DNA of 64,000 nucleotides from Aphanomyces cochlioides (Eukaryota > Oomycota > Saprolegniomycetes > Saprolegniales > Verrucalvaceae). The notes beneath the pieces are model-generated. The model was not told the origin of the DNA, made no database searches, and saw only the letters and a program-made list of their open reading frames with translations. The translations under genes were made by a program, and so were the position numbers. The stretch is from the NCBI GenBank assembly GCA_019828595.1, contig JAHQRK010000003.1:3348001-3412000 (forward strand), given 5' to 3'. This document shows positions 1 to 64,000 of the stretch, in pieces (positions within the stretch are counted from its first letter, which is position 1; each line of letters opens with the position of its first letter).

Positions 1-1674
1 CAAGCGACCTTCGCGAAATCCAAGTGCCAACGGCGGCAAAGTCAAGCAAAAAACCGCCCGTAGCTGCGCTCGTGGGCTGACTTCCACGTTTCTTCACGCT
101 TTTCTTCAACGCCAACAGTGCCAACAAACGCAACGCCAAAATTCGCCGCCATGGCCAACAAACGCAACGCAAAAAAAAATCACTCGATCGCTCGCCAACC
201 TACGCAAACAAGTCATCAAAGCAACAAGAGCCCAACCGCCTTTTTCGAAGAAGTCTTCACTTGGACGCTACCCCCGGGGGCTCCATCAAAGGAGTTTAGG
301 AAATCAGGAAAAAGGGACACCCAGATCGAAAGGCCAAAGGCCACATCAAAGGCACAAGTGCCACAAAAGGGACAACCAAGAGACAAACCCAAAGCACTCG
401 ACTCATATCCACGGACACGGACTGACCAGGTCCTTCGCCCCGCGTCAGTGCATGAAGGGGGTCAGCCAACAATGCACCTTCGCGGAACGGTCCGTCTCAA
501 CAAGCCAAGGCTGTCAAAGTCTTCGCGCTTTCTTCCTTGAACGCCTTGGACGCCGTCTTCACCAAGAGCAAGCCGAATCAAAACGCGAGTCGAAAGACTT
601 GTGAGGCCCCGCGTCCCGACACCATCGAAGGAACGGAGATTTGACTCCTCGCGTTTCGCTCCAGCCGCTCTTGGGTCTTGAACGCCTTGCTTGAACGCCT
701 TCCTTGAGCCAGTCGCCTTCTTCAACCAACGCGTGTCGCAGCGCACCCAACGCGTTTCGCACCCACGGACAACAATCGCGGCAACATCCGGCAGCGGCAC
801 GACGACAAAGCAGCGGCAAGGGCACGACAACACAGCAGCAGCAGCAACGACAGAAGCATCACGGCACCACAGCGACAACGGCGACAGCTCGCAGCGGGAA
901 CGACGACAAACGCAGCAGGACGCAGACACAGCACAGCACGCAGACACGACACAGCAAGCGGCAACGAAGACAGCACAGCCACAGCAAGGCCACAGCAGAC
1001 ACGGACAACAACGGCAGCCACGGCACGACAACAGAGGGACAGCATCACGGCAGCGAGGAAATCGAAAAATGACTCCAAACCAAACTTCAAATCCCCAAGG
1101 AAGTTCTCAGCCACTCAAAATTTTCAAGTCCGACAAGAAAAAATCCAGTGAAACTTCTCAACCAAGACCATACAAAGACCAAGATACGATCGTCGACTCA
1201 ACAACATGCGACATCAAGGCACCCATGACGACTGCACAATCGACGGTGACAAGCCAACAATCAACGACGATGTCACGCTGCGACAAGAAAAATCCAGTGG
1301 AAGATTAGTTCACACATCATCTGGTGCCCATGGCCCCGTACAAGATTAGTCAAAGACAACATGTGGACGTTCTGAAGCCAGTCCAAGATTACTCCGCACC
1401 CATCTGACGTCGAAGACAAGACAAGTCTGTCCCATGTCCACATCACCCAAGACCATCCATGTTGTTACACGACATGAAGACCACGATCGACAGCACATGC
1501 GACGTGTCAAGATGCCAACTTTTACCTGTATCAACTGATACAACAAAAATCAAATTTCAAGAGGTAAATCTGCCTGCGTTCAAATCTCACAAGTACCAAT
1601 ATTATTCACTCAAGAGTGATTAATGACGGTCATTATTATTTAGCGTATAATTAAATTTAATATACGCGATTGTA
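1..1674 (+). mobile_element. tRNA-targeted non-LTR retrotransposon copy 1, 3' UTR only (5' part outside window)
   Basis: Position 1 aligns with position 52876 of copy 3 on the opposite strand and position 1674 with 51203, with no net length difference. Comparing translations across the segment shows only two differences, so copies 1 and 3 are nearly identical. The segment holds the 3' UTR: a variable first third, a CAG/CAA-rich low-complexity stretch (about 700-1070) and the hairpin-rich 3' terminus. No ORF2 sequence is included. The last element base is A1674, joined directly to the 17-nt 5' stub of a tRNA-Trp gene. The overlapping open frames here lack family resemblance and are not called as genes. 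Confidence 0.9.
1606..1674 (+). other. Hairpin-rich 3' terminus of retrotransposon copy 1
   Basis: Three inverted repeats lie in a row: 1606-1619 (TCACT/AGTGA around CAAG), 1621-1635 (TAATGA/TCATTA around CGG) and 1644-1666 (CGTATA/TATACG arms with an A/T-rich interior). The eight-base tail CGATTGTA follows, with no poly(A). The block recurs at the 3' ends of copies 2 and 3. By analogy with other non-LTR elements it probably is the RNA structure the reverse transcriptase recognises for target-primed synthesis; that role is inferred. Confidence 0.65.
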
Positions 1675-1691
1675 CACTGAGCTAACCCCCC
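1675..1691 (-). pseudogene. 17-nt 5' stub of tRNA-Trp at 3' end of copy 1
   Basis: CACTGAGCTAACCCCCC is the reverse complement of nucleotides 1-17 of the array tRNA-Trp gene and is followed by the normal upstream spacer. It is one half of a target-site duplication. The rest of the gene is replaced by the retrotransposon 3' end. If arrays L and M were inverted, its partner duplication is the Trp gene at 59841. Confidence 0.9.
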
Positions 1692-2317
1692 GTTCATACT
1701 ATTTACACTTCTCTCATTCTACACACCATCTCTCTGCATTTACATCTTCCTTAACCTGCAACCATACATTCACTCACAGAAACCATACAAAGGCTACGTA
1801 CAGTCATATCAGTACATCTTCTACTCATTGCACATTTATTGCACACTTGCCAAAATTCCTTTTGTAGCCCATCAAACTCAAATGAAAGACAAACGATACC
1901 TTTCTGTATGACCTCAAATTCTCTAGTTCGAACTTACCTGGGGTCACCACAACCCAAACTTTTTCCGTTCAACACGGCAAGTACTCTATAAGAGTTGTAA
2001 TGTGGAAGTTATGGACTTCTGTGGATACAGGCACTAAATAACATGTCAACTTTAGAATAGATCAGATCTTTCTATTCATGTGTACTTGTCACAAGCGTCT
2101 AAACGTTGCAAACCTCCAACCAAAAGTCTCCGATGCAAATGAGAAATAGCTTTCATAGTTCATCCGAGAAACGAGATAATATTGAGTGGTGTGACTATGT
2201 ATGAAGTGTGCTGAGCAGGCAAAATAACGGTGCTTTGTGGTACGCAGGGAGTATTGATTCGGAGGTGAAAATGTCAAAGTGTATCTGTGGCTCATTAGTC
2301 GGTGTGCACTACACACA
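1692..2317. other. Divergent spacer between tRNA-Trp and tRNA-Cys 5' ends (representative)
   Basis: This 626-bp spacer recurs in every unit and separates divergent Trp and Cys 5' ends. It contains no convincing protein gene; the short open frames lack similarity to anything I recognise. The minus strand carries a perfect 5' splice-site consensus CAGGTAAGT (1932-1940) and, about 80 nt further on, AATTTTGG resembling an Sm site (1850-1857). Several short hairpins flank the splice-site match. I see no U1, U2, U4, U5, U6 or 5S sequence. Confidence 0.6.
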
Positions 2318-2389
2318 GCGCGAGTAGCTCAGTGGTAGAGCGTCAGATTGCAGCTCTGAGGGTCACTGGTTCGAACCCGGTCTGGCGCT
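2318..2389 (+). tRNA. tRNA-Cys(GCA), array L unit 1
   Basis: A 72-nt cloverleaf decoding UGC/UGU. Acceptor GCGCGAG pairs with CTGGCGC except for G5-G68; D arm GCTC/GAGC; anticodon stem TCAGA/TCTGA with loop TTGCAGC, giving anticodon GCA; T arm ACTGG/CCGGT with loop TTCGAAC. Discriminator base is U73, the hallmark of tRNA-Cys. Box A (TAGCTCAGTGG) and box B (GGTTCGAACCC) are the internal Pol III promoter. CCA is not encoded, and TTTT at 2393-2396 is the terminator. No intron. The D-loop sequence is the retrotransposon target. The other Cys copies look identical. Confidence 0.95.
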
Positions 2390-2769
2390 GTCTTTTACCT
2401 TTTATACTTTTAAAAAATTCTATTTTTACTCTTGACTCCTAGCTTCATCCTTTCTAGTTGTATCACTTACACGTCGAGTCTCTATCTCCAGCAAAGACAT
2501 ATGGATATATATGAAAAATATGCACATTGATGTATGGTATCTCCTCAAACGGACACGAAGACCATCAATTCGATTTGAAAAACCAAGCTGGCTGGAGTCC
2601 TCCTGGTATCGATTTTCGAAAAACTAACCGTCGGGATAGGTGGGTGTATGTAGTATTCCTTTTTGCAAGTGCAAAGCTACAATACAGGTTGTAGTGGGGC
2701 GAATATAAACGGAGTGACTCGGGTGAAGGATTGACAAAAGTGTGCATGTTGATTCGAAAGATAAAAAGC
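2390..2769. other. Convergent spacer between tRNA-Cys and tRNA-Trp 3' ends (representative)
   Basis: These 380 bp lie between the 3' ends of the facing genes and recur in each unit. They start with the Cys terminator TTTT (2393-2396) and end with the Trp terminator (AAAAA on plus, 2763-2767). An A/T-rich stretch with GGATATATATG lies near 2512-2522. No further RNA or protein gene is recognised. Confidence 0.6.
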
Positions 2770-2841
2770 TGAGGAGTAAGGGAGTTGAACCCTTGACCGT
2801 TGGGACTGGAATCCAACGCTCTACCACTGAGCTAACCCCCC
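2770..2841 (-). tRNA. tRNA-Trp(CCA), array L unit 1
   Basis: A 72-nt cloverleaf read on the minus strand, decoding UGG. Acceptor GGGGGGT pairs with ACTCCTC (two G-U pairs), D arm GCTC/GAGC, anticodon stem TTGGA/CCCAA with an A31-C39 mismatch, loop TTCCAGT giving anticodon CCA, T arm AAGGG/CCCTT, discriminator A73 as in eukaryotic tRNA-Trp. The D arm is nearly that of the neighbouring Cys gene rather than the usual eukaryotic Trp type. T5 terminator on minus at 2763-2767; CCA not encoded. The mismatch and G-rich acceptor leave a small chance that these are tRNA-like pseudogenes. Confidence 0.88.
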
Positions 2842-3467
2842 GTTCATACTATTTACACTTCTCTCATTCTACACACCATCTCTCTGCATTTACATCTTCC
2901 TTAACCTGCAACCATACATTCACTCACAGAAACCATACAAAGGCTACGTACAGTCATATCAGTACATCTTCTACTCATTGCACATTTATTGCACACTTGC
3001 CAAAATTCCTTTTGTAGCCCATCAAACTCAAATGAAAGACAAACGATACCTTTCTGTATGACCTCAAATTCTCTAGTTCGAACTTACCTGGGGTCACCAC
3101 AACCCAAACTTTTTCCGTTCAACACGGCAAGTACTCTATAAGAGTTGTAATGTGGAAGTTATGGACTTCTGTGGATACAGGCACTAAATAACATGTCAAC
3201 TTTAGAATAGATCAGATCTTTCTATTCATGTGTACTTGTCACAAGCGTCTAAACGTTGCAAACCTCCAACCAAAAGTCTCCGATGCAAATGAGAAATAGC
3301 TTTCATAGTTCATCCGAGAAACGAGATAATATTGAGTGGTGTGACTATGTATGAAGTGTGCTGAGCAGGCAAAATAACGGTGCTTTGTGGTACGCAGGGA
3401 GTATTGATTCGGAGGTGAAAATGTCAAAGTGTATCTGTGGCTCATTAGTCGGTGTGCACTACACACA

Positions 3468-3539
3468 GCGCGAGTAGCTCAGTGGTAGAGCGTCAGATTG
3501 CAGCTCTGAGGGTCACTGGTTCGAACCCGGTCTGGCGCT
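3468..3539 (+). tRNA. tRNA-Cys(GCA), array L unit 2
   Basis: Identical to the unit 1 Cys gene by eye, 1150 bp downstream; upstream spacer carries the GTACGCAG variant. Confidence 0.95.
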
Positions 3540-3919
3540 GTCTTTTACCTTTTATACTTTTAAAAAATTCTATTTTTACTCTTGACTCCTAGCTTCATCC
3601 TTTCTAGTTGTATCACTTACACGTCGAGTCTCTATCTCCAGCAAAGACATATGGATATATATGAAAAATATGCACATTGATGTATGGTATCTCCTCAAAC
3701 GGACACGAAGACCATCAATTCGATTTGAAAAACCAAGCTGGCTGGAGTCCTCCTGGTATCGATTTTCGAAAAACTAACCGTCGGGATAGGTGGGTGTATG
3801 TAGTATTCCTTTTTGCAAGTGCAAAGCTACAATACAGGTTGTAGTGGGGCGAATATAAACGGAGTGACTCGGGTGAAGGATTGACAAAAGTGTGCATGTT
3901 GATTCGAAAGATAAAAAGC

Positions 3920-3991
3920 TGAGGAGTAAGGGAGTTGAACCCTTGACCGTTGGGACTGGAATCCAACGCTCTACCACTGAGCTAACCCCCC
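3920..3991 (-). tRNA. tRNA-Trp(CCA), array L unit 2
   Basis: Convergent partner of the Cys gene at 3468; same sequence as unit 1 Trp, including A31-C39. Confidence 0.88.
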
Positions 3992-4617
3992 GTTCATACT
4001 ATTTACACTTCTCTCATTCTACACACCATCTCTCTGCATTTACATCTTCCTTAACCTGCAACCATACATTCACTCACAGAAACCATACAAAGGCTACGTA
4101 CAGTCATATCAGTACATCTTCTACTCATTGCACATTTATTGCACACTTGCCAAAATTCCTTTTGTAGCCCATCAAACTCAAATGAAAGACAAACGATACC
4201 TTTCTGTATGACCTCAAATTCTCTAGTTCGAACTTACCTGGGGTCACCACAACCCAAACTTTTTCCGTTCAACACGGCAAGTACTCTATAAGAGTTGTAA
4301 TGTGGAAGTTATGGACTTCTGTGGATACAGGCACTAAATAACATGTCAACTTTAGAATAGATCAGATCTTTCTATTCATGTGTACTTGTCACAAGCGTCT
4401 AAACGTTGCAAACCTCCAACCAAAAGTCTCCGATGCAAATGAGAAATAGCTTTCATAGTTCATCCGAGAAACGAGATAATATTGAGTGGTGTGACTATGT
4501 ATGAAGTGTGCTGAGCAGGCAAAATAACGGTGCTTTGTGGTACGCAGGGAGTATTGATTCGGAGGTGAAAATGTCAAAGTGTATCTGTGGCTCATTAGTC
4601 GGTGTGCACTACACACA

Positions 4618-4689
4618 GCGCGAGTAGCTCAGTGGTAGAGCGTCAGATTGCAGCTCTGAGGGTCACTGGTTCGAACCCGGTCTGGCGCT
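4618..4689 (+). tRNA. tRNA-Cys(GCA), array L unit 3
   Basis: Exact repeat at 1150-bp spacing; GTACGCAG upstream variant. Confidence 0.95.
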
Positions 4690-5069
4690 GTCTTTTACCT
4701 TTTATACTTTTAAAAAATTCTATTTTTACTCTTGACTCCTAGCTTCATCCTTTCTAGTTGTATCACTTACACGTCGAGTCTCTATCTCCAGCAAAGACAT
4801 ATGGATATATATGAAAAATATGCACATTGATGTATGGTATCTCCTCAAACGGACACGAAGACCATCAATTCGATTTGAAAAACCAAGCTGGCTGGAGTCC
4901 TCCTGGTATCGATTTTCGAAAAACTAACCGTCGGGATAGGTGGGTGTATGTAGTATTCCTTTTTGCAAGTGCAAAGCTACAATACAGGTTGTAGTGGGGC
5001 GAATATAAACGGAGTGACTCGGGTGAAGGATTGACAAAAGTGTGCATGTTGATTCGAAAGATAAAAAGC

Positions 5070-5141
5070 TGAGGAGTAAGGGAGTTGAACCCTTGACCGT
5101 TGGGACTGGAATCCAACGCTCTACCACTGAGCTAACCCCCC
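5070..5141 (-). tRNA. tRNA-Trp(CCA), array L unit 3
   Basis: Convergent partner of the Cys gene at 4618. Confidence 0.88.
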
Positions 5142-5767
5142 GTTCATACTATTTACACTTCTCTCATTCTACACACCATCTCTCTGCATTTACATCTTCC
5201 TTAACCTGCAACCATACATTCACTCACAGAAACCATACAAAGGCTACGTACAGTCATATCAGTACATCTTCTACTCATTGCACATTTATTGCACACTTGC
5301 CAAAATTCCTTTTGTAGCCCATCAAACTCAAATGAAAGACAAACGATACCTTTCTGTATGACCTCAAATTCTCTAGTTCGAACTTACCTGGGGTCACCAC
5401 AACCCAAACTTTTTCCGTTCAACACGGCAAGTACTCTATAAGAGTTGTAATGTGGAAGTTATGGACTTCTGTGGATACAGGCACTAAATAACATGTCAAC
5501 TTTAGAATAGATCAGATCTTTCTATTCATGTGTACTTGTCACAAGCGTCTAAACGTTGCAAACCTCCAACCAAAAGTCTCCGATGCAAATGAGAAATAGC
5601 TTTCATAGTTCATCCGAGAAACGAGATAATATTGAGTGGTGTGACTATGTATGAAGTGTGCTGAGCAGGCAAAATAACGGTGCTTTGTGGTACGCAGGGA
5701 GTATTGATTCGGAGGTGAAAATGTCAAAGTGTATCTGTGGCTCATTAGTCGGTGTGCACTACACACA

Positions 5768-5839
5768 GCGCGAGTAGCTCAGTGGTAGAGCGTCAGATTG
5801 CAGCTCTGAGGGTCACTGGTTCGAACCCGGTCTGGCGCT
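5768..5839 (+). tRNA. tRNA-Cys(GCA), array L unit 4
   Basis: Exact repeat; GTACGCAG upstream variant. Confidence 0.95.
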
Positions 5840-6219
5840 GTCTTTTACCTTTTATACTTTTAAAAAATTCTATTTTTACTCTTGACTCCTAGCTTCATCC
5901 TTTCTAGTTGTATCACTTACACGTCGAGTCTCTATCTCCAGCAAAGACATATGGATATATATGAAAAATATGCACATTGATGTATGGTATCTCCTCAAAC
6001 GGACACGAAGACCATCAATTCGATTTGAAAAACCAAGCTGGCTGGAGTCCTCCTGGTATCGATTTTCGAAAAACTAACCGTCGGGATAGGTGGGTGTATG
6101 TAGTATTCCTTTTTGCAAGTGCAAAGCTACAATACAGGTTGTAGTGGGGCGAATATAAACGGAGTGACTCGGGTGAAGGATTGACAAAAGTGTGCATGTT
6201 GATTCGAAAGATAAAAAGC

Positions 6220-6291
6220 TGAGGAGTAAGGGAGTTGAACCCTTGACCGTTGGGACTGGAATCCAACGCTCTACCACTGAGCTAACCCCCC
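6220..6291 (-). tRNA. tRNA-Trp(CCA), array L unit 4
   Basis: Convergent partner of the Cys gene at 5768. Confidence 0.88.
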
Positions 6292-6917
6292 GTTCATACT
6301 ATTTACACTTCTCTCATTCTACACACCATCTCTCTGCATTTACATCTTCCTTAACCTGCAACCATACATTCACTCACAGAAACCATACAAAGGCTACGTA
6401 CAGTCATATCAGTACATCTTCTACTCATTGCACATTTATTGCACACTTGCCAAAATTCCTTTTGTAGCCCATCAAACTCAAATGAAAGACAAACGATACC
6501 TTTCTGTATGACCTCAAATTCTCTAGTTCGAACTTACCTGGGGTCACCACAACCCAAACTTTTTCCGTTCAACACGGCAAGTACTCTATAAGAGTTGTAA
6601 TGTGGAAGTTATGGACTTCTGTGGATACAGGCACTAAATAACATGTCAACTTTAGAATAGATCAGATCTTTCTATTCATGTGTACTTGTCACAAGCGTCT
6701 AAACGTTGCAAACCTCCAACCAAAAGTCTCCGATGCAAATGAGAAATAGCTTTCATAGTTCATCCGAGAAACGAGATAATATTGAGTGGTGTGACTATGT
6801 ATGAAGTGTGCTGAGCAGGCAAAATAACGGTGCTTTGTGGTACGCAGGGAGTATTGATTCGGAGGTGAAAATGTCAAAGTGTATCTGTGGCTCATTAGTC
6901 GGTGTGCACTACACACA

Positions 6918-6989
6918 GCGCGAGTAGCTCAGTGGTAGAGCGTCAGATTGCAGCTCTGAGGGTCACTGGTTCGAACCCGGTCTGGCGCT
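6918..6989 (+). tRNA. tRNA-Cys(GCA), array L unit 5
   Basis: Exact repeat; GTACGCAG upstream variant. Confidence 0.95.
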
Positions 6990-7369
6990 GTCTTTTACCT
7001 TTTATACTTTTAAAAAATTCTATTTTTACTCTTGACTCCTAGCTTCATCCTTTCTAGTTGTATCACTTACACGTCGAGTCTCTATCTCCAGCAAAGACAT
7101 ATGGATATATATGAAAAATATGCACATTGATGTATGGTATCTCCTCAAACGGACACGAAGACCATCAATTCGATTTGAAAAACCAAGCTGGCTGGAGTCC
7201 TCCTGGTATCGATTTTCGAAAAACTAACCGTCGGGATAGGTGGGTGTATGTAGTATTCCTTTTTGCAAGTGCAAAGCTACAATACAGGTTGTAGTGGGGC
7301 GAATATAAACGGAGTGACTCGGGTGAAGGATTGACAAAAGTGTGCATGTTGATTCGAAAGATAAAAAGC

Positions 7370-7441
7370 TGAGGAGTAAGGGAGTTGAACCCTTGACCGT
7401 TGGGACTGGAATCCAACGCTCTACCACTGAGCTAACCCCCC
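7370..7441 (-). tRNA. tRNA-Trp(CCA), array L unit 5
   Basis: Convergent partner of the Cys gene at 6918. Confidence 0.88.
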
Positions 7442-8067
7442 GTTCATACTATTTACACTTCTCTCATTCTACACACCATCTCTCTGCATTTACATCTTCC
7501 TTAACCTGCAACCATACATTCACTCACAGAAACCATACAAAGGCTACGTACAGTCATATCAGTACATCTTCTACTCATTGCACATTTATTGCACACTTGC
7601 CAAAATTCCTTTTGTAGCCCATCAAACTCAAATGAAAGACAAACGATACCTTTCTGTATGACCTCAAATTCTCTAGTTCGAACTTACCTGGGGTCACCAC
7701 AACCCAAACTTTTTCCGTTCAACACGGCAAGTACTCTATAAGAGTTGTAATGTGGAAGTTATGGACTTCTGTGGATACAGGCACTAAATAACATGTCAAC
7801 TTTAGAATAGATCAGATCTTTCTATTCATGTGTACTTGTCACAAGCGTCTAAACGTTGCAAACCTCCAACCAAAAGTCTCCGATGCAAATGAGAAATAGC
7901 TTTCATAGTTCATCCGAGAAACGAGATAATATTGAGTGGTGTGACTATGTATGAAGTGTGCTGAGCAGGCAAAATAACGGTGCTTTGTGGTACGCAGGGA
8001 GTATTGATTCGGAGGTGAAAATGTCAAAGTGTATCTGTGGCTCATTAGTCGGTGTGCACTACACACA

Positions 8068-8139
8068 GCGCGAGTAGCTCAGTGGTAGAGCGTCAGATTG
8101 CAGCTCTGAGGGTCACTGGTTCGAACCCGGTCTGGCGCT
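8068..8139 (+). tRNA. tRNA-Cys(GCA), array L unit 6
   Basis: Exact repeat; GTACGCAG upstream variant. Confidence 0.95.
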
Positions 8140-8519
8140 GTCTTTTACCTTTTATACTTTTAAAAAATTCTATTTTTACTCTTGACTCCTAGCTTCATCC
8201 TTTCTAGTTGTATCACTTACACGTCGAGTCTCTATCTCCAGCAAAGACATATGGATATATATGAAAAATATGCACATTGATGTATGGTATCTCCTCAAAC
8301 GGACACGAAGACCATCAATTCGATTTGAAAAACCAAGCTGGCTGGAGTCCTCCTGGTATCGATTTTCGAAAAACTAACCGTCGGGATAGGTGGGTGTATG
8401 TAGTATTCCTTTTTGCAAGTGCAAAGCTACAATACAGGTTGTAGTGGGGCGAATATAAACGGAGTGACTCGGGTGAAGGATTGACAAAAGTGTGCATGTT
8501 GATTCGAAAGATAAAAAGC

Positions 8520-8591
8520 TGAGGAGTAAGGGAGTTGAACCCTTGACCGTTGGGACTGGAATCCAACGCTCTACCACTGAGCTAACCCCCC
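8520..8591 (-). tRNA. tRNA-Trp(CCA), array L unit 6
   Basis: Convergent partner of the Cys gene at 8068. Confidence 0.88.
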
Positions 8592-9217
8592 GTTCATACT
8601 ATTTACACTTCTCTCATTCTACACACCATCTCTCTGCATTTACATCTTCCTTAACCTGCAACCATACATTCACTCACAGAAACCATACAAAGGCTACGTA
8701 CAGTCATATCAGTACATCTTCTACTCATTGCACATTTATTGCACACTTGCCAAAATTCCTTTTGTAGCCCATCAAACTCAAATGAAAGACAAACGATACC
8801 TTTCTGTATGACCTCAAATTCTCTAGTTCGAACTTACCTGGGGTCACCACAACCCAAACTTTTTCCGTTCAACACGGCAAGTACTCTATAAGAGTTGTAA
8901 TGTGGAAGTTATGGACTTCTGTGGATACAGGCACTAAATAACATGTCAACTTTAGAATAGATCAGATCTTTCTATTCATGTGTACTTGTCACAAGCGTCT
9001 AAACGTTGCAAACCTCCAACCAAAAGTCTCCGATGCAAATGAGAAATAGCTTTCATAGTTCATCCGAGAAACGAGATAATATTGAGTGGTGTGACTATGT
9101 ATGAAGTGTGCTGAGCAGGCAAAATAACGGTGCTTTGTGGTACGCAGGGAGTATTGATTCGGAGGTGAAAATGTCAAAGTGTATCTGTGGCTCATTAGTC
9201 GGTGTGCACTACACACA

Positions 9218-9289
9218 GCGCGAGTAGCTCAGTGGTAGAGCGTCAGATTGCAGCTCTGAGGGTCACTGGTTCGAACCCGGTCTGGCGCT
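9218..9289 (+). tRNA. tRNA-Cys(GCA), array L unit 7
   Basis: Exact repeat; GTACGCAG upstream variant. Confidence 0.95.
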
Positions 9290-9669
9290 GTCTTTTACCT
9301 TTTATACTTTTAAAAAATTCTATTTTTACTCTTGACTCCTAGCTTCATCCTTTCTAGTTGTATCACTTACACGTCGAGTCTCTATCTCCAGCAAAGACAT
9401 ATGGATATATATGAAAAATATGCACATTGATGTATGGTATCTCCTCAAACGGACACGAAGACCATCAATTCGATTTGAAAAACCAAGCTGGCTGGAGTCC
9501 TCCTGGTATCGATTTTCGAAAAACTAACCGTCGGGATAGGTGGGTGTATGTAGTATTCCTTTTTGCAAGTGCAAAGCTACAATACAGGTTGTAGTGGGGC
9601 GAATATAAACGGAGTGACTCGGGTGAAGGATTGACAAAAGTGTGCATGTTGATTCGAAAGATAAAAAGC

Positions 9670-9741
9670 TGAGGAGTAAGGGAGTTGAACCCTTGACCGT
9701 TGGGACTGGAATCCAACGCTCTACCACTGAGCTAACCCCCC
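9670..9741 (-). tRNA. tRNA-Trp(CCA), array L unit 7
   Basis: Convergent partner of the Cys gene at 9218. Confidence 0.88.
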
Positions 9742-10367
9742 GTTCATACTATTTACACTTCTCTCATTCTACACACCATCTCTCTGCATTTACATCTTCC
9801 TTAACCTGCAACCATACATTCACTCACAGAAACCATACAAAGGCTACGTACAGTCATATCAGTACATCTTCTACTCATTGCACATTTATTGCACACTTGC
9901 CAAAATTCCTTTTGTAGCCCATCAAACTCAAATGAAAGACAAACGATACCTTTCTGTATGACCTCAAATTCTCTAGTTCGAACTTACCTGGGGTCACCAC
10001 AACCCAAACTTTTTCCGTTCAACACGGCAAGTACTCTATAAGAGTTGTAATGTGGAAGTTATGGACTTCTGTGGATACAGGCACTAAATAACATGTCAAC
10101 TTTAGAATAGATCAGATCTTTCTATTCATGTGTACTTGTCACAAGCGTCTAAACGTTGCAAACCTCCAACCAAAAGTCTCCGATGCAAATGAGAAATAGC
10201 TTTCATAGTTCATCCGAGAAACGAGATAATATTGAGTGGTGTGACTATGTATGAAGTGTGCTGAGCAGGCAAAATAACGGTGCTTTGTGGTACGCAGGGA
10301 GTATTGATTCGGAGGTGAAAATGTCAAAGTGTATCTGTGGCTCATTAGTCGGTGTGCACTACACACA

Positions 10368-10439
10368 GCGCGAGTAGCTCAGTGGTAGAGCGTCAGATTG
10401 CAGCTCTGAGGGTCACTGGTTCGAACCCGGTCTGGCGCT
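10368..10439 (+). tRNA. tRNA-Cys(GCA), array L unit 8
   Basis: Exact repeat; GTACGCAG upstream variant. Confidence 0.95.
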
Positions 10440-10819
10440 GTCTTTTACCTTTTATACTTTTAAAAAATTCTATTTTTACTCTTGACTCCTAGCTTCATCC
10501 TTTCTAGTTGTATCACTTACACGTCGAGTCTCTATCTCCAGCAAAGACATATGGATATATATGAAAAATATGCACATTGATGTATGGTATCTCCTCAAAC
10601 GGACACGAAGACCATCAATTCGATTTGAAAAACCAAGCTGGCTGGAGTCCTCCTGGTATCGATTTTCGAAAAACTAACCGTCGGGATAGGTGGGTGTATG
10701 TAGTATTCCTTTTTGCAAGTGCAAAGCTACAATACAGGTTGTAGTGGGGCGAATATAAACGGAGTGACTCGGGTGAAGGATTGACAAAAGTGTGCATGTT
10801 GATTCGAAAGATAAAAAGC

Positions 10820-10891
10820 TGAGGAGTAAGGGAGTTGAACCCTTGACCGTTGGGACTGGAATCCAACGCTCTACCACTGAGCTAACCCCCC
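10820..10891 (-). tRNA. tRNA-Trp(CCA), array L unit 8
   Basis: Convergent partner of the Cys gene at 10368. Confidence 0.88.
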
Positions 10892-11517
10892 GTTCATACT
10901 ATTTACACTTCTCTCATTCTACACACCATCTCTCTGCATTTACATCTTCCTTAACCTGCAACCATACATTCACTCACAGAAACCATACAAAGGCTACGTA
11001 CAGTCATATCAGTACATCTTCTACTCATTGCACATTTATTGCACACTTGCCAAAATTCCTTTTGTAGCCCATCAAACTCAAATGAAAGACAAACGATACC
11101 TTTCTGTATGACCTCAAATTCTCTAGTTCGAACTTACCTGGGGTCACCACAACCCAAACTTTTTCCGTTCAACACGGCAAGTACTCTATAAGAGTTGTAA
11201 TGTGGAAGTTATGGACTTCTGTGGATACAGGCACTAAATAACATGTCAACTTTAGAATAGATCAGATCTTTCTATTCATGTGTACTTGTCACAAGCGTCT
11301 AAACGTTGCAAACCTCCAACCAAAAGTCTCCGATGCAAATGAGAAATAGCTTTCATAGTTCATCCGAGAAACGAGATAATATTGAGTGGTGTGACTATGT
11401 ATGAAGTGTGCTGAGCAGGCAAAATAACGGTGCTTTGTGGTACGCAGGGAGTATTGATTCGGAGGTGAAAATGTCAAAGTGTATCTGTGGCTCATTAGTC
11501 GGTGTGCACTACACACA

Positions 11518-11589
11518 GCGCGAGTAGCTCAGTGGTAGAGCGTCAGATTGCAGCTCTGAGGGTCACTGGTTCGAACCCGGTCTGGCGCT
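11518..11589 (+). tRNA. tRNA-Cys(GCA), array L unit 9
   Basis: Exact repeat; GTACGCAG upstream variant. Confidence 0.95.
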
Positions 11590-11969
11590 GTCTTTTACCT
11601 TTTATACTTTTAAAAAATTCTATTTTTACTCTTGACTCCTAGCTTCATCCTTTCTAGTTGTATCACTTACACGTCGAGTCTCTATCTCCAGCAAAGACAT
11701 ATGGATATATATGAAAAATATGCACATTGATGTATGGTATCTCCTCAAACGGACACGAAGACCATCAATTCGATTTGAAAAACCAAGCTGGCTGGAGTCC
11801 TCCTGGTATCGATTTTCGAAAAACTAACCGTCGGGATAGGTGGGTGTATGTAGTATTCCTTTTTGCAAGTGCAAAGCTACAATACAGGTTGTAGTGGGGC
11901 GAATATAAACGGAGTGACTCGGGTGAAGGATTGACAAAAGTGTGCATGTTGATTCGAAAGATAAAAAGC

Positions 11970-12041
11970 TGAGGAGTAAGGGAGTTGAACCCTTGACCGT
12001 TGGGACTGGAATCCAACGCTCTACCACTGAGCTAACCCCCC
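11970..12041 (-). tRNA. tRNA-Trp(CCA), array L unit 9
   Basis: Convergent partner of the Cys gene at 11518. The spacer on its 5' side carries the TA insertion near 12157. Confidence 0.88.
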
Positions 12042-12668
12042 GTTCATACTATTTACACTTCTCTCATTCTACACACCATCTCTCTGCATTTACATCTTCC
12101 TTAACCTGCAACCATACATTCACTCACAGAAACCATACAAAGGCTACGTACAGTCATATATCAGTACATCTTCTACTCATTGCACATTTATTGCACACTT
12201 GCCAAAATTCCTTTTGTAGCCCATCAAACTCAAATGAAAGACAAACGATACCTTTCTGTATGACCTCAAATTCTCTAGTTCGAACTTACCTGGGGTCACC
12301 ACAACCCAAACTTTTTCCGTTCAACACGGCAAGTACTCTATAAGAGTTGTAATGTGGAAGTTATGGACTTCTGTGGATACAGGCACTAAATAACATGTCA
12401 ACTTTAGAATAGATCAGATCTTTCTATTCATGTGTACTTGTCACAAGCGTCTAAACGTTGCAAACCTCCAACCAAAAGTCTCCGATGCAAATGAGAAATA
12501 GCTTTCATAGTTCATCCGAGAAACGAGATAATATTGAGTGGTGTGACTATGTATGAAGTGTGCTGAGCAGGCAAAATAACGGTGCTTTGTGGTACGCAGG
12601 GAGTATTGATTCGGAGGTGAAAATGTCAAAGTGTATCTGTGGCTCATTAGTCGGTGTGCACTAACACA

Positions 12669-12740
12669 GCGCGAGTAGCTCAGTGGTAGAGCGTCAGATT
12701 GCAGCTCTGAGGGTCACTGGTTCGAACCCGGTCTGGCGCT
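12669..12740 (+). tRNA. tRNA-Cys(GCA), array L unit 10
   Basis: Gene body unchanged. The sequence just upstream is CACTAACACA instead of CACTACACACA (one base shorter), so spacing to unit 9 is 1151 bp. Confidence 0.95.
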
Positions 12741-13120
12741 GTCTTTTACCTTTTATACTTTTAAAAAATTCTATTTTTACTCTTGACTCCTAGCTTCATC
12801 CTTTCTAGTTGTATCACTTACACGTCGAGTCTCTATCTCCAGCAAAGACATATGGATATATATGAAAAATATGCACATTGATGTATGGTATCTCCTCAAA
12901 CGGACACGAAGACCATCAATTCGATTTGAAAAACCAAGCTGGCTGGAGTCCTCCTGGTATCGATTTTCGAAAAACTAACCGTCGGGATAGGTGGGTGTAT
13001 GTAGTATTCCTTTTTGCAAGTGCAAAGCTACAATACAGGTTGTAGTGGGGCGAATATAAACGGAGTGACTCGGGTGAAGGATTGACAAAAGTGTGCATGT
13101 TGATTCGAAAGATAAAAAGC

Positions 13121-13192
13121 TGAGGAGTAAGGGAGTTGAACCCTTGACCGTTGGGACTGGAATCCAACGCTCTACCACTGAGCTAACCCCCC
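13121..13192 (-). tRNA. tRNA-Trp(CCA), array L unit 10
   Basis: Convergent partner of the Cys gene at 12669. Confidence 0.88.
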
Positions 13193-13820
13193 GTTCATAC
13201 TATTTACACTTCTCTCATTCTACACACCATCTCTCTGCATTTACATCTTCCTTAACCTGCAACCATACATTCACTCACAGAAACCATACAAAGGCTACGT
13301 ACAGTCATATCAGTACATCTTCTACTCATTGCACATTTATTGCACACTTGCCAAAATTCCTTTTGTAGCCCATCAAACTCAAATGAAAGACAAACGATAC
13401 CTTTCTGTATGACCTCAAATTCTCTAGTTCGAACTTACCTGGGGTCACCACAACCCAAACTTTTTCCGTTCAACACGGCAAGTACTCTATAAGAGTTGTA
13501 ATGTGGAAGTTATGGACTTCTGTGGATACAGGCACTAAATAACATGTCAACTTTAGAATAGATCAGATCTTTCTATTCATGTGTACTTGTCACAAGCGTC
13601 TAAACGTTGCAAACCTCCAACCAAAAGTCTCCGATGCAAATGAGAAATAGCTTTTAGTTAGTTCATCCGAGAAACGAGATAATATTGAGTGGTGTGACTA
13701 TGTATGAAGTGTGCTGAGCAGGCAAAATAACGGTGCTTTGTGGTACGCAGGGAGTATTGATTCGGAGGTGAAAATGTCAAAGTGTATCTGTGGCTCATTA
13801 GTCGGTGTGCACTACACACA

Positions 13821-13892
13821 GCGCGAGTAGCTCAGTGGTAGAGCGTCAGATTGCAGCTCTGAGGGTCACTGGTTCGAACCCGGTCTGGCGCT
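13821..13892 (+). tRNA. tRNA-Cys(GCA), array L unit 11
   Basis: Gene body unchanged; upstream spacer has a 2-bp change near 13653, giving a 1152-bp unit. Confidence 0.95.
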
Positions 13893-14272
13893 GTCTTTTA
13901 CCTTTTATACTTTTAAAAAATTCTATTTTTACTCTTGACTCCTAGCTTCATCCTTTCTAGTTGTATCACTTACACGTCGAGTCTCTATCTCCAGCAAAGA
14001 CATATGGATATATATGAAAAATATGCACATTGATGTATGGTATCTCCTCAAACGGACACGAAGACCATCAATTCGATTTGAAAAACCAAGCTGGCTGGAG
14101 TCCTCCTGGTATCGATTTTCGAAAAACTAACCGTCGGGATAGGTGGGTGTATGTAGTATTCCTTTTTGCAAGTGCAAAGCTACAATACAGGTTGTAGTGG
14201 GGCGAATATAAACGGAGTGACTCGGGTGAAGGATTGACAAAAGTGTGCATGTTGATTCGAAAGATAAAAAGC

Positions 14273-14344
14273 TGAGGAGTAAGGGAGTTGAACCCTTGAC
14301 CGTTGGGACTGGAATCCAACGCTCTACCACTGAGCTAACCCCCC
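14273..14344 (-). tRNA. tRNA-Trp(CCA), array L unit 11
   Basis: Convergent partner of the Cys gene at 13821. Confidence 0.88.
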
Positions 14345-14970
14345 GTTCATACTATTTACACTTCTCTCATTCTACACACCATCTCTCTGCATTTACATCT
14401 TCCTTAACCTGCAACCATACATTCACTCACAGAAACCATACAAAGGCTACGTACAGTCATATCAGTACATCTTCTACTCATTGCACATTTATTGCACACT
14501 TGCCAAAATTCCTTTTGTAGCCCATCAAACTCAAATGAAAGACAAACGATACCTTTCTGTATGACCTCAAATTCTCTAGTTCGAACTTACCTGGGGTCAC
14601 CACAACCCAAACTTTTTCCGTTCAACACGGCAAGTACTCTATAAGAGTTGTAATGTGGAAGTTATGGACTTCTGTGGATACAGGCACTAAATAACATGTC
14701 AACTTTAGAATAGATCAGATCTTTCTATTCATGTGTACTTGTCACAAGCGTCTAAACGTTGCAAACCTCCAACCAAAAGTCTCCGATGCAAATGAGAAAT
14801 AGCTTTCATAGTTCATCCGAGAAACGAGATAATATTGAGTGGTGTGACTATGTATGAAGTGTGCTGAGCAGGCAAAATAACGGTGCTTTGTGGTACGCAG
14901 GGAGTATTGATTCGGAGGTGAAAATGTCAAAGTGTATCTGTGGCTCATTAGTCGGTGTGCACTACACACA

Positions 14971-15042
14971 GCGCGAGTAGCTCAGTGGTAGAGCGTCAGA
15001 TTGCAGCTCTGAGGGTCACTGGTTCGAACCCGGTCTGGCGCT
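14971..15042 (+). tRNA. tRNA-Cys(GCA), array L unit 12
   Basis: Exact repeat; GTACGCAG upstream variant. Confidence 0.95.
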
Positions 15043-15422
15043 GTCTTTTACCTTTTATACTTTTAAAAAATTCTATTTTTACTCTTGACTCCTAGCTTCA
15101 TCCTTTCTAGTTGTATCACTTACACGTCGAGTCTCTATCTCCAGCAAAGACATATGGATATATATGAAAAATATGCACATTGATGTATGGTATCTCCTCA
15201 AACGGACACGAAGACCATCAATTCGATTTGAAAAACCAAGCTGGCTGGAGTCCTCCTGGTATCGATTTTCGAAAAACTAACCGTCGGGATAGGTGGGTGT
15301 ATGTAGTATTCCTTTTTGCAAGTGCAAAGCTACAATACAGGTTGTAGTGGGGCGAATATAAACGGAGTGACTCGGGTGAAGGATTGACAAAAGTGTGCAT
15401 GTTGATTCGAAAGATAAAAAGC

Positions 15423-15494
15423 TGAGGAGTAAGGGAGTTGAACCCTTGACCGTTGGGACTGGAATCCAACGCTCTACCACTGAGCTAACCCCCC
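15423..15494 (-). tRNA. tRNA-Trp(CCA), array L unit 12
   Basis: Convergent partner of the Cys gene at 14971. Confidence 0.88.
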
Positions 15495-16120
15495 GTTCAT
15501 ACTATTTACACTTCTCTCATTCTACACACCATCTCTCTGCATTTACATCTTCCTTAACCTGCAACCATACATTCACTCACAGAAACCATACAAAGGCTAC
15601 GTACAGTCATATCAGTACATCTTCTACTCATTGCACATTTATTGCACACTTGCCAAAATTCCTTTTGTAGCCCATCAAACTCAAATGAAAGACAAACGAT
15701 ACCTTTCTGTATGACCTCAAATTCTCTAGTTCGAACTTACCTGGGATCACCACAACCCAAACTTTTTCCGTTCAACACGGCAAGTACTCTATTAGAGTTG
15801 TAATGTGGAAGTTATGGACTTCTGTGGATACAGGCACTAAATAACATGTCAACTTTAGAATAGATCAGATCTTTCTATTCATGTGTACTTGTCACAAGCG
15901 TCTAAACGTTGCAAACCTCCAACCAAAAGTCTCCGATGCAAATGAGAAATAGCTTTCATAGTTCATCCGAGAAACGAGATAATATTGAGTGGTGTGACTA
16001 TGTATGAAGTGTGCTGAGCAGGCAAAATAACGGTGCTTTGTGGTATGTAGGGAGTATTGATTCGGAGGTGAAAATGTCAAAGTGTATCTGTGGCTCATTA
16101 GTCGGTGTGCACTACACACA

Positions 16121-16192
16121 GCGCGAGTAGCTCAGTGGTAGAGCGTCAGATTGCAGCTCTGAGGGTCACTGGTTCGAACCCGGTCTGGCGCT
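16121..16192 (+). tRNA. tRNA-Cys(GCA), array L unit 13
   Basis: Gene body unchanged; the only array L unit whose upstream spacer carries GGGATCACC, CTATTAGAG and GTATGTAG together, the haplotype common in array M. Confidence 0.95.
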
Positions 16193-16572
16193 GTCTTTTA
16201 CCTTTTATACTTTTAAAAAATTCTATTTTTACTCTTGACTCCTAGCTTCATCCTTTCTAGTTGTATCACTTACACGTCGAGTCTCTATCTCCAGCAAAGA
16301 CATATGGATATATATGAAAAATATGCACATTGATGTATGGTATCTCCTCAAACGGACACGAAGACCATCAATTCGATTTGAAAAACCAAGCTGGCTGGAG
16401 TCCTCCTGGTATCGATTTTCGAAAAACTAACCGTCGGGATAGGTGGGTGTATGTAGTATTCCTTTTTGCAAGTGCAAAGCTACAATACAGGTTGTAGTGG
16501 GGCGAATATAAACGGAGTGACTCGGGTGAAGGATTGACAAAAGTGTGCATGTTGATTCGAAAGATAAAAAGC

Positions 16573-16644
16573 TGAGGAGTAAGGGAGTTGAACCCTTGAC
16601 CGTTGGGACTGGAATCCAACGCTCTACCACTGAGCTAACCCCCC
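16573..16644 (-). tRNA. tRNA-Trp(CCA), complete copy flanking retrotransposon copy 2
   Basis: The gene body is complete and normal, but its 5' flank is now the retrotransposon 5' UTR instead of the array spacer. Nucleotides 1-17 (16628-16644) are the left half of the target-site duplication; the right half is 25236-25252. The C run at the junction is 11 long rather than 6. An A-rich segment of the element (AAAAGTAAAAGT on the minus strand, about 10-25 bp upstream of the gene) may serve TFIIIB placement; that is inference. Confidence 0.88.
16628..16644. repeat. Left target-site duplication of copy 2 (17 bp)
   Basis: CACTGAGCTAACCCCCC, identical to 25236-25252 on the other side of the element. 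It equals nucleotides 17 to 1 of tRNA-Trp, so the staggered cut spans the D loop to the tRNA gene start. Exact length is slightly ambiguous because of the C run. Confidence 0.9.
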
Positions 16645-16709
16645 CCCCCACTTTTACTTTTGCCGTCAACCACTCAAGTCAACAGCCAAAGTAAGGTACC
16701 CCTCGACCA
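16645..16709 (+). promoter_or_regulatory. Short 5' UTR of copy 2
   Basis: About 65 nt separate the end of the tRNA-Trp gene from the ORF1 ATG. The stretch (C run, then ACTTTTACTTTTGCCGTC and following bases) is conserved in copy 3. With so little room, transcription must start from an internal promoter or use the divergent region beside the tRNA gene. Confidence 0.5.
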
Positions 16710-19268
16710 ATGTCGTCTACCGCCGCCGCCGATGCTGCCAAGCACTCTATGCCGAATGTCTCCTCCGTGAAGTACCTTGACCCTTCTGGTCCACCAGTGG
16801 ACGAGCAGGGTCCGACGCCGTCTCCTTCCGCCGACGCTCAAGATCGCCTTCTCCACGCACCCGCCAACGAAATCTCTGTCGAGTCCAACGCGAGCGAGTC
16901 CGACAAGCGCCATGAAGATGGATTCCACCACGCCGAAGACGCCGCCACGTCCCAACAAGCCCCTCCACCCGACCAAGCTAGCGACCCTGCGCCACGCCGA
17001 GTTATCATCGATCTCTCCGATCCCGTTGGTGCTCCGCCGCGCGAGAGTCCTCCTCAAAAAGAACAAGAACAACCCAAGAAAAAATCCTATGCCGACCTAC
17101 TCAAGGGCGATCAAGACAATGCACCTCCGAAACGAGTCAAGACTGTCGTCAACCGCCCCAAGCCGGAGTACCTCAGCAAACTCATCGACCTCGCGAGCCA
17201 AGAAGATGCAAACGAGGAAGACTTGCTTGAGGCCATCTCGCAGGCGACCCCAGTCAAGGTCAAGAAGGCCACCACCACGATGTGGATCGAAACTGATGGA
17301 GCCTTCTCCGACAAGGCCTATACCAACGAGAAGATCATCGACGCGATCTTCAAGGAAAACCAAGATGCCGAATGGGCGTACCTCCTATTGGAATTCGTTC
17401 AACTCAACAAAACGCGCACCGGCGACATCGTCGTGTCCATTACCTCGCGCGACGTGAAGGACATGCTCGCTGGGAAAACCATTTCGATCTTCGGCAAGGA
17501 GTTCACGATTCCAGTGCCTACGGTCAAGGTCAGCGGATCATCTCAAGAATCGAACGACCCGATGGACAAGTTCTTCTTTATGGACATCGTGGGCATTCGA
17601 TTCAACTTCGACTCTGCCAAGCTCGTCCGTTTGCTACGACGTTTGAAGATGAAGCCAATCTTTCAAGCGTATCGGCAACACATACCCAATGTTTCCTGCC
17701 AGTCCAATGTGTGGCGCGTCTACTTCTTGGAGGCAGAAGTCCCCAAACAACTAGTCGTCAACGGTCATCCAGCAGACCGACTGAAGATGGATGGTGTGGC
17801 CTACAATGTGTTTGTCAAGAACTTCCAACGCTCGGCTTCTCGCACCTCTTCTGCTTCACCTCATTGCTTGGACTTGGACCACGCCGCAGCGTTGATGCAA
17901 AGTCCGGAGAAGCAAGTGCCGGAACCAGAAGGACAAGGCGCAGTGGACCAAGGAGCCAAACAAACCAAACGCGCCAAAGTCAACGAGGAAAAACAACACG
18001 AAGAACCTATAATCCAAGGTCAGGGTGAAGAGTCACAAAATATGGAAGTGATCCCTCCTCATACCGAGCCAAAATCAAACGAAGAACCTTTACTCCAGGG
18101 TAGAGAGGAAGAGCCACAAGACATGGAAGTCACACCTCTAGAGACCGAGCCAATTGTTCCTCCTGCTTCATCGCAGTTGAGCACCAACATGGAAGTCGAT
18201 CCAAAATCAACTAAACGCACCACGAGTCAATCTGTCGACGAAGATGGATTTGTTGTACCTCGTTCGAAGAAGCGAGTAGCCGCTGCACAAGCGTCCCCAT
18301 CATTTGTATCGTGGGCCTCCGACAACTTCTTCAATGCTCTCGCAACCATCGAAGCAACTACTATGCCAGTGGATTCTCAGCATGAAACACCAACTCGTGT
18401 GTACATACCTGCGATCAAGAAGATCCCAGAAGAAAGCTTGAAAGCACGTGACGCCTTCGTGAAGAGGCAACATGTTGTCGACAGCAAGCTTTGCTGGCAC
18501 CCAGACAACCTCACCATGGAGGAGCTTGTCCAAGTGCTCCAAGCCAGCGTTGGGGAAGGAGCTGCCTTCCAACACCACAACCAAGCCAACACCACGGACA
18601 TCTCCGGAACGGAACTTGATGTTGTCGACTACATACGTCGATGCAACGTTGACGGACTCTGGAAAGTCATCCATTCCCACACCCAAAGCATGAACGTCGT
18701 CCTAACCAAGTTAGCCACACATACGTACAGTGATTACCTCAAGGTCGTCCGTATGCACGCTTGGCAACGTTGGATGTCGGCGACACAACTACCAGTGGTC
18801 GATTCATTCACGAATGGATTCAAGTTTACCTTTCAAGAACATCCAAAGTGGACCAGGCTTGAAGAAATCTCAAGCGTCTTGGGTTTCTTCGAGGACGCAC
18901 CAAAACACCCTGCCTTCCCAACGGATCAAGTGGAAGATGCTCTTGCCGCTTTCGAACTATGGATCGCTGTGCAAGCTCCGTTAGTCTTCAGAAATGACGC
19001 ATGGATCTTGTACCTCACTCGTCAGCCAGTAGCGTGGCTTCCAGCCAAACATGGCCGCATGTTGGCACCATCCACGCTCTGGGCTTTGCTGAAGTCGCTG
19101 TTCGGGCAATACTTTGCGGAAGAACTGAATCGTGTGTGCAAAACCGAGATGTCTTCGCGGATATGGCAGCTCAGTATTGATGCCTACCAGCCTACAGACA
19201 GCTCGTTAACAGCATTCGTTGGCAACGACAATACCCGCCTGCAACGCAGGAACAACTTGTTGTACTAA
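16710..19268 (+). CDS. Retrotransposon ORF1 protein, copy 2 (852 aa)
   Basis: The first ORF of the element, by position an ORF1/Gag-like RNA-binding partner of the ORF2 enzyme; no named domain is recognised and no CCHC zinc knuckles are seen. Residues 1-185 are rich in Ser, Pro, Ala and acidic residues and look disordered. Residues 186-372 are a conserved globular region with alternating hydrophobic strands. Residues 373-535 are an acidic linker with two related EEP..QG segments (about 431-445 and 458-472) and a basic motif EDGFVVPRSKKR (511-522) that could be a nuclear signal. Residues 536-852 are a conserved domain of unknown role. The ATG at 16710 matches the copy 3 start. The stop TAA (19266-19268) overlaps the ORF2 frame. 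Confidence 0.88.
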   Translation: MSSTAAADAAKHSMPNVSSVKYLDPSGPPVDEQGPTPSPSADAQDRLLHAPANEISVESNASESDKRHEDGFHHAEDAATSQQAPPPDQASDPAPRRVIIDLSDPVGAPPRESPPQKEQEQPKKKSYADLLKGDQDNAPPKRVKTVVNRPKPEYLSKLIDLASQEDANEEDLLEAISQATPVKVKKATTTMWIETDGAFSDKAYTNEKIIDAIFKENQDAEWAYLLLEFVQLNKTRTGDIVVSITSRDVKDMLAGKTISIFGKEFTIPVPTVKVSGSSQESNDPMDKFFFMDIVGIRFNFDSAKLVRLLRRLKMKPIFQAYRQHIPNVSCQSNVWRVYFLEAEVPKQLVVNGHPADRLKMDGVAYNVFVKNFQRSASRTSSASPHCLDLDHAAALMQSPEKQVPEPEGQGAVDQGAKQTKRAKVNEEKQHEEPIIQGQGEESQNMEVIPPHTEPKSNEEPLLQGREEEPQDMEVTPLETEPIVPPASSQLSTNMEVDPKSTKRTTSQSVDEDGFVVPRSKKRVAAAQASPSFVSWASDNFFNALATIEATTMPVDSQHETPTRVYIPAIKKIPEESLKARDAFVKRQHVVDSKLCWHPDNLTMEELVQVLQASVGEGAAFQHHNQANTTDISGTELDVVDYIRRCNVDGLWKVIHSHTQSMNVVLTKLATHTYSDYLKVVRMHAWQRWMSATQLPVVDSFTNGFKFTFQEHPKWTRLEEISSVLGFFEDAPKHPAFPTDQVEDALAAFELWIAVQAPLVFRNDAWILYLTRQPVAWLPAKHGRMLAPSTLWALLKSLFGQYFAEELNRVCKTEMSSRIWQLSIDAYQPTDSSLTAFVGNDNTRLQRRNNLLY

Positions 19269-22200
19269 GGTCCTCGCGGCTTCAGTGCAGCCAACTTCAT
19301 CGCATCCAAACCAACAACCACCACAGCCAACGTTCCCCAACTCTTCACTTGTCAACTTGTCCATTGTCACGGCCAATATAAATGGCCTTTCGAGAGACAA
19401 TGGAAACCAACTTGTCAACACCATGATCTCACGGAACGAGATCGTTGCCCTACAAGAAACCAAATTTGCCAGTGAGAAGAAATTCTCCACGTTCATGTTT
19501 CACCTTGCTCACGCTCTTGGTCATGACAAGTACTTCATTGCTGCCAATGACCATCGGCTTCTGGGAGGCGAACTTGAACAATACCGATCTGGTGGCGTCG
19601 CCATGATCTTCCAACACACCATCCCTGGCTTCAACACACTTCACCATGAACGCCAATACGACATCGAAGATCGCTACATGGTGGTCAGTTCAATGTGGGG
19701 AGACGACCCCATCTACTACCACAATGTCTACGCACCTGTTGAAGACAGCGAGCGAGACGCCTTCTTTGATGCCTTGCCACGAAACTTCCCAATCGCGTCC
19801 AAACATGTCGTCATGGGAGACTTCAATCTCCCGATGGATCGAGCATTGGACTCAAGAGGCTCCACCACCTCAAACCACCAAGTCAACAGGCAGTCTTGTT
19901 TCGCGTGGCTACAAGAACTTGAGGTCGTCGACGCCTGGAGAACTTTCAACCCCACGAAGAAGGTTTACTCTTCGCCGAAGGGACTCAATCGGCTTGATTA
20001 CATCTTCCTTCAGCCTGCCTTGTGTCGAATGTATTCTGCTGGCGAGTACTTCGAGCCTACAGCAAACACAGATCACTTATGGCACAAAGTGGAGCTCCAA
20101 CCAGTAAAAACAACACGCGTCAAGAGCTACTGGAAGCTGCCAAAAGAACTTTTGGCGATCCGAGAAGTTCGAGAGGCGATTGTGTCCGAAGCCAGCGAAC
20201 TGCTCGAGCGACTGCGGACATCGAACCAGCCAGGGGTCTTGTGGACTCAATGGCAACGCCGCACCAAACGCTTTCTTCAGAAATATCACGCTCGAATGGT
20301 AACGAACCAAAAGAACGCACTTCAAGAGGCCAAGATCCAATGGCTACAAGCTCAGTTACGACATCATCACGGACGCCTCACCGAAGCAGCTCTCAATACT
20401 GCAAGGACACAGTATGAGACCAAGAAGCAAGACTTGAAACAGCACCACGCGGACTTGAGTTTTGACTTCCACGCCACCCAAAACGAGGCACCGACAAGTC
20501 ATTTCTTTCGCAAACCACGCGCTCGGCAGTTTTCCATACCTATCGTCGAATGTTACGACGAACAAGGAAACGTCACTGCCATACCAGAGGAAATTCATGC
20601 AGCATTCAATCGTCATTGGTCGGCGGTGATGAGTGAAGGCGACTTTCAACCTACAAGTCCACAAGAGAAGTCACAGTTCTTGAATGTACTTGAGAGAAAC
20701 TTACCCCAAGACGATTCAGAGGCTTTGGATGCGCCGTTGACGATCGAAGAGCTAGCGCAATCCATCAAGACGATGAATCCTCACAAGTCACCTGGAATAG
20801 ATGGGTTCTCGGCTGGCTTTTACCAGCTACATCCAGCCTTGTTTGGCGAAATCTTGTCGGTAGTCTTCAACCACCAACTTCAGGAAGGCATCATGTTGGC
20901 CTCGCAACGCTGGTCCGCCATATCGTTGCTCTTCAAAGGCGGCGATCGACGCAACCCAGCGAACTATCGACCCATTGCCTTGATTCCAGTTGAAGTCAAA
21001 GTCCTATCGCGCGCGTTAGCGTATCGAATGTCACAAGTCTTACCGTTGATCGTCCAACCCGAACAAAATGGCTTCGTCAAAGGCAGGCGGATCCATGATC
21101 ATGTCATCTTTCTGCAAGACCTTCAACATCATTGCACCACCTTCAATCAAGAAGCCTACGCGATGTTCCTGGACTTTGAAAAGGCCTATGATCGTGTGAA
21201 TCATGAGTTCATGTTCGCCGTTTTGAAGAAATTCAATGTTGGAGATCACTTCATTGACTGGGTTAAGTTACTCTACAACCAAACTCAAGTCAGTTTGAAC
21301 ATCAATGGCAGACTTACCGATCCATTCTATCCATCGCGAGGAGTCAAGCAAGGCGATCCGTTGTCTTCGATGCTTTTCGTCTTGACGATAGAACCGCTCG
21401 CTCAAATGCTTCGCAATCATCCCGAGTATGGTTACGCTTTCTCGGACTCTGGGATCGCTTCCGTTCTTCTCTTCGCCGACGACACATCGCTCATCTCCAG
21501 CTCCGTGGGCGACTTGGAAGAACAGCTTAAGCTCGTCGACGAGTTTTGCCGTCACTCTGGAGCAAAACTCAATCGCAGTAAGAGCAAAGTCTTGACGCTA
21601 GACAACAATCAATCAGTATTCCAACATCCAAGGTTGAACATGGTACCAAGTGGAACGCCAGTGAAATATCTTGGGATTGAACTGGGACACCAATTGGATC
21701 CTATGCTTCAAATCAATGCAATCAGCGATAAGTTTTACAAGTCGTTTACCACGTGGGCGTGTCGAGCAAGAACCCTCAAAGGCAGGCGGTTGCTTGTGAA
21801 AACGATGAACCTATCACAGCTTTGGCATTACACGATGGTGCTACCGATACCAGACAATACCGTGCGAAAATGGCAGTCTATGGTCAACAAGTTTGTCATG
21901 AGTCGACGCACGCAAGCCGAAGACAAGTATTTGGCCCTTGCTCCAAGTGGCTTGATCCATGACTCGAAGACGGGCTTCAAAGTGCCGCATATTGCTTCAG
22001 TGATTCGAAAACAAAGAGTCACTCGTCTTCAACTCCTAGTCCAAGCTGATCAAGAAGAGCCTCCACAATGGGCAATCTTACCGACAGATCGCTTGAGTCG
22101 TTGCATGTATCCATACTCTCGAGTGACAAATTGGGACTTCATGATGTATCATCCTAGCCCAAACAATAAGCTCGTCCAGTTCAAGTTGCTCTCACCGTTT

Positions 22201-23391
22201 TGGCGCAATGTCTGGAAGCAATGGGCTCAAATTCCAATGACAATGAAGACACCACACGAGCCTACGCTGAGTCAGATGACACAAATGCCATTGTGGATGT
22301 CGTCGCACCCTCTCTTTCAAGTCCCGGGTCGAGACGGGATATCGTCGCTTGCAATCACGCTTCAAAACCATCGCGACTGGTACAGACACCTTGCTCAGAG
22401 AAGCATACACTGCCTTGAAGACTTGTTGACTCCAGGTCGAACGTGGCCAACCTACGATGAGTTTCGTGAGTCGATGGAAGACCACCTAGATCACTTCGTC
22501 GAAGAATTACCTGTCCCGACATCCTTCAAGCACTTTTACAAGCTGGTGACGCTGATTGCAACGAATGTTTGGACTCAAGCCAACAAGCGGCTAGACGCCC
22601 CGGTTGAAAACGATCCTAGTCCGCAAACGGTGATTTCATATCGACAAGGAGATGTCGACGTACCGTTCAAGTCGTGGACAACGAAAATCATCAAGCGAGT
22701 GAGCTTCCATGCTCCTTTGTTAACGCGGCCGCATCCCTTCCACTCTAGCACACGTGAGACTCGAGCGAAAATCGCCAAATACCTTTCACATTTTGTCAAG
22801 CCTTTTGCCAGTCTTGTGACGCCAGTTCAAGCAGATCTATGGACGCGAATTCTCTACGACATCATCCCAGTGGGCAATAAATTCAAGTACTAGGAGGCCA
22901 CTGACCCAAGAGCACTTCGATGCTGCTACCCGAATTGTTATGCGCGAGAAACATTGCGGCACTTGTTCATGGAATGCACAATCACACGAGATCTTTGGCT
23001 ACAACATCGTGAGGCATGGAGTTTGTTTGGGGTTCGCTTTACCTGGGAGTGGGTCGAAAACATCGATGCTTTTCAAGTCGCGCAGCGATGGGCTCGATAT
23101 CGAGACGTTCTCCATCGGCTCTGGTTTATGCTTGCTTGCGGCATTCTTCACCTCCTATGGACACACCGAAACAAAGTCAAGTTTGACGGAGCCAAGACAC
23201 CACACTTACCAGCGTTGAACGATGTTGCGTTGACTTTTTGGGCGTCTAATGTCCGCCGATGGCTTCGCCACATTCACGATCAAGACACCTATCAACAGGC
23301 AATGATTATCCTTGGATTGTTAAGACACCGTGGTTCGTACCGCCGATTTTTGAGTAAACATCCCGCAATCTTCAAGTTCAAGTTGGCTTGA
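19264..23391 (+). pseudogene. Retrotransposon ORF2 (APE endonuclease / reverse transcriptase), copy 2, broken by TAG
   Basis: ORF2 nicks target DNA and copies the element RNA there. The endonuclease shows TANING, ALQETKF, GDFN, LDYIF and TDH motifs. The reverse transcriptase shows FLDFEKAYD, GVKQGDPLS, FADDTSL and KYLG. A C-terminal C-x4-C-x7-H-x4-C motif (zf-RVT-like) is encoded near 22922-22978. The frame is open from 19210, in the +1 frame relative to ORF1, with no ATG before the catalytic Asn; the first in-frame ATG falls after it. TAG at 22891-22893 replaces the AAA codon of copy 3 and would remove the zinc-binding tail, although the same frame continues to TGA at 23389-23391. Otherwise roughly nine in ten residues match copy 3 by eye. 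Confidence 0.9.
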
Positions 23392-25235
23392 TTACTCCGG
23401 CTCGATTAGTCAACATGATGGATCTACAAGTTGAAGTGAGATCTTTGTTTGAATTGAAGCAAACTTACCCGCAAGCGCGCCAAAGTTTTGAAGGCAAGTC
23501 CAACCAAGTTGAAATTCAACTACAAAAATCAAGAAAAATCGACAATTCAAGGGTGAATTACGAAATTAAAAAATTGGGCAGCGCTTCGCACAAAATCGGC
23601 GAGGTCTTTCGGAAAGACTTGGTGGTTTTCGCCAACTTCGCTTGAAAAAGCAAGAAAAAAACAAGCTAAGCACAAAAGTCAAGCAAAAACAAAGGAAACA
23701 ACTTACGAAGTTGGTCGAATGGACCTCGGATGGCTGGCCCGGCGTAGCCAATTCCCACCTTCTTGGACGCGCCGACGACGAATCATCGGCGCCAAAATGG
23801 GCGACCGGTCGCAAAAATCGCTCGTTTTCCTAAACAAGTCATACCAACAAGCACGAGATACAAACCAAGCCAAATCGCTGAAGTCTTCCTTGAAGCCCGG
23901 GGCATCCCCTTGAGACAAAGTCCCAAGGGTTGAAAGTCGCGGCCGAAGCCACGACTCGACGGCGGCAAAGTAAAAAGGCAACGCGCCCTCAAGAAGTATC
24001 CGGGTAGGGGGACTACCAACTGGCCTAGGAGCGATCGGAGGTATCCCCCCCTCGTCACACCCCACAGCCAGCTTTTTTCGGCACTCCAAGCGACACGCTG
24101 GCGACTCCACAAAAGCAGAGCCGACTTGGAAAAAAGTCTTCGCGCTTTTCTTCCTTGAACGCCTTGGACGCCTTCTTCTCAAAAGCCAGCCGAATCAAAC
24201 CACGAGCAGAAAGACGGGTGAGGCCCTGCGTCCCGACACTCACGAAGGGACGGAGATTTGACCGCTCGCTATTCGCTCCAGCTGGCTCTTGTTCTTGAAC
24301 GCCTTGAATCTTGTCTTCCTTGAAGCCCATCGCCTTCTTCAGCCTTCGTGTATCGCGGTCGCACCCATCGCACCCATGGCAGATCGCACCCACGGCAAGT
24401 CGCACCCACGGCAAGTCACACGAGCGTCGGCATAGCAAGCGGCAAAAACACGGCAGCACGGACACGGTAGCGGCAACAACGACACGGCACAGCAAGCGAC
24501 CACAGCAGCAGCAGCACGGCACACCAAGCGGCAACAACAGCACAACACGACCACGAACAGCAACTTCAGCGGCCAAACGAAGCAGCAGAGCGACAGCATC
24601 ACGGCGGCATGGCAGCGGCAAAATTGAAAAATGGCCAAGGAACTTTTCAAAACATCCTCAAGGAAGTTCTCCGCCACTCAAATTTTCAAGTCCGGCAAGA
24701 AAAAAATCCAGTGAACTTCCTCTGGCAAGACCATACAAACATCAAGACACGATCAACGACCCAAGAACATGCGACAACAAGGCACCCATGACGACTGCAC
24801 AATCGACGGTGACGCACCAACGTCACGACGATGGCACTTTGCGACAAGAAAAAATCCAGTGGAAGATTAGTTCACACATCATCTGGTGCCAATGGTCCTG
24901 TCCAAGATTAGTCAAAGCAACATGTGGACGTTCTGAAGCCAGTCCAAGATTACTCCACACCCATCTGACGTCGAAGACAAGACAAGTCTGTCCCATGTCC
25001 ACATCACCCAAGACCATTCATGTTGTTACACGACTTGAAGACCACAATCGACAGCACATGCGACGTGTCAAGAAGCCAACTTTTACCTGTATCAACTGAT
25101 ACAACAAAAATCAAGTTTCAAGAGGTAAATCTGCTTGCGTTCAAATCTCACAAGCACCAATATTATTCACTCAAGAGTGATTAATGACGGTCATTATTAT
25201 TTAGCGTATAATTAAATTCAATATACGCGATTGTA
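23392..25235 (+). other. Long 3' UTR of copy 2
   Basis: No credible gene is present. The first 250 bp and everything from about 24137 onward are recognisably homologous to copies 1 and 3. The middle (about 23650-24137) does not align by eye with the corresponding part of copies 1 and 3. A CA/GC-rich low-complexity stretch lies near 24380-24620, and the end (25167-25235) is the hairpin block ending in CGATTGTA. Confidence 0.75.
25167..25235 (+). other. Hairpin-rich 3' terminus of copy 2
   Basis: The same three inverted repeats as in copy 1, the third with a T-to-C change in its A/T-rich interior, then CGATTGTA joined to the tRNA stub. Preservation in a copy whose 3' UTR is otherwise clearly diverged supports function. 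Confidence 0.65.
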
Positions 25236-25252
25236 CACTGAGCTAACCCCCC
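25236..25252 (-). pseudogene. 17-nt 5' stub of tRNA-Trp (right target-site duplication of copy 2)
   Basis: Identical to 16628-16644. It is followed by the normal upstream spacer, so removing the element plus one duplication restores an ordinary array unit. Confidence 0.92.
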
Positions 25253-25878
25253 GTTCATACTATTTACACTTCTCTCATTCTACACACCATCTCTCTGCAT
25301 TTACATCTTCCTTAACCTGCAACCATACATTCACTCACAGAAACCATACAAAGGCTACGTACAGTCATATCAGTACATCTTCTACTCATTGCACATTTAT
25401 TGCACACTTGCCAAAATTCCTTTTGTAGCCCATCAAACTCAAATGAAAGACAAACGATACCTTTCTGTATGACCTCAAATTCTCTAGTTCGAACTTACCT
25501 GGGGTCACCACAACCCAAACTTTTTCCGTTCAACACGGCAAGTACTCTATAAGAGTTGTAATGTGGAAGTTATGGACTTCTGTGGATACAGGCACTAAAT
25601 AACATGTCAACTTTAGAATAGATCAGATCTTTCTATTCATGTGTACTTGTCACAAGCGTCTAAACGTTGCAAACCTCCAACCAAAAGTCTCCGATGCAAA
25701 TGAGAAATAGCTTTCATAGTTCATCCGAGAAACGAGATAATATTGAGTGGTGTGACTATGTATGAAGTGTGCTGAGCAGGCAAAATAACGGTGCTTTGTG
25801 GTACGCAGGGAGTATTGATTCGGAGGTGAAAATGTCAAAGTGTATCTGTGGCTCATTAGTCGGTGTGCACTACACACA

Positions 25879-25950
25879 GCGCGAGTAGCTCAGTGGTAGA
25901 GCGTCAGATTGCAGCTCTGAGGGTCACTGGTTCGAACCCGGTCTGGCGCT
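25879..25950 (+). tRNA. tRNA-Cys(GCA), array M unit 14
   Basis: First Cys gene after copy 2; GTACGCAG upstream variant. Confidence 0.95.
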
Positions 25951-26330
25951 GTCTTTTACCTTTTATACTTTTAAAAAATTCTATTTTTACTCTTGACTCC
26001 TAGCTTCATCCTTTCTAGTTGTATCACTTACACGTCGAGTCTCTATCTCCAGCAAAGACATATGGATATATATGAAAAATATGCACATTGATGTATGGTA
26101 TCTCCTCAAACGGACACGAAGACCATCAATTCGATTTGAAAAACCAAGCTGGCTGGAGTCCTCCTGGTATCGATTTTCGAAAAACTAACCGTCGGGATAG
26201 GTGGGTGTATGTAGTATTCCTTTTTGCAAGTGCAAAGCTACAATACAGGTTGTAGTGGGGCGAATATAAACGGAGTGACTCGGGTGAAGGATTGACAAAA
26301 GTGTGCATGTTGATTCGAAAGATAAAAAGC

Positions 26331-26402
26331 TGAGGAGTAAGGGAGTTGAACCCTTGACCGTTGGGACTGGAATCCAACGCTCTACCACTGAGCTAACCCC
26401 CC
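26331..26402 (-). tRNA. tRNA-Trp(CCA), array M unit 14
   Basis: Convergent partner of the Cys gene at 25879. Confidence 0.88.
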
Positions 26403-27028
26403 GTTCATACTATTTACACTTCTCTCATTCTACACACCATCTCTCTGCATTTACATCTTCCTTAACCTGCAACCATACATTCACTCACAGAAACCATACA
26501 AAGGCTACGTACAGTCATATCAGTACATCTTCTACTCATTGCACATTTATTGCACACTTGCCAAAATTCCTTTTGTAGCCCATCAAACTCAAATGAAAGA
26601 CAAACGATACCTTTCTGTATGACCTCAAATTCTCTAGTTCGAACTTACCTGGGGTCACCACAACCCAAACTTTTTCCGTTCAACACGGCAAGTACTCTAT
26701 AAGAGTTGTAATGTGGAAGTTATGGACTTCTGTGGATACAGGCACTAAATAACATGTCAACTTTAGAATAGATCAGATCTTTCTATTCATGTGTACTTGT
26801 CACAAGCGTCTAAACGTTGCAAACCTCCAACCAAAAGTCTCCGATGCAAATGAGAAATAGCTTTCATAGTTCATCCGAGAAACGAGATAATATTGAGTGG
26901 TGTGACTATGTATGAAGTGTGCTGAGCAGGCAAAATAACGGTGCTTTGTGGTATGTAGGGAGTATTGATTCGGAGGTGAAAATGTCAAAGTGTATCTGTG
27001 GCTCATTAGTCGGTGTGCACTACACACA

Positions 27029-27100
27029 GCGCGAGTAGCTCAGTGGTAGAGCGTCAGATTGCAGCTCTGAGGGTCACTGGTTCGAACCCGGTCTGGCGCT
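27029..27100 (+). tRNA. tRNA-Cys(GCA), array M unit 15
   Basis: Gene unchanged; GTATGTAG upstream variant. Confidence 0.95.
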
Positions 27101-27480
27101 GTCTTTTACCTTTTATACTTTTAAAAAATTCTATTTTTACTCTTGACTCCTAGCTTCATCCTTTCTAGTTGTATCACTTACACGTCGAGTCTCTATCTCC
27201 AGCAAAGACATATGGATATATATGAAAAATATGCACATTGATGTATGGTATCTCCTCAAACGGACACGAAGACCATCAATTCGATTTGAAAAACCAAGCT
27301 GGCTGGAGTCCTCCTGGTATCGATTTTCGAAAAACTAACCGTCGGGATAGGTGGGTGTATGTAGTATTCCTTTTTGCAAGTGCAAAGCTACAATACAGGT
27401 TGTAGTGGGGCGAATATAAACGGAGTGACTCGGGTGAAGGATTGACAAAAGTGTGCATGTTGATTCGAAAGATAAAAAGC

Positions 27481-27552
27481 TGAGGAGTAAGGGAGTTGAA
27501 CCCTTGACCGTTGGGACTGGAATCCAACGCTCTACCACTGAGCTAACCCCCC
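27481..27552 (-). tRNA. tRNA-Trp(CCA), array M unit 15
   Basis: Convergent partner of the Cys gene at 27029. Confidence 0.88.
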
Positions 27553-28179
27553 GTTCATACTATTTACACTTCTCTCATTCTACACACCATCTCTCTGCAT
27601 TTACATCTTCCTTAACCTGCAACCATACATTCACTCACAGAAACCATACAAAGGCTACGTACAGTCATATCAGTACATCTTCTACTCATTGCACATTTAT
27701 TGCACACTTGCCAAAATTCCTTTTGTAGCCCATCAAACTCAAATGAAAGACAAACGATACCTTTCTGTATGACCTCAAATTCTCTAGTTCGAACTTACCT
27801 GGGGTCACCACAACCCAAACTTTTTCCGTTCAACACGGCAAGTACTCTATAAGAGTTGTAATGTGGAAGTTATGGACTTCTGTGGATACAGGCACTAAAT
27901 AACATGTCAACTTTAGAATAGATCAGATCTTTCTATTCATGTGTACTTGTCACAAGCGTCTAAACGTTGCAAACCTCCAACCAAAAGTCTCCGATGCAAA
28001 TGAGAAATAGCTTTCATAGTTCATCCGAGAAACGAGATAATATTGAGTGGTGTGACTATGTATGAAGTGTGCTGAGCAGGCAAAATAACGGTGCTTTGTG
28101 GTATGTAGGGAGTATTGATTCGGAGGTGAAAATGTCAAAGTGTATCTGTGGCTCATTAGTCGGTGTGTCACTACACACA

Positions 28180-28251
28180 GCGCGAGTAGCTCAGTGGTAG
28201 AGCGTCAGATTGCAGCTCTGAGGGTCACTGGTTCGAACCCGGTCTGGCGCT
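28180..28251 (+). tRNA. tRNA-Cys(GCA), array M unit 16
   Basis: Gene unchanged; one extra base upstream (GTGTGTCACTAC) and the GTATGTAG variant. Confidence 0.95.
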
Positions 28252-28631
28252 GTCTTTTACCTTTTATACTTTTAAAAAATTCTATTTTTACTCTTGACTC
28301 CTAGCTTCATCCTTTCTAGTTGTATCACTTACACGTCGAGTCTCTATCTCCAGCAAAGACATATGGATATATATGAAAAATATGCACATTGATGTATGGT
28401 ATCTCCTCAAACGGACACGAAGACCATCAATTCGATTTGAAAAACCAAGCTGGCTGGAGTCCTCCTGGTATCGATTTTCGAAAAACTAACCGTCGGGATA
28501 GGTGGGTGTATGTAGTATTCCTTTTTGCAAGTGCAAAGCTACAATACAGGTTGTAGTGGGGCGAATATAAACGGAGTGACTCGGGTGAAGGATTGACAAA
28601 AGTGTGCATGTTGATTCGAAAGATAAAAAGC

Positions 28632-28703
28632 TGAGGAGTAAGGGAGTTGAACCCTTGACCGTTGGGACTGGAATCCAACGCTCTACCACTGAGCTAACCC
28701 CCC
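28632..28703 (-). tRNA. tRNA-Trp(CCA), array M unit 16
   Basis: Convergent partner of the Cys gene at 28180. Confidence 0.88.
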
Positions 28704-29329
28704 GTTCATACTATTTACACTTCTCTCATTCTACACACCATCTCTCTGCATTTACATCTTCCTTAACCTGCAACCATACATTCACTCACAGAAACCATAC
28801 AAAGGCTACGTACAGTCATATCAGTACATCTTCTACTCATTGCACATTTATTGCACACTTGCCAAAATTCCTTTTGTAGCCCATCAAACTCAAATGAAAG
28901 ACAAACGATACCTTTCTGTATGACCTCAAATTCTCTAGTTCGAACTTACCTGGGGTCACCACAACCCAAACTTTTTCCGTTCAACACGGCAAGTACTCTA
29001 TAAGAGTTGTAATGTGGAAGTTATGGACTTCTGTGGATACAGGCACTAAATAACATGTCAACTTTAGAATAGATCAGATCTTTCTATTCATGTGTACTTG
29101 TCACAAGCGTCTAAACGTTGCAAACCTCCAACCAAAAGTCTCCGATGCAAATGAGAAATAGCTTTCATAGTTCATCCGAGAAACGAGATAATATTGAGTG
29201 GTGTGACTATGTATGAAGTGTGCTGAGCAGGCAAAATAACGGTGCTTTGTGGTACGCAGGGAGTATTGATTCGGAGGTGAAAATGTCAAAGTGTATCTGT
29301 GGCTCATTAGTCGGTGTGCACTACACACA

Positions 29330-29401
29330 GCGCGAGTAGCTCAGTGGTAGAGCGTCAGATTGCAGCTCTGAGGGTCACTGGTTCGAACCCGGTCTGGCGC
29401 T
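29330..29401 (+). tRNA. tRNA-Cys(GCA), array M unit 17
   Basis: Gene unchanged; GTACGCAG upstream variant. Confidence 0.95.
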
Positions 29402-29780
29402 GTCTTTTACCTTTTATACTTTTAAAAAATTCTATTTTTACTCTTGACTCCTAGCTTCATCCTTTCTAGTTGTATCACTTACACGTCGAGTCTCTATCTC
29501 CAGCAAAGACATATGGATATATATGAAAAATATGCACATTGATGTATGGTATCTCCTCAAACGGACACGAAGACCATCAATTCGATTTGAAAAACCAAGC
29601 TGGCTGGAGTCCTCCTGGTATCGATTTTCGAAAAACTAACCGTCGGGATAGGTGGGTGTATGTAGTATCCTTTTTGCAAGTGCAAAGCTACAATACAGGT
29701 TGTAGTGGGGCGAATATAAACGGAGTGACTCGGGTGAAGGATTGACAAAAGTGTGCATGTTGATTCGAAAGATAAAAAGC

Positions 29781-29852
29781 TGAGGAGTAAGGGAGTTGAA
29801 CCCTTGACCGTTGGGACTGGAATCCAACGCTCTACCACTGAGCTAACCCCCC
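29781..29852 (-). tRNA. tRNA-Trp(CCA), array M unit 17
   Basis: Partner of the Cys gene at 29330; the spacer between them is 379 bp because one T is missing near 29669. Confidence 0.88.
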
Positions 29853-30478
29853 GTTCATACTATTTACACTTCTCTCATTCTACACACCATCTCTCTGCAT
29901 TTACATCTTCCTTAACCTGCAACCATACATTCACTCACAGAAACCATACAAAGGCTACGTACAGTCATATCAGTACATCTTCTACTCATTGCACATTTAT
30001 TGCACACTTGCCAAAATTCCTTTTGTAGCCCATCAAACTCAAATGAAAGACAAACGATACCTTTCTGTATGACCTCAAATTCTCTAGTTCGAACTTACCT
30101 GGGGTCACCACAACCCAAACTTTTTCCGTTCAACACGGCAAGTACTCTATAAGAGTTGTAATGTGGAAGTTATGGACTTCTGTGGATACAGGCACTAAAT
30201 AACATGTCAACTTTAGAATAGATCAGATCTTTCTATTCATGTGTACTTGTCACAAGCGTCTAAACGTTGCAAACCTCCAACCAAAAGTCTCCGATGCAAA
30301 TGAGAAATAGCTTTCATAGTTCATCCGAGAAACGAGATAATATTGAGTGGTGTGACTATGTATGAAGTGTGCTGAGCAGGCAAAATAACGGTGCTTTGTG
30401 GTACGCAGGGAGTATTGATTCGGAGGTGAAAATGTCAAAGTGTATCTGTGGCTCATTAGTCGGTGTGCACTACACACA

Positions 30479-30550
30479 GCGCGAGTAGCTCAGTGGTAGA
30501 GCGTCAGATTGCAGCTCTGAGGGTCACTGGTTCGAACCCGGTCTGGCGCT
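30479..30550 (+). tRNA. tRNA-Cys(GCA), array M unit 18
   Basis: Gene unchanged; GTACGCAG upstream variant. Confidence 0.95.
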
Positions 30551-30930
30551 GTCTTTTACCTTTTATACTTTTAAAAAATTCTATTTTTACTCTTGACTCC
30601 TAGCTTCATCCTTTCTAGTTGTATCACTTACACGTCGAGTCTCTATCTCCAGCAAAGACATATGGATATATATGAAAAATATGCACATTGATGTATGGTA
30701 TCTCCTCAAACGGACACGAAGACCATCAATTCGATTTGAAAAACCAAGCTGGCTGGAGTCCTCCTGGTATCGATTTTCGAAAAACTAACCGTCGGGATAG
30801 GTGGGTGTATGTAGTATTCCTTTTTGCAAGTGCAAAGCTACAATACAGGTTGTAGTGGGGCGAATATAAACGGAGTGACTCGGGTGAAGGATTGACAAAA
30901 GTGTGCATGTTGATTCGAAAGATAAAAAGC

Positions 30931-31002
30931 TGAGGAGTAAGGGAGTTGAACCCTTGACCGTTGGGACTGGAATCCAACGCTCTACCACTGAGCTAACCCC
31001 CC
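30931..31002 (-). tRNA. tRNA-Trp(CCA), array M unit 18
   Basis: Convergent partner of the Cys gene at 30479. Confidence 0.88.
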
Positions 31003-31628
31003 GTTCATACTATTTACACTTCTCTCATTCTACACACCATCTCTCTGCATTTACATCTTCCTTAACCTGCAACCATACATTCACTCACAGAAACCATACA
31101 AAGGCTACGTACAGTCATATCAGTACATCTTCTACTCATTGCACATTTATTGCACACTTGCCAAAATTCCTTTTGTAGCCCATCAAACTCAAATGAAAGA
31201 CAAACGATACCTTTCTGTATGACCTCAAATTCTCTAGTTCGAACTTACCTGGGGTCACCACAACCCAAACTTTTTCCGTTCAACACGGCAAGTACTCTAT
31301 AAGAGTTGTAATGTGGAAGTTATGGACTTCTGTGGATACAGGCACTAAATAACATGTCAACTTTAGAATAGATCAGATCTTTCTATTCATGTGTACTTGT
31401 CACAAGCGTCTAAACGTTGCAAACCTCCAACCAAAAGTCTCCGATGCAAATGAGAAATAGCTTTCATAGTTCATCCGAGAAACGAGATAATATTGAGTGG
31501 TGTGACTATGTATGAAGTGTGCTGAGCAGGCAAAATAACGGTGCTTTGTGGTATGTAGGGAGTATTGATTCGGAGGTGAAAATGTCAAAGTGTATCTGTG
31601 GCTCATTAGTCGGTGTGCACTACACACA

Positions 31629-31700
31629 GCGCGAGTAGCTCAGTGGTAGAGCGTCAGATTGCAGCTCTGAGGGTCACTGGTTCGAACCCGGTCTGGCGCT
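31629..31700 (+). tRNA. tRNA-Cys(GCA), array M unit 19
   Basis: Gene unchanged; starts the long run of GTATGTAG units. Confidence 0.95.
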
Positions 31701-32080
31701 GTCTTTTACCTTTTATACTTTTAAAAAATTCTATTTTTACTCTTGACTCCTAGCTTCATCCTTTCTAGTTGTATCACTTACACGTCGAGTCTCTATCTCC
31801 AGCAAAGACATATGGATATATATGAAAAATATGCACATTGATGTATGGTATCTCCTCAAACGGACACGAAGACCATCAATTCGATTTGAAAAACCAAGCT
31901 GGCTGGAGTCCTCCTGGTATCGATTTTCGAAAAACTAACCGTCGGGATAGGTGGGTGTATGTAGTATTCCTTTTTGCAAGTGCAAAGCTACAATACAGGT
32001 TGTAGTGGGGCGAATATAAACGGAGTGACTCGGGTGAAGGATTGACAAAAGTGTGCATGTTGATTCGAAAGATAAAAAGC

Positions 32081-32152
32081 TGAGGAGTAAGGGAGTTGAA
32101 CCCTTGACCGTTGGGACTGGAATCCAACGCTCTACCACTGAGCTAACCCCCC
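32081..32152 (-). tRNA. tRNA-Trp(CCA), array M unit 19
   Basis: Convergent partner of the Cys gene at 31629. Confidence 0.88.
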
Positions 32153-32778
32153 GTTCATACTATTTACACTTCTCTCATTCTACACACCATCTCTCTGCAT
32201 TTACATCTTCCTTAACCTGCAACCATACATTCACTCACAGAAACCATACAAAGGCTACGTACAGTCATATCAGTACATCTTCTACTCATTGCACATTTAT
32301 TGCACACTTGCCAAAATTCCTTTTGTAGCCCATCAAACTCAAATGAAAGACAAACGATACCTTTCTGTATGACCTCAAATTCTCTAGTTCGAACTTACCT
32401 GGGGTCACCACAACCCAAACTTTTTCCGTTCAACACGGCAAGTACTCTATAAGAGTTGTAATGTGGAAGTTATGGACTTCTGTGGATACAGGCACTAAAT
32501 AACATGTCAACTTTAGAATAGATCAGATCTTTCTATTCATGTGTACTTGTCACAAGCGTCTAAACGTTGCAAACCTCCAACCAAAAGTCTCCGATGCAAA
32601 TGAGAAATAGCTTTCATAGTTCATCCGAGAAACGAGATAATATTGAGTGGTGTGACTATGTATGAAGTGTGCTGAGCAGGCAAAATAACGGTGCTTTGTG
32701 GTATGTAGGGAGTATTGATTCGGAGGTGAAAATGTCAAAGTGTATCTGTGGCTCATTAGTCGGTGTGCACTACACACA

Positions 32779-32850
32779 GCGCGAGTAGCTCAGTGGTAGA
32801 GCGTCAGATTGCAGCTCTGAGGGTCACTGGTTCGAACCCGGTCTGGCGCT
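32779..32850 (+). tRNA. tRNA-Cys(GCA), array M unit 20
   Basis: Gene unchanged; GTATGTAG upstream variant. Confidence 0.95.
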
Positions 32851-33231
32851 GTCTTTTACCTTTTATACTTTTAAAAAATTCTATTTTTACTCTTGACTCC
32901 TAGCTTCATCCTTTCTAGTTGTATCACTTACACGTCGAGTCTCTATCTCCAGCAAAGACATATGGATATATATGAAAAATATGCACATTGATGTATGGTA
33001 TCTCCTCAAACGGACACGAAGACCATCAATTCGATTTGAAAAACCAAGCTGGCTGGAGTCCTCCTGGTATCGATTTTCGAAAAACTAACCGTCGGGATAG
33101 GTGGGTGTATGTAGTATTCCTTTTTGCAAGTGCAAAGCTACAATACAGGTTGTAGTGGGGCGAATATAAAACGGAGTGACTCGGGTGAAGGATTGACAAA
33201 AGTGTGCATGTTGATTCGAAAGATAAAAAGC

Positions 33232-33303
33232 TGAGGAGTAAGGGAGTTGAACCCTTGACCGTTGGGACTGGAATCCAACGCTCTACCACTGAGCTAACCC
33301 CCC
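33232..33303 (-). tRNA. tRNA-Trp(CCA), array M unit 20
   Basis: Partner of the Cys gene at 32779; spacer is 381 bp because of an extra A near 33171. Confidence 0.88.
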
Positions 33304-33929
33304 GTTCATACTATTTACACTTCTCTCATTCTACACACCATCTCTCTGCATTTACATCTTCCTTAACCTGCAACCATACATTCACTCACAGAAACCATAC
33401 AAAGGCTACGTACAGTCATATCAGTACATCTTCTACTCATTGCACATTTATTGCACACTTGCCAAAATTCCTTTTGTAGCCCATCAAACTCAAATGAAAG
33501 ACAAACGATACCTTTCTGTATGACCTCAAATTCTCTAGTTCGAACTTACCTGGGGTCACCACAACCCAAACTTTTTCCGTTCAACACGGCAAGTACTCTA
33601 TAAGAGTTGTAATGTGGAAGTTATGGACTTCTGTGGATACAGGCACTAAATAACATGTCAACTTTAGAATAGATCAGATCTTTCTATTCATGTGTACTTG
33701 TCACAAGCGTCTAAACGTTGCAAACCTCCAACCAAAAGTCTCCGATGCAAATGAGAAATAGCTTTCATAGTTCATCCGAGAAACGAGATAATATTGAGTG
33801 GTGTGACTATGTATGAAGTGTGCTGAGCAGGCAAAATAACGGTGCTTTGTGGTATGTAGGGAGTATTGATTCGGAGGTGAAAATGTCAAAGTGTATCTGT
33901 GGCTCATTAGTCGGTGTGCACTACACACA

Positions 33930-34001
33930 GCGCGAGTAGCTCAGTGGTAGAGCGTCAGATTGCAGCTCTGAGGGTCACTGGTTCGAACCCGGTCTGGCGC
34001 T
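33930..34001 (+). tRNA. tRNA-Cys(GCA), array M unit 21
   Basis: Gene unchanged; GTATGTAG upstream variant. Confidence 0.95.
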
Positions 34002-34381
34002 GTCTTTTACCTTTTATACTTTTAAAAAATTCTATTTTTACTCTTGACTCCTAGCTTCATCCTTTCTAGTTGTATCACTTACACGTCGAGTCTCTATCTC
34101 CAGCAAAGACATATGGATATATATGAAAAATATGCACATTGATGTATGGTATCTCCTCAAACGGACACGAAGACCATCAATTCGATTTGAAAAACCAAGC
34201 TGGCTGGAGTCCTCCTGGTATCGATTTTCGAAAAACTAACCGTCGGGATAGGTGGGTGTATGTAGTATTCCTTTTTGCAAGTGCAAAGCTACAATACAGG
34301 TTGTAGTGGGGCGAATATAAACGGAGTGACTCGGGTGAAGGATTGACAAAAGTGTGCATGTTGATTCGAAAGATAAAAAGC

Positions 34382-34453
34382 TGAGGAGTAAGGGAGTTGA
34401 ACCCTTGACCGTTGGGACTGGAATCCAACGCTCTACCACTGAGCTAACCCCCC
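34382..34453 (-). tRNA. tRNA-Trp(CCA), array M unit 21
   Basis: Convergent partner of the Cys gene at 33930. Confidence 0.88.
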
Positions 34454-35079
34454 GTTCATACTATTTACACTTCTCTCATTCTACACACCATCTCTCTGCA
34501 TTTACATCTTCCTTAACCTGCAACCATACATTCACTCACAGAAACCATACAAAGGCTACGTACAGTCATATCAGTACATCTTCTACTCATTGCACATTTA
34601 TTGCACACTTGCCAAAATTCCTTTTGTAGCCCATCAAACTCAAATGAAAGACAAACGATACCTTTCTGTATGACCTCAAATTCTCTAGTTCGAACTTACC
34701 TGGGGTCACCACAACCCAAACTTTTTCCGTTCAACACGGCAAGTACTCTATAAGAGTTGTAATGTGGAAGTTATGGACTTCTGTGGATACAGGCACTAAA
34801 TAACATGTCAACTTTAGAATAGATCAGATCTTTCTATTCATGTGTACTTGTCACAAGCGTCTAAACGTTGCAAACCTCCAACCAAAAGTCTCCGATGCAA
34901 ATGAGAAATAGCTTTCATAGTTCATCCGAGAAACGAGATAATATTGAGTGGTGTGACTATGTATGAAGTGTGCTGAGCAGGCAAAATAACGGTGCTTTGT
35001 GGTATGTAGGGAGTATTGATTCGGAGGTGAAAATGTCAAAGTGTATCTGTGGCTCATTAGTCGGTGTGCACTACACACA

Positions 35080-35151
35080 GCGCGAGTAGCTCAGTGGTAG
35101 AGCGTCAGATTGCAGCTCTGAGGGTCACTGGTTCGAACCCGGTCTGGCGCT
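35080..35151 (+). tRNA. tRNA-Cys(GCA), array M unit 22
   Basis: Gene unchanged; GTATGTAG upstream variant. Confidence 0.95.
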
Positions 35152-35531
35152 GTCTTTTACCTTTTATACTTTTAAAAAATTCTATTTTTACTCTTGACTC
35201 CTAGCTTCATCCTTTCTAGTTGTATCACTTACACGTCGAGTCTCTATCTCCAGCAAAGACATATGGATATATATGAAAAATATGCACATTGATGTATGGT
35301 ATCTCCTCAAACGGACACGAAGACCATCAATTCGATTTGAAAAACCAAGCTGGCTGGAGTCCTCCTGGTATCGATTTTCGAAAAACTAACCGTCGGGATA
35401 GGTGGGTGTATGTAGTATTCCTTTTTGCAAGTGCAAAGCTACAATACAGGTTGTAGTGGGGCGAATATAAACGGAGTGACTCGGGTGAAGGATTGACAAA
35501 AGTGTGCATGTTGATTCGAAAGATAAAAAGC

Positions 35532-35603
35532 TGAGGAGTAAGGGAGTTGAACCCTTGACCGTTGGGACTGGAATCCAACGCTCTACCACTGAGCTAACCC
35601 CCC
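35532..35603 (-). tRNA. tRNA-Trp(CCA), array M unit 22
   Basis: Convergent partner of the Cys gene at 35080. Confidence 0.88.
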
Positions 35604-36229
35604 GTTCATACTATTTACACTTCTCTCATTCTACACACCATCTCTCTGCATTTACATCTTCCTTAACCTGCAACCATACATTCACTCACAGAAACCATAC
35701 AAAGGCTACGTACAGTCATATCAGTACATCTTCTACTCATTGCACATTTATTGCACACTTGCCAAAATTCCTTTTGTAGCCCATCAAACTCAAATGAAAG
35801 ACAAACGATACCTTTCTGTATGACCTCAAATTCTCTAGTTCGAACTTACCTGGGGTCACCACAACCCAAACTTTTTCCGTTCAACACGGCAAGTACTCTA
35901 TAAGAGTTGTAATGTGGAAGTTATGGACTTCTGTGGATACAGGCACTAAATAACATGTCAACTTTAGAATAGATCAGATCTTTCTATTCATGTGTACTTG
36001 TCACAAGCGTCTAAACGTTGCAAACCTCCAACCAAAAGTCTCCGATGCAAATGAGAAATAGCTTTCATAGTTCATCCGAGAAACGAGATAATATTGAGTG
36101 GTGTGACTATGTATGAAGTGTGCTGAGCAGGCAAAATAACGGTGCTTTGTGGTATGTAGGGAGTATTGATTCGGAGGTGAAAATGTCAAAGTGTATCTGT
36201 GGCTCATTAGTCGGTGTGCACTACACACA

Positions 36230-36301
36230 GCGCGAGTAGCTCAGTGGTAGAGCGTCAGATTGCAGCTCTGAGGGTCACTGGTTCGAACCCGGTCTGGCGC
36301 T
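36230..36301 (+). tRNA. tRNA-Cys(GCA), array M unit 23
   Basis: Gene unchanged; GTATGTAG upstream variant. Confidence 0.95.
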
Positions 36302-36681
36302 GTCTTTTACCTTTTATACTTTTAAAAAATTCTATTTTTACTCTTGACTCCTAGCTTCATCCTTTCTAGTTGTATCACTTACACGTCGAGTCTCTATCTC
36401 CAGCAAAGACATATGGATATATATGAAAAATATGCACATTGATGTATGGTATCTCCTCAAACGGACACGAAGACCATCAATTCGATTTGAAAAACCAAGC
36501 TGGCTGGAGTCCTCCTGGTATCGATTTTCGAAAAACTAACCGTCGGGATAGGTGGGTGTATGTAGTATTCCTTTTTGCAAGTGCAAAGCTACAATACAGG
36601 TTGTAGTGGGGCGAATATAAACGGAGTGACTCGGGTGAAGGATTGACAAAAGTGTGCATGTTGATTCGAAAGATAAAAAGC

Positions 36682-36753
36682 TGAGGAGTAAGGGAGTTGA
36701 ACCCTTGACCGTTGGGACTGGAATCCAACGCTCTACCACTGAGCTAACCCCCC
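36682..36753 (-). tRNA. tRNA-Trp(CCA), array M unit 23
   Basis: Convergent partner of the Cys gene at 36230. Confidence 0.88.
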
Positions 36754-37379
36754 GTTCATACTATTTACACTTCTCTCATTCTACACACCATCTCTCTGCA
36801 TTTACATCTTCCTTAACCTGCAACCATACATTCACTCACAGAAACCATACAAAGGCTACGTACAGTCATATCAGTACATCTTCTACTCATTGCACATTTA
36901 TTGCACACTTGCCAAAATTCCTTTTGTAGCCCATCAAACTCAAATGAAAGACAAACGATACCTTTCTGTATGACCTCAAATTCTCTAGTTCGAACTTACC
37001 TGGGATCACCACAACCCAAACTTTTTCCGTTCAACACGGCAAGTACTCTATTAGAGTTGTAATGTGGAAGTTATGGACTTCTGTGGATACAGGCACTAAA
37101 TAACATGTCAACTTTAGAATAGATCAGATCTTTCTATTCATGTGTACTTGTCACAAGCGTCTAAACGTTGCAAACCTCCAACCAAAAGTCTCCGATGCAA
37201 ATGAGAAATAGCTTTCATAGTTCATCCGAGAAACGAGATAATATTGAGTGGTGTGACTATGTATGAAGTGTGCTGAGCAGGCAAAATAACGGTGCTTTGT
37301 GGTATGTAGGGAGTATTGATTCGGAGGTGAAAATGTCAAAGTGTATCTGTGGCTCATTAGTCGGTGTGCACTACACACA

Positions 37380-37451
37380 GCGCGAGTAGCTCAGTGGTAG
37401 AGCGTCAGATTGCAGCTCTGAGGGTCACTGGTTCGAACCCGGTCTGGCGCT
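37380..37451 (+). tRNA. tRNA-Cys(GCA), array M unit 24
   Basis: Gene unchanged; upstream spacer has GGGATCACC, CTATTAGAG and GTATGTAG, the same haplotype as unit 13. Confidence 0.95.
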
Positions 37452-37831
37452 GTCTTTTACCTTTTATACTTTTAAAAAATTCTATTTTTACTCTTGACTC
37501 CTAGCTTCATCCTTTCTAGTTGTATCACTTACACGTCGAGTCTCTATCTCCAGCAAAGACATATGGATATATATGAAAAATATGCACATTGATGTATGGT
37601 ATCTCCTCAAACGGACACGAAGACCATCAATTCGATTTGAAAAACCAAGCTGGCTGGAGTCCTCCTGGTATCGATTTTCGAAAAACTAACCGTCGGGATA
37701 GGTGGGTGTATGTAGTATTCCTTTTTGCAAGTGCAAAGCTACAATACAGGTTGTAGTGGGGCGAATATAAACGGAGTGACTCGGGTGAAGGATTGACAAA
37801 AGTGTGCATGTTGATTCGAAAGATAAAAAGC

Positions 37832-37903
37832 TGAGGAGTAAGGGAGTTGAACCCTTGACCGTTGGGACTGGAATCCAACGCTCTACCACTGAGCTAACCC
37901 CCC
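37832..37903 (-). tRNA. tRNA-Trp(CCA), array M unit 24
   Basis: Convergent partner of the Cys gene at 37380. Confidence 0.88.
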
Positions 37904-38529
37904 GTTCATACTATTTACACTTCTCTCATTCTACACACCATCTCTCTGCATTTACATCTTCCTTAACCTGCAACCATACATTCACTCACAGAAACCATAC
38001 AAAGGCTACGTACAGTCATATCAGTACATCTTCTACTCATTGCACATTTATTGCACACTTGCCAAAATTCCTTTTGTAGCCCATCAAACTCAAATGAAAG
38101 ACAAACGATACCTTTCTGTATGACCTCAAATTCTCTAGTTCGAACTTACCTGGGATCACCACAACCCAAACTTTTTCCGTTCAACACGGCAAGTACTCTA
38201 TTAGAGTTGTAATGTGGAAGTTATGGACTTCTGTGGATACAGGCACTAAATAACATGTCAACTTTAGAATAGATCAGATCTTTCTATTCATGTGTACTTG
38301 TCACAAGCGTCTAAACGTTGCAAACCTCCAACCAAAAGTCTCCGATGCAAATGAGAAATAGCTTTCATAGTTCATCCGAGAAACGAGATAATATTGAGTG
38401 GTGTGACTATGTATGAAGTGTGCTGAGCAGGCAAAATAACGGTGCTTTGTGGTATGTAGGGAGTATTGATTCGGAGGTGAAAATGTCAAAGTGTATCTGT
38501 GGCTCATTAGTCGGTGTGCACTACACACA

Positions 38530-38601
38530 GCGCGAGTAGCTCAGTGGTAGAGCGTCAGATTGCAGCTCTGAGGGTCACTGGTTCGAACCCGGTCTGGCGC
38601 T
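38530..38601 (+). tRNA. tRNA-Cys(GCA), array M unit 25
   Basis: Gene unchanged; same upstream haplotype as unit 24. Confidence 0.95.
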
Positions 38602-38981
38602 GTCTTTTACCTTTTATACTTTTAAAAAATTCTATTTTTACTCTTGACTCCTAGCTTCATCCTTTCTAGTTGTATCACTTACACGTCGAGTCTCTATCTC
38701 CAGCAAAGACATATGGATATATATGAAAAATATGCACATTGATGTATGGTATCTCCTCAAACGGACACGAAGACCATCAATTCGATTTGAAAAACCAAGC
38801 TGGCTGGAGTCCTCCTGGTATCGATTTTCGAAAAACTAACCGTCGGGATAGGTGGGTGTATGTAGTATTCCTTTTTGCAAGTGCAAAGCTACAATACAGG
38901 TTGTAGTGGGGCGAATATAAACGGAGTGACTCGGGTGAAGGATTGACAAAAGTGTGCATGTTGATTCGAAAGATAAAAAGC

Positions 38982-39053
38982 TGAGGAGTAAGGGAGTTGA
39001 ACCCTTGACCGTTGGGACTGGAATCCAACGCTCTACCACTGAGCTAACCCCCC
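38982..39053 (-). tRNA. tRNA-Trp(CCA), array M unit 25
   Basis: Convergent partner of the Cys gene at 38530. Confidence 0.88.
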
Positions 39054-39681
39054 GTTCATACTATTTACACTTCTCTCATTCTACACACCATCTCTCTGCA
39101 TTTACATCTTCCTTAACCTGCAACCATACATTCACTCACAGAAACCATACAAAGGCTACGTACAGTCATATCAGTACATCTTCTACTCATTGCACATTTA
39201 TTGCACACTTGCCAAAATTCCTTTTGTAGCCCATCAAACTCAAATGAAAGACAAACGATACCTTTCTGTATGACCTCAAATTCTCTAGTTCGAACTTACC
39301 TGGGATCACCACAACCCAAACTTTTTCCGTTCAACACGGCAAGTACTCTATTAGAGTTGTAATGTGGAAGTTATGGACTTCTGTGGATACAGGCACTAAA
39401 TAACATGTCAACTTTAGAATAGATCAGATCTTTCTATTCATGTGTACTTGTCACAAGCGTCTAAACGTTGCAAACCTCCAACCAAAAGTCTCCGATGCAA
39501 ATGAGAAATAGCTTTCATAGTTCATCCGAGAAACGAGATAATATTGAGTGGTGTGACTATGTATGAAGTGTGCTGAGCAGGCAAAATAACGGTGCTTTGT
39601 GGTATGTAGGGAGTATTGATTCGGAGGTGAAAATGTCAAAGTGTATCTGTGGCTCATTAGTCGGTGTGCACACTACACACA

Positions 39682-39753
39682 GCGCGAGTAGCTCAGTGGT
39701 AGAGCGTCAGATTGCAGCTCTGAGGGTCACTGGTTCGAACCCGGTCTGGCGCT
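39682..39753 (+). tRNA. tRNA-Cys(GCA), array M unit 26
   Basis: Gene unchanged; two extra bases directly upstream (GTGCACACTACAC); upstream haplotype as unit 24. Confidence 0.95.
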
Positions 39754-40133
39754 GTCTTTTACCTTTTATACTTTTAAAAAATTCTATTTTTACTCTTGAC
39801 TCCTAGCTTCATCCTTTCTAGTTGTATCACTTACACGTCGAGTCTCTATCTCCAGCAAAGACATATGGATATATATGAAAAATATGCACATTGATGTATG
39901 GTATCTCCTCAAACGGACACGAAGACCATCAATTCGATTTGAAAAACCAAGCTGGCTGGAGTCCTCCTGGTATCGATTTTCGAAAAACTAACCGTCGGGA
40001 TAGGTGGGTGTATGTAGTATTCCTTTTTGCAAGTGCAAAGCTACAATACAGGTTGTAGTGGGGCGAATATAAACGGAGTGACTCGGGTGAAGGATTGACA
40101 AAAGTGTGCATGTTGATTCGAAAGATAAAAAGC

Positions 40134-40205
40134 TGAGGAGTAAGGGAGTTGAACCCTTGACCGTTGGGACTGGAATCCAACGCTCTACCACTGAGCTAAC
40201 CCCCC
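40134..40205 (-). tRNA. tRNA-Trp(CCA), array M unit 26
   Basis: Convergent partner of the Cys gene at 39682. Confidence 0.88.
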
Positions 40206-40831
40206 GTTCATACTATTTACACTTCTCTCATTCTACACACCATCTCTCTGCATTTACATCTTCCTTAACCTGCAACCATACATTCACTCACAGAAACCAT
40301 ACAAAGGCTACGTACAGTCATATCAGTACATCTTCTACTCATTGCACATTTATTGCACACTTGCCAAAATTCCTTTTGTAGCCCATCAAACTCAAATGAA
40401 AGACAAACGATACCTTTCTGTATGACCTCAAATTCTCTAGTTCGAACTTACCTGGGATCACCACAACCCAAACTTTTTCCGTTCAACACGGCAAGTACTC
40501 TATTAGAGTTGTAATGTGGAAGTTATGGACTTCTGTGGATACAGGCACTAAATAACATGTCAACTTTAGAATAGATCAGATCTTTCTATTCATGTGTACT
40601 TGTCACAAGCGTCTAAACGTTGCAAACCTCCAACCAAAAGTCTCCGATGCAAATGAGAAATAGCTTTCATAGTTCATCCGAGAAACGAGATAATATTGAG
40701 TGGTGTGACTATGTATGAAGTGTGCTGAGCAGGCAAAATAACGGTGCTTTGTGGTATGTAGGGAGTATTGATTCGGAGGTGAAAATGTCAAAGTGTATCT
40801 GTGGCTCATTAGTCGGTGTGCACTACACACA

Positions 40832-40903
40832 GCGCGAGTAGCTCAGTGGTAGAGCGTCAGATTGCAGCTCTGAGGGTCACTGGTTCGAACCCGGTCTGGC
40901 GCT
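40832..40903 (+). tRNA. tRNA-Cys(GCA), array M unit 27
   Basis: Gene unchanged; last unit with the full unit-24 haplotype. Confidence 0.95.
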
Positions 40904-41283
40904 GTCTTTTACCTTTTATACTTTTAAAAAATTCTATTTTTACTCTTGACTCCTAGCTTCATCCTTTCTAGTTGTATCACTTACACGTCGAGTCTCTATC
41001 TCCAGCAAAGACATATGGATATATATGAAAAATATGCACATTGATGTATGGTATCTCCTCAAACGGACACGAAGACCATCAATTCGATTTGAAAAACCAA
41101 GCTGGCTGGAGTCCTCCTGGTATCGATTTTCGAAAAACTAACCGTCGGGATAGGTGGGTGTATGTAGTATTCCTTTTTGCAAGTGCAAAGCTACAATACA
41201 GGTTGTAGTGGGGCGAATATAAACGGAGTGACTCGGGTGAAGGATTGACAAAAGTGTGCATGTTGATTCGAAAGATAAAAAGC

Positions 41284-41355
41284 TGAGGAGTAAGGGAGTT
41301 GAACCCTTGACCGTTGGGACTGGAATCCAACGCTCTACCACTGAGCTAACCCCCC
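41284..41355 (-). tRNA. tRNA-Trp(CCA), array M unit 27
   Basis: Convergent partner of the Cys gene at 40832. Confidence 0.88.
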
Positions 41356-41983
41356 GTTCATACTATTTACACTTCTCTCATTCTACACACCATCTCTCTG
41401 CATTTACATCTTCCTTAACCTGCAACCATACATTCACTCACAGAAACCATACAAAGGCTACGTACAGTCATATCAGTACATCTTCTACTCATTGCACATT
41501 TATTGCACACTTGCCAAAATTCCTTTTGTAGCCCATCAAACTCAAATGAAAGACAAACGATACCTTTCTGTATGACCTCAAATTCTCTAGTTCGAACTTA
41601 CCTGGGATCACCACAACCCAAACTTTTTCCGTTCAACACGGCAAGTACTCTATAAGAGTTGTAATGTGGAAAAGTTATGGACTTCTGTGGATACAGGCAC
41701 TAAATAACATGTCAACTTTAGAATAGATCAGATCTTTCTATTCATGTGTACTTGTCACAAGCGTCTAAACGTTGCAAACCTCCAACCAAAAGTCTCCGAT
41801 GCAAATGAGAAATAGCTTTCATAGTTCATCCGAGAAACGAGATAATATTGAGTGGTGTGACTATGTATGAAGTGTGCTGAGCAGGCAAAATAACGGTGCT
41901 TTGTGGTATGTAGGGAGTATTGATTCGGAGGTGAAAATGTCAAAGTGTATCTGTGGCTCATTAGTCGGTGTGCACTACACACA

Positions 41984-42055
41984 GCGCGAGTAGCTCAGTG
42001 GTAGAGCGTCAGATTGCAGCTCTGAGGGTCACTGGTTCGAACCCGGTCTGGCGCT
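41984..42055 (+). tRNA. tRNA-Cys(GCA), array M unit 28
   Basis: Gene unchanged; recombinant spacer with GGGATCACC but CTATAAGAG, plus two extra A near 41671. Confidence 0.95.
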
Positions 42056-42437
42056 GTCTTTTACCTTTTATACTTTTAAAAAATTCTATTTTTACTCTTG
42101 ACTCCTAGCTTCATCCTTTCTAGTTGTATCACTTACACGTCGAGTCTCTATCTCCAGCAAAGACATATGGATATATATATGAAAAATATGCACATTGATG
42201 TATGGTATCTCCTCAAACGGACACGAAGACCATCAATTCGATTTGAAAAACCAAGCTGGCTGGAGTCCTCCTGGTATCGATTTTCGAAAAACTAACCGTC
42301 GGGATAGGTGGGTGTATGTAGTATTCCTTTTTGCAAGTGCAAAGCTACAATACAGGTTGTAGTGGGGCGAATATAAACGGAGTGACTCGGGTGAAGGATT
42401 GACAAAAGTGTGCATGTTGATTCGAAAGATAAAAAGC

Positions 42438-42509
42438 TGAGGAGTAAGGGAGTTGAACCCTTGACCGTTGGGACTGGAATCCAACGCTCTACCACTGAGC
42501 TAACCCCCC
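42438..42509 (-). tRNA. tRNA-Trp(CCA), array M unit 28
   Basis: Partner of the Cys gene at 41984; spacer is 382 bp because of an extra TA in the TATATA run near 42177. Confidence 0.88.
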
Positions 42510-43135
42510 GTTCATACTATTTACACTTCTCTCATTCTACACACCATCTCTCTGCATTTACATCTTCCTTAACCTGCAACCATACATTCACTCACAGAAA
42601 CCATACAAAGGCTACGTACAGTCATATCAGTACATCTTCTACTCATTGCACATTTATTGCACACTTGCCAAAATTCCTTTTGTAGCCCATCAAACTCAAA
42701 TGAAAGACAAACGATACCTTTCTGTATGACCTCAAATTCTCTAGTTCGAACTTACCTGGGGTCACCACAACCCAAACTTTTTCCGTTCAACACGGCAAGT
42801 ACTCTATAAGAGTTGTAATGTGGAAGTTATGGACTTCTGTGGATACAGGCACTAAATAACATGTCAACTTTAGAATAGATCAGATCTTTCTATTCATGTG
42901 TACTTGTCACAAGCGTCTAAACGTTGCAAACCTCCAACCAAAAGTCTCCGATGCAAATGAGAAATAGCTTTCATAGTTCATCCGAGAAACGAGATAATAT
43001 TGAGTGGTGTGACTATGTATGAAGTGTGCTGAGCAGGCAAAATAACGGTGCTTTGTGGTATGTAGGGAGTATTGATTCGGAGGTGAAAATGTCAAAGTGT
43101 ATCTGTGGCTCATTAGTCGGTGTGCACTACACACA

Positions 43136-43207
43136 GCGCGAGTAGCTCAGTGGTAGAGCGTCAGATTGCAGCTCTGAGGGTCACTGGTTCGAACCCGGTC
43201 TGGCGCT
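43136..43207 (+). tRNA. tRNA-Cys(GCA), array M unit 29
   Basis: Gene unchanged; spacer GGGGTCACC, CTATAAGAG, GTATGTAG. Confidence 0.95.
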
Positions 43208-43587
43208 GTCTTTTACCTTTTATACTTTTAAAAAATTCTATTTTTACTCTTGACTCCTAGCTTCATCCTTTCTAGTTGTATCACTTACACGTCGAGTCTC
43301 TATCTCCAGCAAAGACATATGGATATATATGAAAAATATGCACATTGATGTATGGTATCTCCTCAAACGGACACGAAGACCATCAATTCGATTTGAAAAA
43401 CCAAGCTGGCTGGAGTCCTCCTGGTATCGATTTTCGAAAAACTAACCGTCGGGATAGGTGGGTGTATGTAGTATTCCTTTTTGCAAGTGCAAAGCTACAA
43501 TACAGGTTGTAGTGGGGCGAATATAAACGGAGTGACTCGGGTGAAGGATTGACAAAAGTGTGCATGTTGATTCGAAAGATAAAAAGC

Positions 43588-43659
43588 TGAGGAGTAAGGG
43601 AGTTGAACCCTTGACCGTTGGGACTGGAATCCAACGCTCTACCACTGAGCTAACCCCCC
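43588..43659 (-). tRNA. tRNA-Trp(CCA), array M unit 29
   Basis: Convergent partner of the Cys gene at 43136. Confidence 0.88.
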
Positions 43660-44285
43660 GTTCATACTATTTACACTTCTCTCATTCTACACACCATCTC
43701 TCTGCATTTACATCTTCCTTAACCTGCAACCATACATTCACTCACAGAAACCATACAAAGGCTACGTACAGTCATATCAGTACATCTTCTACTCATTGCA
43801 CATTTATTGCACACTTGCCAAAATTCCTTTTGTAGCCCATCAAACTCAAATGAAAGACAAACGATACCTTTCTGTATGACCTCAAATTCTCTAGTTCGAA
43901 CTTACCTGGGGTCACCACAACCCAAACTTTTTCCGTTCAACACGGCAAGTACTCTATTAGAGTTGTAATGTGGAAGTTATGGACTTCTGTGGATACAGGC
44001 ACTAAATAACATGTCAACTTTAGAATAGATCAGATCTTTCTATTCATGTGTACTTGTCACAAGCGTCTAAACGTTGCAAACCTCCAACCAAAAGTCTCCG
44101 ATGCAAATGAGAAATAGCTTTCATAGTTCATCCGAGAAACGAGATAATATTGAGTGGTGTGACTATGTATGAAGTGTGCTGAGCAGGCAAAATAACGGTG
44201 CTTTGTGGTATGTAGGGAGTATTGATTCGGAGGTGAAAATGTCAAAGTGTATCTGTGGCTCATTAGTCGGTGTGCACTACACACA

Positions 44286-44357
44286 GCGCGAGTAGCTCAG
44301 TGGTAGAGCGTCAGATTGCAGCTCTGAGGGTCACTGGTTCGAACCCGGTCTGGCGCT
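44286..44357 (+). tRNA. tRNA-Cys(GCA), array M unit 30
   Basis: Gene unchanged; recombinant spacer GGGGTCACC with CTATTAGAG. Confidence 0.95.
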
Positions 44358-44737
44358 GTCTTTTACCTTTTATACTTTTAAAAAATTCTATTTTTACTCT
44401 TGACTCCTAGCTTCATCCTTTCTAGTTGTATCACTTACACGTCGAGTCTCTATCTCCAGCAAAGACATATGGATATATATGAAAAATATGCACATTGATG
44501 TATGGTATCTCCTCAAACGGACACGAAGACCATCAATTCGATTTGAAAAACCAAGCTGGCTGGAGTCCTCCTGGTATCGATTTTCGAAAAACTAACCGTC
44601 GGGATAGGTGGGTGTATGTAGTATTCCTTTTTGCAAGTGCAAAGCTACAATACAGGTTGTAGTGGGGCGAATATAAACGGAGTGACTCGGGTGAAGGATT
44701 GACAAAAGTGTGCATGTTGATTCGAAAGATAAAAAGC

Positions 44738-44809
44738 TGAGGAGTAAGGGAGTTGAACCCTTGACCGTTGGGACTGGAATCCAACGCTCTACCACTGAGC
44801 TAACCCCCC
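44738..44809 (-). tRNA. tRNA-Trp(CCA), array M unit 30
   Basis: Convergent partner of the Cys gene at 44286. Confidence 0.88.
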
Positions 44810-45435
44810 GTTCATACTATTTACACTTCTCTCATTCTACACACCATCTCTCTGCATTTACATCTTCCTTAACCTGCAACCATACATTCACTCACAGAAA
44901 CCATACAAAGGCTACGTACAGTCATATCAGTACATCTTCTACTCATTGCACATTTATTGCACACTTGCCAAAATTCCTTTTGTAGCCCATCAAACTCAAA
45001 TGAAAGACAAACGATACCTTTCTGTATGACCTCAAATTCTCTAGTTCGAACTTACCTGGGGTCACCACAACCCAAACTTTTTCCGTTCAACACGGCAAGT
45101 ACTCTATTAGAGTTGTAATGTGGAAGTTATGGACTTCTGTGGATACAGGCACTAAATAACATGTCAACTTTAGAATAGATCAGATCTTTCTATTCATGTG
45201 TACTTGTCACAAGCGTCTAAACGTTGCAAACCTCCAACCAAAAGTCTCCGATGCAAATGAGAAATAGCTTTCATAGTTCATCCGAGAAACGAGATAATAT
45301 TGAGTGGTGTGACTATGTATGAAGTGTGCTGAGCAGGCAAAATAACGGTGCTTTGTGGTATGTAGGGAGTATTGATTCGGAGGTGAAAATGTCAAAGTGT
45401 ATCTGTGGCTCATTAGTCGGTGTGCACTACACACA

Positions 45436-45507
45436 GCGCGAGTAGCTCAGTGGTAGAGCGTCAGATTGCAGCTCTGAGGGTCACTGGTTCGAACCCGGTC
45501 TGGCGCT
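45436..45507 (+). tRNA. tRNA-Cys(GCA), array M unit 31
   Basis: Gene unchanged; same spacer as unit 30. Confidence 0.95.
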
Positions 45508-45887
45508 GTCTTTTACCTTTTATACTTTTAAAAAATTCTATTTTTACTCTTGACTCCTAGCTTCATCCTTTCTAGTTGTATCACTTACACGTCGAGTCTC
45601 TATCTCCAGCAAAGACATATGGATATATATGAAAAATATGCACATTGATGTATGGTATCTCCTCAAACGGACACGAAGACCATCAATTCGATTTGAAAAA
45701 CCAAGCTGGCTGGAGTCCTCCTGGTATCGATTTTCGAAAAACTAACCGTCGGGATAGGTGGGTGTATGTAGTATTCCTTTTTGCAAGTGCAAAGCTACAA
45801 TACAGGTTGTAGTGGGGCGAATATAAACGGAGTGACTCGGGTGAAGGATTGACAAAAGTGTGCATGTTGATTCGAAAGATAAAAAGC

Positions 45888-45959
45888 TGAGGAGTAAGGG
45901 AGTTGAACCCTTGACCGTTGGGACTGGAATCCAACGCTCTACCACTGAGCTAACCCCCC
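45888..45959 (-). tRNA. tRNA-Trp(CCA), array M unit 31
   Basis: Convergent partner of the Cys gene at 45436. Confidence 0.88.
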
Positions 45960-46585
45960 GTTCATACTATTTACACTTCTCTCATTCTACACACCATCTC
46001 TCTGCATTTACATCTTCCTTAACCTGCAACCATACATTCACTCACAGAAACCATACAAAGGCTACGTACAGTCATATCAGTACATCTTCTACTCATTGCA
46101 CATTTATTGCACACTTGCCAAAATTCCTTTTGTAGCCCATCAAACTCAAATGAAAGACAAACGATACCTTTCTGTATGACCTCAAATTCTCTAGTTCGAA
46201 CTTACCTGGGGTCACCACAACCCAAACTTTTTCCGTTCAACACGGCAAGTACTCTATAAGAGTTGTAATGTGGAAGTTATGGACTTCTGTGGATACAGGC
46301 ACTAAATAACATGTCAACTTTAGAATAGATCAGATCTTTCTATTCATGTGTACTTGTCACAAGCGTCTAAACGTTGCAAACCTCCAACCAAAAGTCTCCG
46401 ATGCAAATGAGAAATAGCTTTCATAGTTCATCCGAGAAACGAGATAATATTGAGTGGTGTGACTATGTATGAAGTGTGCTGAGCAGGCAAAATAACGGTG
46501 CTTTGTGGTATGTAGGGAGTATTGATTCGGAGGTGAAAATGTCAAAGTGTATCTGTGGCTCATTAGTCGGTGTGCACTACACACA

Positions 46586-46657
46586 GCGCGAGTAGCTCAG
46601 TGGTAGAGCGTCAGATTGCAGCTCTGAGGGTCACTGGTTCGAACCCGGTCTGGCGCT
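46586..46657 (+). tRNA. tRNA-Cys(GCA), array M unit 32
   Basis: Gene unchanged; spacer returns to CTATAAGAG with GTATGTAG. Confidence 0.95.
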
Positions 46658-47037
46658 GTCTTTTACCTTTTATACTTTTAAAAAATTCTATTTTTACTCT
46701 TGACTCCTAGCTTCATCCTTTCTAGTTGTATCACTTACACGTCGAGTCTCTATCTCCAGCAAAGACATATGGATATATATGAAAAATATGCACATTGATG
46801 TATGGTATCTCCTCAAACGGACACGAAGACCATCAATTCGATTTGAAAAACCAAGCTGGCTGGAGTCCTCCTGGTATCGATTTTCGAAAAACTAACCGTC
46901 GGGATAGGTGGGTGTATGTAGTATTCCTTTTTGCAAGTGCAAAGCTACAATACAGGTTGTAGTGGGGCGAATATAAACGGAGTGACTCGGGTGAAGGATT
47001 GACAAAAGTGTGCATGTTGATTCGAAAGATAAAAAGC

Positions 47038-47109
47038 TGAGGAGTAAGGGAGTTGAACCCTTGACCGTTGGGACTGGAATCCAACGCTCTACCACTGAGC
47101 TAACCCCCC
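47038..47109 (-). tRNA. tRNA-Trp(CCA), array M unit 32
   Basis: Convergent partner of the Cys gene at 46586. Confidence 0.88.
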
Positions 47110-47735
47110 GTTCATACTATTTACACTTCTCTCATTCTACACACCATCTCTCTGCATTTACATCTTCCTTAACCTGCAACCATACATTCACTCACAGAAA
47201 CCATACAAAGGCTACGTACAGTCATATCAGTACATCTTCTACTCATTGCACATTTATTGCACACTTGCCAAAATTCCTTTTGTAGCCCATCAAACTCAAA
47301 TGAAAGACAAACGATACCTTTCTGTATGACCTCAAATTCTCTAGTTCGAACTTACCTGGGGTCACCACAACCCAAACTTTTTCCGTTCAACACGGCAAGT
47401 ACTCTATAAGAGTTGTAATGTGGAAGTTATGGACTTCTGTGGATACAGGCACTAAATAACATGTCAACTTTAGAATAGATCAGATCTTTCTATTCATGTG
47501 TACTTGTCACAAGCGTCTAAACGTTGCAAACCTCCAACCAAAAGTCTCCGATGCAAATGAGAAATAGCTTTCATAGTTCATCCGAGAAACGAGATAATAT
47601 TGAGTGGTGTGACTATGTATGAAGTGTGCTGAGCAGGCAAAATAACGGTGCTTTGTGGTACGCAGGGAGTATTTATTCGGAGGTGAAAATGTCAAAGTGT
47701 ATCTGTGGCTCATTAGTCGGTGTGCACTACACACA

Positions 47736-47807
47736 GCGCGAGTAGCTCAGTGGTAGAGCGTCAGATTGCAGCTCTGAGGGTCACTGGTTCGAACCCGGTC
47801 TGGCGCT
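47736..47807 (+). tRNA. tRNA-Cys(GCA), array M unit 33
   Basis: Gene unchanged; isolated GTACGCAG unit with a private G-to-T change (GTATTTATTC) upstream. Confidence 0.95.
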
Positions 47808-48187
47808 GTCTTTTACCTTTTATACTTTTAAAAAATTCTATTTTTACTCTTGACTCCTAGCTTCATCCTTTCTAGTTGTATCACTTACACGTCGAGTCTC
47901 TATCTCCAGCAAAGACATATGGATATATATGAAAAATATGCACATTGATGTATGGTATCTCCTCAAACGGACACGAAGACCATCAATTCGATTTGAAAAA
48001 CCAAGCTGGCTGGAGTCCTCCTGGTATCGATTTTCGAAAAACTAACCGTCGGGATAGGTGGGTGTATGTAGTATTCCTTTTTGCAAGTGCAAAGCTACAA
48101 TACAGGTTGTAGTGGGGCGAATATAAACGGAGTGACTCGGGTGAAGGATTGACAAAAGTGTGCATGTTGATTCGAAAGATAAAAAGC

Positions 48188-48259
48188 TGAGGAGTAAGGG
48201 AGTTGAACCCTTGACCGTTGGGACTGGAATCCAACGCTCTACCACTGAGCTAACCCCCC
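48188..48259 (-). tRNA. tRNA-Trp(CCA), array M unit 33
   Basis: Convergent partner of the Cys gene at 47736. Confidence 0.88.
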
Positions 48260-48885
48260 GTTCATACTATTTACACTTCTCTCATTCTACACACCATCTC
48301 TCTGCATTTACATCTTCCTTAACCTGCAACCATACATTCACTCACAGAAACCATACAAAGGCTACGTACAGTCATATCAGTACATCTTCTACTCATTGCA
48401 CATTTATTGCACACTTGCCAAAATTCCTTTTGTAGCCCATCAAACTCAAATGAAAGACAAACGATACCTTTCTGTATGACCTCAAATTCTCTAGTTCGAA
48501 CTTACCTGGGGTCACCACAACCCAAACTTTTTCCGTTCAACACGGCAAGTACTCTATAAGAGTTGTAATGTGGAAGTTATGGACTTCTGTGGATACAGGC
48601 ACTAAATAACATGTCAACTTTAGAATAGATCAGATCTTTCTATTCATGTGTACTTGTCACAAGCGTCTAAACGTTGCAAACCTCCAACCAAAAGTCTCCG
48701 ATGCAAATGAGAAATAGCTTTCATAGTTCATCCGAGAAACGAGATAATATTGAGTGGTGTGACTATGTATGAAGTGTGCTGAGCAGGCAAAATAACGGTG
48801 CTTTGTGGTATGTAGGGAGTATTGATTCGGAGGTGAAAATGTCAAAGTGTATCTGTGGCTCATTAGTCGGTGTGCACTACACACA

Positions 48886-48957
48886 GCGCGAGTAGCTCAG
48901 TGGTAGAGCGTCAGATTGCAGCTCTGAGGGTCACTGGTTCGAACCCGGTCTGGCGCT
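48886..48957 (+). tRNA. tRNA-Cys(GCA), array M unit 34
   Basis: Gene unchanged; GTATGTAG upstream variant. Confidence 0.95.
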
Positions 48958-49337
48958 GTCTTTTACCTTTTATACTTTTAAAAAATTCTATTTTTACTCT
49001 TGACTCCTAGCTTCATCCTTTCTAGTTGTATCACTTACACGTCGAGTCTCTATCTCCAGCAAAGACATATGGATATATATGAAAAATATGCACATTGATG
49101 TATGGTATCTCCTCAAACGGACACGAAGACCATCAATTCGATTTGAAAAACCAAGCTGGCTGGAGTCCTCCTGGTATCGATTTTCGAAAAACTAACCGTC
49201 GGGATAGGTGGGTGTATGTAGTATTCCTTTTTGCAAGTGCAAAGCTACAATACAGGTTGTAGTGGGGCGAATATAAACGGAGTGACTCGGGTGAAGGATT
49301 GACAAAAGTGTGCATGTTGATTCGAAAGATAAAAAGC

Positions 49338-49409
49338 TGAGGAGTAAGGGAGTTGAACCCTTGACCGTTGGGACTGGAATCCAACGCTCTACCACTGAGC
49401 TAACCCCCC
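49338..49409 (-). tRNA. tRNA-Trp(CCA), array M unit 34
   Basis: Convergent partner of the Cys gene at 48886. Confidence 0.88.
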
Positions 49410-50035
49410 GTTCATACTATTTACACTTCTCTCATTCTACACACCATCTCTCTGCATTTACATCTTCCTTAACCTGCAACCATACATTCACTCACAGAAA
49501 CCATACAAAGGCTACGTACAGTCATATCAGTACATCTTCTACTCATTGCACATTTATTGCACACTTGCCAAAATTCCTTTTGTAGCCCATCAAACTCAAA
49601 TGAAAGACAAACGATACCTTTCTGTATGACCTCAAATTCTCTAGTTCGAACTTACCTGGGGTCACCACAACCCAAACTTTTTCCGTTCAACACGGCAAGT
49701 ACTCTATAAGAGTTGTAATGTGGAAGTTATGGACTTCTGTGGATACAGGCACTAAATAACATGTCAACTTTAGAATAGATCAGATCTTTCTATTCATGTG
49801 TACTTGTCACAAGCGTCTAAACGTTGCAAACCTCCAACCAAAAGTCTCCGATGCAAATGAGAAATAGCTTTCATAGTTCATCCGAGAAACGAGATAATAT
49901 TGAGTGGTGTGACTATGTATGAAGTGTGCTGAGCAGGCAAAATAACGGTGCTTTGTGGTATGTAGGGAGTATTGATTCGGAGGTGAAAATGTCAAAGTGT
50001 ATCTGTGGCTCATTAGTCGGTGTGCACTACACACA

Positions 50036-50107
50036 GCGCGAGTAGCTCAGTGGTAGAGCGTCAGATTGCAGCTCTGAGGGTCACTGGTTCGAACCCGGTC
50101 TGGCGCT
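50036..50107 (+). tRNA. tRNA-Cys(GCA), array M unit 35
   Basis: Gene unchanged; a T-to-A change in the T/A run about 20 bp after the gene leaves the TTTT terminator intact. Confidence 0.95.
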
Positions 50108-50487
50108 GTCTTTTACCTTTTATACTTTAAAAAAATTCTATTTTTACTCTTGACTCCTAGCTTCATCCTTTCTAGTTGTATCACTTACACGTCGAGTCTC
50201 TATCTCCAGCAAAGACATATGGATATATATGAAAAATATGCACATTGATGTATGGTATCTCCTCAAACGGACACGAAGACCATCAATTCGATTTGAAAAA
50301 CCAAGCTGGCTGGAGTCCTCCTGGTATCGATTTTCGAAAAACTAACCGTCGGGATAGGTGGGTGTATGTAGTATTCCTTTTTGCAAGTGCAAAGCTACAA
50401 TACAGGTTGTAGTGGGGCGAATATAAACGGAGTGACTCGGGTGAAGGATTGACAAAAGTGTGCATGTTGATTCGAAAGATAAAAAGC

Positions 50488-50559
50488 TGAGGAGTAAGGG
50501 AGTTGAACCCTTGACCGTTGGGACTGGAATCCAACGCTCTACCACTGAGCTAACCCCCC
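50488..50559 (-). tRNA. tRNA-Trp(CCA), array M unit 35
   Basis: Last complete gene before copy 3; convergent partner of the Cys gene at 50036. Confidence 0.88.
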
Positions 50560-51185
50560 GTTCATACTATTTACACTTCTCTCATTCTACACACCATCTC
50601 TCTGCATTTACATCTTCCTTAACCTGCAACCATACATTCACTCACAGAAACCATACAAAGGCTACGTACAGTCATATCAGTACATCTTCTACTCATTGCA
50701 CATTTATTGCACACTTGCCAAAATTCCTTTTGTAGCCCATCAAACTCAAATGAAAGACAAACGATACCTTTCTGTATGACCTCAAATTCTCTAGTTCGAA
50801 CTTACCTGGGGTCACCACAACCCAAACTTTTTCCGTTCAACACGGCAAGTACTCTATAAGAGTTGTAATGTGGAAGTTATGGACTTCTGTGGATACAGGC
50901 ACTAAATAACATGTCAACTTTAGAATAGATCAGATCTTTCTATTCATGTGTACTTGTCACAAGCGTCTAAACGTTGCAAACCTCCAACCAAAAGTCTCCG
51001 ATGCAAATGAGAAATAGCTTTCATAGTTCATCCGAGAAACGAGATAATATTGAGTGGTGTGACTATGTATGAAGTGTGCTGAGCAGGCAAAATAACGGTG
51101 CTTTGTGGTATGTAGGGAGTATTGATTCGGAGGTGAAAATGTCAAAGTGTATCTGTGGCTCATTAGTCGGTGTGCACTACACACA

Positions 51186-51202
51186 GCGCGAGTAGCTCAG
51201 TG
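51186..51202 (+). pseudogene. 17-nt 5' stub of tRNA-Cys at 3' end of copy 3
   Basis: GCGCGAGTAGCTCAGTG, nucleotides 1-17 of the array Cys gene with its normal upstream spacer, cut at the same D-loop point as the Trp stubs. No Cys gene with a matching duplication lies at the other end of copy 3, where a Trp gene is found instead. Confidence 0.93.
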
Positions 51203-51271
51203 TACAATCGCGTATATTAAATTTAATTATACGCTAAATAATAATGACCGTCATTAATCACTCTTGAGTGA
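51203..51271 (-). other. Hairpin-rich 3' terminus of copy 3
   Basis: The same three hairpins as copy 1, read on the minus strand, ending in CGATTGTA next to the Cys stub. Confidence 0.65.
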
Positions 51272-53108
51272 ATAATATTGGTACTTGTGAGATTTGAACG
51301 CAGGCAGATTTACCTCTTGAAATTTGATTTTTGTTGTATCAGTTGATACAGGTAAAAGTTGGCATCTTGACACGTCGCATGTGCTGTCGATCGTGGTCTT
51401 CATGTCGTGTAACAACATGGATGGTCTTGGGTGATGTGGACATGGGACAGACTTGTCTTGTCTTCGACGTCAGATGGGTGCGGAGTAATCTTGGACTGGC
51501 TTCAGAACGTCCACATGTTGTCTTTGACTAATCTTGTACGGGGCCATGGGCACCAGATGATGTGTGAACTAATCTTCCACTGGATTTTTCTTGTCGCAGC
51601 GTGACATCGTCGTTGATTGTTGGCTTGTCACCGTCGATTGTGCAGTCGTCATGGGTGCCTTGATGTCGCATGTTGTTGAGTCGACGATCGTATCTTGGTC
51701 TTTGTATGGTCTTGGTTGAGAAGTTTCACTGGATTTTTTCTTGTCGGACTTGAAAATTTTGAGTGGCTGAGAACTTCCTTGGGGATTTGAAGTTTGGTTT
51801 GGAGTCATTTTTCGATTTCCTCGCTGCCGTAATGCTGTCCCTCTGTTGTCGTGCCGTGGCTGCCGTTGTTGTCCGTGTCTGCTGTGGCCTTGCTGTGGCT
51901 GTGCTGTCTTCGTTGCCGCTTGCTGTGTCGTGTCTGCGTGCTGTGCTGTGTCTGCGTCCTGCTGCGTTTGTCGTCGTTCCCGCTGCGAGCTGTCGCCGTT
52001 GTCGCTGTGGTGCCGTGATGCTTCTGTCGTTGCTGCTGCTGCTGTGTTGTCGTGCCCTTGCCGCTGCTTTGTCGTCGTGCCGCTGCCGGATGTTGCCGCG
52101 ATTGTTGTCCGTGGGTGCGAAACGCGTTGGGTGCGCTGCGACACGCGTTGGTTGAAGAAGGCGACTGGCTCAAGGAAGGCGTTCAAGCAAGGCGTTCAAG
52201 ACCCAAGAGCGGCTGGAGCGAAACGCGAGGAGTCAAATCTCCGTTCCTTCGATGGTGTCGGGACGCGGGGCCTCACAAGTCTTTCGACTCGCGTTTTGAT
52301 TCGGCTTGCTCTTGGTGAAGACGGCGTCCAAGGCGTTCAAGGAAGAAAGCGCGAAGACTTTGACAGCCTTGGCTTGTTGAGACGGACCGTTCCGCGAAGG
52401 TGCATTGTTGGCTGACCCCCTTCATGCACTGACGCGGGGCGAAGGACCTGGTCAGTCCGTGTCCGTGGATATGAGTCGAGTGCTTTGGGTTTGTCTCTTG
52501 GTTGTCCCTTTTGTGGCACTTGTGCCTTTGATGTGGCCTTTGGCCTTTCGATCTGGGTGTCCCTTTTTCCTGATTTCCTGAACTCCTTTGATGGAGCCCC
52601 CGGGGGTAGCGTCCAAGTGAAGACTTCTTCGAAAAAGGCGGTTGGGCTCTTGTTGCTTTGATGACTTGTTTGCATAGGTTGGCGAGCGATCGAGTGATTT
52701 TTTTTTGCGTTGCGTTTGTTGGCCATGGCGGCGAATTTTGGCGTTGCGTTTGTTGGCACTGTTGGCGTTGAAGAAAAGCGTGAAGAAACGTGGAAGTCAG
52801 CCCACGAGCGCAGCTACGGGCGGTTTTTTGCTTGACTTTGCCGCCGTTGGCACTTGGATTTCGCGAAGGTCGCTTGAAATCTCCAAGTCGCCGCAAAAAA
52901 GCTCGCTGATTTTATGCGAAGCGCTGCCCAAAACTTTAATTCCGTAATTCACACTTGAATTGCCGATGTTTCTTGTTTTTTGTAGTTGACTTTCAAACTT
53001 GGCCGCATTTGACTTCAAAATTTGGAGTCACTTTCAAGTAAGTTGTCAAAAAGTCATACATGTTTCTAACTTGTCTTGTAGATGACTTGTCCAGGACAGT
53101 ACTCAACA
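51272..53108 (-). other. Long 3' UTR of copy 3
   Basis: About 1.9 kb with no supported gene. Several overlapping open frames on both strands around 51800-52420 result from a CAG/CAA-rich stretch with few stop codons. Positions 51203-52876 match copy 1 almost perfectly. The part at about 52370-52850 is replaced by unrelated-looking sequence in copy 2. Confidence 0.75.
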
Positions 53109-56100
53109 TCAAGTCAACTTGAAGATGGCTGGATGTTTGTCCAAGAATCTCCGGTACGAACTGCGTTGGCTCAGAAAACCAAGAGTCGCCATGGTTTGTT
53201 GAGAGGTTGCTGGGTCTTGATTCATTCGAAGCCATCGGCGAACATTGGACGCCCAAAATGTCAAGGCAACATCGTTCAACCCAGGCAAGTAAGGTGGCTT
53301 GGTTGTATCAAATTTAACTTTGTTGCGATGTGTCCATAGGAGATGAAGAATGCTGCAAACCAGCATAAACCAAAGACGATGGAGAACGTTTCGATATCGT
53401 TGCCACCGCTGAGCGACTTGGAAGGCATCGATGTTGGTAATCCAGTCCCAGGTAAAGCGAACGCCAAATATACTCCATGCCTCACGATGCTGTAGCCACA
53501 CACGACAAGTAACTGGGCAGTCCAAGAACAAGTGCTGGCGGGTTTCACGCGCAAAGCAGTTGGGATAACCACATCGGAGTGCACTCGGGTCAGTGGCCTC
53601 TTTGTACTTGAACTTATCACCCACTGGGATCATATCGTAGAGAATTCTTGTCCAAAGGTCTGCTTGGACCGGCGTCACAAGACTTGAAAAGGGCTTTACG
53701 AAGGTTGAAAGGTAATTGGCGACTTTGGTATGATTCTCACGTGTGTTGGAACGCAAGGGATGAGGTCGCGTCAACATGGGAGCGTGAAAACTCACTCGCT
53801 TGATTACTTTGGTTGTCCATGAGTTGAATGGTACGTCGGTGTCTCCTTGTCGACCTGAAATCACCATTTGAGGCGTAAGGTCGTTATCAACCGGTGCGTC
53901 GAGCTGCTTGTTGGCCTGAGTCCAAACATTCGTTGCAATTAGTGTCACCAACTTGTAGAAGTATCTGAAGGACGTCGGCACGGGTAATTCCTCGACAAAA
54001 TGGTCCAAATGATCCTCCATTGACTCGCGAAACTCTTCGTAGGTTGGCCACGTTCTTGCTGGCGTCAAGAAGTCTTCCAAGCAATGTACGCCCCTCCAAG
54101 CAAGGTGTCTGTACCAGTCGCGATGGTTTCGAAGCGTGACTGCAAGCGATGACATCCCATCTCGACCCGGGACTTGGAAAAGCGGGTGCGACGACAGCCA
54201 CAATGGCATTTGCGTCATCTGATTCAACGTAGGTTCATGTGGCGTCTTGTTTGTGAGCGGAATTTGACTCCAATGCTTCCAAATATCATTCCAAAGAGGT
54301 GAGATCAAGTCCCGCTGCACAAGCTTATTGTTTGCGCTAGGATTGTACAGCATGAAGTCCCAAGTTGTTGCCCGCGAGTATGGGTACATACAGCGCTTCA
54401 ATCGATCTGCTGGTAAGAGTGCCCACAATTCAGGATTGTCCTGATTGGTTTGGACTAGAAGTTGAAGACGTGTGATGCGTTGCTTTCGAATCACCGAAGC
54501 GATATGCGGCACTTTGAAGCCTGTCTTTGAGTCATGAAGCAAGCCACTTGGGGCCAAGGCCAGATACTTGTCTTGGGCATGTGTGCGCCGACTCAAGACA
54601 AACTTGTTCACCATCGACTGCCATTTTTGCACGGTATGGTTTGGAATTGGAAGAACCATGGTGTAATGCCAAAGTTGTGATAGGATCATTGTGCTCACAA
54701 GCAATCGTCTGCCTTTGAGGGTTCTTGCTCGACACGCCCACGTGGTAAATGACTTGTAGAACTTGTCGGTGATGGCATTGATTTGAAGCATAGGGTCCAA
54801 CTTGTGTCCCAACTCGATCCCAAGGTACTTGATTGGCCTTCCACTTGGTACCATGGTCAATCTTGGGTGTTCAAAAACTGATTGAGTATTGTCTAGGGTC
54901 AAGACCTTGCTTTTGTTGCGATTGAGCTTGGCGCCGGAATGCCGACAGAATTCATCGACGAGCTCCAGTTGCGCTTCCAAGTCTCCAACCGAGCTTGAGA
55001 TGAGCGTGGTATCGTCCGCGAAGAGAAGAACCGATGCGATCCCCGAGTCCGAGAAAGCGTAGCCGTATTCGGGGTGGTTGCGAAGCATTTGAGCGAGTGG
55101 TTCGATCGTCAATACAAAGAGCATCGACGACAATGGATCGCCTTGCTTGACACCTCGAGACGGGTAGAATGGATCGGTAAGTCTGCCATTGATGTTCAAG
55201 CTGACTTGGGTTTGGTTGTAGAGTAACTTAACCCAGTCAATGAACTGATCTCCGACATTGAACTTCTTGAGAACGGCAAACATGAATTCATGATTCACAC
55301 GATCATAGGCCTTTTCAAAGTCCAAGAACATTGCATAGGCTTCTTGGTTGAAGGTCGTGCAGTGGTGTTGAAGATCTTGAAGGAAGATAACATGGTCATG
55401 GATGCGTCTGCCCTTGACAAAGCCATTTTGCCCAGGTTGAATGATCGCTGGTAGGACTTGAGACATTCTGTACGCTAAAGCGCGTGATAGGACTTTGACT
55501 TCGACCGGAATCAAGGCTATGGGTCTGTAGTTCGCAGGGTTGCGGCGGTCACCACCTTTGAACAGCAATGATATCGCCGACCATCTCTGCGATTCTAACA
55601 TGATGCCTTGCTGGAGCTGATGATTGAAGACTATCGACAAAATTTCGCCAAACAAGGTAGGATGCAATTGATAGAATCCAGCTGAGAACCCGTCAATTCC
55701 AGGCGACTTGTGAGGATTCATCGTCTTGATGGATTGCGCCAGTTCTTCAGTCGTTAATGGGGCGTCCAACATGTCCGAGTCGTCTTGGGGTAGGTGTCTT
55801 TCGAGCACAGTTAAGAATTGGTCTTTGGCATGTTGACTTGTAGGTTGAAAGTCGCCTTCGCTCATCACTGCAGACCAATGACGAGTGAATGCAGCGTGGA
55901 TTTCTTCGGGTATGGCAGTGACATTCCCATGTTCATCATAACAATCAACGATAGGAATGGAGAACTGCCTTGCCCGGGGTTTTCGAAAGAAGTGACTTGT
56001 CGGAGCTTCATTTTTGGTTGCGTGGAAGTCGAAACTCAAGTCTGCTTGGTGTTGTTTCAAGTCTCGCGTCTTCGTCTCATACTGTGCCTTTGCAGTATTG

Positions 56101-57137
56101 AGAGCTGCTTCGGTGAGTCGTCCTCGATGATGCTTTAACTGAGCTTGTAACCATAGGATTTTTGCTTCCTGGAGTGCATTCCTTTGACTTGTGATTATCC
56201 GAGCATGGTACTTTTGAAGAAAGCGCTTGGTGCGGCGTTGCCATTGCGTCCACAAGATTCCTGGGCGGTCCGAAACTTTCAAGCGCTCGAGGAGGTCTCT
56301 TGCCTCAGACACGATTGCTTCTCGGACTTCTTGGATCGTCAGAAGTTCTTTTGGCAGCTTCCAATAGCTTTTAACCCGCGTTGTTTGCACCGGTTGGAGC
56401 TCCACTTTATGCCACATGTGATCCGTGTTTGCTGTAGGTTCAAAGTATTCGCCAGTGGAATACATTCGGCACAAGGCGGAGTTCAGGAAGATGTAATCAA
56501 GACGATTGAGCCGCTTGGGTGAAGAGTAAACACACTTTGTAGGGTTGAAAGATCTCCAAGCGTCAACGACATCAAGCTCTTGAAGCCAAGCGAAGCAAGA
56601 CTGCCTGTTGACTTGGTGGTTCGAGTTGGTGGAGCCTCTGGAATCCAATGTTCGATCCATTGGAAGGTTGAAGTCTCCCATGACGACGTGTTTGGATCCC
56701 ATGGGAAAGTTTCGTGGCAAAGCCTCGAAGAAAGCGTCGCGCTCGCTGTCGACAACAGGTGCGTAAACATTGTGGTAGTAGATGGGGTCTTCTCCCCACA
56801 TTGAACTGACAACCATGTAGCGATCTTCGACGTCGTATTGGCGTTCGTGTTGAAGTGAGTCGAAGCCAGGAATCGTATGATGGAAGACCATGGCGACGCC
56901 ACCGGATCTGTATTGCTCAAGTTCTTCTCCATGCAGCCGATGGTCGTTGGCAGCGATAAAGTAGTTCTTGTGGCCAAGCGCATGATCAAGGTGAAACTTG
57001 AACGTGGAGAACATCTTCTCACTGGCAAATTTTGTTTCTTGTAGGGCAATAATCTCGTGCCTTGAGATCATCGAGTTGACGAGTTGGTTTCCGTTGTCTC
57101 TCGCCAGTCCGTTGATGTTGGCGGTGACGATAGACAA
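53109..57137 (-). CDS. Retrotransposon ORF2: APE endonuclease, reverse transcriptase, zinc-binding tail (copy 3)
   Basis: The enzyme for target-primed reverse transcription. Counting from the TTG at 57137: endonuclease motifs TANING (6-10), E34 in ALQETKF, GDFN (154-157), LDYIF (213-217) and TDH (238-240); reverse transcriptase motifs SPGIDGFSAGFYQ (478-490), FLDFEKAYD (604-612), GVKQGDPLS (662-670), FADDTTL (706-712) and KYLG (770-773); then a C-x4-C-x7-H-x4-C zinc motif (1189-1207) like the zf-RVT domain. It is open to TGA at 53109. No ATG precedes the catalytic Asn. The frame continues upstream for 34 codons to the ORF1 stop, in the +1 frame, and those codons resemble copy 2, so the true N-terminus probably arises by +1 frameshifting, reinitiation or a non-AUG start. 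Confidence 0.93.
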   Translation of the reverse strand: MSIVTANINGLARDNGNQLVNSMISRHEIIALQETKFASEKMFSTFKFHLDHALGHKNYFIAANDHRLHGEELEQYRSGGVAMVFHHTIPGFDSLQHERQYDVEDRYMVVSSMWGEDPIYYHNVYAPVVDSERDAFFEALPRNFPMGSKHVVMGDFNLPMDRTLDSRGSTNSNHQVNRQSCFAWLQELDVVDAWRSFNPTKCVYSSPKRLNRLDYIFLNSALCRMYSTGEYFEPTANTDHMWHKVELQPVQTTRVKSYWKLPKELLTIQEVREAIVSEARDLLERLKVSDRPGILWTQWQRRTKRFLQKYHARIITSQRNALQEAKILWLQAQLKHHRGRLTEAALNTAKAQYETKTRDLKQHQADLSFDFHATKNEAPTSHFFRKPRARQFSIPIVDCYDEHGNVTAIPEEIHAAFTRHWSAVMSEGDFQPTSQHAKDQFLTVLERHLPQDDSDMLDAPLTTEELAQSIKTMNPHKSPGIDGFSAGFYQLHPTLFGEILSIVFNHQLQQGIMLESQRWSAISLLFKGGDRRNPANYRPIALIPVEVKVLSRALAYRMSQVLPAIIQPGQNGFVKGRRIHDHVIFLQDLQHHCTTFNQEAYAMFLDFEKAYDRVNHEFMFAVLKKFNVGDQFIDWVKLLYNQTQVSLNINGRLTDPFYPSRGVKQGDPLSSMLFVLTIEPLAQMLRNHPEYGYAFSDSGIASVLLFADDTTLISSSVGDLEAQLELVDEFCRHSGAKLNRNKSKVLTLDNTQSVFEHPRLTMVPSGRPIKYLGIELGHKLDPMLQINAITDKFYKSFTTWACRARTLKGRRLLVSTMILSQLWHYTMVLPIPNHTVQKWQSMVNKFVLSRRTHAQDKYLALAPSGLLHDSKTGFKVPHIASVIRKQRITRLQLLVQTNQDNPELWALLPADRLKRCMYPYSRATTWDFMLYNPSANNKLVQRDLISPLWNDIWKHWSQIPLTNKTPHEPTLNQMTQMPLWLSSHPLFQVPGRDGMSSLAVTLRNHRDWYRHLAWRGVHCLEDFLTPARTWPTYEEFRESMEDHLDHFVEELPVPTSFRYFYKLVTLIATNVWTQANKQLDAPVDNDLTPQMVISGRQGDTDVPFNSWTTKVIKRVSFHAPMLTRPHPLRSNTRENHTKVANYLSTFVKPFSSLVTPVQADLWTRILYDMIPVGDKFKYKEATDPSALRCGYPNCFARETRQHLFLDCPVTCRVWLQHREAWSIFGVRFTWDWITNIDAFQVAQRWQRYRNVLHRLWFMLVCSILHLLWTHRNKVKFDTTKPPYLPGLNDVALTFWASNVRRWLRMNQDPATSQQTMATLGFLSQRSSYRRFLDKHPAIFKLT

Positions 57138-57237
57138 GTTGGTAAGTTTTGAGTTGGGAAACGTGGCTGATGGATGTTGTAGAGGGGGTTGATGGTTGGG
57201 ATGTGTTGCGGTTGCTTGGACTGAGGCCGCGGAGACC

Positions 57238-59772
57238 TTAGTACAACAAGTTGTTCCTGCGCTGCAGGCGGGTATTGTCGTTGCCGACGAACGCTGTTAA
57301 CGAGTTGTCTGTAGGCTGGTAGGCATCGATACTGAGTTGCCAGATCCGCGACGACATCTCCGACTTGCAGACGCGATTGAGCTCTTCAGCGAAGTATTGC
57401 CCAAACGGCGACTTGAGCAAGGCCCACAACGTATTGGGAGCCAACATGCGGCCATGCTTTGTTGGCAGCCATGCTACCGGTTGGCGTGTGAGGTATAAAA
57501 TCCACTCGTCGTTTCTGAATACTAATGGCGCTTGAACAGCGAGCCACAATTCGAACGCGGCGAGTGCATCTTCCACTTGTTCCGTTGAGAAGGCAGGGTG
57601 TTTTGGCGCAGCTTCGAAGAACTCTCCGACGCTCGATATTGCTTCGAGTCTGGTCCACTTGGGGTGTTCTTGGAAGGCAAATTTGAAGCCATTGGTGAAC
57701 GAATCAACCACTGGTAGCTGTGTCGCCGACATCCATCGTTGCCAAGCGTGCATACGGACGACCTTGAGGTAATCACTGTACGCATGCGTGGCTAACTTGG
57801 TCAGGACTACGTTCATGTTTTGGGTGTGTGAGTGCACCACCTTCCAGAGGCCGTCGACGTTGCATCGACGGATGTAGTCGACCACATCGAGCTCCGTCCC
57901 GGAGATATCGGCTGTGTTGACTTGGTTGTGGTGTTGAAAAGCGGCCCCTTCCTCGACACTGGTACGGAGCACCTGGACTAGCTCGTCCATTGTGAGGTTG
58001 TCAGGATGCCATCGAAGCTTGTTTTCGACAACTTGTTGTTTCTTGACGAAGGCGTCGCGAGTGGTGACTACACCTTCGGGGATCTTCGTGATCGTGGGTA
58101 AGTACACTCGAGTTGGCGTTTCATGCTGAGAGTCCACTGGCATAGTGGTAATCTCAATCGTTGCGAGGACATCAAAGAAGTTGTCGGAGGCCCACAAGAC
58201 TGCCGATGACGACGCTTGCTCAGCGACAACTCTCTTCTTTGAGCGCGGTACAACAAATCCGTCTTCATCAGTTGACTGAATCGTGGCACGTTTAGCTGAT
58301 TTTGGATCAACCTCCATGTCACCACTCAACGGCGGAGCATCAACCGGGGCAATTGTTTCGGGTTCGGGAGGTGTTATTTCCATATCTTTTGACTCTTCAA
58401 TTTCACGTTGGGTTGTAGGTTCGTCGGGCTTTTGTTCTTGGTCCGTTTTTGCTCGTTTGGCTTGTTGGGCTCCTTGGTCTTCGTCATTTTGTTCTTGTTG
58501 TGGTTCGGGCGCTTGCTTCCCTTGGCTTTGCATCACCGCAGCAGCGTGATCCAATTCCAAGCAATGAGGCGAAACGCCAGTGGTGCGAGCAGCGGAGCGT
58601 TCAAAGTTCTTGACGAACACGTTGTAGGCCACGCCGTCAAGTTTCAGCTGATCGGCGGGGTGTCCATTGACTACAAGTTGTTTGGGGACTTCTGCTTCCA
58701 AGAAGTAGACGCGCCACACATTGGATTGACAGGAGACATTGGGTATGTATTGTCGATATGCTTGAAAGATCGGCTTCATCTTCAGACGACGTAGCAAACG
58801 AAAGAGCTTCCCCGAGTCGAAGTTGAAGCGGATGCCAACAATGTCCATGAAGAAGAACTTGTCCATGGGGTCGGTCGAGTCTTTCGTTGATCCACTGATT
58901 TTGGCAGTAGGCGCTGGAATGGTAAAAGTCTTACCAAAGATCGAGATGGGTTTGCCAACGAGCTGGTCCTTCACGACTTTCGAGGTAATGGACACAACGA
59001 TGTCACCGGTGCGTGTTTTGTTGAGCTGAACGAAATCCAATAGGAGATCCGCCCAGTCGGCGTCTTGGTTCTCTTTGAAGAGCGCATCGATGATCTTCTC
59101 GTTGGAGTACTGCTTGTCTGCAAAGGCTCCACCAGTTTCGATCCACATCGTCGTGGTGGCCCTCTTGGTCTTGACCGGCGTTGCCTTGGAGATGGCTTCA
59201 AGCAAGTCTTCCTCGCTTGCGTCTTCTTGGCTTGCAAGTTCGATGAGCTTGTCGAGGTACTCGGTCTTGGGACGAGTGACAACTGTCTTGACTTTTTTTG
59301 GAGGTGTATTTCCTTGGCCGCTCTTGAGGAGATCGGCGTAGGACATTTTCTTGGGTTGTTGTTGCGGCGTTATCTCGCGTAGGGGAGTGTCAAGTGGGTC
59401 GGAGAGATCAATGAGAACTCGACGGGATGCGGGATCGCCGGCTTGGTCGGTTGGAGGGCTATCCTGGGGCTTGGTGGTATCTTCGACGCGCTCGTACAAA
59501 CCATCTTGGCGATCGACGGAAACTTTCGAATTAGTCTTGCTTGACATATCTTCGTGTTCTTCGGGAGGAGAAGGATCGGCGGCATTCGCGGCGTCGGCGT
59601 CGACTGGGCCAAGTGCAACATCCTCATCCTCACCAGGATGGAGCGATTGCAACGGCGGGTCGACAGCGCTTTCGAAACTTTCCTTGGGAGAGAGGTTCTC
59701 AGCAGGAGGCAGGACAACTTGCTTGGCGGATTCGAGATCGGTGGCGGGAACGGAAGCGGCGGCGGACGACAT
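57238..59772 (-). CDS. Retrotransposon ORF1 protein, copy 3 (844 aa)
   Basis: Homologous to the copy 2 ORF1 along its length. The N-terminal 180 residues and the central linker are acidic, low in complexity and variable. The central globular region (residues MWIETGGAF through AYNVFVKNF) and the C-terminal 300 residues are strongly conserved. It keeps the basic motif EDGFVVPRSKKR and KMSYADLLK before the globular region, but has only one EEP-type linker segment, accounting for part of the length difference. ATG at 59770-59772, TAA at 57238-57240. No zinc knuckle is seen. A role in RNA binding or particle assembly is inferred from its position; the family is not recognised. Confidence 0.88.
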   Translation of the reverse strand: MSSAAASVPATDLESAKQVVLPPAENLSPKESFESAVDPPLQSLHPGEDEDVALGPVDADAANAADPSPPEEHEDMSSKTNSKVSVDRQDGLYERVEDTTKPQDSPPTDQAGDPASRRVLIDLSDPLDTPLREITPQQQPKKMSYADLLKSGQGNTPPKKVKTVVTRPKTEYLDKLIELASQEDASEEDLLEAISKATPVKTKRATTTMWIETGGAFADKQYSNEKIIDALFKENQDADWADLLLDFVQLNKTRTGDIVVSITSKVVKDQLVGKPISIFGKTFTIPAPTAKISGSTKDSTDPMDKFFFMDIVGIRFNFDSGKLFRLLRRLKMKPIFQAYRQYIPNVSCQSNVWRVYFLEAEVPKQLVVNGHPADQLKLDGVAYNVFVKNFERSAARTTGVSPHCLELDHAAAVMQSQGKQAPEPQQEQNDEDQGAQQAKRAKTDQEQKPDEPTTQREIEESKDMEITPPEPETIAPVDAPPLSGDMEVDPKSAKRATIQSTDEDGFVVPRSKKRVVAEQASSSAVLWASDNFFDVLATIEITTMPVDSQHETPTRVYLPTITKIPEGVVTTRDAFVKKQQVVENKLRWHPDNLTMDELVQVLRTSVEEGAAFQHHNQVNTADISGTELDVVDYIRRCNVDGLWKVVHSHTQNMNVVLTKLATHAYSDYLKVVRMHAWQRWMSATQLPVVDSFTNGFKFAFQEHPKWTRLEAISSVGEFFEAAPKHPAFSTEQVEDALAAFELWLAVQAPLVFRNDEWILYLTRQPVAWLPTKHGRMLAPNTLWALLKSPFGQYFAEELNRVCKSEMSSRIWQLSIDAYQPTDNSLTAFVGNDNTRLQRRNNLLY

Positions 59773-59840
59773 GGTGCGCGGGGTACCTTACTTTGGCAGT
59801 TGACTTGAGTGGTTGACGGCAAAAGTAAAAGTTGGGGGGG
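59773..59840 (-). promoter_or_regulatory. Short 5' UTR of copy 3
   Basis: About 68 nt, matching the copy 2 5' UTR except for a few bases. On the plus strand AAAAGTAAAAGT (59821-59832) lies 9 to 20 bp upstream of the tRNA-Trp gene at 59841, where TFIIIB would sit. Confidence 0.5.
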
Positions 59841-59912
59841 GGGAGGTTAGCTCAGTGGTAGAGCGTTGGATTCCAGTCCCAACGGTCAAGGGTTCAACTC
59901 CCTTACTCCTCA
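59841..59912 (+). tRNA. tRNA-Trp(CCA), copy flanking the 5' end of copy 3
   Basis: Complete gene body with one difference from the other Trp genes: its acceptor begins GGGAGGT rather than GGGGGGT, which places A4 opposite C69. Its 5' flank is retrotransposon sequence. The extra mismatch could impair processing or charging. Confidence 0.8.
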
Positions 59913-60292
59913 GCTTTTTATCTTTCGAATCAACATGCACACTTTTGTCAATCCTTCACCCGAGTCACTCCGTTTATATTCGCCCCACTACAACCTGTAT
60001 TGTAGCTTTGCACTTGCAAAAAGGAATACTACATACACCCACCTATCCCGACGGTTAGTTTTTCGAAAATCGATACCAGGAGGACTCCAGCCAGCTTGGT
60101 TTTTCAAATCGAATTGATGGTCTTCGTGTCCGTTTGAGGAGATACCATACATCAATGTGCATATTTTTCATATATATCCATATGTCTTTGCTGGAGATAG
60201 AGACTCGACGTGTAAGTGATACAACTAGAAAGGATGAAGCTAGGAGTCAAGAGTAAAAATAGAATTTTTTAAAAGTATAAAAGGTAAAAGAC

Positions 60293-60364
60293 AGCGCCAG
60301 ACCGGGTTCGAACCAGTGACCCTCAGAGCTGCAATCTGACGCTCTACCACTGAGCTACTCGCGC
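60293..60364 (-). tRNA. tRNA-Cys(GCA), array R unit 1
   Basis: Same sequence as the Cys genes of arrays L and M, on the opposite strand; partner of the Trp gene at 59841. Confidence 0.95.
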
Positions 60365-60990
60365 TGTGTGTAGTGCACACCGACTAATGAGCCACAGATA
60401 CACTTTGACATTTTCACCTCCGAATCAATACTCCCTGCGTACCACAAAGCACCGTTATTTTGCCTGCTCAGCACACTTCATACATAGTCACACCACTCAA
60501 TATTATCTCGTTTCTCGGATGAACTATGAAAGCTATTTCTCATTTGCATCGGAGACTTTTGGTTGGAGGTTTGCAACGTTTAGACGCTTGTGACAAGTAC
60601 ACATGAATAGAAAGATCTGATCTATTCTAAAGTTGACATGTTATTTAGTGCCTGTATCCACAGAAGTCCATAACTTCCACATTACAACTCTTATAGAGTA
60701 CTTGCCGTGTTGAACGGAAAAAGTTTGGGTTGTGGTGACCCCAGGTAAGTTCGAACTAGAGAATTTGAGGTCATACAGAAAGGTATCGTTTGTCTTTCAT
60801 TTGAGTTTGATGGGCTACAAAAGGAATTTTGGCAAGTGTGCAATAAATGTGCAATGAGTAGAAGATGTACTGATATGACTGTACGTAGCCTTTGTATGGT
60901 TTCTGTGAGTGAATGTATGGTTGCAGGTTAAGGAAGATGTAAATGCAGAGAGATGGTGTGTAGAATGAGAGAAGTGTAAATAGTATGAAC

Positions 60991-61062
60991 GGGGGGTTAG
61001 CTCAGTGGTAGAGCGTTGGATTCCAGTCCCAACGGTCAAGGGTTCAACTCCCTTACTCCTCA
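60991..61062 (+). tRNA. tRNA-Trp(CCA), array R unit 2
   Basis: Normal GGGGGGT acceptor and normal spacer upstream. Confidence 0.88.
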
Positions 61063-61442
61063 GCTTTTTATCTTTCGAATCAACATGCACACTTTTGTCA
61101 ATCCTTCACCCGAGTCACTCCGTTTATATTCGCCCCACTACAACCTGTATTGTAGCTTTGCACTTGCAAAAAGGAATACTACATACACCCACCTATCCCG
61201 ACGGTTAGTTTTTCGAAAATCGATACCAGGAGGACTCCAGCCAGCTTGGTTTTTCAAATCGAATTGATGGTCTTCGTGTCCGTTTGAGGAGATACCATAC
61301 ATCAATGTGCATATTTTTCATATATATCCATATGTCTTTGCTGGAGATAGAGACTCGACGTGTAAGTGATACAACTAGAAAGGATGAAGCTAGGAGTCAA
61401 GAGTAAAAATAGAATTTTTTAAAAGTATAAAAGGTAAAAGAC

Positions 61443-61514
61443 AGCGCCAGACCGGGTTCGAACCAGTGACCCTCAGAGCTGCAATCTGACGCTCTACCAC
61501 TGAGCTACTCGCGC
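61443..61514 (-). tRNA. tRNA-Cys(GCA), array R unit 2
   Basis: Gene unchanged; upstream spacer has the GTATGTAG variant. Confidence 0.95.
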
Positions 61515-62140
61515 TGTGTGTAGTGCACACCGACTAATGAGCCACAGATACACTTTGACATTTTCACCTCCGAATCAATACTCCCTACATACCACAAAGC
61601 ACCGTTATTTTGCCTGCTCAGCACACTTCATACATAGTCACACCACTCAATATTATCTCGTTTCTCGGATGAACTATGAAAGCTATTTCTCATTTGCATC
61701 GGAGACTTTTGGTTGGAGGTTTGCAACGTTTAGACGCTTGTGACAAGTACACATGAATAGAAAGATCTGATCTATTCTAAAGTTGACATGTTATTTAGTG
61801 CCTGTATCCACAGAAGTCCATAACTTCCACATTACAACTCTTATAGAGTACTTGCCGTGTTGAACGGAAAAAGTTTGGGTTGTGGTGACCCCAGGTAAGT
61901 TCGAACTAGAGAATTTGAGGTCATACAGAAAGGTATCGTTTGTCTTTCATTTGAGTTTGATGGGCTACAAAAGGAATTTTGGCAAGTGTGCAATAAATGT
62001 GCAATGAGTAGAAGATGTACTGATATGACTGTACGTAGCCTTTGTATGGTTTCTGTGAGTGAATGTATGGTTGCAGGTTAAGGAAGATGTAAATGCAGAG
62101 AGATGGTGTGTAGAATGAGAGAAGTGTAAATAGTATGAAC

Positions 62141-62212
62141 GGGGGGTTAGCTCAGTGGTAGAGCGTTGGATTCCAGTCCCAACGGTCAAGGGTTCAACTC
62201 CCTTACTCCTCA
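62141..62212 (+). tRNA. tRNA-Trp(CCA), array R unit 3
   Basis: Exact repeat, convergent with the Cys gene at 62593. Confidence 0.88.
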
Positions 62213-62592
62213 GCTTTTTATCTTTCGAATCAACATGCACACTTTTGTCAATCCTTCACCCGAGTCACTCCGTTTATATTCGCCCCACTACAACCTGTAT
62301 TGTAGCTTTGCACTTGCAAAAAGGAATACTACATACACCCACCTATCCCGACGGTTAGTTTTTCGAAAATCGATACCAGGAGGACTCCAGCCAGCTTGGT
62401 TTTTCAAATCGAATTGATGGTCTTCGTGTCCGTTTGAGGAGATACCATACATCAATGTGCATATTTTTCATATATATCCATATGTCTTTGCTGGAGATAG
62501 AGACTCGACGTGTAAGTGATACAACTAGAAAGGATGAAGCTAGGAGTCAAGAGTAAAAATAGAATTTTTTAAAAGTATAAAAGGTAAAAGAC

Positions 62593-62664
62593 AGCGCCAG
62601 ACCGGGTTCGAACCAGTGACCCTCAGAGCTGCAATCTGACGCTCTACCACTGAGCTACTCGCGC
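62593..62664 (-). tRNA. tRNA-Cys(GCA), array R unit 3
   Basis: Gene unchanged; GTACGCAG upstream variant. Confidence 0.95.
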
Positions 62665-63290
62665 TGTGTGTAGTGCACACCGACTAATGAGCCACAGATA
62701 CACTTTGACATTTTCACCTCCGAATCAATACTCCCTGCGTACCACAAAGCACCGTTATTTTGCCTGCTCAGCACACTTCATACATAGTCACACCACTCAA
62801 TATTATCTCGTTTCTCGGATGAACTATGAAAGCTATTTCTCATTTGCATCGGAGACTTTTGGTTGGAGGTTTGCAACGTTTAGACGCTTGTGACAAGTAC
62901 ACATGAATAGAAAGATCTGATCTATTCTAAAGTTGACATGTTATTTAGTGCCTGTATCCACAGAAGTCCATAACTTCCACATTACAACTCTTATAGAGTA
63001 CTTGCCGTGTTGAACGGAAAAAGTTTGGGTTGTGGTGACCCCAGGTAAGTTCGAACTAGAGAATTTGAGGTCATACAGAAAGGTATCGTTTGTCTTTCAT
63101 TTGAGTTTGATGGGCTACAAAAGGAATTTTGGCAAGTGTGCAATAAATGTGCAATGAGTAGAAGATGTACTGATATGACTGTACGTAGCCTTTGTATGGT
63201 TTCTGTGAGTGAATGTATGGTTGCAGGTTAAGGAAGATGTAAATGCAGAGAGATGGTGTGTAGAATGAGAGAAGTGTAAATAGTATGAAC

Positions 63291-63362
63291 GGGGGGTTAG
63301 CTCAGTGGTAGAGCGTTGGATTCCAGTCCCAACGGTCAAGGGTTCAACTCCCTTACTCCTCA
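63291..63362 (+). tRNA. tRNA-Trp(CCA), array R unit 4
   Basis: Exact repeat; the spacer after it has a private change (GATGAATCTAGG) near 63689. Confidence 0.88.
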
Positions 63363-63742
63363 GCTTTTTATCTTTCGAATCAACATGCACACTTTTGTCA
63401 ATCCTTCACCCGAGTCACTCCGTTTATATTCGCCCCACTACAACCTGTATTGTAGCTTTGCACTTGCAAAAAGGAATACTACATACACCCACCTATCCCG
63501 ACGGTTAGTTTTTCGAAAATCGATACCAGGAGGACTCCAGCCAGCTTGGTTTTTCAAATCGAATTGATGGTCTTCGTGTCCGTTTGAGGAGATACCATAC
63601 ATCAATGTGCATATTTTTCATATATATCCATATGTCTTTGCTGGAGATAGAGACTCGACGTGTAAGTGATACAACTAGAAAGGATGAATCTAGGAGTCAA
63701 GAGTAAAAATAGAATTTTTTAAAAGTATAAAAGGTAAAAGAC

Positions 63743-63814
63743 AGCGCCAGACCGGGTTCGAACCAGTGACCCTCAGAGCTGCAATCTGACGCTCTACCAC
63801 TGAGCTACTCGCGC
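63743..63814 (-). tRNA. tRNA-Cys(GCA), array R unit 4
   Basis: Last complete gene of the window; GTACGCAG upstream variant. Confidence 0.95.
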
Positions 63815-64000
63815 TGTGTGTAGTGCACACCGACTAATGAGCCACAGATACACTTTGACATTTTCACCTCCGAATCAATACTCCCTGCGTACCACAAAGC
63901 ACCGTTATTTTGCCTGCTCAGCACACTTCATACATAGTCACACCACTCAATATTATCTCGTTTCTCGGATGAACTATGAAAGCTATTTCTCATTTGCATC

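Follow-up and report, generated by a model that had tools for sequence, protein, structure and literature searches.

Tx1-clade elements of the L1 group and R1 are APE-type retrotransposons that are strictly site-specific and have a precise 3′ end; their targets lie in rDNA, 5S, U2, or spacer sequences, R1 makes a 14-bp target-site duplication (TSD), and their duplications are not known to restore the gene that was entered. The TREs code for an ORF2 of the APE type, and the NeSL-related LIN clade uses a restriction-like endonuclease. Among elements linked to tRNA genes, the dictyostelid TRE5, TRE3, NLTR-A, and NLTR-B insert ~50 bp or 2-6 bp upstream, or ~100 bp downstream, of the gene (PMC5006619, available sections). 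The planarian non-LTR elements LIN15_SM and LIN25_SM are specific for tRNA-Arg and tRNA-Glu genes, according to excerpts of PMC4640811, and excerpts of PMC3706591 describe both Dada DNA transposons, with Perkinsus tRNA-Ile and tRNA-Tyr families whose TSD is TAGCTC in tRNA box A, and Dewa, which inserts in a tRNA-Leu spacer. Among oomycetes, P. infestans has large tRNA arrays, and the available part of the paper reporting them mentions no insertions of the kind described below.

The window analyzed here is a 64,000-nucleotide stretch of the Aphanomyces cochlioides genome (C23:3348001-3412000), and we searched the entire 76.2-Mb assembly of 94 contigs to which it belongs. A protein encoded at L040 of this genome, whose hits are named as U5-snRNP40-like, shows 97% identity to A. 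euteiches and 79% to A. astaci, in both cases across 65% of the query; this agrees with an Aphanomyces host, and Perkinsus, which its Dada transposons had brought into consideration, was set aside on these grounds. The window contains a tandem tRNA-Cys/tRNA-Trp array with a 1150-bp unit (2317..63815, no strand assigned), and ARAGORN predicts 78 tRNA genes in it; Rfam scoring of tRNA candidates genome-wide covered 63 of 5429. The Trp/Cys units are divergent, and their polarity switches at the third of three element copies. Two complete elements interrupt the array, one forward (16650-25238) and one reversed (59832-51200), and 1-1677 belongs to the 3′ part of another.

The first copy, a full-length member of what we call family A (16650..25238, plus strand, 8589 bp, beginning ACTTTTACTTTTGCC and ending CGCGATTGTACAC), has on its 5′ side an intact tRNA-Trp (CCA) gene on the minus strand (16573..16644, nt 1 at 16644; ARAGORN, and Rfam tRNA at 61.7 bits). 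The first 14 nt of this gene appear on the plus strand as their complement, TGAGCTAACCCCCC (16631..16644), and are separated from the element by five extra C residues (16645..16649, plus strand); the same 14 bp recur immediately beyond the 3′ end (25239..25252, plus strand) and are followed by the leader GTTCATACTATTTACAC, as at uninterrupted tRNA-Trp units. The sequence-only reading had taken 16628..25252 as the element, an interval that does hold the full-length copy, the remainder including the target duplication. The second copy (1..1677, plus strand) has its 5′ end beyond the window at C23:3341046, adjoining a tRNA-Cys gene, and at its 3′ end a tRNA-Trp 14-mer (1678..1691, plus strand). 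The third (51200..59832, minus strand, 8633 bp) lies 8 nt from a tRNA-Trp gene on its 5′ side (59841..59912, plus strand; ARAGORN, Rfam 56.1 bits), and its 3′ end adjoins a tRNA-Cys 14-mer (51186..51199, minus strand). The first and third copies are 79-87% identical in four aligned stretches, and family A is therefore diverse. Full-length paired A copies fall into size classes of ~8.59, 8.63, and 9.27 kb, the longest with an extra 0.6-0.7 kb.

Both complete copies code for two large proteins. ORF1 is 852 aa in the first copy (16710..19268, plus strand) and 844 aa in the third (59772-57238, minus strand), and a Pfam search of ORF1 matched nothing. ORF2 of the first copy (19219..22893, plus strand, 1224 aa) is shortened by an in-frame stop relative to that of the third (57137-53109, minus strand, 1342 aa), and Pfam finds both an APE endonuclease and a reverse transcriptase (RT) in each. 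In the first copy these domains span residues 50-269 and 580-822, and the two matches fall in a single ORF (Exo_endo_phos, 8e-13; RVT_1, 6.4e-38). The residues N, E, D-N, D, and H, which we take to be the reference motifs of APE endonucleases, are readable in the ORF2 translation. In a comparison with solved-structure proteins only, the best RT match of ORF2 is L1 ORF2p (E 3.4e-54), with R2 at 5.7e-28; its named top relatives are oomycete proteins. A regular-expression search for zinc-knuckle motifs in ORF1 and ORF2 led to nothing. Close to its 3′ end the first copy also has an ORF of 262 aa (24311-25099) that matches nothing in Pfam and may be untranslated region. With APE upstream of the RT, an RT nearer to L1 than to R2, and a target-site duplication, the element is an APE-type, L1-group non-LTR retrotransposon, and the assignment to APE-type elements made from the sequence alone holds. 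The APE domain sets it apart from the NeSL and LIN elements, which have a restriction-like endonuclease and no APE; RT, APE, and a 14-bp TSD set it apart from Dada, with its DDE transposase and TSD of 6-7 bp; and a junction within the gene after nt 14 sets it apart from the Dictyostelium TREs, which insert at a distance outside the tRNA gene, a difference already drawn in the sequence-only reading.

We searched the genome with the terminal 16-mer AATATACGCGATTGTA at up to one mismatch and read the flanks of all 84 matches, 77 of which are exact; the same pattern read backwards has no match in the genome. CAC stands at the junction in 83 of the 84 3′ ends, the 84th being without it, and in 79 of 84 the junction is followed by the complement of a tRNA or tRNA-like 5′ end. 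After CAC comes TGAGCTA (62), TGAGCCA (8), TAAGCTA (4), TGCGCTA (2), or TGATCTA (2), the last three forms classed as tRNA-like from sequence alone; of the remaining CAC ends, one has a repeated terminus and then a Lys 14-mer, and four are unlike tRNA. The motif T(G/A)AGC(T/C)A is exact in 74 of 84 ends against a chance expectation of about one per 4096 sites, and thus is not there by chance. At nt 8-14 the tRNA-like 14-mers at the junctions read TRGCTCA or something close to it, and they come from nine isotypes (Thr, Phe, Cys, Trp, Met, Asn, Lys, Ile, and Ala) as well as from tRNA-like SINE heads. The targeting system is real and nearly nucleotide-perfect.

Where the element ends and the gene begins follows from genes whose nt 15-17 are other than GTG, beside which lie 14 paired copies (Ala 7, Phe 3, Met 2, Asn 1, Lys 1). 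The triplet before the 5′ 14-mer is ATC at Ala (7), AAC at Phe, Asn, and Met (6), and GAC at Lys (1), and elsewhere GAG (2) or AAG, CGC, or CCT (1 each), with the 3′ junction still CAC in all of these. Since CAC is constant at the 3′ junction while the gene triplet on the 5′ side varies, CAC comes from the element, and the join to the target follows A14 (TAGCTCA^). The other 30 paired copies, with CAC (17), CAG (8), or CAT (5) before the 5′ 14-mer, do not decide the border, and their CAG and CAT are the ends of families B and C sitting there. A join after nt 17 is excluded by the Phe, Asn, Met, and Lys copies with their CAC junction, one after nt 16 by the Ala copies, and one after nt 15 by four copies at SINE-like or unclassified targets without G15. 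It is these four A copies (GAG, AAG, or CCT in place of a triplet with G15), together with the B and C ends, that place the border between A14 and G15; the unlike ends CAG (B) and CAT (C) at the same TGAGC are consistent with a join after A14.

These results sharpen what the sequence-only reading had proposed from the window. Its central claim, one exact insertion point inside box A of more than one type of tRNA gene, stands, and so do its three junctions in tRNA genes, two in tRNA-Trp and one in tRNA-Cys; they lie at 1677/1678 and 25238/25239 (plus strand, Trp) and at 51200/51199 (minus strand, Cys). It had counted CAC as target, however, and had placed the junctions three bases too early and the join after nt 17. 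Nor is TAGCTCAGTGGTAGAGCGT the motif that the targets share: insertions also occur in genes for Ala, Phe, Lys, Ile, Asn, and Met that lack GTGG behind A14, leaving nt 8-14 as the common part. With no other copies in its view, it also missed the 14-bp duplication and the gene restored by it, the piling up of copies, and the further families that use this site. The genome-wide survey of 3′ ends that it had recommended turned up unrelated flanks in only five of the 84 copies, those without a tRNA-like 14-mer.

To examine the other junction, we listed 61 5′ ends (at most two mismatches), fetched 60, and matched 52 of the 60 to a 3′ end, in each case the nearest one on that strand and no more than 10.5 kb away. 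In 49 of the 52 pairs the same 14-mer, tRNA nt 1-14, lies on both sides of the element (47 exact, two with one mismatch), separated from the element's 5′ end by 0-5 extra nucleotides, with none in 23 of the 49; the three pairs without a common 14-mer are two chimeric copies on C23 and one copy with a repeated terminus. As the 14-mer is nt 1-14 of the tRNA, the whole gene is found 5′ of the element, its nt 1 at most a few nucleotides away. ARAGORN finds an intact tRNA gene there in 21 of 60 (Thr 9, Phe 3, Cys 2, Trp 2, Met 2, and one each of Asn, Lys, and Ile), and all 17 of those that were run against Rfam, which was applied to 40 of the 60 5′ flanks, match over the full tRNA model. In 23 of 60 the 5′ side is instead the 3′ end of another element followed by the 14-mer (A 8, B 8, C 7), seven have the start of a tRNA-Ala that diverges after about nt 43, and nine are neither gene nor element end by our calls, several of them resembling tRNA-derived SINE heads with box A and a T-arm. 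One such head (TGGCTCAGTGGTAGAGCACACGCTTCG..., Rfam tRNA 31.5 bits) recurs at loci L109, L121, and L146, and family A sits in its box A too (C15:1154919).

Three of the seven Ala cases (L110, L123, and L125) are called tRNA-Ala by ARAGORN, with Rfam scores of 33-37 bits and odd lengths. Among matches to the tRNA-Ala(AGC) anticodon arm on C20, C24, and C27, 24 of 77 (hand count) diverge directly after GCATGCGGG, at about nt 43, and run on into a wide variety of sequences, among them a tRNA-like SINE head and an apparent shorter start of the same head. These divergences suggest another, 5′-truncating family specific to the tRNA-Ala anticodon arm.

On the 3′ side, the 14-mer runs within 11 nt into the 5′ end of another element in 12 of the 84 A copies (A 9, B or C 3) and is followed by a truncated A in two of 84. 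Copies are stacked, a new copy entering the rebuilt gene and pushing the older one away. The duplication restores the tRNA gene, so the target is renewable and copies accumulate at the same genes.

Two further termini occupy the tRNA site used by family A: that of family B, ...CTCCCCATTGCAG, and a third, C, known from its terminus alone, ...CTCCCCATTGACAT. B has 224 termini at up to one mismatch, and a separate pattern, CTCCCCATTGNNNTGAGC, has 221 matches. Patterns requiring TGAGCYA plus two restricted letters, which show the 14-mers that follow and not how frequent they are, gave 98 B flanks and 115 C flanks, 100 of the latter listed; 33 of the 98 B flanks (hand count) enter an A or a B/C 5′ end. 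A B copy of ~7.3 kb (L184) has a frame-shifted ORF2 that we read in pieces, and these are 42% identical to A ORF2 over 678 residues and 34% over 537. A 54-protein tree, from a quick search and with long branches, comprises the window, two loci, and 50 database hits; A and B fall on opposite sides of one split, which encloses proteins of A. astaci and A. euteiches as well. Box A targeting may therefore be ancestral in that group.

How the copies came to occupy so many tRNA genes admits explanations other than repeated insertion at box A. As SINEs and some LINEs have tRNA-related parts, the 3′ 14-mer could be an element-borne or tRNA-derived tail; we give this almost no credence, as one element end precedes 27 different 14-mers, 49 of 52 pairs match the 5′ side, and within the Trp/Cys array what comes after the 14-mer is the leader found at uninterrupted units. 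Alternatively, one or a few insertions could have been multiplied by tRNA-array duplication and recombination. Repeated flanks on C2, C13, C15, and C78 show elements carried along with array units, and the tRNA labels are clustered on a tree built from 32 of the 84 A ends (710 bp): they change 16 times, the shuffled mean is 20.1, and none of 200 shuffles is as low. Such clustering is what array duplication or local insertion would give, so one or the other also adds copies. The same tree has nine identical 710-bp rows spanning Thr(CGT), Ala, and Thr(AGT) genes and five spanning Ala, Asn, and Trp genes. These copies moved recently between tRNA types, and identity across types means that they do not descend from one duplicated insertion, the outcome that the sequence-only reading had named as fatal to its proposal. 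Among 83 ends there are 56 distinct 42-bp 3′ flanks along with the 27 distinct 14-mers, and three unlike termini (A, B, and C) share one site. Array duplication is contradicted as the origin of the isotype spread, for which we find it very improbable, but it does account for a share of the copies. Rearrangement of arrays has a clear example in the two chimeric copies on C23, one with 5′ Cys and 3′ Trp (3341046-3349674, plus strand) and one with 5′ Trp and 3′ Cys (3407832-3399203, minus strand). The array reads Trp+/Cys- to the left of the window (L002 and L008), Cys+/Trp- between the chimeras, and Trp+/Cys- after 59841, a polarity that fits inversion better than 5′ template jumps as the source of the mixed flanks. 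The chimeras are best explained by inversion of ~50 kb of array (C23:3341046-3407832, including 1-59832 of the window) between oppositely oriented copies; two ordinary insertions in opposite orientation and later recombination between both elements would account for it.

Junctions, duplication, stacking, spread across isotypes, and recent movement between isotypes are direct observations, and we consider it very probable that they have a common explanation in an L1-type element, with APE and RT, whose insertion point is set by Pol III box A. The ORF2 endonuclease would nick the tRNA sense strand after A14 (TRGCTCA^), probably by recognizing the DNA directly, and target-primed reverse transcription would start at this nick, joining the exact 3′ end, CAC, to the complement of nt 14-1. 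The other strand would be cut afterward, 14 bp away, at nt 1 of the tRNA gene, and because the second cut falls at nt 1, the 14-bp duplication would rebuild a complete tRNA gene, presumably transcribed, head-to-head with the 5′ end of the element. The rebuilt gene would be open to a new insertion, stacking copies with orphan 14-mers between them. The 14-bp stagger may be a fixed enzyme property that ends at nt 1 by coincidence and not an adaptation.

A D-arm with TGGCCGA, which we take to be Leu/Ser-like, has 65 pattern matches (candidate tRNA genes), 43 of them (hand count) in C2:555871-644898; this run shows repeated gaps of ~8.8 kb, as if a large insert were present in some units. None of the 84 A ends lies in this stretch, nor any B or C end among those listed, which speaks for recognition of the DNA sequence itself more than for a general Pol III factor, although such a factor may help. 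Recruitment by TFIIIC or TFIIIB, with box A merely the seat of the factor, would account for the near-complete restriction of the targets to tRNA genes and tRNA-like SINE heads, which bind Pol III factors. Such factor-guided routes are described for TRE5-A, Ty3, and DGLT-A (PMC3706591 and PMC5006619, available sections); these elements land in windows outside the gene (PMC5006619), whereas the 3′ end here is nucleotide-exact in 83 of 84 copies. Together with the absence of ends from the TGGCCGA array, this makes recruitment by a factor unlikely as the sole guide, and it could act together with direct reading of box A. Returning to the box A reading, we think it probable that there is a clade of oomycete retrotransposons that recognize box A and cut with a stagger matching its distance from the first nucleotide of the gene. 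Each insertion would then restore the host tRNA gene together with the landing site, providing a renewable, nearly harmless target for stacking.

If so, the site of an APE endonuclease would be a Pol III promoter element common to many tRNA types, and a retrotransposon would rebuild the gene it has entered, by a logic comparable to that of bacterial islands restoring tRNA ends. The system would be a compact model of the evolution of site specificity in L1-type elements and a natural candidate for placing genes without harm, and it may help explain the invasion and rearrangement of oomycete tRNA arrays. The suggestion that such targeting had not been described stands in part: tRNA-gene-specific elements are known (LIN15_SM, LIN25_SM, and Dada), and in our searches of the open-licence PMC literature we found no APE-type element that cuts box A of many isotypes. 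Site-specific APE retrotransposons are likewise known; many-isotype box A targeting with a gene-restoring stagger is new as far as those searches show. LIN15_SM and LIN25_SM, as excerpted, are also non-LTR retrotransposons with tRNA-gene specificity, but for one tRNA type each, whereas the element here is of the APE/L1 type and uses nine isotypes. Dada, from the sections available, shares the target in tRNA box A and differs in its DDE transposase, its TSD of 6-7 bp, and the restriction of each family to its own tRNA type, against RT plus APE, a 14-bp TSD, and many types. The dictyostelid TRE5, TRE3, NLTR-A, and NLTR-B are likewise non-LTR retrotransposons linked to tRNA genes, but insert outside the gene, whereas the element described here inserts inside box A and duplicates nt 1-14. 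It resembles Tx1-clade elements and R1 in being APE-type and site-specific with a precise 3′ end, and R1 also in its 14-bp TSD; unlike theirs, as far as is known, its duplication rebuilds the target gene.
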